Source: Dactylorhiza incarnata (lineage: Eukaryota > Streptophyta > Magnoliopsida > Asparagales > Orchidaceae). From it: a stretch of 64,000 bases of DNA. The DNA is taken from NCBI GenBank assembly GCA_033032865.1, contig JAWHQI010000040.1:12011001-12075000 (forward strand). The letters run 5' to 3'. Position numbers and translations under genes: made by a program. This document shows positions 1 to 64,000 of the stretch, piece after piece. The notes beneath the pieces are model-generated. The model did no database searches. It had not been told where the DNA came from and worked only from the letters and a program-made list of their open reading frames with translations. Within the stretch, counting starts at the first letter, position 1, and each line of letters opens with the position of its first letter.

Positions 1-1183
1 TTATGTATGTTGATTTTCTTTGCATCAGGAGTGATAGTTTTTTACTAAAATATGTTATAGTTTTTTTTCCGTTGCATTAATACAGTTCCAATCCCTGTGC
101 CAGACGCATCAGTCTCGATTATGAAGGGTTCTTCGAAATTAGGGATGGATAAAATTGGATAAGTAATTAATTTTTGTTTTAAACTTTCAAATGCGTCATG
201 GGCCCTTGCATTCCATTGAAATGAATTTTGTTTAAGTAACTCTATTAAAGGAAATTCTATTTTAGCAAAATCTTTGATGAATTTTCTATAGTATCCATTT
301 TGCCCCAAGAAGGCCCTTACATCTTTCTGATTTCTAGTTATAGACAATTGCTCAATGGATAAAATGTTATTTTTATTTGGCGTTACCATTCACCTGCTTA
401 TGATATGACCTAAGAACTCAATTTCTTCTAAAAGAAAGTTACATTTAGAAAGCTTAATCAATAACTGGTTGTTTTCTAAAATTTCTAAAGTGAGTTTTAA
501 ATGTTCGTAGTATTCTTTCTCTGTGGGACTAAAAATTAATATATCGTCAAAAAATACAACAATGAATTTCCTAAGGTGGGGTTGAAAAATGGAGTTCATC
601 GGTGCTTGAAATGCTGAAGGGCATTGGTTAAGCCAAAAGACATAACCACGAACTCATAATGTCCTTGATGCGTTCTAAAAGCTGTTTTTGTGTATCTTCC
701 CTAACCATACGTATCTGATGATACCCGGACCTTAAATCTAATTTTGAAAAATATCTGGCCGAATATAGTTCGTCCATCAATTCCTCTATGGTTGGGATGG
801 GAAATTTGTCCTCAATGGTGATTTTGTTCAGGGCTCTGTAATCTACATAAAATTGTTATGATCCATCTTTTTTTAACCAATAGTATTGGGGAGCTAAAGT
901 TTGAGGTGCTGGCAATAATCTGACCATTACTAAGCATTTTCCTTACCAATCTTTCAATTTCATTTTTTTCGTTATAAGGATATCGATATGGTCTTATGTT
1001 TGGAGCATCTGCCCCCTTAATTAAATTTATTTTATGATCTATAAGCCTCATGGGTGGTAATTCTGTGGGCTCCTGAAATAGCCTAGAGTATTCCGCCAAT
1101 AATTCTTTAACTCGAATTGGCAACTTGTTCCTGATTTCCTCAAATGTCTGATCATTTCTGGGAGATGGGTTTTCCTTGGTCAA
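1..1183 (-). pseudogene. Ty3 reverse transcriptase and RNase H fragment (element F)
   Basis: RT copies element RNA into cDNA in the virus-like particle; RNase H removes the RNA strand. Fragments in order: the RT N-terminus at 812-1183 with LPPMRLIDHKI and SSPILLVKK; a palm segment at about 605-870 with [13 protein letters not shown] and MSFGLTNA; the catalytic strand at 390-599 with VVFFDDILIFS, both aspartates present; the thumb and start of RNase H at 45-389 with FLGQNGYYRKFI and ETDASGTGIGTVL. A TAA follows the KDGS motif near 855, a TGA lies near 600, and frame changes separate the pieces. Integrase would lie further left, outside the window. Confidence 0.88.
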
Positions 1184-2519
1184 TAACAGACATCGTGTTG
1201 TGGGTTTAGGGTTACCATTCTCATTAACTGCGATGATGATATCTTACCAATTTGGGATATATTGTTATATCTCAGTAATTTCACCTGTCCCTCTGTGCCT
1301 TTGTAGGAAATTGAGAGATTGACATAATCTGTCGTGACTGGCCCTGGTGTTTTCAACCAGCATTGTCCCAAAATAAGATTAGTCCCTTCGATATAGTGGA
1401 CATATAAGTGAACTACATATTGTTTGGTTTGAATGAGCAGTGAGACATCCTTACACTTCCCCGTACATTGCTCTGTTAACCAATTTCCGATAAATACTGG
1501 AAATTCAGTAATTTTATGTATCGGCAATTTTAAGAACAATGTCATTCTAGAAGTAATGAAATTATGTGTGCTTCCCCCGTTTACAAATATTTCTAGGGGT
1601 TGATTTTTGATATGACATGCAAATCTTATACCAAGATCAGGCAGTGCTCCTGTGAGGGCGTGTAAACAAATAGTAGTAGTTGGGTCTTCTTCTTCTTGGA
1701 TTGCTTCATTAGGGTCAAAATTTAAGTCTTCTTCCTCCTCAGTTCCTCCTAAGTAGAGCAGTGCTCCACGTCCTTTACATTTGTGACCAACGTGATAACG
1801 TTCATCAAAATTGTAGCACAACCCTTTTTCTCGTTTGGCTTGTAATTTTGTTTGAGTTAATCGCTTTATTGGGGGCAATTTTGGTCTGGCGGGGTTATTA
1901 TAATTTCTATTGACTTCTACATGTGACTCGTATGTTATTTTCTGAGTTTGGTTTCTTCTTTTATTTTCCTCCAAACGTTGGTCCTCGTCCATTCTAGCTA
2001 TAGCGTAGGCATCATGAATTTCTTCTGGCCTAGCTAATAGCACTGGTCCCTGGATATGATCTTATAAAATTTGTGGCTAATCCGGGTACTTTAGTGATTA
2101 ATTCTTCGAATTATGTTTTCTAAGCTAACATTGTAGTTGTTTGTTGAAGTTTGGTCAGTTTTCCTGCGAGTTTGATATATAGGGAGGGTCCAAATCTTTT
2201 TTGTATGACGTCCAAAAACAAACTAAATGTCAAGGCCGGGTGATTTTTAAGAGTGGCTTGGTACCATTTGGAGGCTGGCTTATCTAACTGCAACGAAGTA
2301 ATAAGGAGATAATCTTGAGTTCTTGTATTATTGTATTCAAAATATTGTTGGTGGTCATACAATCGATTGGATCTCCTTCATAAAATCTAGGACATGGAAT
2401 ATCAAAACTACCAGGTCGAGCAGAAACAACCTGAATTTTGGCGAAATTTGGCGTGGGTCCAAAAATTCCTTGAGTCGTTGGCGGGAGTGGAAAATATGGG
2501 GGTCGTTGTTGATTACTGC
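1180..2519 (-). pseudogene. Ty3 gag C-terminal part and aspartic protease (element F)
   Basis: Gag forms the particle and protease cuts the polyprotein. The gag piece at 2120-2519 has FDIPCPRFYEGDP, then KPASKWYQATLKNHP and a segment ending RFGPSLY, the usual Ty3 gag core. A longer frame at 1180-2043 holds a CCHC-like box CYNFDERYHVGHKC in which the second cysteine is F, so zinc binding is probably lost. The protease motif is FVNGGSTHNFI; the family has D where this copy has N (codon AAC), which should abolish catalysis. Frames shift between 2043 and 2362. Confidence 0.85.
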
Positions 2520-2739
2520 TGTAACATCCCCAGAACAACTAGACCCCTAAGATGAATTTTGCCATGACAAGGTCATGACATTGCTCTAAGAGACCAAAAT
2601 GGCCCTAAAACCAAGGTGAATAGATGAAGATCACTTTGGTGTACAAATAACCAAACTTGACTACAAGGCTTAAGGCTTGATATTTAAACTTCAAAATGAA
2701 ATTGACCACCCCACATACTTCCTAAACACTAGAGTAGAC

Positions 2740-3170
2740 TAATGAGACAAAATGGACCTATTGGAATTGGCCAATTTTGGGAAATTGGGCCAATTACCAA
2801 AAAACCCCAATTTGACCTAAATGAACTATTTCTCTCAATTGGACATTCAATTGGCCATGAGTGGTCAAAATTGATCACCCATAACACTCCAAGACCACTT
2901 AGGGAGTATAATGGGTCAACATTGGAACCTTGCGATAAACCGATTTTGGGAAATTAAGCAAAATTACCAAATTGCCCCAAATTCAATTTTGCCCTATATG
3001 GTTCAATTAGCCCTCAATTGGCCAAATTGACCTAGCACAACCCTTCCTAAACCTTAAGGGGAGTATATGAGGCCTAAATGAACCAAGGTGCACACTCAAT
3101 TTTGGAGGATTCAGGCAAAATCACCAAAATGCCTAAATTGCCCCTATAAGCAATTATGTGCAAATAAGCC
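2740..3170 (+). repeat. Diverged tandem repeat of about 160 bp in T1
   Basis: The phrase TTTTGGGAAATT followed by ATTACCAAA recurs at about 2775 and 2943, with a weaker copy near 3100 (spacing 168 and 157). Units also share CAATTGGCC and ACTTAGGGAGTATA-like strings. The copies are strongly diverged. Unit length matches the other arrays in the long Ty3 LTRs of this window. Confidence 0.55.
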
Positions 3171-3983
3171 CCATATGAACCCACCATGACTTAATTACCC
3201 TTGGAATAGTTACATAGGGTCTAAGGCACCAATGTTGGTCAACCACATTGGTTGGGGTGAGCTTGGGTTAAGCCCAAACTCAAAAATCCTAATTTGACCT
3301 ATTTGGGTCAAGTGAGCCCAAACTTCAAATCCATTAGGTTTAGCCCAATGTTTGGACCCAAGAGCAAGCCCATTATGCCTAATATCAGATAGTACCTAGA
3401 ATTTGGAGTTTAGAGAAATGATTGGGGCTAATTTGGGATAAGCCGCAAATCAAGAGAGATAAAAATGAGGGATTTAGGGCATGAGTGACGAATGACACTC
3501 AATTTCCCTTCCCAAGCCTCTCTCTGAACCCAGGGAGTAATTCCCAGCAATTCCAAGGCCGACCCAATTTGGAGCCTATTGTTCGGCCAATAGGTGGCCT
3601 TAATGGCAGCTTTGAATTAAGCCACCCCAGCCCCAATCGAGCTCATTACCACTTTCAGGATCTCCCAAGTAGTAGAACCCCTCAGTCGATTGGAGATTTC
3701 AAGCTCAGAGGAGGAAGATCGGCTTGGGATCGAAGAAGAGCATGACCATGGTTTCCCGACGAGTTACACAACCCCAAGCACCCAATAAGGCATGCCATGC
3801 TTTTGACCTTCATTTCTCCAAGGATTGCGCTATTGGAAAATGGAAGGAACAGTTACCTGTAAAGGAATACGAATGTCAGGAGAATCGCCGCAATGATATG
3901 GGTGTTTCCATAGCTTAGGTGTTGACCATCATAGTATTCTGATAAGTGTTGTGAGTCTTGGTGGCTACCCTTATGCGAACATT
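3171..3983 (+). other. Non-coding remainder of the T1 LTR before the Copia E insertion
   Basis: AT-rich sequence gives way to a GC-richer leader at about 3480-3960. Short open frames at 3485-3745 and 3724-3918 match no protein I recognise. The position corresponds to the transcribed leader of a long Ty3 LTR. No gene is supported. Confidence 0.5.
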
Positions 3984-5053
3984 GTTGGGTTTTCTATATC
4001 CCTAACGGGATGACATATCGAATATGCGCAGCGGAAATTAATAAGAACAACCCAAAAGAAGCTAATGGATCTTGCGGTTTTTCATGATTCAAGAGAATAA
4101 TCAAATCAAAATGCAAAATACCTTTGCGGGATTGAGTCAACACTCAACTAAGGTGCTCCAAAGAGAAATCCAAGATCTGCCTTTGAGTTCTTCAAGAATC
4201 GAAATGGATCGATCCCTCTACAGAAGTCCACACAAGCAAAAGGAGAACCTTAGCTTCTTGTCGTACAAGAACTAGGTCGGAGAAGGAAGCTCTCAACGTC
4301 CCCACGGACTGCTAGATCCGATTCAGGGGAGGCGGCGACCGACGACGGCGACTATCGGCGACGGAAGACGATCGACGGACGGAACGAGAGCGATCAGAAC
4401 ACTTCCGTCTTCGGCTCTCCAAAAATTGTGAAAAGGCTCGATCTGAAACCGTGTCTTTTCGAAGCCCTAATCACGTTCCTTTTATACGCAAGGCATAAAA
4501 TAGGCTATCCGCAGACCAGAGGAAAAACAGAACATTTCTGTCCAGATTTACATTCGCCGAATTCGACTAAACAATATAATCGAATTCGACTCAGATTCGG
4601 CGAAACCATTTCGACGAATTCGTCTATATAAATTCGGCTATATCAATTCGTCGAAACCATTTCGTCGAACTGACATGATTCGGCTAAACCCTTTAGTCGA
4701 ATCTGTTGCAATTTCGGTTAATCACATTAGCCGAATTTCATTAGTCGAATCAAGCTAATTCGGTTAAACCCTTTAGCCGAATTTGACGCAGTTCGGTTAA
4801 ACCCTTTAGCCGAATTTGTCAAGTAAATACCCATTCGTTTAAACCCTTTAAACGATTTCCCGTTGAGACATTCTCAACTTAATTCCAAGCAGTCACAGGA
4901 TTGGTCCTCCACTCATATCCAATATGAGTAAGGCCAACACAATCCTTTCTCCAATTTCTCCAAACGCTTTTATGTGCGACCCTATAGGCTCATATTGCGT
5001 TGGCAGTAAGACTAACTGTTGATTGCTTTGAGATCACCTCAGAAACTCCAACA
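3984..5053 (-). repeat. 3' LTR of Copia E
   Basis: 1070 bp, reading TGTTGGAG to CCCAACA on the minus strand, so it has proper TG/CA ends. It is bounded internally by the purine tract at 5054-5066. No second copy exists in the window. Its middle contains a dense cluster of TTCG/CGAA-type dyads and a TATA box. Confidence 0.87.
4479..4860 (-). promoter_or_regulatory. TATA box and dyad-motif cluster in LTR E
   Basis: TATAAAAGG reads on the minus strand at 4479-4486. Immediately upstream on that strand, 4553-4860 holds many copies of short motifs in both orientations, such as TTCGTCGAA, TTCGGCGAA and TTTAGCCGAATT. This is where U3 enhancers sit in LTRs. Promoter function is inferred. Confidence 0.6.
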
Positions 5054-6017
5054 GTCTCCCACTTGATCACAAAGTATCAACAAAAGTCTCACAAACAATG
5101 AGCGGCATCTAGCAATACATCATTGCTACCCAAGCAATAAGAGTTCATAACTCAATAAGCCTGTCTTAACCAATGTATCAGTGTTGTCATGTCCCTTTGT
5201 CCTTTACATCCGGATAGAACTAGAGGCATGGACTGTGTTACCCTCATAATTGTTCAATCCCAATTTCCTGATCTAGAATAGACTGTCTGAAAATTGGTGA
5301 GCTCAATATTACATATTGACTCTACCAGGCATGGCCATGCATTTCTCAGTCTCATTCCATCAAGGGGCCCTTGGATGTAACTCCTGTCATAAAGGAGGAC
5401 AAATCCCATATCTGTCCACGCACAAACACCCAAATGAATCGTAACATACCCAATAACCACCCTTATCATCAACCTTTCTCAAGGAAGACTTTAGATGGCA
5501 TCAAAGTACGTTCTTCCTCACTTGATGAATGCAGTGACCTCAGGTCAAAGAACTACAAACACCATTGTCAGATGAGACCTACTTGTGACACGTTCAAATA
5601 ACAATCCACAAAGTAGTCTCATGGTGGGTCTGTCCAGTACAACTTGTTCACTAACAAGTACCCATGTGATGACTTGATATCACAATATCATGACCTATGA
5701 GAATCGGTCATCAGTAAACGCACATGCTAGTCTCAATGTATCATCATCGCCCTTAGCTTCTAAGATGATACTCCGACCAGGGACCATTTAGGAATGAAGC
5801 TTCTTATAAACATAGGCTCTCATATTCAAGTCACGTACTTGAATTCCTATAGAAGCAAACACTCTAAGGGCATTTATTATGCTAATTAATCTTATCAGAC
5901 AGATATAAATGACATAATAAAAGAACTTGCCTTAAATATAAAATGAAATACATAGTACATATTACAATTCATCCAATGAACAAACAACCAATAAATATGC
6001 AATCCACAAGGCTCCCA
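5054..6017 (-). other. Polypurine tract and long 3' untranslated region of Copia E
   Basis: Next to the LTR the minus strand reads AAGTGGGAGAC (5054-5066), the plus-strand primer of reverse transcription. The following 950 bp up to the pol stop contain no open frame resembling a protein, in line with the long 3' leader of Angela-like elements. Confidence 0.7.
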
Positions 6018-8705
6018 CTAAAGATAATCATTCAGGTATCTAATACCCATTGATCTAACATGACCATCATGCTTCTTTTGCGCAAGAGGCTTTGTTAGTG
6101 GATCCGCTATATTTTCTTTGGTCGGTATTCTGCATATGCTCACATCTCCTCGATCGACAATCTCTCAAATAAGATGGAAGCGCCGAAGTATGTGCTTGGA
6201 GCGCTGATGAGATCTAGGTTCCTTAGCTTGTGCAATTGCACCATTGTTGTCACAGTAGAGAACTACGGGATCAACAATGCTAGGAACTACATCAAGCTCG
6301 CTGATGAATTTCCTAATCCACACAGCCTCCTTCGCCGCATTCGCTGCAGCGATATACTCGGCCTCAGTCGTAGAATCAGCAACTGTCTCTTGCTTGGAAC
6401 TCTTCCAGCTTACAGCTCCTCCATTAAGGCAAAACACAAAACCTGACCGTGACTTTGAGTCATCTCTGTCAGTCTGGAAGCTTGCATCCGTGTAACCCTT
6501 TACAATGAGCTCTTCCTCTCCACCAAACACCAAGAATGTATCCTTAGTCCTTCTCAAGTACTTTAGGATATTCTTGACAGCTATCCAGTGACCATCACCA
6601 TGATCATACTGATACCTGCTAGTCATGCTTAAAGCATATGAGACATCAGGTCGAGTACATAACATTGCATACATGATTGATCCAATTGCCGAAGCATATG
6701 GAATCAACTTCATGCGGTCCTTATCTTCCAAAGATTTTGGACATTGGTCCTTAGAGAGACTCACACCATGAGACATGGGTAAGTATCCCTTCTTGGACTC
6801 AAGCATGTTGAACTGTTTCAACACCTTCTCAATGTATGTACTTTGGGTCAAACCCAGCAACTTCTTCGATCTATCTCTATAGATCTTAATACCAAGTATA
6901 TAAGTCACTTCGCCCAAGTCTTTCATAGAAAAGCACTTCCCTAGGTTGTTCTTAACAACTTGCAGGGTCGGAATGTCATTCCCGATCAACAATATGTCAT
7001 CTACATACAATATCAGGAAGACAATAATGCTCCCACTAATCTTCTTGTAAACACAAGGCTCATCTTCGTTCTTGATGAAACAAAAATCTTTGATTTTCTC
7101 ATCAAAATGTAGATTCCAACTTCGAGAAGCCTGTTTCAATCCATAAATGGATCGATTTAACTTGCATATTTTAGTGGCTTCATCTGGAGATACAAAACCC
7201 TCGGGTTGTGTCATATACACTTCCTCAAGGAGGTTTCCATTAAGGAAAACCATTTTGACATCCATTTGCCAGATCTTGTAGTCATAATACGCAGCAATAG
7301 CAAGTATAATTCTGATGGACTTGACCATAGCTACAGGGGAAAAGGTTTCATCATAGTCAACACCATGAATTTGCCTGAAACCTTTAGCCACCAGCCGACC
7401 TTTGAATGTCTGTACATTCCCATCCATGTCGGTCTTCTTCTTGAAGACCCACTTGCACCCTATGGGTCGTACCCCTTCAGGTGGTTCCACCAAGGTCCAA
7501 ACTTGGTTTGTGTACATGGAGTCCATTTCAGATTTCATGGCCTCAAGCCACTTCTCGGAGTCTGGTCCATTCATAGCCACTTGGTAGGTTGCAGGCTCAT
7601 CATCATGATCCATAAGCAACACATTACCTATTTGAGTCATGAGAAATCCATATCTCTCAGGCTCAAATCTTGGTCTACCAGATCTACATAGGACTTGTGT
7701 TTCTTGAGCAGGCTCTCCAGCTACAACTTCTTGTAGTCCTTGCTCAGGTTCCAATTCTGGTTCTTTCATTGTTTGTGGCTCTTGAACTTCTTCAAGTTCT
7801 ACCTTTGCAGTCTTTCTGGATAAGAACTCTTTCTCCAAAAAGACACCAGTCCTTGCGACAAACACTTTGCCCTCAGACGGTAAGTAGAAGTAGTATCCTT
7901 TGGTTTCCCTAGGATACCCCACTAGATAACATTTATCCGATTTGGGTTCCAACTTGTCAGGAATTTGACGTCGCACGTATGCCTCACATCCCCAAATCTT
8001 GATGAACGACATACTGGGACGCTTCCCAGTCCATATCTCATATGGTGTCTTTAGAACTGTTTTCGTTGGAACTCGATTTAGTGTGAAAGCAGCAGTCTCT
8101 AAAGCAAAACCCCAAAAGGAAACGGGCAAATCTGCATGACTCATCATCGATCGCACCATGTCTAACAAGGTACGATTCCTCCTCTCAGAAACACCATTAT
8201 GTTGAGGTGTTCCGGGCGGAGTGAGCTGTGATACAATACCACACTCTTTCAGATGATCACGAAACTCATGACTCAGATATTCGCCACCTCGATCAGATCG
8301 GAGTGCTTTTATCTTTTTTCCCAATTGGTTTTCTACTTCATTCTTAAACACTTTGAACTTTTCAAAGGTCTCGGATTTGTTCTTCATAAGAAACACGTAT
8401 CCGAATCTACCGAAATCATCAGTAAATGTAACGAAGTAGTAGAACCCACCTCTAGCCATAGAACTCATGGGTCCGCATACATCACTATGTATTATACCCA
8501 AGAGATCATTAGCCCTCTCATTACAACTAGTGAAAGGAGCTTTCGTCATCTTGCCCAACAAACATGACTCGCATCACTCAAATGATTCATAATCAAATGA
8601 GTCCAGTAGTCCATCTTTATGGAGCTTGGATATGCATTTCTCGTTTATATGGTCTAAACGACAATGCCAAAGATACGTAGGATTCGAATCATTTGTTTTT
8701 AGTCT
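6018..8705 (-). pseudogene. Copia pol of element E: integrase, RT, RNase H
   Basis: A 798-codon open frame at 6165-8561 plus flanking sequence in the same frame. Upstream, 8562-8705 encodes the integrase zinc finger (HCRLDH, then CESC) with a TGA just before CESC. Integrase follows with IHSDVCGP, LRSDRGGEYLSHEF and GVSERRNRTLLDM (the D, D, E triad is present). RT has CKWVFKKK and YVDDILLIGND. RNase H has YTDASF and TTEAEYIAA. A TGA at 6165-6167 cuts off the last about 50 codons, which include ADPLTKPL, before the natural stop at 6018-6020. The TGA sits where a CGA would suffice, fitting cytosine deamination. The element cannot move by itself. Confidence 0.93.
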
Positions 8706-8712
8706 TGATGGT

Positions 8713-9474
8713 GTGACCCCGATGTGCGCAAGCGAACGCATAAATCCACACTTAAGATTGATGATTAAGTAGTGACACGCTGTGTTAATGGCGGTGATGA
8801 ATTTTGATTCATAAGCAAGGAAGTGAATTGAAAGGATGGGTGGATTCCAGTCACGCTCTTTTTGGACAGTTGCGGGATGCTCCCCTCTGTCGCGCTCTTT
8901 TAGTTAAATATGAAATCTATTCTTTTGTGCAGAAACATGAGATAGACCGTGAGTTTGATTTGAGAGTTCGGACCGATAAGAGGTTCAGTGAATTGGGAGG
9001 TGTGCACTACTAATTTTAGTTTGGGTGTTTTGTGTGCACTATGCTTGTGTTTGGGATCCATAGTTTGGCCTTGAGTTTGTAAACTCTATGACTTGGGTCC
9101 CTGAGAGTCTGGTGTGGTTGTCCGGACAAGTAAATGCCCAGGTGTGTTTGCAGGGTTTTGTATACCCTATATTGTGAGTGCCATGAGAGCACTAGGTTTG
9201 ACTCATGTCTAATATTCGACTTGATGATCTTACGCTGCTGTATATTCCGTATGATGGATTGCGTGCGTGGTGATTACTTTTGGCATCGTTTTAGCAGGGC
9301 GCGTTGAACCCTGTTGTCGCTAAGGTGTCACTTGTAAAGTCTTATCCTAAGACCGTTGGAGCAGTCATACATTGGATGTTGTGACTAAGGACCTGAGTGT
9401 TCTTTGCGTGCTGATTAGTTGTTTGTATTATATAATGTCACGTGTGTTGCTGAGTTCTTCCATCTTTCTACTAG
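8713..9474 (+). other. Ty3 G leader upstream of gag, ending in a splice-acceptor-like site
   Basis: No coding potential beyond a short frame at 8804-9013. The last bases before gag, ending TTTCTACTAG at 9474, are a pyrimidine-rich tract followed by AG, a good acceptor. The AG is also part of an in-frame TAG that closes the gag frame upstream, so gag must start downstream or be spliced. The primer site cannot be recognised. Confidence 0.5.
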
Positions 9475-10359
9475 GTGATTGGTGAAGAGGATGGTCTCAC
9501 TCCCTTGCAGGAGACAACCACAGCTAGTGAAGCTGAAATAGGAGTGATGGAAGATCAGTGTGCGGGTGCGACTGCTGGTGGGACACCCATCCCTGTGGCA
9601 TCTGCGCCTTTGTCTGTTATTGGAGAAGCAACATACGAGACTCGTGATTGGGTGACTTACTTCTTGAGTTGCCATCCACCGTTGTTCAACGGTGTCGAGT
9701 CGCCTGCTTATGCTCAAGATTGGTTGGAATGGATTAAAGATCTCATTTTGGCCTTAAGAGTCCCGTCGGAGCTGAGGGTCACTCTGATCTCCTTTGCACT
9801 TTTTGGGGAGGCTAAGAGATGGTGGCAAGATGAGTGTCGTGGACGTTTCGCTCGACGCCCTTGGTCCCAAATCCCCGTAGAGGAGTTTGCGTCGGCGTTC
9901 TGGGAACATTTTATTCTGAGGACTACCCGCCTTATACTACGAGAAGATTTTCTGATGTTGAGGCAAAAGGAGATGTCTATGGAGACTTATCTCCAAGAGT
10001 TTTTGCGATTGAGCCGTTATGCTGAGCATGTCCTGGCGACTGATGAGGACAAAGCGCGATATTTTTTTAAAGGCTTGCGCGAGGAGTGGAAGATCAGATT
10101 GCGCGCAGCAGCGTCTATCAGTTTCCCCATTCTGATTCAAGCTGCCCGCAACTTGGAGCTTGTCTTTCGCTTAGGTCAGAGTGCGTCGGAAGAGGAGTTT
10201 GAAAGAAATAGGATGCTGGCTGCTGAATCGAAAAGAGCATGTGCCTTTGAAGAATCCAAAGCTGAGAGTTTAGGAGAATCAAGGAACAGGCAAAAGTCAC
10301 CTATTGTCTGCTTTCTTTGTGGCCGTCAAGGTCACGTTGTGCGTGGGTGCCGAGCTTAG
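9475..10359 (+). CDS. gag: Ty3 gag of element G
   Basis: Nucleocapsid and capsid protein of a Ty3 element, open for 295 codons. The middle has the Ty3 gag core: DWLEWIKDLILALRVP, LISFALFGEAKRWWQDE, FILRTTRLILREDFLMLRQ, MSMETYLQEFLRLSRYAEHV and YFFKGLREEWKIRL. It ends in a CCHC knuckle CFLCGRQGHVVRGC a few residues before the stop, so there is no pol fusion. The frame opens with GTG right after a splice-acceptor-like TTTCTACTAG; the first ATG is at 9547. The true N-terminus may be an eight-codon exon in the LTR (13042-13065). Unlike most pieces in the window it is uninterrupted, so it may be fairly young or kept in frame for use in trans. Confidence 0.9.
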   Translation: MIGEEDGLTPLQETTTASEAEIGVMEDQCAGATAGGTPIPVASAPLSVIGEATYETRDWVTYFLSCHPPLFNGVESPAYAQDWLEWIKDLILALRVPSELRVTLISFALFGEAKRWWQDECRGRFARRPWSQIPVEEFASAFWEHFILRTTRLILREDFLMLRQKEMSMETYLQEFLRLSRYAEHVLATDEDKARYFFKGLREEWKIRLRAAASISFPILIQAARNLELVFRLGQSASEEEFERNRMLAAESKRACAFEESKAESLGESRNRQKSPIVCFLCGRQGHVVRGCRA

Positions 10360-12406
10360 TCCTGAAGAAGCAGTGGTGATGACATCTTTTGTCCCCTCCT
10401 TTCGTGTAAGGTAACATGCGTTGGAGTTTTGTGTGCGTGTGTAGTCGCACTTATGAGCAATGTTTTGTTATATGTGTCAAGCGTATACCCTCTTTATTTT
10501 GGACTTTCATTGGAAGTTTATCTTTCTTTTGTATGACTTTGAGAGTCAAGCCCATTTTTAATGATATGGTAGTTTTTGTACATGGTGCTCGTGAAGCATT
10601 AACATGAATGGTGACTATAGCGGACGAGTTGAAATTTAACTGTTGCGCAACGATGTAGTTGTGACCGCGTATGAGTTGGACCTCGCAACGCATTGATGAT
10701 GAAAATTGATATCTGTGTTACTTAATAAGTAGCACGCTCGTGAAGAGTTTTTAGTCTACCACAAGATATAGTGAAAGTGATTCTTTCAAAGTTGAGTTAT
10801 TGGCACGATACTATAATGTTTATTTGTCGCGAGTTTAGAGATTGTTAGTTTGGGAACCTGATCTTTGGACGTGTGTCCAATCTAGTTGGAATCATGAGTA
10901 GGTTCACAAACAGTGGAGTTCGTAGTTTTTCTTGGTAGGATTTGTACGGAGGTTCGTACATGTTTGAACCCAAGTAAACGCCTCATCGAGATTGAAATAT
11001 CTCGGATAAGGTTCTCTCTTTTGTGTGTGAGTTACACAAATTTTGGGTAGTAGTTAGTGGCTTTGGATTGTGCATGAGCATTGTCACTCGTGAAATGTGT
11101 ATGTGGTGGTACTAGAAAGAGTGCAACATGTAAGTGCTACTCATATTTTGCTAGCATGGATTAAGGCTCGTGTCAATTTGGTGATTTGCTTATGTATAAG
11201 TTGGATTGATTGCAATAAATCGTGATGAATGCGAGCATGTTAAGGCTATTGCTCTACCTATGGAAGAGCCATGCCGAAATATTGACATCTTTCGTTGAAG
11301 GTTTTGAGTTGATAAGCAAGAATTGAAATTATTGGTAGCAAAATGCGTGTTTATCACGTGTTTGGATTCGTGCAAGAATTGTGGACTTAGCGTGAAAGAT
11401 GATTCTAGCGATTTAGTCGTGTTTTCTTATTGTGTGGTTATGCAGTGATGACCCTTTATGAGTTTGATTTCCTAACATGTTGGTGAATGGAAATTGTTAT
11501 TTGTGACACTTGGTAAATAACACCCGTGAAGCGTTGCTAGTCTATCCTACGATGGGTTGAAGGTAATTCGTTTGAAATCGAATTATTGGCACGATAATAC
11601 GAAAATATATGTGTCGTGAGTTGGAGATTGATGGTTTGAGGACATGATCTTTGAAATCATCGTATATGTGAGCCTATATGGTCGTGATGACCTATGTAGT
11701 GAAACCTCTGGAAAGGTTCAATTGTTTGAGCTTGTTGTTTGCGTTGATTGAAAGTGTAAAGAAAATCCAAGTGAAGGTGCCCTGTTGAGATTGTGATATC
11801 TCATGCATAATTTTCTGTTTTTTTGTGTGGCTTACACGAAATGCGAATGGTAGTGGTGGTGTTGTGTTTTTACGTGTTGAATAGAGATGTTGTTCAAGGT
11901 TGATTATCGTTAGTTAAAGGCTTCCGGGATAATTGCAGTCTTGATGTGTTTGGAGGTGTGAGTGAACTCGCAAAGAATTGGAATCAATGTAGTTATTTGA
12001 TTCTCCTATGAGAGGTCGAAGTCCCTCATTTTGGGAAGAGTGTGGCTCTTCTTGACGTAATGGAATGACCATGGAGTGACGGAAATGAGAGTTCGTAAGG
12101 CTTTGTGGTTATAACCAATATGACGGGTGTATCCTGGTGTTATTGTATGTAAAGATTCGTTGATGTTTGTATGTTCGAATTTAGGATAATTCCCCGGGCG
12201 TTGAAAAGCCGTACAAATGTTATCCGTGACCTCCTAGGGTGGTATCTCACCGCAGCTAAGATCGCTTGGTTCTCCGCCCGAATGTGTAAATTAGTGTAGC
12301 GCAGCGGAAGTGTGGTGGGTCCATAACCCATAGGTCGTTTTGTAATTTGGTGTTTTGCATCCTTCGCTGCTAAGATCGAATATAAATTTCAGGACAAAAT
12401 TTCTTT
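10360..12406 (+). repeat. Non-coding interior of Ty3 G with a diverged tandem duplication
   Basis: About 2 kb in place of pol with no protein-like frame. A module of roughly 400 bp occurs twice, near 10640-11060 and 11425-11850, about 785-798 bp apart. Landmarks found in both: a string near 10707 and 11491, TTATTGGCACGATA at 10797 and 11583, GAGATTGAAATATCTC versus GAGATTGTGATATCTC near 10988 and 11784, then a TTTTGTGTG...TTACAC string. The copies are well diverged, so the duplication is old. Confidence 0.65.
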
Positions 12407-12420
12407 AAGGAGAAGAGAAT
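12407..12420 (+). other. Polypurine tract of Ty3 G
   Basis: AAGGAGAAGAGAAT directly before the LTR start TGTAACACCC at 12421. This purine-rich stretch primes plus-strand DNA synthesis in LTR elements. Confidence 0.85.
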
Positions 12421-12618
12421 TGTAACACCCCCAATATTTCGACGTTTAGCAAATTTGGGGCGTGGTCTGCGATTAGGAGCTTTGGGGGTGCAAATAGAGA
12501 GCTTGGTGTGCGGATAGCAATTTTAGTTTAGGGTTTTATTAAATCCCCCAAACCCTTCCCCCTAACTCTCGTTTTCCCTGATCTCCCTCTCGCCCCCATC
12601 TAGGTCGGCCGCACTCCC

Positions 12619-12892
12619 GACGCTCCCTTTCCCTCTCTCGCTCGCGCTGCTCCAGGAACGAGGAGGCCAACCCCCTCCTCTCCTCCCTCTCTCTCGCCGG
12701 TCAGGAGGAGGATGACGCTCCCTCTCCCTCTCTTGCTCGCGCTGCTCCAGGAACGAGGAGGCCAACCCCCCTCCACTCCTCCCTCTTTCTCGCCGGTCAG
12801 GAGGAGGCCGACGCTCCCTCTCCCTCTCTTGCTTGCGCTGCTCCAGGAAGGAGGAGGCCGACCCCCTCCTCTCCTCCCTCTCTCTGTTGCAG
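12619..12892 (+). repeat. Minisatellite, about 95 bp x 3, in the G LTR
   Basis: Units start GACGCTCCC at 12619, 12714 and 12810. Each holds CTCGCGCTGCTCCAGGAA, GAGGAGGCC and CTCCTCCCTCTC-type blocks. It is pyrimidine-rich and probably lies in the transcribed leader upstream of the ATG at 13042. Confidence 0.85.
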
Positions 12893-13041
12893 GCTATCGG
12901 GTGCTTGTGCCGCCTGGAGTGAGAGTTCCCGCCGCTGTTTTGGCGCTTGACCGAGGATCTAGAGGAGATCTTTTGCGAGAACTGTGTGTGGAGCCGAGCC
13001 GAGGCTAGATCCGTGGTAGGGCAGCGGTTATCATCTCCGTG

Positions 13042-13067
13042 ATGCCTCCGCGGCGCTCTTCAAGGGT
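13042..13067 (+). other. Candidate gag leader exon and splice donor in the G LTR
   Basis: Eight codons reading MPPRRSSR from the ATG at 13042, ended by AGG|GTAACG with GT at 13066-13067. Ty3 gags of this type often start with a basic MPPRR-like string. The donor is in phase 0, and so is the acceptor-like site at 9474/9475 in the interior. In a full element with a 5' LTR, this exon would lie upstream of gag and could be spliced to it. Inference; no transcript data. Confidence 0.5.
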
Positions 13068-13461
13068 AACGATTTCTTTCCCCGGTCTTAGGACCGTACT
13101 TTTGGTATTTTTGTGTGCTTGTGATGATTTTGGTGCAATGAGAGTCCGCTCACGTTGGAAGGGACAATTGATATCCTTTAATGAGGGTGATTGATAAAAT
13201 CAACCTGCTTTGATACCAATTGAAAGGAGAGTTTTAGTTATTATATATGTTAAAACTCTTGTTTAAGTTTTGTTTTAAAATAAATAAGTGATATATATAA
13301 ATATATATGAGTTTGTTGTAAGAGTAATAAGCACAAACAGTGAGGGTGCAAAGAATAAACAACAAAAGAAATAAGACACAACAAATGAGCACATCCAGAT
13401 GACACAAAGAAATATAGTAGTTCCCAAAAAATTTGGGTACGTCTACTCTTCTACCCACTGG

Positions 13462-13640
13462 TAGGAATCCACTAGGAGGTTGTTGATAAGGTGCCATCAC
13501 ACCAAGGTGGTTTTGATAAGGTGTTCACACACCAGGTGAGCTGTTGATAAGGTGCTCTAACCAAGATGCAGGTTTTTGCTAAGGTGCCCTGTCACCGGGA
13601 GTTAACTTTTGAAGGGAGTTATAACCCTGTACAAGAGGTG
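13462..13640 (-). repeat. Hairpin-type repeats in the U5 part of LTR D
   Basis: On the minus strand four to five units of about 30 bp each form a GGTG-loop-CACC stem followed by TTAKC, for example GGTGTGTGAACACCTTATC and GGTGACAGGGCACCTTAG. The same array is in the other LTR near 16185-16360. It lies downstream of the TATA box and so would be in the RNA. Confidence 0.65.
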
Positions 13641-14004
13641 GAAAGGAATAAAAAAACAGAAAGGTTTGTTGTTCTTCTCTGTATGAGAAGACTCTTGAAG
13701 ATCCTGATTTGAAGTTGAATGGATCTTGATGAAGATGTTGAAGAGCTCCCCCTGTCTGATGTAAATTGATGACAGTTCTGGAGTTCTCTTTTCTTGATTG
13801 TACAAACACTCCTTTCTCCTTATGCGCAGTGATGATCCTGAGCAAATGGTTGTGATTGGTGTCTCGGGATATATGTGATCTGCAAGAAGATGTTAGCAAA
13901 AAGAAGATATACAAAGATTGATCTGCTTCTTTTTGTATCTGTGTGTTCTCTATCTATATTCCTATTTCTCTCTGTCTATTACTATGTATTTTCTGCTCTT
14001 CTCT

Positions 14005-14412
14005 TAATATATATAATCCGGAGAAGGCTTTTTGAATTCTTGCCGTAAATAAGGAAAGAGATAAAGTCTCCTTAATTTGATTCCTTGGGAAGAGGAGTTT
14101 CCGTCTTTGACTCTTCTGCAAACGGCTATAAACTTTATTGCCTGCAACGGCTATATCAGAAAAGCATGTATATAATAATGTTAGTCCAGCTGTATAATAA
14201 GAATATTGCTGACAACATTTTTCGTCGAGCGCTGTTCTGAAGGAAATTTGTCGACCGTTGGCTGGCTTGAATTGGTCGAGCGCCGTTCAGAGAATGCCTG
14301 GCCGCTGAGATTATTCTGACTAAATTCGTCGAGTGCTGTTCTGATAGAAATTTGTCGACCGCTGGCTGGCTTGAATTTGTCGAGCGCCGTTCGACATTCG
14401 TCGAACGCAGAG
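14005..14412 (-). promoter_or_regulatory. TATA box and dyad cluster in LTR D
   Basis: The minus strand has a TATATATTAAG-type TATA box at 14005-14018. Upstream of it, 14218-14412 carries repeated TCGTCGAGCGC, TTGTCGACCG and TTCGTCGAACGC motifs. The copy in the other LTR lies at about 16720-17125. Promoter role inferred. Confidence 0.55.
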
Positions 14413-14577
14413 AGCTTATATTATTTTCTTATATTTTCTCCGATTCGATCGCATCATATTGATGTTTTCTTAGTTTTCTTACTTAAGGAAAATAATCTAA
14501 GTTATGATGTGTTTTAAGATGGAAACTTAAATCTTAAATATGAATCCTAACTCAAATCAAAAGCTAAGGTTCCAACA

Positions 14578-14943
14578 ATCTCCCCCTATTTGAGTTGGGA
14601 TCATAATCCAAATCAAAACTAGTGGCCTGGTAATCTTCTTTTAATTTATACGGTTTTTGATGAATTTTGATTTCTTAAGTTCTGAATTTAAAAATTTCAA
14701 TTGCAGCAACCTTTAATGGATTCTAAGGAAAGTTGAAGAAAAAAAACCTTGTCTGATACCTTCCTTCTTAAGAATCCCCTTATCAGAAGAGACTCACACT
14801 CAGTGCTCTGATTATTTCTAATCAATGCAACTACAGTAGAATGCTCAACATGATTTGGAGAAGGTCTGTAAGAACATTGAAGTTATCTGACATTATTTTT
14901 AATAATAAAAAGCATTCAAATGAATTTTATGTTTGCTATTTAA
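14578..14943 (-). other. Polypurine tract and 3' non-coding part of Copia D
   Basis: The minus strand reads AAATAGGGGGAGAT against the LTR (14578-14591), the SIRE-type purine tract. The rest, up to the gag stop, shows no gene. Confidence 0.75.
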
Positions 14944-15684
14944 TTAGGAATGGAGTTTAATGGTGAAAAACTTTTTGATACCATTTGAAAGTTCTTTTGG
15001 AAATATGTGTTTTAAGAACTTTAAAATCTGATTTTTGATACCAATTGAAAGTTTTCTTTTGTAGTCATTAAAATATATGTTTGATATTATTTTAAATTTT
15101 TCTTGATAATCATTAAGCAATTTAGCCTTAATTGAATGTTTTTGTGCTTTTGAATTTTCTTCAGGTTTATTATCTTCAGAAGTTAAGTAGTTTATATTTG
15201 TTGACTTCTCTTTAATTTCTTTGTTTGATTTTATTGAATCTGTAAATGTTATTTTAAAGACAGATTTGTAATTTGTAGAGGTAGAGTTGTGAATTGAAAT
15301 TACCTCATTTACCTTTTCTGTTTCAGCTTTTGTATCTGGATTTTGGTATGAACCATATATGGCCATCATGCAAAAATTTATGGCCTTTTGTTCTTCCTTG
15401 TCTTCTTCTTCAGTTAGAGTAACTGATGGTTCTGCATCAAAAATGATGTTAGTAAAAGAAGTAGGAATGAATTCATTTACCATCCTAGAGAGGGAGTGCC
15501 AGATGCTCTTTGCTGAAGTGCAATCAGCCACTTTTTGAAGAATGTCATCAGACATTGATTTAGCCAATATCTCCATGGCTATGGCATCAACACTGATCAA
15601 CTTTTCTTGATCATCTGTTGAGGAAGTTGAAGATGAAGTTCCTGTCAAAACAGATTTATATATATCTTCATCTATGGCATTCAT
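14944..15684 (-). CDS. Truncated Copia gag-like ORF (element D)
   Basis: A 246-residue open frame beginning MNAIDEDIYKSVLTG. Residues 25-75 (KLISVDAIAMEILAKSM, then CTSAKSIWHSLSRM) follow the pattern of the UBN2-type gag of SIRE-like Copia, where a short helix repeat precedes a CNSAKEIWD-like motif. A later EEQKAINFCMMAIYGS resembles the acidic FCLMA segment before the gag spacer. No CCHC knuckle, protease, integrase or RT follows; the C-terminus is lysine-rich and unassigned. It could be a decayed capsid-only protein. Its length is well below a normal gag of over 500 residues. Confidence 0.6.
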   Translation of the reverse strand: MNAIDEDIYKSVLTGTSSSTSSTDDQEKLISVDAIAMEILAKSMSDDILQKVADCTSAKSIWHSLSRMVNEFIPTSFTNIIFDAEPSVTLTEEEDKEEQKAINFCMMAIYGSYQNPDTKAETEKVNEVISIHNSTSTNYKSVFKITFTDSIKSNKEIKEKSTNINYLTSEDNKPEENSKAQKHSIKAKLLNDYQEKFKIISNIYFNDYKRKLSIGIKNQILKFLKHIFPKELSNGIKKFFTIKLHS

Positions 15685-15871
15685 AAATAATTTAATTCTA
15701 ATTTGTCATATATCAAAACTATCCAAATTACATAAAGGTGGATCTGAAATTTAAAAATCTGCTAGTGTCATTTGGAAAAATCTTTTTACAACAAAACAAA
15801 TAAGAACTAAGGTGATCTTTGTGATTTCAGGTGTTAGCCTGTGTGCAAAAACAACTTCCTCAGATACCAAT

Positions 15872-17292
15872 TGAAAGGGACAATTGATATCCTTTGATGA
15901 GGGTGATTGATAAAATCAACCTGCTTTGATACCAATTGAAAGAAGAGTTTTAGTTCTTATATATGTTAAAACTCTTGTTTAAGTTTTGTTTTAAAATAAA
16001 TAAGTGATATATATAAATATATATGAGTTTGCTGTAAGAGTAATAAGCACAAACAGTGAGAGTGTAAAGAATAAACAACAAAAGAAATAAGACACAACAA
16101 ATGAGCACATCTAGATGACACAAAGAAATATAGTAGTTCCCAAAAAATCTATGTACGTCTACTCTTCTACCCACTGGTAGGAATCCACTAGGAGGTTGTT
16201 GATAAGGTGACCTCACACCAAGGTGATTTTGATAAGGTGTTCACACACCAGGTGAGCTGTTGATAAGGTGCTCTAACCAAGATGCAGGTTTTTGCTAAGG
16301 TGCCCTGTCACCGGGAGTTAACTTTTGAAGGGAGTTATAACCCTGTACAAGAGGTGGAAAGGAATAAAAAAAACAGAAAGGTTTGTTGTTCTTCTCTGTA
16401 TGAGAAGACTCTTGAAGATCCTGATTTGAAGTTGAATGGATCTTGATGAAGATGTTGAAGAGCTCCCCCTGTCTGTTGTAAATTAATGATAGTTTTGGAG
16501 TCCTCTTCTCTTGATTGTACAAACACCCCTTTCTCCTTATGCAGTGATGATCCTGAGCAAATGGTTGTGATTGGTGTCTCAGGATATATGTGATCTGCAA
16601 GAAGATGTTAGCAAAAAGAAGATATACAAAGATAGATCTGCTTCTTTTTGTATCTGTGTGTTCTCTATCTATATTCCTACTTCTCTCTGTCTATTACTAT
16701 GTATTTTCTGCTCTTCTCTTAATATATATAATCCGGAGAAGGCTTTTTGAATTCATGCTGTGAATAAGGAAAGAGATAAAGTCTCCTTAATTTGATTCCT
16801 TGGGAAGAGGAGTTTTCGTCTTTGACTCTTCTGCAAACGGCTATAAACTTTATTGCCTGCAACGGCTATATCAGAAAAGCATGTATAGAATAATGTTAGT
16901 CCAGCTGTATAATAAGAATATTGCTGACAACATTTTTCGTCGAGCGCTGTTCTGAAGGAAATTTGTCGATCGTTGGCTGGCATGAATTTGTCGAGCGTCG
17001 TTCAGAGAATGCCTGGCCGCTGAGATTATTCTGACTGAATTCGTCGAGTGCTGTTCTGATAGAAATTTGTCGACCGCTGGCTGGCTTGAATTTGTCGAGC
17101 GCCATTTGACATTCGTCGAACGCAGAGAGCTTATATTATTTTCTTATATTTTCTCCGATTCGATCGCATCATATTGATGTTTTCTTAGTTTTCTTACTTA
17201 AGGAAATTTATCTAAGTTATGATGTGTTTTAAGATGGAAACTTAAATCTTAAATATGAATCCTAACTCAAATCAAAAGCTAAGGTTCCAACA
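15872..17292 (-). repeat. 5' LTR of Copia D, with adjacent primer site 15863-15871
   Basis: 1421 bp. On the minus strand it ends CCCTTTCA and is followed by ATTGGTATCTGAGG, the primer site. A second ATTGGTATC preceded by TTTCA occurs 65 bp inside the LTR (15928-15941), so the end of this LTR seems to have absorbed a primer site and leader segment. Confidence 0.88.
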
Positions 17293-17827
17293 CACGCCAC
17301 TTCTGTTGAGGACTCCGCTAGGGCGTGGGATTGCGACCCCGACGTATGTTGGTGTGAGCTGCACGTAGAGTCCCTCTCTCGCTACGCAGTGGAGAGCGGG
17401 GACTCCGCCAGGGCGTGGGATTGCGACCCCGGTGTAGTTTTTCTGCTTTTACTTTGCTTAGGAGGGCCACCCGCCTCCATTTGGACGCGGTGTGTTTCCC
17501 TCGGTTCATTGCGAACCCCCGGGTCGATTGTGTCCGTCCCCGGTATAAATGTGCATTAGTGATCCGACGTGCGAGTCTGGATTTAGGCATGTTGTGTGAA
17601 GCCTACCAGTGGCGGCAAGCCCGGATCGGTGATGTTTTTGTGATTATCCCTAGATACGCGAACGGGAATGTCCCGTGCTATTCGTCGTAGATTTGTAGGA
17701 ATTCATGGGCTTAATTTGTGAATGCCCCGTTCCTAGGCGGGCCTGTGTTGGGCCCGGTAGAATGACGTTTTGTGGGCTTTTGTTGGACGGGCGGATCCCC
17801 GTCCCTGCGTAGATTGCGCTTCTGTAG

Positions 17828-18140
17828 ACCAGTCCTCTACCACTTTGAAAAGGCAGTTGTAGGTCGTATGTTTTCTGACCAGCCCTCTGCCACTTTGAAA
17901 TGACAGTTGTAGGTCGTATATCTTCTGACCAGCCCTCTGCCACTTTGAAATGACAGTTGTAGGTCGTATATCTTCTGACCAGCCCTCTGCCACTTTGAAA
18001 TGACAGTTGTAGGTCGTATATCTTCTGACCAGCCCTCTGCCACGTCAAAAGGCAGTTGTAGGTCGTATATTTTCTGACCAGTCCTCTGCCACCTCAAAAG
18101 GGGTAGTTGTAGGTCGTTCATCCCAAACCAGTCCTCTATC
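17828..18140 (+). repeat. 50-bp tandem array in the G LTR
   Basis: Six to seven units with exactly 50-bp spacing in the centre (CCAGCCCTCTGCCACTTTGA at 17880, 17930, 17980). Each unit has CAGTTGTAGGTCGTATATC. GGTC and GACC across unit borders can pair (GGTCGTATATCTTCTGACC). Apparent proteins of 86-132 codons here are translations of the repeat. Confidence 0.9.
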
Positions 18141-18832
18141 CATGCTATGGAGCAGTTGTAGGTTTGGTCCCTTCTGTCACTACGATTGACCGAGTCATGG
18201 TCGTACTGTTTTACTGGGCGTTGAAGTTTAGATCGTACACTTTCAGTGTGTTCATAGCACGCACATGGTGGTTTGAAGGGTGACGCTTAGTGTGTCCCCT
18301 GACTCTTGGTCCTTTGTTCCTTATTTGCATATTTTGGTGTGCGTGCGTACTTGTAGGAGAGCGATATACTCGCCCCGGAGTCCGCTAGGATGGCCGGGGG
18401 GAGGAGTCGTTACGTTGTGTTGGTCAGCCCCATGCTGACCTTCGTTGCACCGCCTGTTTGTTCTTGGTTTCAGGTGGCGGAGCTCGCAGTGGTGTGTAGT
18501 GGGCCGGAGCCCATGAGTTGCTGAGGAGCTGTCTAGGGTCCTCTCTCTGTTTTGGGGTTTTTCATGTAGCCCTTTTGGTTTGTCTGTACCTCTTTTGTAA
18601 GCCATGTAATGCCTTAAGGCCGTGTCACTTCAGTACTGTTTTCCTTGTTGATGTGAACATTCTGGCCCCTTTGTTTTGGGCTTGTGGTTAGCTTCCGTTT
18701 CTGTTTACTCTGAGTTTTATTAGCATGTTTTCTTGTATCAATGGCTAACATTTTAGGCTTTGTGGATATTATATGTCGTGGGGTCCCGGCCGGACCCATG
18801 TTATATTCTATTTGCAGACCAGGGATGTTACA

Positions 18833-19258
18833 CTAATGACTCCTAATCACTTCACATTTGGGCTGAGGGCTTAATCTTACCATAATAGGAGTCTGCTAAA
18901 ATTTTTAGTGCATTTAGACTCCTGCATGTGATTAGATCTATGTTTAAATGAACCATAGAAGAACCATTATTTAGGACACACCAATGTGGGTTGCCCTGGT
19001 GAAATAGACCTTTTGCTCTCAATTTTTGAGACCCTTAGAGGCCTTAAAATGAAAAGTAAGCAGAGACAACTTTTGTAGGACTTTGTGTCTACTATCTGTA
19101 GGAAGTAAGATCACATCATTTGGTGCCCTACAACTCTCAGTATGGTAGATTTAGTAAGGTTGGTCCTAGAGAAAGACAAATCTTAAATTATGGGTGATTT
19201 GGACTCAAATCACCCCAAATCTCCTTTGGGAGGTTGGTTATGAGAATAATAGTAATGG
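18833..19258 (+). other. T1 LTR sequence resuming after Ty3 G
   Basis: AT-rich, non-coding, no feature recognised other than the CTAAT at 18833-18837 that would be half of a target duplication for element G. Confidence 0.5.
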
Positions 19259-20218
19259 TTAAAATTTAATGTCATTTGGATGTAAGGGAAATTTGGTGTG
19301 AATATAACATAACTATGTAGTATTAAATATACATGTGTAAATCAACTTAAATGGACCCAAGTTTTGGGTAGCATGTCAATCAGATCTAATATAGTACATG
19401 GTTAAAATTTAAGGTCATTTGGACCTATGCATGTTGGTTTATCCCACATGCATGTGTAAGAGAAATTTGGTGCGCATATAGCATAACCATATAGTATTAG
19501 ATTTACATGTGTAAATCAACTCAAATGGACCCAAGTTTTGGTTAGCATGTCAATCAGATCTAATTTAGTCCATGGTTAAAATTTAAGGTCATTTGGACCC
19601 ATGCATGTTGGTTTATTCCACATGCATGTGTAAGAGAAATTTGGTTGCATATAACATAACCATGAAGTATTAGATTTACATATGTAAATCAACTCAAATG
19701 GACCCAAGTTTTGGGTTGCATGACAATCAGATTTAATTTAGTCCATGGTTAAAATTTAAGGTCATTTGGACCTATGCATGTTGGTTTATTCCACATGCAT
19801 GTGTAAGCGAAATTTGGTGTGTATATAGCATAACCATGTAGTATTAGATTTACATGTGTAAATCAACTCAAATGGAACCAAGTTTTGGGTAGCATGTCAA
19901 TCAGATCTAATTTAGTCCACGGTTAAAATTCAAGGTCATTTGGACATATGCTTGTTGGTTTATTCCACATGCATGTGTAAGGGAAATTTGGTGTGCATAT
20001 AGCATAACCATGTAGTATTAGATTTACATGTGTAAATCAACTCAAATGGACCCAAGTTTTGGGTAGCATGTTAATCAGATCTAACTTAGTCCATGGTTAA
20101 AATTTAAGGTCATTTGGACCTATGCATGTTGGTTTATTCCACATGCATGTGTAAGGGAAATTTGGTGTGCATATAGCATAACCATGTAGTATTAGATTTA
20201 CATGTGTAAATCAACTTA
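19259..20218 (+). repeat. 174-bp tandem array in T1
   Basis: About 5.5 copies. GTCATTTGGA recurs at 19271, 19414, 19588, 19761, 19934 and 20109; after a shorter first unit the spacing is 173-175. Units contain CATAACCATGTAGTATTAG, GTGTAAATCAACTCAAATGG and CATGCATGTG. Copies are about 90 percent alike by eye. No coding frame. Confidence 0.93.
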
Positions 20219-20559
20219 TCTTAACCCAATTTATGGTGGCATGACAACAAGACCATGAAAGTGCCCTAGTTAGTGGTTGAGCCCAATTGGACTCTTGTAT
20301 ATGAGTGAAATTTCACATGCCAAAATATAGGTGATAAAGGGTGAACAATAAGGCTCTTAAGTAACAATATTTTGAGGATTTAAAGGTTTTCCCTTGGTCA
20401 ACTTTCATGAAATTTGAAACATGTACTTAGGATCATAGGGCAATACTCTATAGTGAAAATCATTAAACTTTGGGTTAATTTCCCTAGGAAAGTTGAATTC
20501 ATATGATTTGGTCACGTAGACCCCAAGCGAGTAATTATATGGTCAAAGCTTACTGAAAT

Positions 20560-21500
20560 GTCTTAGAATTTTGTATATAGACCTTTTATATCAGTAGGAA
20601 GCTCTGGGAATTTTGCTAGAATCAATCATTGAGTAAACAACATACCTCCTTCACAATGTAGCATTTGAACTTATAACTTGAGAAATTAATTCCATGAATT
20701 ACTGATGCTGGATTATTATGAAATTTTGTATATGGCCATTTAATATCAGTTGAAGCTATGTAAATTTTATTAGAATTAATATTTGAGTATACTTCATACT
20801 TCCTTCACAAAGTAACATTTGGACTTATAACTTGAGAAATTAATTCCCTGAATTACTGATGCTGGATTGTTATGAAATTTTGTATATGGCCTTTTAATAT
20901 CAGTATGAAGCTATGAAAATTTTATTAGAACTAACCTTTGAGTAAACTTCATACTTCCTTCACAAAGTAGCATTTGGACTCATGATTTGAGAAATTAATT
21001 CCTTGAATTATTATTGCTGGAGTATCATAGAAATTTGTACATAGACCCTTGACAATATTATGAACCTATGGTAATTTTCCTGGAATTTATGATTATATAT
21101 ATATGGTACTTCATTCAAAATGTAGAGTTTGGAGTTATAACTTAGAATATTCTTATCTAGAATTATTGACACTAGAATACTCTAGGAATCTGGACATAAT
21201 ATTGTGATAACACTATGAACCTCTGGTAATTTTCCTGGAATTTATGATTACATATATTTGGTACTTCATTCACAATGTAGAGTTTGAAGTTATAACTTAG
21301 AATATTCATATCTAGAATTATTAACACTGGAATACTCTAGGAATCTTGACATAATCTTGTGATAACACTATGAACCTCTGGTAATTTTACTGGAATTTAT
21401 GATTATATATATTTGTTATTTCATTCACAATGTAGAGTTTGGAGTTATAATCTAGAATATTCATAACTTGGATTTTTGACACTATAATGTTGGAGAAACT
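20560..21500 (+). repeat. 155-bp tandem array in T1, two subfamilies
   Basis: Six copies marked by CACAATGTAG or CACAAAGTA at about 20652, 20806, 20961, 21115, 21271 and 21425 (spacing 154-156). The first three share TTGAGAAATTAATTCC; the last three share TTAGAATATTC and TCTGGTAATTTTCCTGGAAT. So the array has two blocks of related units that expanded separately. Confidence 0.9.
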
Positions 21501-22205
21501 TGTATTTGGATTCTTGATATCATCATGAACATCTGGAACTAGAATTGACTCAACCCGATTTAAGATTCATATAACACCCCTTAGGACATGTGGATTCGAT
21601 TAAAGGTCGTCGGTCTGCGAATAGTAAAAACTGAAAACTTAGACTTAGACCCCTTCCTTATGGTCACCACCCCTAGAGTTATTAACTCTCAGAGATTTGC
21701 ATATGCCTAGTTAGGTTGGAAGGTTAATCACCAATGACAGTCATCGAAAGTAAAGACTGGGGTGCGTTTAGTAAAACAATTAGTTCAGTAATTGATAATG
21801 ACCTATTGGGAGAGGTGCGGAGTGACCCAACAAGAGGTACAAGTTGTGATTGAGAGATAACACAAGGTAATAGCTGGTCACTAAGAAAGGCAGGGTTCAG
21901 TGTTCAATTGAACACCGACACTTGTCTGCCCGAATCAATTGGTAATCCACCTTGGGATTATAAAGCAATTAGATAACAAGTGGGCATATAAGAATTGGTA
22001 GTCACCAATTAGTGTAAATATCCTGGAAAGGGGGATTTGGGCTTCAACCACAATCGCATTCCCTAGTACCAATGTGAGCCCTTCACCGGGTAACCCTCGG
22101 GAAGTCCAGGATTCACCCTAACTTCTAAGCATAACTAAACGATAGACAAGGGTAGTCTAAGTAGGAGAACTTATAAAGGTAAACATCGCACAAAATTTGG
22201 GACGG

Positions 22206-22395
22206 AATGGTACAAGGACGGGTTAAGTCCTGCGAGCTGGAGGCTCGAGAATTTAAGATGTCAGGACGGGTTGTCCTGCGAGAGGTAGGCTCGATATTAT
22301 ATAAGAAGGACTAGTTAGTCCTGCGAGCGGTAGGATTGGTAGTATAAGAAAGGACGAGTCAAGTCCTCAGAGCCAAGAGCTTGGTATTTCACTTA
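22206..22395 (+). repeat. Four AGGAC...GTCCT hairpin repeats in T1
   Basis: Units at 22215, 22263, 22307 and 22351 (spacing 48, 44, 44). Each has AGGAC, a loop of 5-7 bases, then GTCC, mostly followed by TGCGAG and a GGCTCG-like string. Loops differ (GGGTTAA, GGGTT, TAGTTA, GAGTCAA) while the stem is kept. Confidence 0.7.
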
Positions 22396-22399
22396 GAGG

Positions 22400-22700
22400 C
22401 ATTGTTGTATCAAGTAGTACGTGGATACCCTGTGTGTTCTTAGGGGCATACGTAAGGTCTAGGCTGGGAGGTGTTATACTGGCCTAGAAGTGGAGGACCC
22501 GATCCACTGCCCCTATCTGCCTCAACGGGGTGTACCTGAGCGGAGACTCGAAAAGCGGGATAGAGGTGGTGCTTACCAGATAGTACGTGGATACCATGTG
22601 TGTTCTTAGGGGCGTACGCAAGGTATAGGCTGGGAGATGTGTGACACAAGCCTAGAAGTGGACAACCCGATCCACTGCCCTAGTTGCCTCAACTGGGTAC
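22400..22700 (+). repeat. Duplicated 168-bp segment in T1
   Basis: AGTACGTGGATACC...GTGTGTTCTTAGGGGC...AGGCTGGGAG...CCTAGAAGTGGA...CCGATCCACTGCCC appears twice, starting at about 22414 and 22582. A distant version (ACATACCTAGAAGTGGAGGG) is in T2b near 60535, so this is a shared Ty3 LTR segment. The remainder to 23450 is non-coding. Confidence 0.75.
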
Positions 22701-23616
22701 TTGAGTTGACACACTTGAACAAAGGGAACTAACAAAAGGTTTGTACGTACAGAGTCGTGTGCGTGAGTTGCATCATTGCATTGCACATCATAACATAATA
22801 TATCATCATTGCACAACTAAGACCTCATCGTATAAATTAGTATGGGTTCTTTTATACGATGAGTTTACTTCTCGCCAGATCCCTTAGCTTACGTGTTTGT
22901 GTGTGTATACACATAAGTTAAGGTTACTTTCATAGCTGCTCTAATTGTTTCTTTACTTGCTCTAATTTACTTTATAACTACTCTGGTTAACTTTTCTAGC
23001 TGCTTAGACACTTTTATAACTGCGTGCGTATACTCACTTTGACGCTCGTTTATATACTGCTCGGTTTCATAGTAGCCATTGATTTATTATGATAGAACTG
23101 CTATATAAATCCATGTCACCTGTTTGCTTTTCTATTACCCCTTGTTGTCCTCCGCTTCTTCCTTCCGCCAGTGTCTAGGAGTCACCGGGGGAGGGGACAT
23201 GGAATTTGGCTTAGTCTTTTAACTAACGGTCGGTGGACAACATCATTTTAGGAATCGATATACCGGAGTAGCAGGACCTCATTTAAAAGATTAGGACAAG
23301 AGAGCGTGACAAGATGGAGCAGCCCGTACCAGCAGTAGCCACAATAGATATGGATGTAAATGTTTTTGAAACTTCTGCATGAGCATGAGTGAACCTGTAG
23401 TGAGGATATTGATGTACTGGGCACAAGCCCCTTTTTATTTTAGTACTTTCTGTTGGGAATATTTCCCTCAATGTTCCCATAATTTGAAGAGGCATCACTC
23501 ACAATGCTAAGTACATATTGTATTTGATAAACCCTATTTTGCATCAGGATTATGCAGGGTTAAGATATTCCAAGTATTGGAATAAGATCAGTGGTTTGCT
23601 GACAAAACTGCTGAGA

Positions 23617-23937
23617 AGAACTCAATGTCTCAACGGAACCGCTGAGACGAGGCCAGGAGCCGCTGAGAAGAGGTCTGCCTCAGTTGAGATGCAAATTGAC
23701 AAAATCCACTAAGAGGACAATCTATCTCAGTGGATTCGCTGAGACCAAGACAGCTAAACCGTTGAGACAGCAGTCTGTCTCAGACCAACCACTGAGACAG
23801 ATTCAAATCAGAAAGACGACACTGGTGGGTCCTGCTTTTGGCGCAAACTACTGTAAAGGGTGGATAAAGTATTCTATCCACTTCCAAAGTGTCAGGGCCC
23901 CTTTCCAAGAGCCATTGAAGAGGAATGAAGTATAAAA
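23617..23937 (+). promoter_or_regulatory. Dyad cluster and TATA box in LTR A
   Basis: 23617-23815 contains repeated CGCTGAGAC and its inverse GTCTCAGCG in exact and decayed forms. The TATA box TATAAAAG is at 23931-23938. The 3' LTR has the same at 35599-35793 and 35917-35924. The motif cluster recurs in the internal promoter of this element (32236-32402). Confidence 0.62.
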
Positions 23938-24249
23938 GAACAAGTTAGAGCACTTTCAAAACAACCTGTGGTGTTGAAAAGAAGAGATCCATTTTTCACT
24001 ATTCCATTGACGGCTTTCAATCTTTCTCTCCTTTTGCTATCTGAACCAGAAAGAAGACACAAGGAGAGAAGATAGCTCTTTTATTCAGAAGAGCAAGAAG
24101 ATCTTTTCTCCTCTACTGAAGAGAAGGATCAGAAAGAAGCAAGGACTGAAGTTCATATTCAGCCAAGCTTCAAAGAAGCACTAGCTGTGTAGGAACAACA
24201 TAAGACATCATACCACTGTTGTCATCTGTTGTAAGCTTAACATTTACTC

Positions 24250-24546
24250 ACTGTAGGAACTGTGAAGTTCTGAGTTTGTAAGGCATATTGCCTGAGTTGT
24301 AGGGTTGGTAAACCTGAGCTGTAGGGCTGTTTAGCCTGAGATTTGTAAGGCTGTTGAGCCTGAGCTGTAGGGCATTCTGCCTGAGAAGTAGGGCTTCTTG
24401 ATAGGCCTGAGGTAGGAGGTCAAGGTGATCTCTGAGGTGTAGGAGTGAGAGCACTCTGAGTGGTAGGGCTGGTTAGCCCGAGGTAGGGCTTGGAGCAAGC
24501 CTGAGAGATCCTGAGGGATCTGTGTTGTAAGCTCTAGGAGCTGAGA
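24250..24546 (+). repeat. Array of about twelve small hairpins in the R/U5 part of LTR A
   Basis: Units of 22-26 bp with form TTGTAGG-stem-loop-stem-CTGAG. Stems differ from unit to unit but stay complementary: GAAC/GTTC, GGCA/TGCC, GGTT/AACC, GGCT/AGCC, GAGTG/CACTC, GGCTT/AAGCC, AGCTC/GAGCT. The other LTR has the array at 36236-36535, where several changes are also pair-preserving or make G-U pairs. Confidence 0.8.
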
Positions 24547-24764
24547 TTGGAGGAGTTTGCCTTATCTAACACACTGTTAGAAAGGTGTAGAGGGAAAGTG
24601 GACTACCCATAGACACACTGTCTTGGGGAACCACTATAAACACTTGTGTGTTTTCTGTGTGTGCTTGAACTTTTACTTACTAGCTAGCAATATTTATGTA
24701 AAACTCAAAGAGACCTATTCACCCCCCCTCTAGGTGAATTAGACTACATACCTATAAACTATTA

Positions 24765-24778
24765 GGTAGTATCAGAGC
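24765..24778 (+). other. Primer binding site of Copia A
   Basis: GGTAGTATCAGAGC directly after the LTR: the initiator-Met tRNA type site TGGTATCAGAGC with small changes. Confidence 0.75.
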
Positions 24779-26459
24779 GAGGTTGGTCAAAAGGACTTAA
24801 CAGTCTGACCGGGTCCTACATTGGTGTAATAAGATCTGAATCCAATGGCCACCAATGGAGTTCAGAAGGAGATGGGGTCTATGGAGCTTCCAATATGCAA
24901 AAAGAAACCTTTGGCATTTGAAAGCAAAGGGTTTGGCTTTTCATGGAGGCCTTAGACCCTAAGATTTTTATTACTGTCTAGGAGGGCCCCTTTCTTATCA
25001 CAAAGCCCTCCACCATTGATCCTACTAGGCATGTAGGTAAGTCATACACTGAAATGATAAGGGATGAGATAACATTGGCAACAATGGACAAAAGAGCTCA
25101 AAACATTATAGTCAATGCTATTGATGATTCAACATTCTAGAACTTGGTACACTGTGAGACTGCCAAGGACATGTGTGATACAATAATAGTATACATGGAA
25201 GGGACTGAAGAGGTGAGGGATGATAGGAAATACCTTCTTAATTAGGAATATGAAGCCTTCAGGCAGCAGAGCCTGAAATGCATAGCTGATTGCTATGAAC
25301 GATTCTTCAGGATAGTAAATGAGTTGAGGACCTATGATAAGACCTTCACTCATTATGAGCTAAATGACAAATTCCTAAGATCTCTAACTAGAGACTGGGA
25401 TACCAAGATCTGTGCCATCGCGGAGGTGGCAAAGCTGGGTGAGACTCCTCCCCACACTTTGTTTGGAAAGCTGCTCTCTTATGAGATGCAGCTATCAGCC
25501 ATGAAAGAGGAGGACACTTCCTCCAGGCCTCATGCAAGGGAAAGAATTGTGGCGCTCAAGGCTGAAGGCTCTAAGAAGAGCAAGACAAGGATGCCTACAC
25601 CTCCAAGGAAGGATGTTGGCTCAGAAAATTTTGAGCCCAACTCATTTGATAACAGCTCTTCTGATAAGGAGTTTGCTGCCTTCTCAAGGCAGTTCAAGAA
25701 GATGATGAAGAGGAAGCAGTGGAAGAACAAGCCTTCCTTCTCCTCACATCCCAGGAAGGATCTCAACAGATCAGACAAGCAGCACCCCAAAAGGGACAAG
25801 TATGATTCTAAACATGTTAACCATGTTTCATCTAATGTGATTTATTATTGATGCAGTAAGCCTAGACATGTCATTGCTGACTGTCCAGTCAAGAGGAAGG
25901 AGAAGGGCGATAAGAAATCTTATCGCCAGAAGGGAAGGAAGGTAGAAAAGTCCCTCCTAGCCAAGAAGAACAAGATATGGAGTAAATCTGAGTCATCATC
26001 CTCAGATTCAGATGATGAAGAAGAAGCCTATATTGAGCTGTTTGCAGTTGAGGAAGATGAGGACTTTCCTGCTGCAAAGGTGGGCATCAGGGCCCCTCTA
26101 TCACATTTAGACAGTGATATAGAGGAGGATGAAGATGCAAGAGAACACCTGTTGGGTATTGTGTCCACAATCACCTTGATTTGAAGATGTCCCCTAGTAA
26201 ACTAAAATGAATTGTATTTGTATTTGATGACTTTTGTTTAGATGTGTTATGACAGGCCTTAATGCTAAGTGCTCACCAAAGTCAGGTTGCAATGGATCAC
26301 CAAACACAGTTCTAGACAATGTAATCCCTCATTGTATAGAACAAAGTGTTGGTCCATGTGTAATCTCTCTTTTGGGGTGCACTTCACATGCTCATAACTG
26401 AAGGCTTTCAAGGTTGAGGAGTGGAGCAGGTTTTCAGAAGAAAAGAAAAATTTATGCTG

Positions 26460-26925
26460 AGTCAATTCGTCGAGATGACTCGGGTCATTCCGACGAATCC
26501 CGACGAATCCAGACAGAAGACCTTTGTCTTGGTTTAGAAGAAATTTCTGAAGCCAAGTCCATTCGTCGAGATGACTCGGGTCATTCCGACGAATCCCGAC
26601 GAATCCCGACGAATGCTGACAGAGGTCATTTTGGCTGAGTTGTGAAGAAATTTCTGCAGCTAAGTCAATTCGTCGGATGTTCTCGTGTACTTCCGACGAA
26701 TCCCGACGAATGGTGACAGACAGTGTTTTTCACGGGTTGCTCAGTCTTTCCCTGTGGCCAAGTCAATTCGTCGGATGTTCACGTGAAGTCTCGACGAATG
26801 ACGGACAGACGGATTTCAAATCTTTGTTTCATTTTCAAAAATTAGGGTTAGCCACCATGAACAGTACACGTGTCGCCTCTCCCTTCTTTGTCGCAAGAGC
26901 CGTTGAAGTCCTCCCTATAAATAAA
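26460..26925 (+). promoter_or_regulatory. Dyad cluster and TATA box in the solo LTR
   Basis: 26460-26805 has repeats of AATTCGTCGAGATGACTCGG, TCCGACGAATCCCGACGAAT and TTCGTCGGATGTTC, in both orientations. CCTATAAATAAA lies at 26914-26925. Confidence 0.6.
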
Positions 26926-27322
26926 TCCTTATTTTAGGGCTAGAGAAGTATTCTTAAAAAGAAAAAAATTGATCCAAAATCTCTCAGCCGACAGTTCAGA
27001 AAAGATAAAAAGTCGATCTCCCTTCTCTTTTGCAAAACAAGAATTCTGAGACCTAACATTCACTGCTCAAGATCCCTTCTCCTTTGTTGTTAGAGATTTC
27101 TCAGAAGAAGGCCTTTGATCTTTTTGCTGCTCTCAATTTTTGAAGATTATTTCAAGTAAGTCAAAGGGCCTATTCAGATCTGATTAGCCAAGTCTTCTCT
27201 CTTCCCCATCTTTCAAGTGCCAAGCTTTCCTTCAAGGTTGAGAAGAAGACTCAGTGTTCAAGATCTGAAGTTAATCTCTTTAGAGGTTAAGAAGAAGTTT
27301 TGTGTTTCCTTATCTTTTCTTT

Positions 27323-27490
27323 TGTAGGAGTTTTCACTCCGAGATTATTTGTAGGAGTTGTTTACTCCGAGTTGTAGGAGTTGTTTACTCCGAGTTGTAG
27401 GAGTTGTTATACTCCGAGTTGTAGGAGTGGTATACTCCGAGTTGTAGGAGTTTTGACTCCGAGGTGTAAGATTAGTTATAATCTGAGATT
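27323..27490 (+). repeat. Array of seven small hairpins in the solo LTR
   Basis: Six units TTGTAGGAGT-loop-ACTCCGAG (loops TTTC, TGTTT, TGTTAT, GGTAT, TTTG) and a seventh, GTGTAAGATT-AGTTAT-AATCTGAG, whose stem has changed on both sides. Flanks match those in LTR A. Confidence 0.82.
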
Positions 27491-28959
27491 AGTGAAGTAG
27501 CCGAGTCTAGCCTCGAAGTGCTAGATAGGCGAGGCGGGAAAGAGGACTACCCACATCGGGGAACCTCTATAAAATCCTTGTGTCTGTGCTGTGGTTGTTT
27601 GTTTGCTTTTCTGTGTTAATTTTTTAATTCCGCATTAAGACATAGAATCCACCTATTCACCCCCCTCTAGGTGATTTAGGCCGCAACTAGATACTTTCAA
27701 CACCATGACTTAATGGCCATTACAGATGATGATGAAGATAGTCAGGACATTCCTGACAAGGTACCTACTCTTCCCCCTTCTTCTGAGTATGAGTTAATGC
27801 CAGACTCTGAACCATGCTCATCAATTGATGAAAATGATTCAGAATCTGAAGTGGATGTCAATCAATTGATTGACAAGTATGATGCTTTGTTGTATGCTCT
27901 GAAAATGAGCAAGAAGCTGGCCAAGAGGCAAGCTCAAGAAATTGCTTCCAATAAGTTGGCTAAGCAAGATTGCACTGAGTCACCTACCTTGGTGGCTCAG
28001 AGGAGTAGAGAGATAAGCCAACTCAAGGGGATAATTGTTGTCCAATTGAGCACCATTTCCCAAAAGAACAAGGTCATCAAGGACCTTGAGGATTAGCTTC
28101 TCAAAGAAAAGAGCCTAGTGGCTCAATTATCCAAGCCCAAATCAGTGCTTCCAATTATTGACACCTTTTCTTCTCAAACCAATAGAAGAGGACTAGGGTT
28201 CAATAAAATGGAAGTGGGTGAAGGAAGCGGAGAAAAGAGCAATGCTAAGGCTAAGCCTCATACCACCTTTCAAAAGGTGTTACTTCCCTCTAACAGCTAT
28301 GACCATGACAACATGTATGGTCACTGGAAGAATGAGAGTTCCTATAGGAAGGAAAACACTCCTTTCCATAGTAGAAGAAAGGGCATGGGGATGAGTGCTA
28401 TGAAGGCTCCCCATGAAGAAATTCAAATGGCCCATTCTGGACCATTTGATTTTGGTACTTCAGCTCCATCATTCAAGAGTAGGGAAACAAGCTCTTCCAA
28501 GTCCGTTCCAGCAAAGCATCTGGCTGCTGTCAAACCTGTAGACATGCCTAACAGTTCAGTGTCTGATGCCATCTAATCTTGCCTAGCTTCCAAGCCAAGG
28601 CAAGCTGATGTCATTAAGACAAAGGCTGCTAAGACTGTCCACAGGTTAACCTTCAGCCAGATCATTGCTGAAAGGAACAAGAAGAATGTTGTTGTCTCCC
28701 CTCCTGAACACAAGCAGATTAATGCTCATTGCACCACAAGGAATGTTCAAAAGAGAAGATACAACATTCATGAATGTTGGTGCTGTGGTAAGGTGGGACA
28801 CTTTGCCATAAATTGTTGGCACAATCCCAATGTGCCAAGTGCAAAAAGGATCTTTCCTTCAAAGGTTGCAGCAGGTGTGAAATCATCCTTTCATGCTATC
28901 AAGAGCCTAGGACCCAAAATTAATTGGGCTCCTAAGGGTAATTAAATTACTTATTACAG

Positions 28960-31900
28960 GTTAGTTCAAGTACCAGCCTAGGGCAAATATGGTACTTGGA
29001 CAGTGGGTGCTCAAGGCACATGACAGGTACCAAAAGTCTTCTATAGGAATACAAAGTTGTGAAGAATGAACCCAAGGTCATCTTTGGTGGATCAGAAAAA
29101 GGCATCACCAGAGGATATGGTATGATTTCAAATGGCATAGTCTCCATCACAAAGATGGCTTATGTTGATGAGTTGCAACACAACCTTGTAAACATAAGTC
29201 AACTATGTAACTTAGGCTATGTCATTGAATTCCACAATGATAAGTTCTTTATCAAAAAGTCACATGACTTAGAGATCATTCTCTCAGGCACTAGGAGTGG
29301 GAATGTTTATTGCTTAGATTTTATTTGCAATTCTTCTTTATCTCCAGTGTGTCTTGTGACTAATGAAAGTGAGTCTCTTTGTGTTCAATGACACAAGAGA
29401 CTTACTCATATTAACTACAAGACAATGTATTGGCTGTTTTCTAAAAACCTAGTTAGAAATAATCCAAATTTGAAATGTGTTAAAAGTGGTCCATGTCATG
29501 CATGCATATGGGCAAGCAAACAAGGGCCTCCTTTAAAAGCATTGACTCCAAAGACACTGAAAGATGTCTTTATCTATTGCACATGGACTTGTTTGGTCCT
29601 TTGCCAATACAAAGCCTAGGTGGGAAATTGTATACTTTGGTGATTGTTGATGATCATTCAAAGTATACATGGGTATTCTTCCTTAAGAAGAAATCTAATA
29701 CTTTAAATATCTTTATAAACCATGTTAAGGCAATCCAGAATGAACTCCAATGTACTGTGGTCAAGATAAGAACTGACCATGGTACATAATTTCAATCTAG
29801 GGCAATGACAAGGTTTTGTCAAGAATTTGGTATCACCCAAGAATTCTCCTCCCCAAGGACTCCACAACAAAATGGTGTGTCTAAGAGGAGGAATAGGATC
29901 TTAATAGAGGCTGGGAGAACACTGCTTAGTGAATCCTCACCCCCAGAATATTTTTGGGCTGAGGCAGTCAATTCTGTATGTTATGTTCTCAATAGAGCAT
30001 CTATTAATAAGGCCCTAGGAATAACCCCCTATGAGATTCTGAAAGACAAACAACTAACTATTTCATACTTTAGAATCTTTGGTTGCAAATGCTACATTTT
30101 AAATAATGGAAAATCTCAATTAACTAAGTTTGCTGAAAAATGCGATGCAAGGGTTCTTGTAGGATATAGCTCACATAGCAAGGCCTATAAAGTATTCAAC
30201 AAGAAAACTCATGTTGTAGAAGAGTCTATGCATGTAGTCTTTGATGAGACCAGCCTGCTCTATAAGGGCTGGTCCAGCTTTCCTGTTTTGATAGGTAATG
30301 AACAACAAGTACAAGATATGCCTCTCCAAGACATGCCCATCAAAAGCAAGGTCAATTCAGAGGTAGCAATCCCTAATGTTGAAGATCATCAAGCTGCTAA
30401 AGATGCTGCTGCTCAAGAAGAAGAGCTGCAGTTAGCTGAAAGGTTGCCTACAGCAAGCAGGTACCTAAGAAATCATCCAATAAACCAAATAATTGGAGAT
30501 GTTAACCAGGGAGTGGTTGCCAGAAGCAGGGCTCACAATGAAGCCCTATTCTTGAGCTTTCTATCACAAATGGAGCCCAAGAAATTTGAAGAAGCAAATG
30601 AAGACACCTTCTGGATTCAAGCCATGCAAGAAGAGCTGCTTCAGTTCAAGAGGTGCAAGGTGTAGAAATTGGTGCCAAAACCTCAAGGACACAATATCAT
30701 TGGCACCAAATGGATTTACAGGAACAAGCTTGATGAGAATGACACCATCATCAAGAACAAAGCCAGACTAGTGGCCAAAGGGTACATATAAGAAGAAGGT
30801 ATTAAATTTGATCAAACCTTTGCCCCAGTTGCAAGGTTAGAAGCAATAAGGCTATTCCTAGCCTATGCTGCCCACAAGGGGTTCAAAGTGTTCTAGATGG
30901 ATGTCAAATAAGCATTCCGGAATGGCAATCTAAAGGAAGAGGTATATGTGGAGCAACCCTCAGGTTTTGTTCGTCCTACCCTCTCTTCTCATGTTTATTT
31001 ACTTAGGAAAGCTCTATATGGTCTAAAGCAACCCCCTAGGGCCTGGTATGAGACCTTGTCTAGCTTTCTCATCAAGAACAAGTTCTTGAGGGGAAAGATA
31101 GATAGAACATTATTTCTTAAGGAAACAAATGACAAATGTCTTCTAGTCCAAATTTATGTTGATGACATAATCTTTGGGTCTACATATGACAATCTTTGCA
31201 ATAGGTTTGCCAACCTTATGCAGGGGGAGTTTGAGATGAGCAGTATGGAAGAGCTCAAGTACTTTTAGGCCTCCAAGTGATGCAGTCTGATGAGGGGATT
31301 TTCATCTCTCAGACAAAGCACACTAGGGAGCTTATTAAGAAGTTTGGGATGGAATCAGCTTCCACCATGAAAACTCCCTTGGGGTCCAACATTTCCCTGG
31401 ACAAGGATGAAAATGGCAAGTCCTTTGATGAATCCATGTACAGGTGCATAATTGGGTCCATGTTGTATCTAACTGCTAGTAGACCAGACATTATGTATGC
31501 TACATATGTTTGTGCTAGGTAACAAGCTTTCCCTAAGGAATCTCACTACTCAGCTGCAAAGAGGATTTTGAGATACCTTTAGGGCAGCCAACACCTTGGC
31601 CTTAGGTACCCTAAGAACAATGATGTTGAACTAATTGGCTTTTCAGATGCAGATTTTGCAGGTTGCAAAGAAGATAGGAAAAACATAAGTGGAACTTGTC
31701 AATTCCTAGGAAGAAGGCTGATCTCATGGAGCAGCAAGAAGCAGGCCAGTGTGTCAATATCCACCGCTGAATCTGAATACATAGCTGCAGGGAGCTATTG
31801 TGCATAACTGCTGTGGATACAACATCAGCTTGAGGACTATAACTTCAAGGTTAGTAACTCTCCCATGTATTGTGACTCATTCAGTGCTATCTTTATAGCT

Positions 31901-32076
31901 AAGAATCCTGTGTGACATAGCAGGACTAAGCATATAATGATCATGTAGAATGTAAAGATGTATGCCTTGAATTTGTCCCATCTGACAAACAAGTTGCTGA
32001 CATCTTTACAAAGCCATTGGATGAGGCAAAGTTTAATGCTTTCAAAATTGAGCTTGACATGTTGTATTTAGAATAG
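28960..32076 (+). pseudogene. pol: Copia pol of element A: protease, integrase, RT, RNase H
   Basis: Protease motif WYLDSGCSRHMTG at about 28989-29027 is intact. Integrase has the HH-CC region around 29390-29510, LLHMDLFGP, RTDHGT and ENGVSKRRNR-like motifs at 29570-29900. RT has RNKLDEND near 30720, [14 protein letters not shown] at 31138-31180 and [13 protein letters not shown]. RNase H has FSDADFAG near 31640 and STAESEYIAA near 31765. Stops include TAG after RCKV (30664), TAA after KGYI and TAG after FKVF, at positions where the sister element B has W or Q. Frames shift near 31265. It ends TAG at 32074-32076. Confidence 0.93.
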
Positions 32077-32235
32077 ATCTTATTCTGCCAATTTGTATGT
32101 CTTGCTCATGATGTTATTCCCTAACATTAATCTAGCATGTAATCATGTATAAAAAACCTTGATAGGATAAGTTGCTATCTAAATGATTAGTATCATGTTT
32201 AGGTTTTAAAACAAGCCTAATTATAAAATTCACTG

Positions 32236-32523
32236 ATCAGTGAAATCAGCTGAAACAGCTGAGAAGGTTTCAGCTGAACTGCTGAAATAACTGAGGAGGT
32301 CTCATCAGCTAAACCGCTGAGACGACTAGAACTGTCTCAGCGGTTGACAATGTTTTGTCCCAACGAATAACAACTCCGTCTCAGCGGTTCCGCTGTGACG
32401 GGCTGGCTACATGAACAAATGCCATAATTGACACGTCAGCAATGTAAAATCAACTAAATTGATTAAGTCTAATCAACATATACACTTAGGACAAATCTAA
32501 CCTAAATTAAGCCCCTATAAATA
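32236..32523 (+). promoter_or_regulatory. Internal promoter candidate for the extra ORF of Copia A
   Basis: Between pol and the extra ORF, 32246-32402 has CAGCTGAAACAGCTGAG, CCGCTGAGACG, GTCTCAGCGG and CGTCTCAGCGGTTCCGCTG, the same dyad motif as in LTR A. A TATA box TATAAATA follows at 32516-32523, about 100 bp before the ATG at 32619. One further motif (CCGTCTCAGCG) lies near 32590. The layout copies the LTR promoter. Function inferred. Confidence 0.6.
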
Positions 32524-32618
32524 TCATAATGTTGATTAAAGTATTACACTTTCCATTGACTTAGCCGACGAGACGAACCCTTCTACCTCCCGTCTCAGCG
32601 ACCTGTCATTCAGAATAT

Positions 32619-35050
32619 ATGGCGCCAAAGATGGCAAAAGAGCTACATGAAGGCTATAAGATAGTTCGAAATGCATTCATGCATGCTCCTGCAGAGATAA
32701 GAAAAGTGATTCAACTTCTATCAGACCAAGGACTGGACTATATGCTATTTGAGCCAACAACGATTCTCAGAACCGAAGTTCTGGAATTCTTCTGCAGTGC
32801 AAAGATGTCCTCTTCAAATTCCTCTACCAAAGGAAGGATAGGGAGTGACAAGATAAAAATCTCTCCTAAGAAAATGGAGAAAGCCCTTCAGCTGACCTCT
32901 TGTAGTGAAGAAGAGGAAGATGCAATTTCTGAAAAGGATAAAGACCTAGCCTTACAATGGTGTGAATATAATGATGCCAAACTTGGCTCACTAAAAAGGA
33001 AGTTCTTTAACCAGAGAGGCAAATTGCTCTCTGATATAGTTGGAAAAGCCATATTGTGTAAGCCAGGATCACATGACACCATATCCAAACACATGTTTGA
33101 GTTGATGTCAAGAGTCATTCTGAAGAAGAAGACATCATTTGCTGAAGTGATATTTCAAAGGATAAGGGAATGTTTGCAGGCCCCCAACCTAGGCAGAATT
33201 CTCTCCCTCTACCTCTTGAACACCTATCCATAAAAGTTTGACAAGTCAAAAGGAACAAACCTCCATTACTTAAAGAGAATGGTAATAAAGACCCTGGACA
33301 GATTCTCAAGGGTTCTCCCCATGAGCCAACCTTCAGAGCCCAAAGGGAAAAGAAGAGCATAGTCAAAGGGCTGAGAAAAGCCAGGATATCCTGCTCTGAC
33401 TCTGAATCAGAGGCAGATGGCAATGTCCCAGTTATGGACACTCAGGAACCAGCCAGTAGTCCTCCAAAGGATCAGGAAGGAGAACATGACACTGCAGGTC
33501 ATGTAGGCCATGCTCTTGAGAAAGAGCATGAAGAGGAAAAAGATGATGATGTTAACAAAGAGCATCAAAAGGATGAAGATGCTGCTGCTGAGGTCATGTC
33601 AGAAGGACATGAAGAAGAACACACTACTTGTGATTCCTCCAATCCTGCCACTACTGATAAAAGTGTGCAGATCATACACTCCTCCTCAGAAGAACATGAG
33701 GATGATGAATACAATGCTCCTGTTGATCTTCAAGGTGAGATTGACTTATTTATATTCAATTTAGAGCAAAGAATTAAATTAATCCCTCCTGAACCTACAG
33801 ACTACTGGGGAGATGATGAGGACAATGGTGATCCCTAATCTGAGGGGGAGCACTCCTGACAAGGATAATGATGATGCTCCAAGTGAGGGGGAGCAATCAA
33901 GAGATGTTGAAGAGGCAAGGAAAAAGTATGCAGATTATAAGGTTGTTGCTCAGCCTAGTGATCCAGCTGAGGGGGAGCAAATCCTTGCTCAGGCTGAGGG
34001 GGAGCTCAATATAGTAGTTGATGTCCCATCCACATCAGCAATATCCCATGAACAGCTGCTCAGCTCCATCAATATAGTCATTGAAAGTTAGATGCTTTCA
34101 ACAAAGAATTACATTGACAGTTCAATCATGCATGTAAAGGCTGAAATCATGGCTGAAGTAAAAGAAATTAAGGAAGAGACTGCATTCCTCAATAAACAGA
34201 TGACTAAATGGTTTGATCTAACAGAGAAAACAATGGTAGCTGAAATTATCTGAGAGAGACATTTCTTATGTCAAAAATTATGTAAGCAAGACAGATGAGG
34301 TTACAGAAAAAGCCTCCAACCATATACAAGAATATGTCTGGAATACAACCACTACTATGATCAGTGGGGCTGAGAAAATGAAGGATGAGATGAAGTCTGC
34401 CTTGGAAAATGCCTTCCAGAGCATCTCAGGTTCTGTAGTAGCTGCCTCCCAGTCCCTAGAAGCTAACATAATTGAAGCAGCCAGAAAGGGGGAGGTGGCC
34501 AATGTTGAGACCAACTGAATTGGCTCTCCAAGTGTTGCAAGGAACCAGTATTGCCCTAAACCTGCCCCTGCTGGATAATTACATGAAAGAAGACTTTGAC
34601 TTTGAGGGGCAGGCTAAAATTGCTCAAAATATTCAATTGGCAAAGAAAAGAAAAGGAGAACAAGTAATGCTAGCTGAGGAATTTATGGCTAAGCAAAGGG
34701 AAGAGCAAGGAAAAGATCCATATTTTGAGTATTGGTGTGAGGACTCCAAGAGTATAATTCTGAATGCCTGGCTCAGCCATGGTCAAGTATGCAAAGACAT
34801 TGACAAGATCTATCCAGCTGAAGAGTGGATTAAACATCTGGAGAGAAACACTCACAGGGATAAAATATTCAAGGAAAATCTAGTGAGAAAGAATAATCCA
34901 AAAAGGATGCCCTCCAGGTATATTCCAAAGCCATACATATATTTCAAAAGACAAGAGAACAAGAAGAAGCTAGCTGAGATTGCTGCTGCTGCTAAAGGGA
35001 AGGAAGTTTTTGATGACAAAGCTGAAAACTCCAAGAGAAGAAAGACTTAA
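32619..35050 (+). pseudogene. Extra ORF after pol in Copia A (unassigned protein)
   Basis: Starts ATGGCGCCAAAG (MAPKMAKELHEGYK), like the ORF of element B. The N-terminal domain (32619-33233) has TEVLEFF, GKLLSDIVGKAILCKPGSHD, EVIFQRI and APNLGRILSL, each with a counterpart in B; it ends in TAA. After a shift comes an acidic linker (33434-33838, rich in EE, DD and SS), a segment with GEQ repeats (33813-34091), a broken coiled-coil region (34092-34510) and a basic C-terminal part (34472-35050) with SKSIILNAW, AEEW, RYIPKPY and a KKKLAE tail. I see no signal peptide or membrane segment, so the envelope-like label used for some SIRE third ORFs is not supported. The function is unknown. Confidence 0.8.
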
Positions 35051-35435
35051 ATTAATGTATTTAGCATTTCAGGAAATCAAACTGTAATTTGAACAATGTA
35101 GAAACATTATGAAAACAATGAAATTGAAAGTTCTGTTGAATCAATTGGTGTGTGTCATAGGCTAATCTTAGTCAAAGCTTAATATTATTCAGTATTATTG
35201 CTTTATATATTCTGTGGTGCCTAGACATAATTAGTTAACAATGTTATTGTTTTGACAAACAATGTTGTTATGTTGTCATGAGGATAATCTGTCATGATAT
35301 TTTTTGATGCCAAATGAATGTCAACATTTATGTGTTATGATATCATGTTGTTATGTAATACATTTACATGATAAGGTTTTTTTGTTGGTTATGTATGCAT
35401 TGAGAATGTTCTGCCTTCTTCAAATAGGGGGAGAT
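35051..35435 (+). other. 3' non-coding region and polypurine tract of Copia A
   Basis: AT-rich sequence without a gene, ending in AAATAGGGGGAGAT (35422-35435) against the LTR. Confidence 0.85.
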
Positions 35436-36737
35436 TGTTGGGAATATTGCCCCCAATGTTCCATTGATTTGAAGAGGCATCACTCACAATGCTAAGTATA
35501 TATTGTATTTGATAAACCCTATTTTGCATCAGGATTATGCAGGGTTAAGTTATTCCAAGCATTGGAATAAGATCAATGGTTTGCTGACAAAACCGCTGAG
35601 AAGAACTCAATGTCTCAGCGGAACCACTGAGAAGAGGCCAGGAGCCACTGAGAAGAGGTCTAGCTCAGTTGAGCTGCAGATAGACAAAATCTGCTGAGAG
35701 GACTATCTGTCTCAGCGGATCCGCTGAGACCAAGACAGCTAAACCGCTGAGACGACAGTTTGTCTCAGCCCAATCGCTGAGACAGATTCAAATAAGAAAG
35801 ACGACACTAGCGGGTCCTGCTTTTGGCGCAAACATCTGTAAAAGGGTGGATAAAGTATTCTATCCACTTCCAAAATGTCAAGGCCCCTTTCCAAGAGCCG
35901 TTGAAGAGGAATGATGTATAAAAGAACAAGTTAGGGCACTTTCAAAACAACCTGTAGTGCTGAAAAGAAGAGAGCCATTTTCACTGTTCCATTGACGACT
36001 TTCAAGCTTTCTCTCCTTCTGCTATCTGAACCAGAAAGAAGACACAAGGAGAGTTGATAACTCTTCTATTCAGAAGAGCAAGAAGATCTGTTCTCCTCTA
36101 CTAAAGAGAAGGATCAGAAAGAAGCAAGGACTGAAGTTCACATTCAGCCAAGCTTCAAAGAAGCACAAGCTGTGCAGGAACAATAGAAGACATCATACAA
36201 CTGCTGTCAATTGTTGTAAGCTTAAAATTTACTCACTGTAGGAACTGTGAAGTTCCGAGCTTGTAAGGCATATTGCCTGAGTTGTAGGGTTGGTAAACCT
36301 GAGCTGTAGGGCTGTTTAGCCTGAGATTTGTAAGGTTGTTGAGCCTGAGCTATAGGGCATTCTGCCTGAGAAGTAGGGCTTCTTGATAGGCATGAGGTAG
36401 GAGGTCAAGGTGATCTCTGAGCTGTAGGAGTGGGAGCACTCTGAGTCGTAGGGTTGGTTGGCCTGAGGTAGGGCTTGGAGCAAGCCTGAGAGATCTCGAG
36501 GGATTTGTGTTGTAAGCTCTAGGAGCTGAGATTGGCGGAGTTTGCCTTATCTAACACACCGTTAGAAAGGTGTAGAGGGAAAGTGGACTACCCATATACA
36601 CACAGTCTTGGGCAACCACTATAAACACTCGTATGCGCTTGAACTTTTACTTACTAGCTAGCAATATTTAAGTGAAACTCAAAGAGACCTATTCACCCCC
36701 CTCTAGGTGAATTAAACTACATACCTATAAACTATCA
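35436..36737 (+). repeat. 3' LTR of Copia A
   Basis: 1302 bp, TGTTGGGAAT to AAACTATCA. It aligns end to end with 23451-24764, with several percent difference, mostly transitions and small indels. Confidence 0.93.
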
Positions 36738-36970
36738 CTTTCTCATCATGGACTTTGTATTTTGATATTTATGTATAATGTGATTTGTGGACTTGTTTTG
36801 TTTAACGCTTCCATTACTTTGATATGTGGTTGGACTGGATGATGTTGTTTAGCTGACAGAATCGACGTATTGTGGTGGCGACCATCCCGTGAGTTGGTGC
36901 CACCGCAAGACGGTGGTTCTGGGCGGTAAGACCCTGGAACGAATGCAAAAAAAGAGTGTCTTACAACTGC

Positions 36971-37308
36971 TTTCTCCAATCTCTGGTGGGCAATAATGTG
37001 AATTCTGAGTCCCTTTGCCCAAGGATTTATGTAAATTGTCAAATTGGGTAATCATATCGTGTCGAAGGGTTACGATTTGATCAGTTGATTGATCCTTCAT
37101 GAATCTGTTGAGCCAAGAGATTCTCCTTGGTTTGCAATTCTGGGGCAAATTGATTTTGAATCTGTTGGACTTTTTGATTCATTTCCGTCAAGAATCTTTG
37201 TTGTAGTTCCTCCAGTTGCTTGGTTCTTTCATATTGTTCTGCCTGGATGCTATTCTTGAGTTCCATGTAATACTACTGGCCATCCTTGGATTGTAACCCC
37301 TCGCTCAT
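36971..37308 (-). pseudogene. N-terminal gag of Ty3 F
   Basis: Starts MSEGLQSKDGQ, then a stop, then a glutamine/glutamate-rich coiled coil (37081-37266), then a shift into HDMITQFDNLHKSLGKG and the segment that joins the gag core at 2514. The same coiled-coil gag start, with different residues, is found in the small Ty3 element at 42525-42791. Confidence 0.75.
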
Positions 37309-37349
37309 GATGAATTCGGTGGGTTGGATCTCTCAACGAGAGCACCATA

Positions 37350-37815
37350 TGTTAGGAACCCGTCAGTGCGGTGGTGGTCGTGGTGGATAGACGATGCCCG
37401 AGAGGTTGTGCTGGAGGTTAGATACGAAAGGTAGGAGAGAGAGAGAGAGAGGCAGAATATGAGATAGAAAGAAGTTCTTCATTAAAATCATGCATAACAA
37501 TCTATTACAATAAGCGGCTATTTATAACGTCTAGTATAAATCAATATTTCTTAGCCTAATCTAATCTTGGCTAAACCGTGGTCTTCTGGATTGATGCGCC
37601 TTCATCTGAGCCTTTGAATTCTTTATTGTAATTCAGACATTTATTTGCGCTGTTGGATGTCTGTGATGTTCTCCGCCGTTGGAATATTTTGAAGAAGCTT
37701 TTATCTGCGCTGTTGGATGCCTGTGATGATCTTTGCCATTGGATATGCAGACACCTGACAATCTGAGTAAGTGATGGGCTGACAGCTGGCTTGATCTGAG
37801 GCCTTGATCCTAACA
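37350..37815 (-). repeat. 5' LTR of Ty3 F with adjacent primer site
   Basis: 466 bp, TGTTAGGATC to CCTAACA on the minus strand. The primer site reads TGGTGCTCTCGTTGAGAG just inside (37331-37346). A short GA-rich microsatellite lies near 37434-37452. The 3' LTR would be left of the window. Confidence 0.82.
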
Positions 37816-39242
37816 GTCTCCTTCCTGTTTCGTTTCCACCTCCTTCCCCTTTCGCCATTTCCGCTGGTGTACTCCCCACGTTCCTCCTCTCCGAAGACCA
37901 AGTTCTTCAGTGAAATCATCCATGTAGGTGCGTGTGGTTGCCCTGGTTCGGTGCCGACCTTCTTCCTGGCGGGATACCCTGTGTGCTTCCAGAGCTTGCA
38001 CGTCTACTGGGCTCGACGATCGTTGGTGATATAGAGAGCCAGGAGGATCTTAAAAGTATTGTTATCAGGAAAGGGGCTGCTCGAGATTTGTGGTGGACAC
38101 CCTTATTGCGACGATGGGCAGTGTTGACGGGTTCGACGGAAGCAGAACCTAAAATTCTGGTGATCCTCCCAACATAATGCTCAATCCCCAAGCAGCCATT
38201 GTCTCCACCAAACTTATTCTATGGCTTCCTTCTGAACGTGATTCAAAAACTTCATAATCTCCGAGATCAAGAATGATTAGGGGATTGCTCGTCATCTTGA
38301 ATGGTTGCACTCGGAACAGAACAATGTGCTCCAGCCGTGGCTTGCTTTCAGCTCTCATGGAATCTTTAGAGTGGATTGTTGAGTTTAACAGTCCTTCCTA
38401 TGACAGTGCATCCTTGTGCCAGTGCATTCAATTGATAGCAGGACATTCTGTGACATTTGCTGATCTGAATCAATGGCTTCGTTTGGTTAAGAAACTCTGA
38501 ACACTGAGTGAGCCACTCCACTGATACTTACTTTAGAGAAGGCAATGGTAATATTTAGTTTTTGTTTTTCATTTATGTAGGTGAAAAAGTTGAAGAGAAA
38601 AAAACCATGAAAGATTTATCAATGAATCACAAGTCTTATGGTATTTTAGGTATCTTGTTTTGATAAATTTTATGTTTTTTGATAACGTTGTAGACTTTTT
38701 TTTTGTTATTTAATGAAGTTTGTCATAAAGTTTTTCAAAAAAATGATGTGCAAATAAAAATATTGCTTGCGGATAGCCAATCTTTCAAATGGAGCTTGCG
38801 AATAGACAATCCTCAAAATGGTGCTTGCGGTTATCCGTTAGTGCGGATAGCCAAAAATGCGGTGCTAATATCAGCTCCCAAAATTAATGAGGTCTCACTG
38901 AAATAAAATTCAAATCATTTGAATTGCTCTGAATCTCTTTTTAGCATGTTCAAAATATTTTATTTAATTATTAATATTTTAATGTTATAAATTAAAATAA
39001 TGGATTATTTATCTTGCTATTTAGATCATCTCTCATGATGTTATTGTTGCATATTTGATTTAAAATTAAGTCATTTTTATATTGTAGACTTTTACAATAA
39101 AATTTAAGCCGAATGCTATTGATAAATCATTTATCAATTTAAGATGAATGTTGCCTTGTAAGCCTATTTAAAGGGAAGTTAGATTGACATGAAGGTAACA
39201 ATAATTTAGTCTATTTCACTTCCTATTGTTTTGAGATTGCGG

Positions 39243-39245
<3 letters not shown>
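37816..39245 (+). other. Island without recognisable TE; AT-rich in its second half
   Basis: Target sequence to the right of Ty3 F. The first 700 bp have moderate GC and short open frames; 38520-39245 is AT-rich. Near 38765-38870 the string GCTTGCGGATAGCC and variants recur four times, possibly from a small DNA transposon, but no terminal inverted repeat was found. Confidence 0.4.
37932..38500 (+). pseudogene. Possible decayed host coding fragment
   Basis: Frame 37932-38177 reads ELARLLGSTIVGDIESQEDL and RKGAARDLWWTPLLRRW; after shifts, 38221-38268 reads LLNVIQKLHNLRD, and 38273-38500 reads TMCSSRGLLSALMESLEWI and CIQLIAGHSVTFADLNQWL to a stop. This looks like helical-repeat protein rather than retroelement pol. 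It recalls the armadillo-like part of large BEACH-domain proteins, but I cannot confirm that. It could equally be chance open frames. Confidence 0.3.

Positions 39246-39313
<68 letters not shown>
39246..39313 (+). repeat. (CT)n microsatellite
   Basis: An uninterrupted CT dinucleotide run of about 34 units, followed by TTTTTCACG. It marks the left border of T2a. Confidence 0.97.
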
Positions 39314-39317
<4 letters not shown>

Positions 39318-39479
39318 CACGAGCACATCCCACTTAGGCCATCGTGATTCCTAGCTACTCCATGGTGTATCATCCTGACTTTTATTGGGTCACTAGGACC
39401 CTAGATGATCCAATAAAAGTAACATGGTCACCTACAAGGTAACCCAGAAGCTAGGAGGTGATTCAAATTGTTATATTAA

Positions 39480-40240
39480 GCAAACGTGTTTCAAATCGAA
39501 TTCGGTCAGTTGCATTGGACAAGTATAGTCAATAAGAGTGCAACATAATTCATTTCGTTCTGATCCGAGATCATTTAGAGAAAATAACTATTTTTAGTAA
39601 CGTTGGGCGTCGCAAAGACGCCAAATTAATATATTGAGCAAATGAGCTCCGAATTGAGTTTCTTCAGTTGCATTAGACTCGTAAAATTGATACGAGTGCA
39701 ACGAAACTCGTTTTGTTCCGATCTAAGGTCATTTGGTGGAGATGACCATTTTGTGTACTGTTGTGCGTCGCAACGACACCGAAAATACTTTTTGACCAAA
39801 CGAGCTCGGAATTAACCACAGTCAATTGCATTGGACTCGTATAGTCAATACGAGTGCAACAGAGCTCATTTAGTTCCAATCCGAGCTCATTTAGATAAAA
39901 TGGTCATTTTGAGCAACGTTGTGCGTCACAACGATGCCGAATTGGCATATTTAGCAAATGAGCTCCGAATCGACTTCAGTCAGTTGCATTAGACTCGTAT
40001 AGTTGATACGAGAGCAACAGAACTTATTTCATTCCAATCCGAGGACATTTGGCGGAGATGACCATTTTGTTTATCGATGTGCATCGCCATGACACCAGAA
40101 TTACTTTTTGATCAAACAAACTTGGAATTGACTCTGTTAGCTGCATTGGACTCGTATGGTCAACACAAGCGTAACGAAATTTGTTGCGCTAATTTTCGAC
40201 GTTATTTAGTCAATGAAATTAAAATAAAATGCGTAAAAAT
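39480..40240 (+). repeat. 158-bp tandem array with dimer structure in T2a
   Basis: TTGCATTRGACTCGTA-like strings at 39510, 39668, 39826, 39983 and 40140 (spacing 157-158). Units alternate: second and fourth have GAGCAAATGAGCTCCGAAT and TTAGAC; third and fifth have ACTTTTTGACCAAACGAGCT and TTGGAC. So the repeating unit is about 315 bp. A two-unit relic is in T2b at 46030-46330. Confidence 0.85.
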
Positions 40241-41065
40241 ATACAATGTTGAAAAACGCGAACGCTTGAATGTGATCCCGACACTTCAACATTGACTCGT
40301 CACTCGACGACTCAGACCTACGTTGATCTTGACCCACATGGGGGATCCACCCCATAGTTGACTTCGGTGAAACCCCATTAAGGGTACAATTTTCATAAAC
40401 ATGGACTATAAAAACAGGCACCGACTGGTCTAGTAAAGCTTAGGGAACCAAAGCAAAGAACGGAACTAATCCTAAGCCTCCACCTCTTTCCCAAACCCAA
40501 CTCCAAGCCACCATGCCCTAAACCCCCCTGATTTGGACAAGTGGCGGTACTTATCTACTTTGATGAAGGCTAGGCGCCCCTTGGCCTAACAAGGGTTAAG
40601 TAAAACCATAACCCAAGCTACCCCCTCGGGTGCCTTGGCCGAGAAGAAACAAGGGGAGAGGGGATCCTCCCAGCTCTATTAATACCCTCTCATGCCTTCA
40701 GATGAGGCCACTCCCCCGGCCAAGCTCAATTGAACCCAGCCAACCCCTGTCGGAGCCCTACCTCGCCGGAAAACCCTAACCCGAGCCCTCCTCCACCTCG
40801 CCACCTTCATGGAATATCAGCCAGGGAAGTCCAGAGGACCCCTCCAGCAAGTGGATTCGCCTCCGCTCCTTCCTCCCTTTCTTTTGGATGACCAGCATGC
40901 AACCTCCGGTCGCCGGAGCCCCGCCGTCACCCGGCTCCATTTTGAGCCCAGATGGTGGCCATGCATGGGGAGCCTTCCCGAGGGCATCAGGCCCTTAATT
41001 TGGGAAGGATAGGCCTCTCCGGAGAGGGGTCAATGACCCTCTCCGAGAGCGGAAATGGCGGAGAC

Positions 41066-41349
41066 TGTTAGGATCCTAGAACGAAAATACTAAATTACAA
41101 ATGAATGGCCAAGGGGAGGTGGCCGGAGACGAGGGAGAAGACGAATGGCCGGAGGTGGCCGGAACTGGGAGAGAAGAAGGGGCTGGGGCGGAGCAGAAAT
41201 AAAACTAAAAACTTTATTAAACTCTTCATTTTTAAAACTATTACAGAACTCTCTATTTATAAGCAGTGAATTGCCATTTTAAACTAATGATCCCCTAATC
41301 TAATCTTTTGACACGTGGATGCATCATATAGATCACTCATGTCGTTACA
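41066..41349 (-). repeat. 3' LTR of the small Ty3 element
   Basis: 284 bp; near-identical to 43592-43875, with differences such as GGTGGCCGG versus GGTGGACGG, GCCGGAACTG versus GCCGGAGCTG and CCCCTAATC versus CCCTTAATC. Confidence 0.95.
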
Positions 41350-41645
41350 TTGCCGTCGCCTTTTGAAAACGACGTCCTCGTCGTTTGTTCATATTTTGAT
41401 CTTCTCCAAGCAATTTGTATCCTAAACCAGAATGCTGAACAGAATAGCTTGTATATATTGTTACTTGTTGTGAACACTTCTTTCCTGTCTCTCTGAGTTG
41501 TAGCAGAATCCTTTTGTTTTATTCCCTCGTCAGTGTTTTTTTTTTATATCTGTTTCTCATTCGAGAACACCTCCTCTGAGGACTGAGATCGAAAACAAAA
41601 AATCTGAGAGTTATGCCGAGATAGTTTCCAACGAACACGAAACCA

Positions 41646-42030
41646 TTATAATATTTTTTTCACATTATAATGCTCTTCAAAAACCATGCCATGAACTTTC
41701 ACCCCTGCATTATTTGCCCAAGCAATAAGACAAGTCCCCCACTTATCTGCACGTATTAGATCTTCACCATCATGCCAAACCTGCTTGTTGTAAACTAGCC
41801 AGGTTTTTGAGTTCAAGAAAAAAACTGGCCAGCTAAACCTCCAGAAACAAATCCACGATTGAATTTTTGTGAATAATTTGGATCCAGAGCCATGCTTCTT
41901 ATTGGACGGCAATAGTCGAATTTGAATCTTTCATCAGTGAAGAGGCTATTAATAACCACAATTCCATCATCTGAGCAGCTACAACATACTCCCCTTCTGA
42001 ATCAAGGTAAAGGTCATTGATAGTAGCAGT
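41646..42030 (-). pseudogene. VPS41-like fragment captured by the small Ty3 element
   Basis: Minus-strand reading gives TINDLYLDSEGEYV, then after a shift CSDDGIVVINSLFTDERFKF, then RPIRSMALDPNYSQKFNRGFV, then after another shift FFLNSKTWLVYNKQVWHDGE and LIAWANNAGVKVHGM. In order, spacing and sequence these follow the N-terminal WD40-type region of plant VPS41, a subunit of the HOPS tethering complex for vacuolar fusion, as I know that family. About 120 residues are covered and no intron interrupts them, so capture from mRNA is likely. Similarity stops after KVHGM near 41690. The frame is broken, so no VPS41 function is expected. Confidence 0.78.
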
Positions 42031-42138
42031 ACGAGTAGATAATTTTTTTGACCATATATATGAAATTAGTTCCGCCGGGGTCGAACATTAGAATTCTTGT
42101 TGTTTCTTGATTGTTCAAAACGAATTCTGTCGGAGCTA

Positions 42139-42459
42139 TTATGACAAAAAATTCACAAAATAATCGTTCTTGATTGCGCCGGTGCTAGACAACAACACAA
42201 AATCATATTCCGCGTGCATCGGTGTCTCGTTGATTTGTGCAAGATCTTTATGGGGAACATCTTTAGTTATTGTTGGCCATGCCGTAGATATCGAAATGTG
42301 CTCAGGTTTAAGCATGATTTCTATCTTGAGGGTAGTGTATAGAATGCCGGAAAAGTTGTCCGCATTGGGAGTAAATTCGTCAAGAATGGTGTTGTCAAGA
42401 AGCGATGTTGTTCTTGATGACGGATCAATATTCATCGGAGGTTGCTCTTCAAGGATCAT
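42139..42459 (-). CDS. Unassigned ORF in the small Ty3 element
   Basis: 106 codons, MILEEQPPMNIDPSSRTTS to VNFLS. It lies downstream of the coiled-coil ORF and upstream of the VPS41-like segment. A preceding stretch (42470-42570) in a nearby frame reads QHEETINKLMQRLEDTVP. I do not recognise it; it may be a gag remnant or a second captured segment. Confidence 0.4.
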   Translation of the reverse strand: MILEEQPPMNIDPSSRTTSLLDNTILDEFTPNADNFSGILYTTLKIEIMLKPEHISISTAWPTITKDVPHKDLAQINETPMHAEYDFVLLSSTGAIKNDYFVNFLS

Positions 42460-42524
42460 GCTTTCTTAGTTAGTTTCTCGGGCTTCCCCAAGAAGGGTTG
42501 GAACTGTGTCTTCAAGCCTTTGCA

Positions 42525-42791
42525 TCAATTTATTGATTGTCTCTTCATGTTGATTGTTGTAGGCCGCCATTTCGAGAGAGAGAGAGCTTGTTGGAGTTCG
42601 GCAATTGAGAAACAGTAATTAGATGCTTGATCACGAAGTTCTCCAAAGGTTTGGCGTGTTGTATCCATGAGGAGTTGAAATTGATTGTCCCTCTGCTGTT
42701 GGAAGACTTCCATCTGTTGTTGAAAGACATCAAAGCTGCGTTCCATGTTTTGCTTGCAGGCTTCAATAGCAGCGAATAAGTCGCCTGCCAT
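42525..42791 (-). CDS. Gag-start-like coiled-coil ORF in the small Ty3 element
   Basis: 88 codons from MAGDLFAAIEACKQ, with repeated FQQQ motifs and a heptad-like pattern, about 800 bp inside the 5' LTR. Ty3 F also has a coiled-coil start to its gag downstream of a similar primer site, so this is probably the retained N-terminus of gag, possibly useful for RNA packaging or particle entry in trans. No capsid core or knuckle follows. Confidence 0.5.
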   Translation of the reverse strand: MAGDLFAAIEACKQNMERSFDVFQQQMEVFQQQRDNQFQLLMDTTRQTFGELRDQASNYCFSIAELQQALSLSKWRPTTINMKRQSIN

Positions 42792-43591
42792 GATTGAGAG
42801 GACTGAAGTCGCTGGATGGTTCCAAATGATGACTAGGCCAATGAAGATGCTGGGATCAAAAAAAATCTAATAGCCATTGGTGACAATAAATCTTCCTGTC
42901 TTGGCTGTCTTTTCCAGTGCCAGAGCTTGAGCAAGAGGACTCCTAAGTCGTCAGAGTCACAAGTGTGGAGTGACTCTTCCTCCCACGCTTCATTCACTTC
43001 CTTCACTTCCTTCCCGTGTACTGACAAGACCAACTGCGGTGGATCGTCTTTCTTGATTTTTCTTGATATTACGAGTAAGAGAGTAAATTATGTGGTGGTC
43101 GGAAATGGCATCAAAGCGGAAGCGGCGGGGGCGGCGCAGCGGCAGGGGCGGCGCAGCGGCAGGGGCGGCGCAGCGGCGGAGGCGGTGGAGAATGAACCGT
43201 TGGTGGAGGATGTCGTTTTTGATCGCCGGAGTGGGAGGGCTCAGGCCGGCGGTGGTGGAAGATGAAGAACAGGAGATACAAGATCTGCTCCTATACCTCT
43301 TTCCTTTTGTAGTTCTTGATGGCTGGCGGTGGACTGAAAATGTCAACGAAACTGGCGGAGGACTGCGGTCTTGATTCCCGATGAATCTCTAGCGAAGATG
43401 ATGTTGCCGTCGAGGAGATTCTCTATTTCAATGTAGCGGCGTGGTCGGCGAAGATAAGGGCGATCAGCTTGCTGGAGCTTGGCCGAATTCGCCGTTTTTG
43501 ATTTCCTTGAGAGGCTTGAGAACACCGCAAATTGCGCCACAAATCTTGAGGCTTGAAACGCCGCAAGATTATCTCAATGAGAGCACCAAAA
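42792..43591 (-). other. Leader and primer site of the small Ty3 element
   Basis: 800 bp between the gag-like ORF and the LTR. GC-rich triplet-like runs near 43120-43190 (GGCGGCGCAGCGGCAGGG) create open frames on both strands that look fortuitous. The primer site is at 43571-43588. Confidence 0.65.
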
Positions 43592-43875
43592 TGTTAGGAT
43601 CCTAGAACGAAAATACTAAATTACAAAAGAATGGCCAAGGGGAGGTGGACGGAGACGAGGGAGAAGACGAATGGCCGGAGGTGGCCGGAGCTGGGAGAGA
43701 AGAAGGGGTTGGGGCGGAGCAGAAATAAAACTAAAAACTTTATTAAACTCTTCATTTTTAAAACTATTACAGAACTCTCTATTTATAAGCAGTGAATTGC
43801 CATTTTAAACTAATGATCCCTTAATCTAATCTTTTGACACGTGGTTGCATCATATAGATCACTCATGTCGTTACA
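43592..43875 (-). repeat. 5' LTR of the small Ty3 element
   Basis: 284 bp, same ends as 41066-41349; followed by GAGAC at 43876-43880. Confidence 0.95.
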
Positions 43876-43880
43876 GAGAC

Positions 43881-45140
43881 ACTGTCAGAAGGGAGAGATC
43901 CGGCGGTGCCCGTAGTTTTGCTCTCTACAACAAGAGCTCCCGACGGCTGCCGGCGGCGCCAGGCCGCCGGACCACCGTGGGGAGGTGCGTTGGCCCCCGT
44001 CAAGTTGGACGGGGGTGGTAGCGTGGCGAACCGCCGATTAACCGACGGTGGAGAAGCCTCGTAACCCCCATGACCTCTGGTGGGATACAGATGTCATTCG
44101 ATCCTATGAACAGGATCAGGCGGCCGAGATTTCCTTAATTTGACCAAAGAAATGATTGGGTCCCCACAATGGATCCACGATAGATTCGTTGTGGGGACGT
44201 CGCTCAGGATCTGCGGCTCGACCTCAACATATGTGCACCGTGATTTCTCTTGATATGGAGAAAATTTAATTTTTTGGGGATGATAGTGAATCCTAATGAG
44301 AAAGTTGTAAACATAAGAATTGTTCCATATAATTACAGATACCCCTCATAAAAATATGAAATTTTTCTGTCATTATTTGGTATTTTTAATAATTAAAACA
44401 AGTGATTTTTTTCTATTTCTATTTATCAGAGGACATTATATGGCTTGTAAATTCCTAAGAAAAAAATTACGGTGATATACATAGATTGCTTACAGACCCT
44501 TGAAAATTTTGGGAAATTTTTGTCAGATTTTGGTATTTTTAATAATTAAAATGAGGGGAATTTCTCTGTTTTTGATTTATCAAAGGACTTTGGAATAATT
44601 ATAAATTCTTAAGAAAGATCATGGTGATAGAGAGGTCCTATGTACACACTCAGTGAATTTTTGGGAATTTATAGTTCAGTCTTGCTAATTTCAAGAAATT
44701 AAAAGTGTTTGAAGTCATCTTTGGAAATTACCAGAGGTAAAGATCTCCAATAAAAACCCTTGGAAATTTTGTGGCTGATTACAGTAGCTAAACACAACTA
44801 CTTAAAATATTTTGAAATTTTCAGAGGCATTCCTTGTATTTTTTGTAATTTATTAAGTAGCTTAAACATAATAAATTATTAGAGGCTATGCAAGACATCA
44901 AAAGGTTTTGGAATGTTTTTGGAGACAGTAAAGAGGTGTTTAAGACCCACTGCCAAAGTTGTGATTTTTGGAAAATATTGGGGTTCTTTTATAAAAATAA
45001 TGAATTATTTTGGGCAAATAATTTATTAGAGGTCAAATCAAACTCAAAATGGTTTGAGAAAAATCATGGGAAAGGAATTACGACAATTATAATCTCTGGA
45101 TCAAGTTTCATAATTTTCCAACTCTTTTTGGTATTTATTA
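43881..45140 (+). repeat. T2a continuation with AT-rich array of about 153 bp
   Basis: GGTATTTTTAATAATTAAAA recurs at 44379 and 44532, with a weaker copy near 44690; the units also share AAATTCCTAAGAAA and GGTGATA. The rest is non-coding; the frame at 44888-45145 is not recognisable. Confidence 0.6.
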
Positions 45141-45449
45141 AATAAAGAGGGTTAAACTCGAAAGAAGTTAAATCGACTTTAATATATGAAATTGAATCGT
45201 CTCGATGCAAATGATTGAGGTTAAAAGGTTTCGTACTGATCCTACTGTGGAGATTTGGGACCTTGACGATTGAATCAGGTGTTTGTAATAAATTGCGAAG
45301 GAACGACTTGGAGTTATAATAGGCTCTAATAGATCGTCAGAATCTGATGAAACCTCGCAATCTAATAAGTCAACCTAAAAGGTGCAACTAAAGTAGTTAT
45401 CAGATTCAAATAAACCAGCAGACCTTAATATGGTCAAAATACGTAGAAC

Positions 45450-45610
45450 TCGCCGCGGAATTGTAAAACCTACCTCCTCAGAACGGAGATGTATCTTATA
45501 GAGATGTTACCTTAGAACAGAGATGCCTCCTTGGAACGAACAAGAATCATTGGAACGGATAAGCCTCCTTGGAACTGAGATGCCTCCTTAAATGGAGATG
45601 GAACTGCAGA
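45450..45610 (+). repeat. Short CCTCC...GGAG repeats in T2a
   Basis: CCTCCTCAGAACGGAGATG, CCTCCTTGGAACGAAC, CCTCCTTGGAACTGAGATG and CCTCCTTAAATGGAGATGG at about 28-50 bp spacing; some can fold as CTCC-loop-GGAG. A weak homologue is in T2b near 59815-59870. Confidence 0.6.
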
Positions 45611-46787
45611 TGGAAGAACTTTATTTACTGCTTGTTTACAATTCTCTTCAATCCCACACTTATTATTGCTCTTTATTCCTGCATTTTATATCAGCGTTTT
45701 ACTTATCACATTTTCTTTACTGCACTCTATTTACTGCAATTTACTAATGCTTTCATTTCCACACCTTTGTTTTGGGTCCCACTCTAATAAGAGGTTTAGC
45801 TTGTTATGGACATTAGTTAGGGTTAACTTGGAGACGAAGCATTCATCCAAGGCTAACCCTAAACTAATGAACTCACTTGATCGCCACCCTCCTTGTTAAA
45901 GTTGAATGGCACGACCAAGCCACGTGTAAGACGGTCGCATGCCAGAATTATTTCATGTCAAGTAGGGCAAGCAACCGCAAACCCGGAAGGTGTAGGCTGG
46001 TTTCCTTATTGAAATGCTTGTAAATTGATTTGCGAATAAAGTGGCTCGATCAATAAAATTTCAATGGATCTCATTTCGTTCAAATTCAAGGTCGTTTAGA
46101 AAAGTTGACCGATTTAGGTCAGGTTGTTCGATGCAATCACCCTAAAATCACATTTTGAGCAAATGAGCTCAGAATAGACCCATTTAGTTGCATTAGACTT
46201 GTAAGATTAACACGAGTGCATTGGAACTCATTTCACGTACTTGACTCATATGATCAAAATGAGTGCAATGGAACATATTTCACTCAAACCTAATGATATT
46301 TAGTCAAGTTGACCAAATCGAGTCTCGTCAAGTTGTGTGACATCTCGAAAATTGTGAACATTTAAAATTCAACTCCATCACGCCCATTGATTAGTCACAC
46401 AATGACTATGACCCATATTGACCTTGAATCACATGAGAGACCCACCCCAGGGTTGACTTTGGTCAAACACTCCTTTAAAAAGGAAAAATTTAAACTTGAA
46501 ACATAAACCCCACTCAATCCCACTTACCCAAACACCACCCACTATCATTTTTCTGATGGGAACTGATTCTTATGTAGCCTAATGGGTTAAACCCAAGCTA
46601 ACCCATCCTTAACCATTTCCCTTAAACTAGTACCCTCCACTAACCTTAAACCTAACCCAAACCTAATCACTACCCTCTCTCTTCACTCGTACACCCAACC
46701 ATCCCCCATCTGCCAGCTGCCCCTCACCAGCTCAACCTTAGTCGTTGGACTCAACCCAACCTCCACCCAACTGAGGAAGAATAGGGA

Positions 46788-46813
46788 GGGGGGGGGGGGG
46801 GGGGGGGGGGGGG
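46788..46813 (+). repeat. Poly-G run, 26 bp
   Basis: Homopolymer in T2b just before a GTAACCTCAGCC segment. Others: 47112-47130 (19), 57114-57126 (13) and 61341-61362 (22), all G on this strand. Confidence 0.95.
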
Positions 46814-47077
46814 TAACCTCAGCCGCCTATATAAATCCCCCAACCATGTTTCAGACTCACACCTCACCTTAACCCCAAACGAAAGCCTTCCTGATGAGTC
46901 GAAGCCTTGCTAGTGTCGATGAAGAAAGAACAAAGACCTCCACCACCACCTTCTATCCCTAGCCATGATTCCCCCACCTGGGCAGCCTAGAAGATCCTAT
47001 GTAAAGGTGGTTTTCCACCTCCTATCCTCCTCCTTATGTTCGCGAATGAACTGCATTCGGGATCCAGCCACCGGAGC

Positions 47078-48587
47078 TGAAAGAAATCGTTGTCTACCTA
47101 AATCACCTAAAGGGGGGGGGGGGGGGGGGGAGGTGAATAGGTGATCTCTACTGCGATTGCGGAATAAAAATTAAGTACACACACAACAAGAAAGATCACA
47201 GCACAGAGACACAAGATTTATAGAGGTTCCCCAAGGTGGGTACTCCTCTCTCCCGCTTCGCCTATCTAGCACTTCGGGCTAGCGTCAGCAACTTCGCCAA
47301 AACTTGGATTTATCAATAAATCCTACACTCGGAGACAACGACTCCTACAAACTCGGAGAACAACCTCTCCTACAAAAGCACTCGGAGATAAACTCCTACA
47401 ACTCGGAGCAAACTACTCCTACAATATAACTCGGAGAAAAATCTCCTACAAGAATCAAATAGAGTTTGAAATAAAATACTTCTATTAAACCTCAACAGAG
47501 ATTGACTTCAGATCTTAGAAAAACTGAGTCTTCTTCTTCCTTGAGAACGAAAGCTTGGATCTTCAAAGATTTGGAAGAAGGGAAACTCGGCAAACCTGAT
47601 CTGAATAGGCCCTTTGATTTTCTTGAAAGGATCTTCAAAAATATGGAGCAGCAAAAAGATCAAAGGCCTTCTTATCTGAGAAATCTCTAACAGCACTGAA
47701 GAACGAGTCTTGAGGGCGCAGAAGTTAGATCTCAGAAAAACTTGTTCAGCGAGCAAGGAGGAAGACGACTGGGTTCTTCTCTTTCTATCGGGTTGAATAA
47801 TAATGATTATTGTGTTTGCCCTAAAATAAAAGATTATTTATAGGAGGAACTCCAACAGTTAGGGCGACAGACAAGGAATGATCGACACGTGTGCTGCACA
47901 TGGCGGCCAACCCTAATTTTCAAAAACGAAACATATTTTTGAAATCCGTCTGTCCGTCATTCGTCGAGACTTCACGTGAACATCTGACGAATTGACTTAG
48001 CCATTGAAAAATACTGATCAAGGCTTGAAATCTGTCTTCTGTTTTCATTCGTTGGGATTCGTCGGGAGTTCTCAAGAACATACAACAAATTGACTTAGCC
48101 GCACAATTTCCTTCACAAAGCTGCCTTTTTGGCTTCTGTCAGCATTCGTCGGGAGTTCATGAGAATATACGACGAATGGACTTGGCCGCAGAACTTTCTT
48201 CTTCAAACTGGAAATTTGGCTTTTGTCAGCATTCGTCGGGAGTCATCGGGACTTCACGTGACATCTCGATGAATTAACTTAACAAAAATTCCTTTTCTTC
48301 TGAAAACCTGCTCCACTCCTCAACCTTGAAAGCCTTCAGTTGTGAGAATATGAAGTGCACCCCAAAAGAGAGATTACACATGAACCAACACTTTGTTCTA
48401 CACAATGAGGGATTACATTGTCTAGAACTGTGTTTTGTGATCCATTGCAACCTGACTTTGGTGTGAACTTAGCATTATGACCTGTCACAACACATCTAAA
48501 GAGAGTTCATCAAATACATACTCAATTCAATTTAGTTCACTAGGGGACACCTTCAAATCCAGGTGATTGTGGATACAATACCCAACA
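47078..48587 (-). repeat. 3' LTR of Copia B
   Basis: 1510 bp, TGTTGGGTAT to CTTTCA on the minus strand. Contains a G19 run at 47112-47130. The hairpin array is near 47325-47455, the TATA box near 47834-47842 and a dyad cluster at 47950-48275 that has lost several CpGs compared with the other LTR. Confidence 0.95.
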
Positions 48588-48770
48588 ATCTCCCCATATT
48601 TGAAGATGTCATAACCCTATGCACTAAGTTGAATTGCACAGAAAGTATAATTAAATAAAAACAGCACAACCAGGCAGTAATAATTTAAAGAGAGAATCAA
48701 TGTTTTATCCAAACACAAAAATATATATATAAACAAAGAAAAAAATAGCATGATTCCAGAACAGCTCAGC
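48588..48770 (-). other. Polypurine tract and 3' non-coding region of Copia B
   Basis: The minus strand reads AAATATGGGGAGAT against the LTR (48588-48601). The rest up to the stop of the extra ORF is AT-rich. Confidence 0.85.
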
Positions 48771-51308
48771 TCATGCTTGGTCTTTGCCTTTCAGCTTTCC
48801 AAAAATTCTGTCCACTGCCTCAGCTCTCTTTCTCTGTTCAGATTCCATTCTCTCAAAGAATGCCTTTGGCTTGGGCCAATATCTATCAGGAGCAGTCTCT
48901 TTAGATCCACTTGTCTTGAAATGAATTCTCCTTTCAGTTGTCCTTTTCTTGAACTTATCCCATTCCTCCTGACTTTAATGTTTAGTGACACTTTCATTTT
49001 GCCTACTGACTAAGTTGAAAGCTGTAAGAATGATATCCTTTGAAGAGGGACTCCAGCTTTCTTGGAAATTTCTTGGAGGAGGCATATCATAGAATTCTCT
49101 GATCTTCTTGTGAGGATTAGACCTTTTTGCAGAAGGTTTATCACCAAAGATCTTCCTTTTCAAAGATTTTTCAGAAGATTCAGGAGCTTTGGAGCTTTCA
49201 AGCACTGGATCATCCCAGAATTCTTGATAGGAGGAAACTGGGATGTCTCCTATAGCAAAATCAAGATCCTCAACAGGAAAATGAGAAGAATTTGGAGCAC
49301 TTGGACCTGGAAAACTTGAAGAAGGAACATCTGGCATCTTGTCCACCACAGTGAGTCCAAGCATGCCTGCAACTTCTTTGAACAGCCAGCTTGTAGATTC
49401 ATGAGTGTACCAATTTACATCTACAACATTTTGTAAAATGTTCTCCTTAAGCTCTTGCATCTTGAAAAATACATTTCCATCCAAATCACTAACTTTACCA
49501 TCCAAGTCATTCACTTTACTGGCACTTTCTTCTATTTTAGACACAATACTCTCCTCCCCCTTTATGACATCTTCATGTAGGAGGGTATAGAGTTTGGCCA
49601 GTTATCTTTCAACTTGATCATCCAGAAAAGTAAGCCCTTGATCATGAGAAGCTCTGAGAGCTGTTTGAGCAGAATTCAGATGAAGAACATCTTCACCAAC
49701 CTGATGCAAGTTCTTTAGAGCATGTCCAACTGCCTTATTGGTGTGGTCCAATGCTTTTCCTGCTTTTGACATCCAGGCTTCTTGATCACTCTTGAATTTG
49801 CCCATTTCATGTCTTATCTGAGCCATTTCCTGCCTCAAAGCACTATCAACTTTATCAATTTTCTGATAAACTGATTTGATGGACTGATCAAAATGCTCTG
49901 TTTGAGCTTGCAGCAAAGTTGAAATTGACTTGAGCAAAGAAGATTGAGAGCTCTCTCCAGTTTCAAAATCATTAGGAGAGACTCTATCAGCTACAAAACT
50001 AGTAGACTGTGCTTGCTTATCAAGCACAGTTGCTCTTGGAGATTGTCTCAAAGAACTTTCTGGAGGGGGCAAGAGCATCACAGGAGGGACTGCAGATTCA
50101 CCCATAAATGTGTCTTCCTGTTCTTTCTCCCCCTTAGTCAAAGACATCTTCTTAGCTGACTCCAACTGAGCACTAAAACTGCCCATCTCCATAGAATCTG
50201 ATTTCTCAGAAGGAACAGATTCAGGATCTGCCAAGTCTTCACTATGTACTGAATTATAAGCAAACTCTGCAGGGGATCTTCTTGAGTCCTCTAACATAGC
50301 TGCTTCATCTTCAGCAGCAGATTTCCCTTGACCTTCTAGGTCAGGAACAGTATCAGGAACAGCAGGACTGACTGGATCAACATACACTGGATCAGGATGA
50401 ACTGGATCAATTTCACTGGGAGGAATTTCCTTTGAAGCAACACTACTTTCAGCAATGTCTCTTGGGGTTGGAAACTCCCCCTCAACATGTTCACCTCTGC
50501 CTTGTTCAGGAGCTGTACTGGGTCCACTACCCCTTGAGGGTTGACCTTCTTCATGAGTCCTATTCTCATTTTGCACAGGATCCTCATCACCACTAACAAC
50601 AATTTTGACTCCACCTTTTGGAATGACCCTTTCCCATTTGGAGAAAATAGAGGAGTTGATTTTCTTAGTGTGATGGATGGGTATACCTCTTCCAAGATTA
50701 AAAAAATCTGGATTACTACCATTCAGCAACAAACTAATAATTCTTCCAAAATTTGGGGCATGAAAGCTGTCTTTAATTTTCTCAAAAAGAACTTCACCAA
50801 AATTAAAATTCTTTCTACAAATAATAGCTATGTGAATCTTAAAGGCTTCTTCAGATAGGTAGTCATGTGAGCCTACCTTGCACAATAAGACTTTTCCCAA
50901 AATATCACACAGAAGCTTACCTCCGTCATTCATGAATTTTCTTCTTATCTTTGAACCTTCATCAAGAATGCCACAGAATCTTTTGGCCTGGAGAAAATCT
51001 TCAGCAAACACTTCTTCTGATTCGACTCCAGGCATCCTCAAAATCCTGTTGATGCCACTAGCTTTTAAAACTATTTTACAAGACCTGATGCTGCTCTTTA
51101 TCTTCTTGCCTTGACAAGAAATTTTTGCATTTCTGTAGAACTCAAGAACGTCTTGTTCGAGAATTTTAGCCGGTTCTTCCAAGACATAGCTGAGCCCGGC
51201 AACATCAAGCATCAAGATAATGTTTCTGAACTCATCTGAAGCAGTTCGAAAGCTACCTCGCACCAGCTCTCCACCAGAATGCAGACCTCCAGCGGCTTTG
51301 GGCGCCAT
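48771..51308 (-). pseudogene. Extra ORF after pol in Copia B (unassigned protein), two stops
   Basis: One frame of 846 codons from MAPKAAGGLHSGGE to a TGA at 48771-48773, broken only by TAG at 49602-49604 (codon 569) and TAA at 48975-48977 (codon 778). Residues 1-205 form the domain shared with A and C: EQDVLEFYRNAKIS, GGKLLCDILGKVLLCKVGSHD, FGEVLFEKI, APNFGRIISLL. Residues 210-450 are acidic and rich in S, P and E. Residues about 455-625 look coiled coil (QSIKSVYQKIDKVDSALRQE, VNDLDGKVSDLDG). The tail is basic (KRKIFGDKPSAKR, SKDIILTAFNLV, RYWPKPKAFFERM). No signal peptide or membrane span seen. It sits where SIRE elements have an envelope-like ORF, but the content argues for a soluble, possibly nucleic-acid-binding, protein. 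Confidence 0.82.
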
Positions 51309-51579
51309 CGAGCTTGACGAAATCGGGGAAGAGAAATAGTGTTTTCTCGAGGGAGACGGAGAGACGGGAAGGGTTTCACGGAAGAGCGCGTGGAATCACG
51401 TGTTCTCTTTGTTTATATATATATATATTAAATAAATTTAGGCACGTACCTGATTTCACGGATGGCTCTTCGGATCCAATAAATTGAATTTGATAATAAT
51501 AAGGCTTTTCACGGAGACGTGTCCGAGAAGATAAGGAAATTGACCCGTGAAATCTCGTGAAATTTCAATATTCTTGTCC
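51309..51579 (-). promoter_or_regulatory. Internal promoter candidate for the extra ORF of Copia B
   Basis: Between the pol stop and the ATG at 51308. On the minus strand TTTCACGAGATTTCACGGG, CTCCGTGAAAAG and TCCGTGAAATC form a cluster of TTTCACG/CGTGAAA dyads, followed by a run TATATATATATATAAAC at about 51412-51430, then a G-box-like CACGTG at 51398-51403 and a further CCGTGAAACCC. The TATA-to-ATG distance is about 104 bp, as in element A. Confidence 0.58.
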
Positions 51580-54500
51580 TCATGATTCCTTGTTAAGCAT
51601 TCCAAGTTTCATTTTGAAGAAATTGAACTTGGTCTCGTCCAGAGGCTTCGTAAAAATATCTGCAATTTGTTTGTCAGTATTAACATATAACAAATTAATA
51701 TCCTTACTCTTAACAAGTTCCCGGATGAAGTGGTAGAGAAGCTCGATGTGCTTCGTTCTGCTGTGAGAGACTGGATTATTTGCTATAGCAATAACACTTG
51801 AGGAGTCACAGAACATGGGGATTTCTGTGAGCTTTAAGTTATAGTCCTCAAGCTGATTCTTTATCCACAAAAGTTGTGCACAACAACTGCCGGCAGAGAT
51901 ATACTCCGATTCAGCAGTTGATATTGCAACACAATTTTGCTTCTTGCTACTCCATGACACAAGACTTTTTCCCAAGAATTGGCAAGTTCCCGAAGTGCTC
52001 TTTCTATCATCTTTGCTACCTGCAAAATCAGCATCTGAAAAACCAATTAGTTCAAAATCATTGCTTCTCGGGTACCATAAGCTGAGATTTGGTGTACCCT
52101 TAAGGTATCTCAAAATTCTCTTTGTAGCGACATAATGAGATTCCTTACAGTTCACCTGATACCTGACACAAACACATGTTGAAAACATTATATCGGGCCA
52201 ACTGGCAGTAAGGTAGAGCAAGGACCCAATTATGCTTCTGTATTTGGTTTCATCAAAAGGTTTCCCTTTTTCATCCTTGTCCAGAGACATACTTGAGCCC
52301 ATTGGAGTCCTCATAGAGGTTGCACTCTCCATTCCAAATTTCTTAAGGAGCTCTTTGGTGAACTTAGTCTGAGAGATGAAGATTCCATCTTCAGATTGGT
52401 GCACCTGGAGTCCTAAGAAATATTTCAGCTCTCCCATACTGCTCATTTCAAACTTACCTTGCATCAAATTAGAAAACTTTTTGCAAAGTTTGTCATCTGT
52501 AGAGCCAAAAATAATATCGTCGACATAGATTTGCACAAGCAAAATCTCACCTTTTACTTCCCTAAGAAACAATGTCTTATCTATTGTTCCTCTTGTGAAT
52601 TTGTTCTCAAGAAGGAACCTAGACAATGTCTCATACTAGGCTCGGGGCGCCTGTTTGAGACCATACAAAGCTTTATGTAAATAATATACATGATCAGGAA
52701 AGTTAGAACCTACAAAACCTGGAGGCTGAGCTACATATACTTCCTCTTTAAGGTCTCCATTCAGGAAGGCTGACTTCACATCCATCTGGAAAACCTTAAA
52801 GCCCTTATATGCAGCATATGACAGAAATAATCTGATGGCTTCAAGTTTTGCTACTAGTGCAAAGGTCTGATCAAAATCAATCCCTTCTTCTTGCCTGTAT
52901 CCTTGTGCAACCAGTCTTGCTTTGTTCTTGGTAATGATGCCCTTTTCATCAAGCTTGTTCCGGTAGACCCATTTGGTTCCAATCACATTTTGTCCTTTGG
53001 GTCTTGGTACTAACTCCCAAACTTTACATCTCTTGAATTGGTTGAGCTCTTCTTGCATAGCAAGGATCCAGGATGGATCGGTGTTTGCTTCTTCAAACTT
53101 CTTCGGCTCAATCTGTGAAAGAAAACTTAAATGTAAAACTTCGTTAGTTGTACCTCTTCTCGTTAGAACTCTGCTTGAAGGATCTCCGTTAATTTGATCA
53201 GCTGGATGATCTCTTGAATATCTGACTCCCAAGTTATTTGCATTTTCAGGAGCAACTTGAGGTTCAGCCACCTCTGGAATATCTTCTTCTTCATGAACTT
53301 CTTGTTCATATTCAGAGTGATCCGAGATCTCTTCTGCCAACTTTGGAGCATCATCTGTGGTTTTTACTCCATCTTGCATAGAGAGTTCCTTTAGTTTTTC
53401 ACCTGCATCTTCAATGAACACACTAGACGAGTTGCTATGCAGCAGGCTCGTCTCATCAAATACAACATGGATTGTTTACCCTACCACCAGAGTTTTCTTA
53501 TTGAAAATCCTATATGCCTTACTATGGCTACTATATCCTACGAAAATACCTTCAAAACATTTTTTACTAAACTTGGTTGTAGGATGCTTCCCATTGTTAA
53601 GTACATAGCATTTACTGCCAAAAATTCTAAAATATGAAATCTTTGGTTATCTGCCCTTTAGAATCTCATATGGGGTCTTACGATGGTTCTTATTGATGAG
53701 TGCTCTGTTTTGCACATGGCAAGCTGTGTTGATAGCTTCTGCCCAGAAATATTCTAGAAGAGCAGAATCACTCAACATGGACCTGCCAGCTTCTATGAGG
53801 GTTATATTCTTTCTCTCGGCTACTCCATTTTGCTGTGGAGTACGAGGAGAGGAAAACTCATGGGAGATACCTTGACTTTCACAAAACTCTGTCATGGCCC
53901 CAGACTGAAATTCTGTTCTATGGTCACTTCTGATTTTGACCACTGAACAGTCAAGTTCATTCTGAATAAGCTTGACAAAATTAGTGAATATGCCGAAGGT
54001 TTCTGACTTAAGTTTTAGAAAGAACACCCATGCAAACCGGGAATAATCATCAACAATAACCAAGGTGTAAGCTTTCCCACCTAAGCTTCTAACTGACATT
54101 GGACCAAAAGAATCCATATGCAGCAGACGAAGACATCTGGTAGAATTATTGCCAATTATGCTCTTAAAGCTAAGGTGTAGCCTTTGTTTGCTTACCCATT
54201 TGGCAAGCATGGCAAGGGCTTTCCTTAATGCATTTAACTTTGGGGGCATCCCTTACCAAGTTGTGAGAAAATAACATAGATATAGTTTTGAAATTAATAT
54301 GTGCTAATCTCTTGTGCCATTGGTCACAGAGAGATGCACTATCTTTGGCAACAAAACACACTGGGGTAGAAGACTGTAAGCATATAAAATCTAAACAGTA
54401 AATACCACTACTCCTAGAGCCTGTTAAAATAGTTTCCGCAGATACGGACATCTTTATCAGGCATCTATCTCTAAAGAACTCAACGGTATAGCCTTTGTCA

Positions 54501-54760
54501 CACAGTTGGCTTATGCTAATCAAATTGTATTTCAATCCTTTCACATGAGCTACACGTGTGAAAACGACTGAGCCGTTGGTTATTGAACCATAACCAATAA
54601 TAATACCTCGTTCAGATCCGCCAAACTTTACTTTAGGCCCGTTCTCAAATGGAACATAATCCTGAAGTAATCTTCTTCTCCCGGTCATATGCCGAGAGCA
54701 ACCACTGTCCAAATACCAGATGGGAATTTCGTTGGCCTTTGGACATTCCTGCAAACATGA
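51580..54760 (-). pseudogene. pol: Copia pol of element B: protease, integrase, RT, RNase H
   Basis: Protease WYLDSGCSRHMTG at the start of the frame 54170-54754, which also holds the integrase finger (WHKRLAH, CHACQMGKQ). A shift near 54180 leads to 53647-54249 with LLHMDSFGP, VVKIRSDHRTEF and NGVAERKN (the triad is present, although the usual G after DH is R). After stops near 53647 and 53477, RT runs 52636-53421 with [13 protein letters not shown] and [12 protein letters not shown]. One TAG at 52636-52638, where W is expected, separates it from 51580-52626 with [34 protein letters not shown] and IFTKPLDETKF. It is close to intact; stops are of the type produced by cytosine deamination. Confidence 0.95.
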
Positions 54761-57018
54761 TCAATACCCCTTAGGAACCCAAACATTTTTGGGCCCTTGG
54801 TTCCTTGTTAGTGGAACACCACTTGGAACATTAACTTTGCAAGTGGTCGGTCTTGCACTGTTAACTCGTGGAGTTCTTGGCACAGTATGATTGAATCAAC
54901 AATCTATGGCAAAATGACCAATTTTGCCACAACACCAGCATTCAAATCTATTGTATCTCCTCTTTGTGTTCTGCTGAGCCTTTTGAACGGGTGGCTTTGC
55001 AGGAGGAGCAACCTTGGAGGTAGAAACCTCGTTGGTGCAACATACACAATTCTTAGGCACAATAGGCTTGACCTGCGGTGCTTTCTTAGCATTTGATCCA
55101 TGAACGAATGGTCCATGATGCTTCAATTGAACTTCTTCATAAGGAGCCTTGAGGGAGCTAGATCCAAAGTTTCTGGGTCTGGTCCACACTGAGTTCACCT
55201 TGGCAGGCTCAACATGGGTTGGTCTGCTGAAGTGACCATACATGCTCTCAAAATCATAGGTGTTTGTAGGAAATATCACCTTCTTGAAATTTGGAGCACA
55301 CTGTGGACCTTTACCCTTTGCTTTAGCAGCTCTTCTTTTGGCTGACTTACTTAGGCTCTTTTCGGCAACATGGCCCAAACCACTGCTACCAGAACCAGCA
55401 GTGAAAGTGTCTATGATAGGCAAAACTGTCTTGGGCTTAGAGAAGTTCATTGTGATCTTCTTTTCAGCCTCAAGCTGTTTCGTCAAATCATTGATAATTT
55501 CACTTTTCTGAATGCCTGCTGAAGTGGCCTCGGAGAGAGCAATCTTCAAGGATAAGATTTCATCCCTGAGTAGGTTAGATTCTTCAATCTCCTTTCTCAG
55601 GTTTGATTCTTGATCCTTTAGGGATTGAATCTCCTTTGATTGAGTTTTAACAAGCTTTCGACACTTATTAAACCCCTTCAACATTTCCTCATACTTAGCA
55701 GTCAACTCAGAATCCTCTTCCGAATAGTAGCTTTCATTAGCATCAGATGTCATTTCTGAACATGAAAGAGGTGTAGAAGATAATACCTGACCGGTGAAAG
55801 GAACGATATCTTTGTCATCATCTGACATGGCCATTAGTCCAAAGAATGCCTCTTCATCTGAGTTAGACTCATTTGAGTCACTATCACTCAGAGTCTTGGA
55901 CTTCTTGGCAACAAAACTCTTCTCCTCTTTATTCTTTCCTTTGAAGGACTTCTTTTCTTCTTTTCTTGAAGATTCCTTCTTCTTGTGTGGGCAATCAACT
56001 ATCATGTGCCCTGGCTTTTTACAACAATAACAAACGGGTTCAGTATAATCATGTTTGTTCGATTTAGAACCATACCTGTCGTTTCTGTCACGGTGTGATC
56101 TCCTGTGATCTCTTGAGGAAGATGAGCCTTTTCTCGTTGTCTCCTCTTGTTAAGCAACTTTTCGAATTGCTTGGAGAGGAGGGAGAATTCTCCTTCAGAT
56201 AGTTCTGATTCTTCAGAAGTGTTTTCAGCTTTATCCTCAGAAGATTCATCTCTAACAGGGGACAGGGCCCTGCTTCTCTGGGAGCTTTCAGCCTTTAGAG
56301 CAATGGGCTTTTCCTTGCCAGAGCTCCTACTGCTTTCCTCCTATGACTTCCTGATATTCAACTTCAGCTCATGGGAAAGAAGCTTCCCATATAGAATCTG
56401 TGGCTCCGTAGTAGCCAACTTACCATACTCTCTGATAGCTATCACTTTGGGGTCCCATTCCTTAGACAGGGATCTAAGGAATTTATCGTTTAGTTCACCC
56501 GCGGTGAATTCCCTTCCATAGTTTCTCAAACCGTTTACAATCTTGAAGAATTTCTAGTAGGTGTCAGAAATTGTGTCTTTGCCTTGTTGCTTGAAGGCTT
56601 CATATTCTTGGTTCAGCAAAGACTTCCTGTCATCTCGAACTTCTTCAGTACCTTCCATCAAAACCACAATAGAATCCCACATTTCTTTTGCAGACTTGCA
56701 GTGAATCAGATTTTGTAGCATAGAATCATCAACTGCACCTGCTATGATGTGCTTCGCTTTCTTATCCAGAGTGACAAGTGCAATTTCATCCTTTGTCATA
56801 TCCATTAGTTTCTTTGGTACCTTTTTGGTGGGATCAATGGTAGAAGCAACTGTAGGAATGACGGGACCTTCCTTAACTATCTGGGAGATACGGGGATCAT
56901 TTGCTTCCATGTAGAAGATAACTCTTTCCTTCCACATGGGGAAATTTTCCTTAGTGCAAACTGGGAGCTTGGAGGAAAATCTTTCCATGCCTCTGTCCAT
57001 AGAGAGAGATCTTGACAA
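54761..57018 (-). pseudogene. gag: Copia gag of element B
   Basis: Starts MSRSLSMDRGMERF. The UBN2-type core has NFPMWKERVIFYMEANDP and HCKSAKEMWDSIV. A TAG at 56554-56556 is followed in frame by ELNDKFLRSLSKEWDPKV and GKLLSHELKL, then a TAG at 56341-56343 and a shift near 56145. The main frame 54896-56005 begins at the first knuckle (CYCCKKPGHMIVDC), continues through an acidic, serine-rich spacer and a coiled coil (RDEILSLKIALSEA), and ends with a second knuckle CWCCGKIGHFAIDC followed at once by TGA. Two knuckles far apart are also found in element A. Confidence 0.9.
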
Positions 57019-57070
57019 CGAAGAGGGATCTTTAATCTAGGTGTTAACCTCTTAAAGATAACCTACCTAT

Positions 57071-57079
57071 GATACCAAT
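57071..57079 (-). other. Primer binding site of Copia B
   Basis: ATTGGTATC on the minus strand directly inside the 5' LTR, the initiator-Met tRNA type. Confidence 0.85.
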
Positions 57080-57317
57080 TGAAAGAAATCGTTGTCTACC
57101 TAAATCACCTAAAGGGGGGGGGGGGGTGAATAGGTGATCTCTACTGCGATTGCAGAATAAAAATTAAGTACACATACAACAAGAAAGATCACAGCACAGA
57201 GACACAAGATTTATAGAGGTTCCCCAAGGTGGGTACTCCTCTCTCCCGCTTCGTCTATCTAGCACTTCGGGCTAGCGTCGGCAACTTCACCAAAACTCGG
57301 ATTTATCAACAAATCCT

Positions 57318-57448
57318 ACACTCGGAGACAACGGCTCCTACAAACTCGGAGAACAACCTCTCCTACAAAAGCACTCGGAGATAAACTCCTACAACTCGGA
57401 GCAAACTACTCCTACAAAATAACTCGGAGAAAAATCTCCTACAAGAAT
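57318..57448 (-). repeat. Hairpin array in the R/U5 part of LTR B
   Basis: On the minus strand five units TTGTAGGAG-loop-CTCCGAG, one with an extended stem (GGAGA/TCTCC), and a last unit GTGTAGGATTT-loop-AAATCC with both arms changed. Loop lengths vary from 4 to 8. Confidence 0.78.
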
Positions 57449-57825
57449 CAAATAGAGTTTGAAATAAAATACTTCTATTAAACCTCAACAGAGATTGACT
57501 TCAGATCTTGGAAAAACCGAGTCTTCTTCTTCCTTGAGAACGAAAGCTTGGATCTTCAAAGATTTGGAAGAAGGGAAACTCGGCAAACCTGATCTGAATA
57601 GGCCCTTTGATTTTCTTGAAAGGATCTTCAAAAATATGGAGCAACAAAAAGATCAAAGGCCTTCTTATCTGAGAAATCTCTAACAACACTGAAGAACGAG
57701 TCTTGAGAGCGCAGAAGTTAGATCTCAGAAAAACTTGTTCAGCGAGCAAGGAGGAAGACGGCTGGGTTCTTCTCTTTCTATCGGGTTGAATAATAATGAT
57801 TATTGTGTTTGCCCTAAAATAAAAG

Positions 57826-58280
57826 ATTATTTATAGGAGGAACTCCAACGGTTAGGTCGACAGACAAGGAATGATCGACACGTGTGCTGCACATGGCGGC
57901 CAACCCTAATTTTCAAAAACGAAACATATTTTTGAAATCCGTCTGTCCGTCATTCGTCGAGACTTCACGCGAACATCCGACGAATTGACTTAGCCATTGA
58001 AAAATACTGATCAAGGCTTGAAATCTGTCTTCTGTTTTCATTCGTCGGGATTCGTCGGGAGTTCTCGAGAACATACGACGAATTGACTTAGCCGCACAAT
58101 TTCCTTCACAAAGCTGCCTTTTTGGCTTCTGCCAGCATTCGTCGATATTCGTCGGGAGTTCACGAGAATATACGACGAATGGACTTGGCCGCAGAACTTT
58201 CTTCTTCAAACTGGAAATTTGGCTTCTGTCAGCATTCGTCGGGAGTCATCGGGACTTCACGTGACATCTCGACGAATTAA
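57826..58280 (-). promoter_or_regulatory. TATA box and dyad cluster in LTR B
   Basis: TATAAATAAT on the minus strand at 57826-57835. 57945-58280 holds repeats of TTCGTCGGGA, TTCGTCGAGA, TACGACGAAT and ACTTCACGTGA. Same order as in the solo LTR. Confidence 0.6.
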
Positions 58281-61200
58281 CTTAGCAAAAATTCCTTTTC
58301 TTCTGAAAACCTGCTCCACTCCTCAACCTTGAAAGCCTTCAGTTGTGAGAATATAAAGTGCACCCCAAAAGAGAGATTACACATGAACCAACACTTTGTT
58401 CTACACAATGAGGGATTACATTGTCTAGAACTGTGTTTGGTGATCCATTGCAACCTGACTTTGGTGTGCACTTAGCATTATGACCTGTCACAACACATCT
58501 AAAGAGAGTTCATCAAATACATACTCAATTCAATTTAGTTCACTAGGGGACACCTTCAAATCCAGGTGATTGTGGATACAATATCCAACAGGAGCACTAC
58601 AACCACCCCACCCGAGCTTTGTTTTTGAGCTAGGTGGCTGGTCGTGCAGAGCATTACTCACCAGGGCCTCCCTGGATCATTGGGGAGCACCACCTTGCCA
58701 GATAGGGCATAACGACCCTCTCCGGGAATCCTCAAGGCGACAACACTACCAAAGAATAGAGCTCTGGTGGTGCCCATGTTTTAATTCCTCTTTTTCACTC
58801 CTCCCGTCAGTTGCTGGCAACGTTCGGTCATCGGAGCACTGCCAAAAGGAGTTCCCATCTTCAGCGAACCTACAACAGGTTGTGGATTGCCATCGGGTGG
58901 TCAGCCGACGGTGGCAGAGGAACAATAATCCTCTGTCTCCACCGACAATCATCGGTCATCTGATCTCGATTAGGAGATAAGATGACCCAAATAACCTTAT
59001 ACTCCTCGATTAATGATTAACCTGACAATAGATCCATGCCATATCCGCAATGGAGCCGCTGTTAGTTTCCTATCCGACTCAATCTCAGCCCATGATTATG
59101 CTTTAATATTGGTGTTGATTAATTTAAGCTAAAATCTTAGGAATTAATTTGGGGGGGATGTCTTAGTGAGTGTCTTATACTAATATTTGTAGAATTTCTT
59201 AAGGTATCTAAAAATGATTATTCCATTTTTTTATAAAATCAAATACTGTTTTTAATTATCAAAACAATGGTATTTTGATCAATTTAAATATTTTTTCAGC
59301 CTTGAATAATTCTAGAAATTCAAGAGTGCATTATCGGCCCTTGGCCCCCAAGGTAAAAAATGCCTAATATTTCACGAAGAGTCAATAAAAATTATTTAAA
59401 AAATATCGGGCTCAGTTTGCAAAACTCGAACTCCTCGGGGCGATAATAATTTGTTCTCTTCGAAAAAGCTTAATATTTTCTATCGTGGCTTAGTTGTATT
59501 CCAACTTCTAAATTATAGATAATTCAATGAAAGAGAGCTTCGTTAAATAAATTATGAGGTTCGATTGACGAAAAACCCATCAATAGCTGAATTCAAATTA
59601 TCAATACGATGAAAGTCACAATACAAATTAGTTAGACGTCGCTGAGTAGCGTCTTGATCTTATAAATTATGTATAATATAATAAGGCTATCTTAAATAAT
59701 AATCGGGTTCAATTGACATGAAATCCAACAACCACTGAACTCAAATTACACTTAAAATAAGAATCACAAATATGGAATTGTTTGACTCGTAACTATAAGA
59801 CTTTAATTAATACCTTCTCAGAACGGAAATGAGAACTATAAATACCTCCTTGAAATGAAGATTAATCACTTGCTCGCCCTACTTCCAAGGATAAGAACTG
59901 TATGCACTTGAGGAGGTATATTTGGGCTTGCGATGTGATGGAGGGACCTCTAGAACTGGTGAAACCAGGCATATTTTAAAATGTCTCCTTACTTCTTTTA
60001 TTTCATTGCTCCTTATTTACTTGCCAGTTCTGTTTATCTGTTATTGCTCTATTTTGCACTACAACTCTTATAATAGTCATATTTAGAGTTAACCTATAGA
60101 TGAGATATTCCTCCGAGGTTAACCATAAATGATGTCGGATCTCGATCGACTCATTTATTATTAGCTAAGTAGTGCGATCGAGTTTAATGTCCTAGTTGTT
60201 TGCACAAATTATTACATTGTTTTGTAATGCAAATGACCGTAGGTTCACCTCAGGGATTTGCTCAGTTTCATTTCACATATATAATGCTTCTTTATATGCC
60301 CTGGATTTAATTATTGTGGTGGGCCAGTCATGCTCACGAGTTGTTCATACTTTAATAGGAAGGTTGACAACTCTTTGGTACTAGGGCGTGAGAACTTCGG
60401 GGAACTACTTCGTATGTTATGATATTTCCTTGCTGGGTCCCTTCCCTGGTTATCCAGTTTATATTATCACAGGATGTCGTTCACATCCCTGAGTACACCA
60501 TATTGTATGCTAGGTCCTATGTATTGAGGTATGAACATACCTAGAAGTGGAGGGACCAACCAGTGACACCGTGTTGCCATGATGGTGAGGCACATAGGAT
60601 TAGCTACCCCGCAGGAAGTGAAGATCAAACCATATTGACATAAGGAGTTACAACGGGTTATGAGTACCTGTCTTATATGCTTGCAAGTTAATTATGTAAT
60701 AACATATTAGATGCTTAGAATGCTTTTACTTGCCAACATTTATTACCTGCTCAACTTCTGCATTTACTTCCTACATATATTTCTATTTGATGCTTAGTTT
60801 ATTTATGATTTGAATATTATATAATCTTGCAGAGGCTCGCTCTTGTCCCCAGTCCTTAATGTTTTGGGGAGGGGGTGAGAATTCCACTAGTCGTTGACTA
60901 ATGATGTTGTTGCTCACCTTTTTAGGAGACATCCCATCCCGAGGCCCTGCTAGAGATTGAGGACATACTTGTGCTAGTGCCAGCACTCACCGTATAGTAG
61001 TTGCAACCGCATCGCCACCTACCTTTAGAAATGTGAGAAACTAGATAGTGGCTAACAATGAGATGTTTTGTACTTTGTATGCTTTCCCAATTAAGGTTGC
61101 ATGTACGACCCCACACTTCTATTTATAAATTATGATGCGACCTTACTTTATGCATCTAGTCTTTTCTGAGTGTTACTTTTGCCTGTGAATGAATCTAGTT

Positions 61201-61326
61201 GTGATGTTGTTATTTAGCTTTATAAGGCTATCATCCCGTGCTTGAAGAGTAGACACATTTACCTACTCAGATAACATAGAATGGCAATCTTGGGCATAAG
61301 CTTTCCCTCGACCCGATTGTGTTTTT

Positions 61327-61340
<14 letters not shown>

Positions 61341-61357
<17 letters not shown>

Positions 61358-61362
61358 GGGGG
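61341..61362 (+). repeat. (GT)n followed by a 22-bp poly-G run
   Basis: TTTTTGTGTGTGTGTGTGT then G x 22. It marks the apparent border between T2b and element C. Confidence 0.95.
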
Positions 61363-61405
61363 AGCTTACAATTCACATACTCCTAAGAGAAATATAAACA
61401 AATAA

Positions 61406-62371
61406 TCGAGCTTCTGAAGAGAAATCATCTAGAGGAGTTGGTCTTCTCAATTATCAAGCTTCATAAGGAAGAGGTAATCCATTTTTTATAGAAGCCCATT
61501 ACCAAGAAAATGGACCAATCATCAAAGCTATGATATACAATAAGAAAATCATCCTTGTGTGTCATTTATTTCCCAGACATTTGGCTTATCCGAGTGTAGT
61601 AGTAATATTGAGGTTACATAAAAAGGAATGGAAGAAGGCCTAATCAAAATGGGTTGTCATGGAAAGAAAACTCAGGACATTATAAAGTTAGCTCTATTAA
61701 AAGAATTTGCTTTTCTTGCTGATATTGTTAGGAAAGTACTTATGTGTAAAATGACAATCCATAATGATATTTCTGAAGAACAATTGAAGCTAATGGTGTT
61801 TATTGTACTCAAGAAAGAGTTTGACTAGGGAAAAGTCTTATTGAACTACTTAATAGAGAAAATTGGATTGTTGATTATTCTCCTTGGGAGAATCCTAAGT
61901 ATTTTTTCATAATCACTTTTGTGTCTATGCACTTCTAGTGATATAGACTTACTAGAAAGGTTTAGTTCATCATATCTCTATTCTTCACAAAGAAAAAGGA
62001 AATTCATTCTCTCAAACCATTCCTCGCCAATACATCTTTCATCTCAATCTCCGTCATTAGAAGATACCACTCATCATGCCTCTCCTTCTTTCACACCCTC
62101 CACTTCTTCATCTAAATCCATTCCAAACACGCAGGATGATAAGTCCAACTCTGTTGGACGTGCTCTCTTACTGAAGGAAGTATTGAGTAGGGTAAATGAT
62201 ATGTTTGAGTTTGTTGAAGCTAAATTTAAAGATCTTCAGAAGAAAATTGATGATTTATCAATCTCTATTCAGACTCCTATCACTAAAGAGCTCTTGGCTT
62301 CATTAATTACTGATATCAAGAAGGGGAGAAGTATCATGAGTTTGAAGATGATATTTTGGGGCAGAAAATAA
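61406..62371 (+). pseudogene. Extra ORF relic of Copia C
   Basis: The first part (61406-61500) has KLHKEEVIHFL, comparable with the TEVLEFF of A, followed by stops. 61628-61828 reads LLKEFAFLADIVRKVLMCKM and MVFIVLKKEFD, matching the GKLLSDIVGKAILCK and VILKKKTSF region of A. 61919-62371 has a serine/proline-rich linker and a coiled coil, VLSRVNDMFEFVEAKFKDLQ and KKIDDLSISIQ. So the order domain-linker-coiled coil is the same as in A and B. Several stops; not functional. Confidence 0.68.
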
Positions 62372-63151
62372 TTGTCTATGAAAGCACTAATCTGTCCAGG
62401 GGGAAGAAGTCCTCAAGAAGAGATATAACTAAAGGAGAAGAAGTATATACAAGAAAGAAAAAAGCTGCTCTAGGAAGAAAGTGAGGAGGAGAGCTAAGTG
62501 AGGAGGAAAGCTACTCCAAAAACAAGGTATTTGGACTCATGGGAGTCATTTATTAGAACTCAAACTTTTGAAAGAAACATTCAATCAAATTATATCTCTT
62601 ATCTTATTCTATCTCTTTAGTGTAAACATTATCAATTTATTGGCTTACTTCTCTTGTTGGACAACGACTATGGCATTTATCCTTTATTTAATATTTTTAA
62701 TTTGATATCTCTCTCCTTATATATCATTTTATTTACAAATTGTTTAGTCTTCTAATACCTTCTAATTTGGATGCCTGGAGAATTTATATTCTATTTTATG
62801 TTAGAATTATGAACTAACCTTTTCTAAATTAGCAGTCATCATGTTAACACATGGATCTTACAAATGCTCTTTAGTCGTTTACTCTCTGATTGAAATCAGT
62901 GACGAATTGTGCTCCTATGAGATCTTATAGTACATGAAGTTATGAAAGAAAAAAATTTATCATACGTAGAATCTGAGAAAGCTGAATGAATGAAGAAATT
63001 TAAATTTTTGTTCACTTTTATAAGTTCCCATAATGAAGTTTCTGTTCACTTCTATGCTTTATATATTTCTCTTTATGTAAATATTTTTTTCTTCTTCAAT
63101 GTAAAATCACTTATTACGCCAAGAAATATGCAATACCAAATATGTGGAGAT
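62372..63151 (+). other. Non-coding 3' region and purine-tract remnant of Copia C
   Basis: AT-rich; no gene seen. GGGGGAAGAAG near 62399 and TGTGGAGAT at 63143-63151 are purine runs; the second one abuts the LTR. Confidence 0.6.
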
Positions 63152-64000
63152 TATTGAGAAAAACTCTTGATTTGGTATATCAAATTAAGATAAGTGATTT
63201 ATGTAAATGCCTAGGTATATATAAAGCAATATATTATATAAGTATAACATGTAATTAGGTACAAACTGCCAAAGTCTCATAATTCACTCAAGTAGAAGAT
63301 TTAGGTAAGTTAAAATTTTGTGTTTCGATATGAATTCAACGCACATCGAGAAGTTGAATTCATGCATCGAGAAGTAATTAAATCACATTGAAAGCATGTT
63401 CATTGTTTGCACCGAGATTTACTTTATAGGAAAGTCTATTCAGAGCACAACTGTTCAACTTGCGTTGAATTTTCTCTACTCAACAATTCGATGCACACCC
63501 ACAAATAATTGATGTAAAAGATACAAAATGTCAGAACCTTTCAAGACATATGTTATTTATTCCAGAGTAGATTAAGGCTTTGAATAAGATTAAATTCTAG
63601 CTGTTAGTGAGTCATTTCAAGAAGGCTTCAATGATGATTGGCAAAAAAAAGGAATGCTTCAAATCTGCAGTAGTTATATATATTCCAAAAGATTTTGAAA
63701 ATAAAACAAGACGCCGTGCACTCATTCTGAACCAGTTTCTCTTCCCTTCAAGATTTGGAATTCTCCTTCATCAATAAGAAGTTCTCTCCAAGAACCCTAG
63801 CTGACTAGATCATCTTCTCTCTCTCTGATCTAAGGATCTTCTTCTCTAAAGGGCTCTTCATCTTCCACCTCAAAATTCCTCATAAGATTGGACTCATATT
63901 CTCTATATTGAATTCAAACTTCTCTATCTGGAGGAATTGTCGATTACAGATACTTCAATAATCAAGAATTCATACAGTTCGTTAAAGATTTAGATCCTTC
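63152..64000 (+). repeat. 3' LTR of Copia C, incomplete
   Basis: Starts TATTGAGAAAAAC (TG replaced by TA) after the purine tract; continues past the window. No second copy is available for comparison. Confidence 0.62.
63325..63690 (+). promoter_or_regulatory. Dyad cluster and TATA box in LTR C
   Basis: GAATTCAACGCACATCGAG and GAATTCATGCATCGAG occur in one orientation, CTTGCGTTGAATT and AACAATTCGATGCAC in the other (63328-63500). TTATATATATTCC lies at 63674-63686. Confidence 0.5.

What the first reader, a model, noticed from the sequence alone, without database searches (positions are those of the whole stretch)
24250..24546. Covarying hairpin arrays in the transcribed part of SIRE-like LTRs
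LTR A has about twelve units of the form TTGTAGG-stem-loop-stem-CTGAG. Stems change between units on both arms at once (GAAC/GTTC, GGCA/TGCC, GGTT/AACC, GGCT/AGCC, GAGTG/CACTC, AGCTC/GAGCT), while TTGTAGG and CYGAG stay. The B family (27323-27490, 57318-57448, 47325-47455) has the same frame with GGAGT/ACTCC, GGAGA/TCTCC and AGATT/AATCT stems. Paired changes are what selection on RNA or cruciform structure leaves. The array is 200-500 bp before the LTR end, so it would be in the 5' leader: a packaging, dimerisation or translation-control element is possible. I know of no description of such arrays.
Basis: partly seen in the sequence, partly recalled or inferred. Interest (0 to 1): 0.75.

Follow-up and report, generated by a model that had tools for sequence, protein, structure and literature searches.

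The report
Hairpin arrays in plant retrotransposon leaders
A very abundant kind of plant jumping gene carries, in the part of its end repeats that should become the start of its RNA, a row of small hairpins (5 to 12 in this window) whose paired bases change together, which points to a repeated RNA structure kept by selection, most likely a handle that a protein grips.

Summary
Units read GTA-[RGNNN]-loop-[N'N'N'CY]-GAG, in sense orientation, downstream of the presumed TATA box, in Sirevirus-type (SIRE-like Ty1/copia) LTRs: 12, 10, 7, 6 and 5 units in five LTRs. The window's own 3.27-Gb genome has 30,392 matches to the tandem-unit pattern against 26 for the reversed control. Of 303 distinct units taken by flanks alone, 272 were tested: pairs 3-5 covary beyond all 400 tree-based simulations; pairs 1, 2 and 6 do not. 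One pair counted genome-wide gives G-C 9705, A-T 1494, G-T 58, A-C 61. Decay thus makes G-T and A-C about equally, yet between units G-U outnumbers A-C 110 to 13, as selection on sense RNA predicts; folding energies do not separate the strands. Some sister LTRs lacking this array show a second hairpin design in the same place. The published Sirevirus palindromes lie upstream of the TATA box; my searches found no description of arrays downstream. Best reading: a multivalent leader RNA signal, probably for Gag binding and packaging. Structure well supported; transcription and function inferred.

The parts
23451..24764 (+). 5' LTR of Sirevirus element A
   Evidence: 92% pair with 35436-36735; PPT AGGGGGAG + AT|TG before the 3' LTR, PBS TATCAGAGC after the 5' LTR, 5-bp TSD CTTTC
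23931..23938 (+). TATAAAAG, presumed promoter TATA box, about 320 bases upstream of the array
   Evidence: Bousios 2010 places the Sirevirus TATA box about mid-LTR (passages)
24253..24545 (+). hairpin array A5, 12 GTA-stem-loop-stem-GAG units
24565..24581 (+). conserved CTAAC..GTTAG hairpin (element ii)
24597..24640 (+). conserved hairpin iii AGTGG-ACTA-CCC..GGG-GAA-CCACT running into TATAAA
35436..36737 (+). 3' LTR of element A
36238..36530 (+). hairpin array A3, 10 units in the parse
26150..27699 (+). solo LTR (Bs), B-like, inserted in element A, TSD ACACC
27324..27487 (+). hairpin array Bs, 7 units
57080..58590 (-). 5' LTR of element B, minus strand
   Evidence: TSD GCTCC; gag, integrase and RT domains between the LTRs
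57296..57442 (-). hairpin array B5, 6 units
47078..48587 (-). 3' LTR of element B
   Evidence: 96.6% to the 5' LTR
47328..47449 (-). hairpin array B3, 5 units in the parse

Best explanation
Each array is a row of short RNA hairpins in the 5' leader of the Sirevirus genomic RNA, between the first TATA box and the primer binding site (and also in the 3' R region if the poly(A) site lies downstream of it). Each unit keeps a constant base, 5'-GUA-R-G and C-Y-GAG-3', while the upper stem mainly has to pair and the loop is nearly free. I propose that a protein recognises the constant base of each hairpin and that the row gives multivalent binding; the likeliest partner is the element's own Gag, so the array would mark the genomic RNA for packaging into virus-like particles. 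Shown here: the hairpin complementarity, its covariation, the G-U bias between units, abundance and position. Inferred: transcription, protein recognition, Gag and packaging. My confidence is about 0.9 for a selected sense-strand RNA structure and about 0.4-0.45 for Gag binding and packaging as its role.
For: Flank-only units, 303 distinct from non-A views; in the 272 with at least 14 inner nt, G-test values for pairs 3, 4 and 5 are 288, 451 and 292, each above the maximum of its own 400 tree simulations (227, 276, 200); the largest value for any mismatched 5'-3' column pairing is 141. Tool check on 60 random 22-nt units: covariation 0.631 against 0.222 (sd 0.024) shuffled and at most 0.246 slid; 88.6% of cells paired against 66.6%. 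Genome-wide counts at pair 4 of GTAGGAx-N6-yTCCGAG: GC 9705, AT 1494, GT 58, AC 61. LTR partners, identical at insertion, show 7 single and 0 double stem-pair changes, so double changes belong to the element's active history. Local folds with span 28 form 12/12, 7/7 and 6/6 units in A5, Bs and B5. Some sister LTRs use a different design in the same place, as a partner-specific tag would. B encodes a copia-type gag.
Against: No RNA, protein-binding or packaging data. Whole-array folding of A sense RNA is only weakly better than shuffles (z -1.6, 8 of 100 as good); antisense scores z -3.6, and with local folding antisense has the lower z in 7 of 10 arrays. Pairs 1, 2 and 6 do not exceed their null maxima, and pair 1 lies below its null mean. 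In one search two of five measures (pairs with a double change, 124/500; further pair types, 173/500) do not exceed shuffles. At the one pair counted genome-wide G-T is no commoner than A-C, so the G-U bias rests on differences between units. In 7 of 10 arrays folded locally some units did not form in the MFE (L080: 1 of 9). Copy counts such as A-T 1494 are not independent events: most of the 100 listed places are one unit type.
Confidence: 0.45

Rival explanations
1. Poly(A) control: the array is a far-upstream element that presents UUGUA motifs (CFIm-type sites, recalled) on hairpins ahead of an LTR poly(A) signal TATAAA + GU-rich tract.
For: T precedes GTA in 421 of 501 units; the conserved block GGGGAACC..TATAAA starts at a median of 73 nt after the array and is followed by GU-rich sequence in the LTRs I read.
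Against: GUA, not UGUA, is constant, and 48 of the linkers are 0 nt (GAGGTA); by eye I see no TGTA inside the in-register units of the second design; UGUA alone does not need covarying stems.
Confidence: 0.15
2. RNA-fate switch as in BARE: transcripts from the first TATA box carry the array, resist scanning translation and are kept for packaging, while transcripts from the TATAAA after hairpin iii lack it and are translated.
For: The block with a TATAAA-like end is present (up to 3 mismatches) in 62 of 65 fully flanked places; BARE uses two TATA boxes with separate RNA fates (PMC3735527, abstract and passages; PMC12786077, passages).
Against: The same TATAAA may be the poly(A) signal; no start-site data; a scanning block would not require a constant GUA/GAG base.
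Confidence: 0.15
3. DNA-level palindromes (cis-regulatory boxes or cruciforms), an extension of the known Sirevirus repeated motifs.
For: Sirevirus LTRs are known for palindromic repeats (PMC2829016, section 9 read); antisense folding scores as well as sense.
Against: [quoted passage not shown] here stems differ while asymmetric flanks stay; G-U 110 against A-C 13 at pairs 3-6 although decay gives 58 against 61.
Confidence: 0.07
4. Mutation without selection: template switching of reverse transcriptase on hairpins copies one arm into the other and keeps stems paired.
For: Compensatory double changes could arise in one event; no double change was seen after insertion, so such a process, if any, acts during replication.
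Against: Template switching should make Watson-Crick arms, but G-U is common (138 of 272 units at pair 1); it does not explain constant GUA and GAG beside drifting loops.
Confidence: 0.08
5. Host-side reading: hairpins are bait or shield for host RNA-binding or silencing factors.
For: Palindrome-rich maize Sirevirus LTR regions are small-RNA hotspots (PMC5311732 and PMC10760457, passages).
Against: Stems of 5-8 bp are too short for Dicer-like cutting (recalled general knowledge); a host target should not be kept by the element unless it gains from it.
Confidence: 0.1

Closest known systems
Sirevirus LTR repeated motifs (palindromic RM boxes; Bousios et al. 2010, PMC2829016)
   Same: High-copy palindromic motifs in Sirevirus LTRs
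   Different: RMs lie upstream of the TATA box, are similar copies with a CGG-CCG core (one exception, Tnd-1) and are symmetric (section 9 read). The arrays here lie downstream, with asymmetric constant flanks and unit-specific stems. RM-like repeats upstream of the TATA box are also present in A and Bs (strings I chose by eye).
Maize Sirevirus palindromes and small RNAs (Bousios et al. 2016; not held, known from citing papers)
   Same: Clustered palindromes in Sirevirus LTRs with predicted RNA structure
   Different: Consensus CACCGGACNNNGTCCGGTG, described as the cis-regulatory region (passages); no array with covarying stems in the passages seen
Retroviral packaging signals (psi) made of several leader hairpins
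   Same: Small hairpins in the 5' leader ahead of gag
   Different: Psi has a few hairpins of different kinds; here up to 14 copies of one design. Recalled, plus a search listing only
BARE dual-promoter system (PMC3735527, PMC12786077)
   Same: Plant copia LTR with two TATA boxes; dimerization and packaging signals mentioned
   Different: The passages seen describe no hairpin array
Bulged-G (sarcin-ricin / loop E) motif, AGUA/GAA (recalled)
   Same: GUA/GA next to a stem; hairpin iii has an AGTA/GAA internal loop in 18 of 53 places
   Different: GAG instead of GAA in the array units; no structure determined; a paper search for the motif terms listed nothing
CsrB-type sRNAs (recalled)
   Same: A row of similar hairpins that binds many copies of a protein
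   Different: Bacterial, recognition in the loop; no homology claimed

Membership tests
Sirevirus (element A) | PPT AGGGGGAG followed by AT and TG of the 3' LTR | tested here: met
   AGGGGGAG AT|TGTTGGG before the 3' LTR; 7 AGGGGGAG copies between the LTRs
Sirevirus (element A) | 9-bp PBS TATCAGAGC | tested here: met
Sirevirus (A, Bs, B) | polyC integrase signal near the LTR 3' end | tested here: met
   59 of 65 fully flanked array places
Sirevirus (element B) | PPT AGGGGGAG and PBS TATCAGAGC exact | tested here: not met
   ATGGGGAG and TATCATAGG, one and two letters off; gag, integrase, RT and LTR signals fit; I read it as a decayed or diverged relative
Ty1/copia (element B) | integrase before reverse transcriptase; RVT_2 | tested here: met
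   rve in 53650-54249 and RVT_2 in 51583-52626, minus strand
Sirevirus RM boxes | similar CGG-CCG palindromes upstream of the TATA box | tested here: not met
   Array lies downstream of the presumed TATA box; 42 different middle stems among 229 units with at least 4 bp; constant GTA/GAG flanks instead of a CGG-CCG core
Selected RNA structure | covariation above a phylogenetic null | tested here: met
   pairs 3-5 pass, pairs 1, 2 and 6 do not; in the 25 window units pairs 3 and 4 pass and pair 5 does not (p 0.11)
Retroelement packaging signal | lies in the packaged RNA and binds Gag/nucleocapsid | not testable with these tools
   position inferred from the TATA box only
Bulged-G (loop E) motif | AGUA/GAA with its non-Watson-Crick pair set | tested here: inconclusive
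   GUA/GA core present in every unit by definition of the search; third base differs; hairpin iii AGTA/GAA in 18 of 53
Known Rfam family | match above gathering score | tested here: not met
   window 23451-24900 only: 9 weak matches (best 20.3 bits), none at gathering score

The most novel reading that the evidence does not exclude
Coexisting Sirevirus lineages carry lineage-specific hairpin address tags in their leaders: GUA-stem-GAG rows in some, stem-CCUUAUCAAA-stem rows in others, in the same slot before the same conserved hairpin. Each is read many times over by that lineage's own Gag, perhaps through a bulged-G fold at the hairpin base, so that each element packages its own RNA among thousands of competitors; stem sequences diversify freely because only pairing is required.
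Probability: 0.2. Interest if true: 0.85.

Novelty: new variant of a known kind. Interest (0 to 1): 0.72.

Why it matters
Sireviruses can be a large share of a plant genome (21% of maize, PMC10760457 passage), yet to my knowledge how plant retrotransposon RNA is recognised for packaging is little known. Tens of thousands of natural unit copies with many stem variants are a ready-made mutational scan: they define the constant recognition base, give a G-U against A-C yardstick for selection and decay, and allow binding tests on short RNAs. If the array is a packaging tag, the two designs would show how related elements keep their RNAs apart.

Tried and rejected
Rejected or weakened: chance; a known Rfam family; the known RM boxes; kissing-loop dimerisation (loops vary; no dedicated test); a UGUA/CFIm poly(A) signal as the general answer (GUA is the constant part). 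Whole-array folding did not favour the sense strand (sense only in 32, 33), nor did local folding. Folding did not support the second design (sense z -1.1 to 0.5 in the six loci with clear units; antisense -1.3 to -3.4); only its arm complementarity does. Relatives outside this genome: viral contigs gave 3 pattern hits without arrays and no relative of the B reverse transcriptase; no other plant genome could be searched. The genome-wide G-T/A-C count at one pair gave no bias (58 against 61), against the simplest form of my reading; I use it as the decay baseline. Planned genome counts for the second design did not complete. Counting notes: one search gave 103 views, of which 90 are distinct places; these include both LTRs of some elements and 28 copies of A, and apart from the A copies they come from the first contigs listed, not from a random sample. 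One search left out L004-L031, wA3 and wB3, and then 31 of 303 units shorter than 14 nt. Searches use units required to pair; searches do not.

Full report
What is there. The window holds Sirevirus-type LTR retrotransposons. Element A (+) has LTRs at 23451-24764 and 35436-36737 (92% identical), the Sirevirus PPT and PBS and a 5-bp target duplication. A solo LTR, Bs, sits inside A at 26150-27699 with its own target duplication. Element B (-) has LTRs at 57080-58590 and 47078-48587 (96.6%) and gag, integrase and reverse transcriptase domains; its PPT and PBS are one and two letters off the published consensus.

The arrays. Each of these five LTRs has a row of units GTA-stem-loop-stem-GAG in the sense of the element, downstream of a TATA-like box (about 320 bases in A5, about 410 in Bs). 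A5 has 12 units, A3 10, Bs 7, B5 6, B3 5 (at least 3 pairs required). In the window GTA..GAG is the commonest of 3698 observed flank pairs around hairpins of at least 5 bp; 36 of 39 such hairpins are in the arrays, and the next pair has 34. Allowing G-T beside Watson-Crick pairs raises the array hits from 19 to 36; allowing A-C instead leaves 19.

Covariation in the window. Of 125 anchored pairs in 25 units (A5, Bs, B5), 123 pair: 112 Watson-Crick, 11 G-T, 0 A-C. Shuffling 3' arms within LTRs gives a mean of 101.8 and a maximum of 113 in 5000. Against this, the 13 B units alone are weak (79 of 5000 shuffles reach the observed 63 of 65), and the units had been required to pair. An R-scape-like null on a tree of the same columns gives p = 0.002, 0 of 2000 and 0.11 for pairs 3, 4 and 5 in all 25 units, and 0.0025, 0.0015 and 0.0125 in the 12 units of A5; pairs 1 and 2 are not significant.

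The genome. The window's own genome (3.27 Gb, unnamed) has 15,075 + 15,317 matches to TTGTARG-N8-14-CYGAGTTGTARG, against 11 + 15 for the pattern read backwards. I read 103 views of arrays, 90 distinct places, some of them the two LTRs of one element, in 11 clusters at 80%. Units were now taken by flanks alone. Of 303 distinct units outside the A copies, 229 have an uninterrupted anchored stem of at least 4 bp; re-paired halves give a mean of 70 and a maximum of 90 (200 re-pairings). The 229 have 42 different middle stems, and 4 nt is their commonest loop. In 272 units the G-test matrix peaks on pairs 3, 4 and 5 (288, 451, 292; largest off-diagonal 141), each above its own 400 tree simulations (maxima 227, 276, 200); pairs 1, 2 and 6 (29, 40, 89; maxima 265, 202, 185) are not. 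A count with the structure tool on 60 random units agrees: 88.6% paired against 66.6%, score 0.631 against 0.222 shuffled and 0.246 best slid; two of its five measures do not exceed shuffles.

Which strand. At pair 4 of GTAGGAx-N6-yTCCGAG the genome holds G-C 9705, A-T 1494, G-T 58 and A-C 61 (controls read backwards 3, 18, 9, 7). These are copies, not independent events. G and C of this pair have the same following base on their own strands, so decay of silent copies should give G-T and A-C about equally, and it does. Between distinct units, pairs 3-6 have G-U 110 and A-C 13. The excess is therefore probably not mutational; it is what pairing of the sense RNA would leave while the elements were active. 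LTR partners show 7 single and no double stem-pair changes since insertion. Against this, energy-based folding does not favour the sense strand.

Surroundings. Of 65 places with full flanks, 47 have a TATA-like box 80-700 bases upstream, 62 the block GGGGAACC..TATAAA downstream (up to 3 mismatches) and 59 the polyC integrase signal. Between array and LTR end lie two more conserved hairpins: CTARY..RYTAG (50 of 70) and hairpin iii, AGNGG-[ANUA]-CCC..GGG-GAA-CCNCU (53 of 70), whose outer stem exists as GTGG/CCAC (29 of 37 distinct) and GAGG/CCTC (6 of 37). The block pattern occurs 13,451 times in the genome, control 0.

A second design. I picked 14 loci of different block types from the 100 places listed, before reading their upstream sequence; at least three types (L104, L112, L114) resembled blocks that I had already seen next to arrays, so the choice was not fully blind. 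Five have GUA/GAG arrays with at least 5 units of 4 bp or more (L104, L110, L112, L114, L115). Six of the other nine (L102, L103, L106, L108, L109, L111) have, in the same place, hairpins with a near-constant loop CCUUAUCAAA and stems that change on both arms (GAATCC/GGATTC, AGATCT/AGATCT, TGATCT/AGATCA, GAGTCT/AGACTC). L105, L107 and L113 look like further variants, by eye only. Folding scores do not support the second design, no null was run for its covariation, and its genome-wide counts did not complete; it rests on 29 distinct 10-nt-loop matches, some out of register.

How it may work. The part of a unit that stays is GUA-R-G ... C-Y-GAG; the upper stem must pair and the loop is nearly free. 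This is the pattern of recognition at a hairpin base, not of loop recognition or kissing. A GUA/GA step beside a stem recalls the bulged-G (loop E) motif (recalled), and hairpin iii has the AGUA/GAA form in 18 of 53 places; this is a lead, not a test. Up to 14 copies in a row suggest multivalent binding. In a leader ahead of gag the element's own Gag is the natural partner, and a different design in sister LTRs fits partner-specific recognition. Poly(A) control and a BARE-like two-promoter switch remain possible; the conserved TATAAA after hairpin iii could serve either.

What is known. Bousios et al. 2010 (PMC2829016; passages and section 9) describe palindromic boxes upstream of the TATA box; the parts I saw describe no array after it. 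Benachenhou et al. 2013 (PMC3601003; passages) model Sirevirus LTRs; the passages describe no such array and infer a very short R, which would put the array in U5. Two papers on maize palindromes (PMC5311732, PMC10760457; passages) concern other palindromes; the 2016 Genome Research paper is not held. Searches with Sirevirus or SIRE and hairpin, stem-loop, palindrome, leader, packaging or covariation terms listed nothing that I recognise as describing it; I saw listings and some passages only, and most subscription papers are not held.

Verdict. A real, abundant hairpin array under selection for pairing, most likely of the sense RNA, in the presumed Sirevirus leader, distinct from the known LTR palindromes; function inferred.

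Noticed in passing
L102, L103, L106, L108, L109, L111 (upstream of the GGGGAACC block): Second hairpin design with near-constant loop CCTTATCAAA and 6-bp stems that vary on both arms, in sister Sirevirus LTRs of the same genome.
   Followed up: partly
window 24597-24640 and genome-wide: Hairpin AGNGG-ANUA-CCC..GGG-GAA-CCNCU directly before a conserved TATAAA; 13,451 block matches in the genome; internal loop AGUA/GAA, like loop E, in 18 of 53 places.
   Followed up: partly
window 24565-24581: Conserved CTAAC..GTTAG / CTAGC..GCTAG hairpin just after the array, differing on both arms between lineages.
   Followed up: partly
window 26150-27699: Solo Sirevirus LTR with a 5-bp target duplication, nested between the LTRs of element A.
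   Followed up: yes
window 51583-52626 (-): The closest named relatives of the B reverse transcriptase fragment are from the orchid Platanthera zijinensis (72-73% identity); the host plant itself is unnamed.
   Followed up: no
window 13155-14577 and 15871-17292: 97% identical direct repeats of 1.4 kb only 1.3 kb apart, perhaps LTRs of a short non-autonomous element.
   Followed up: no
window 19281-20247: Tandem array with a period of about 174 bp, satellite-like.
   Followed up: no
window 49605-51308 (-) and 32619-33230 (+): ORFs after the reverse transcriptase in both elements, where Sireviruses may have an envelope-like gene; a match below the curated cut-off to Transposase_32 (PF20167) in B only.
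   Followed up: no
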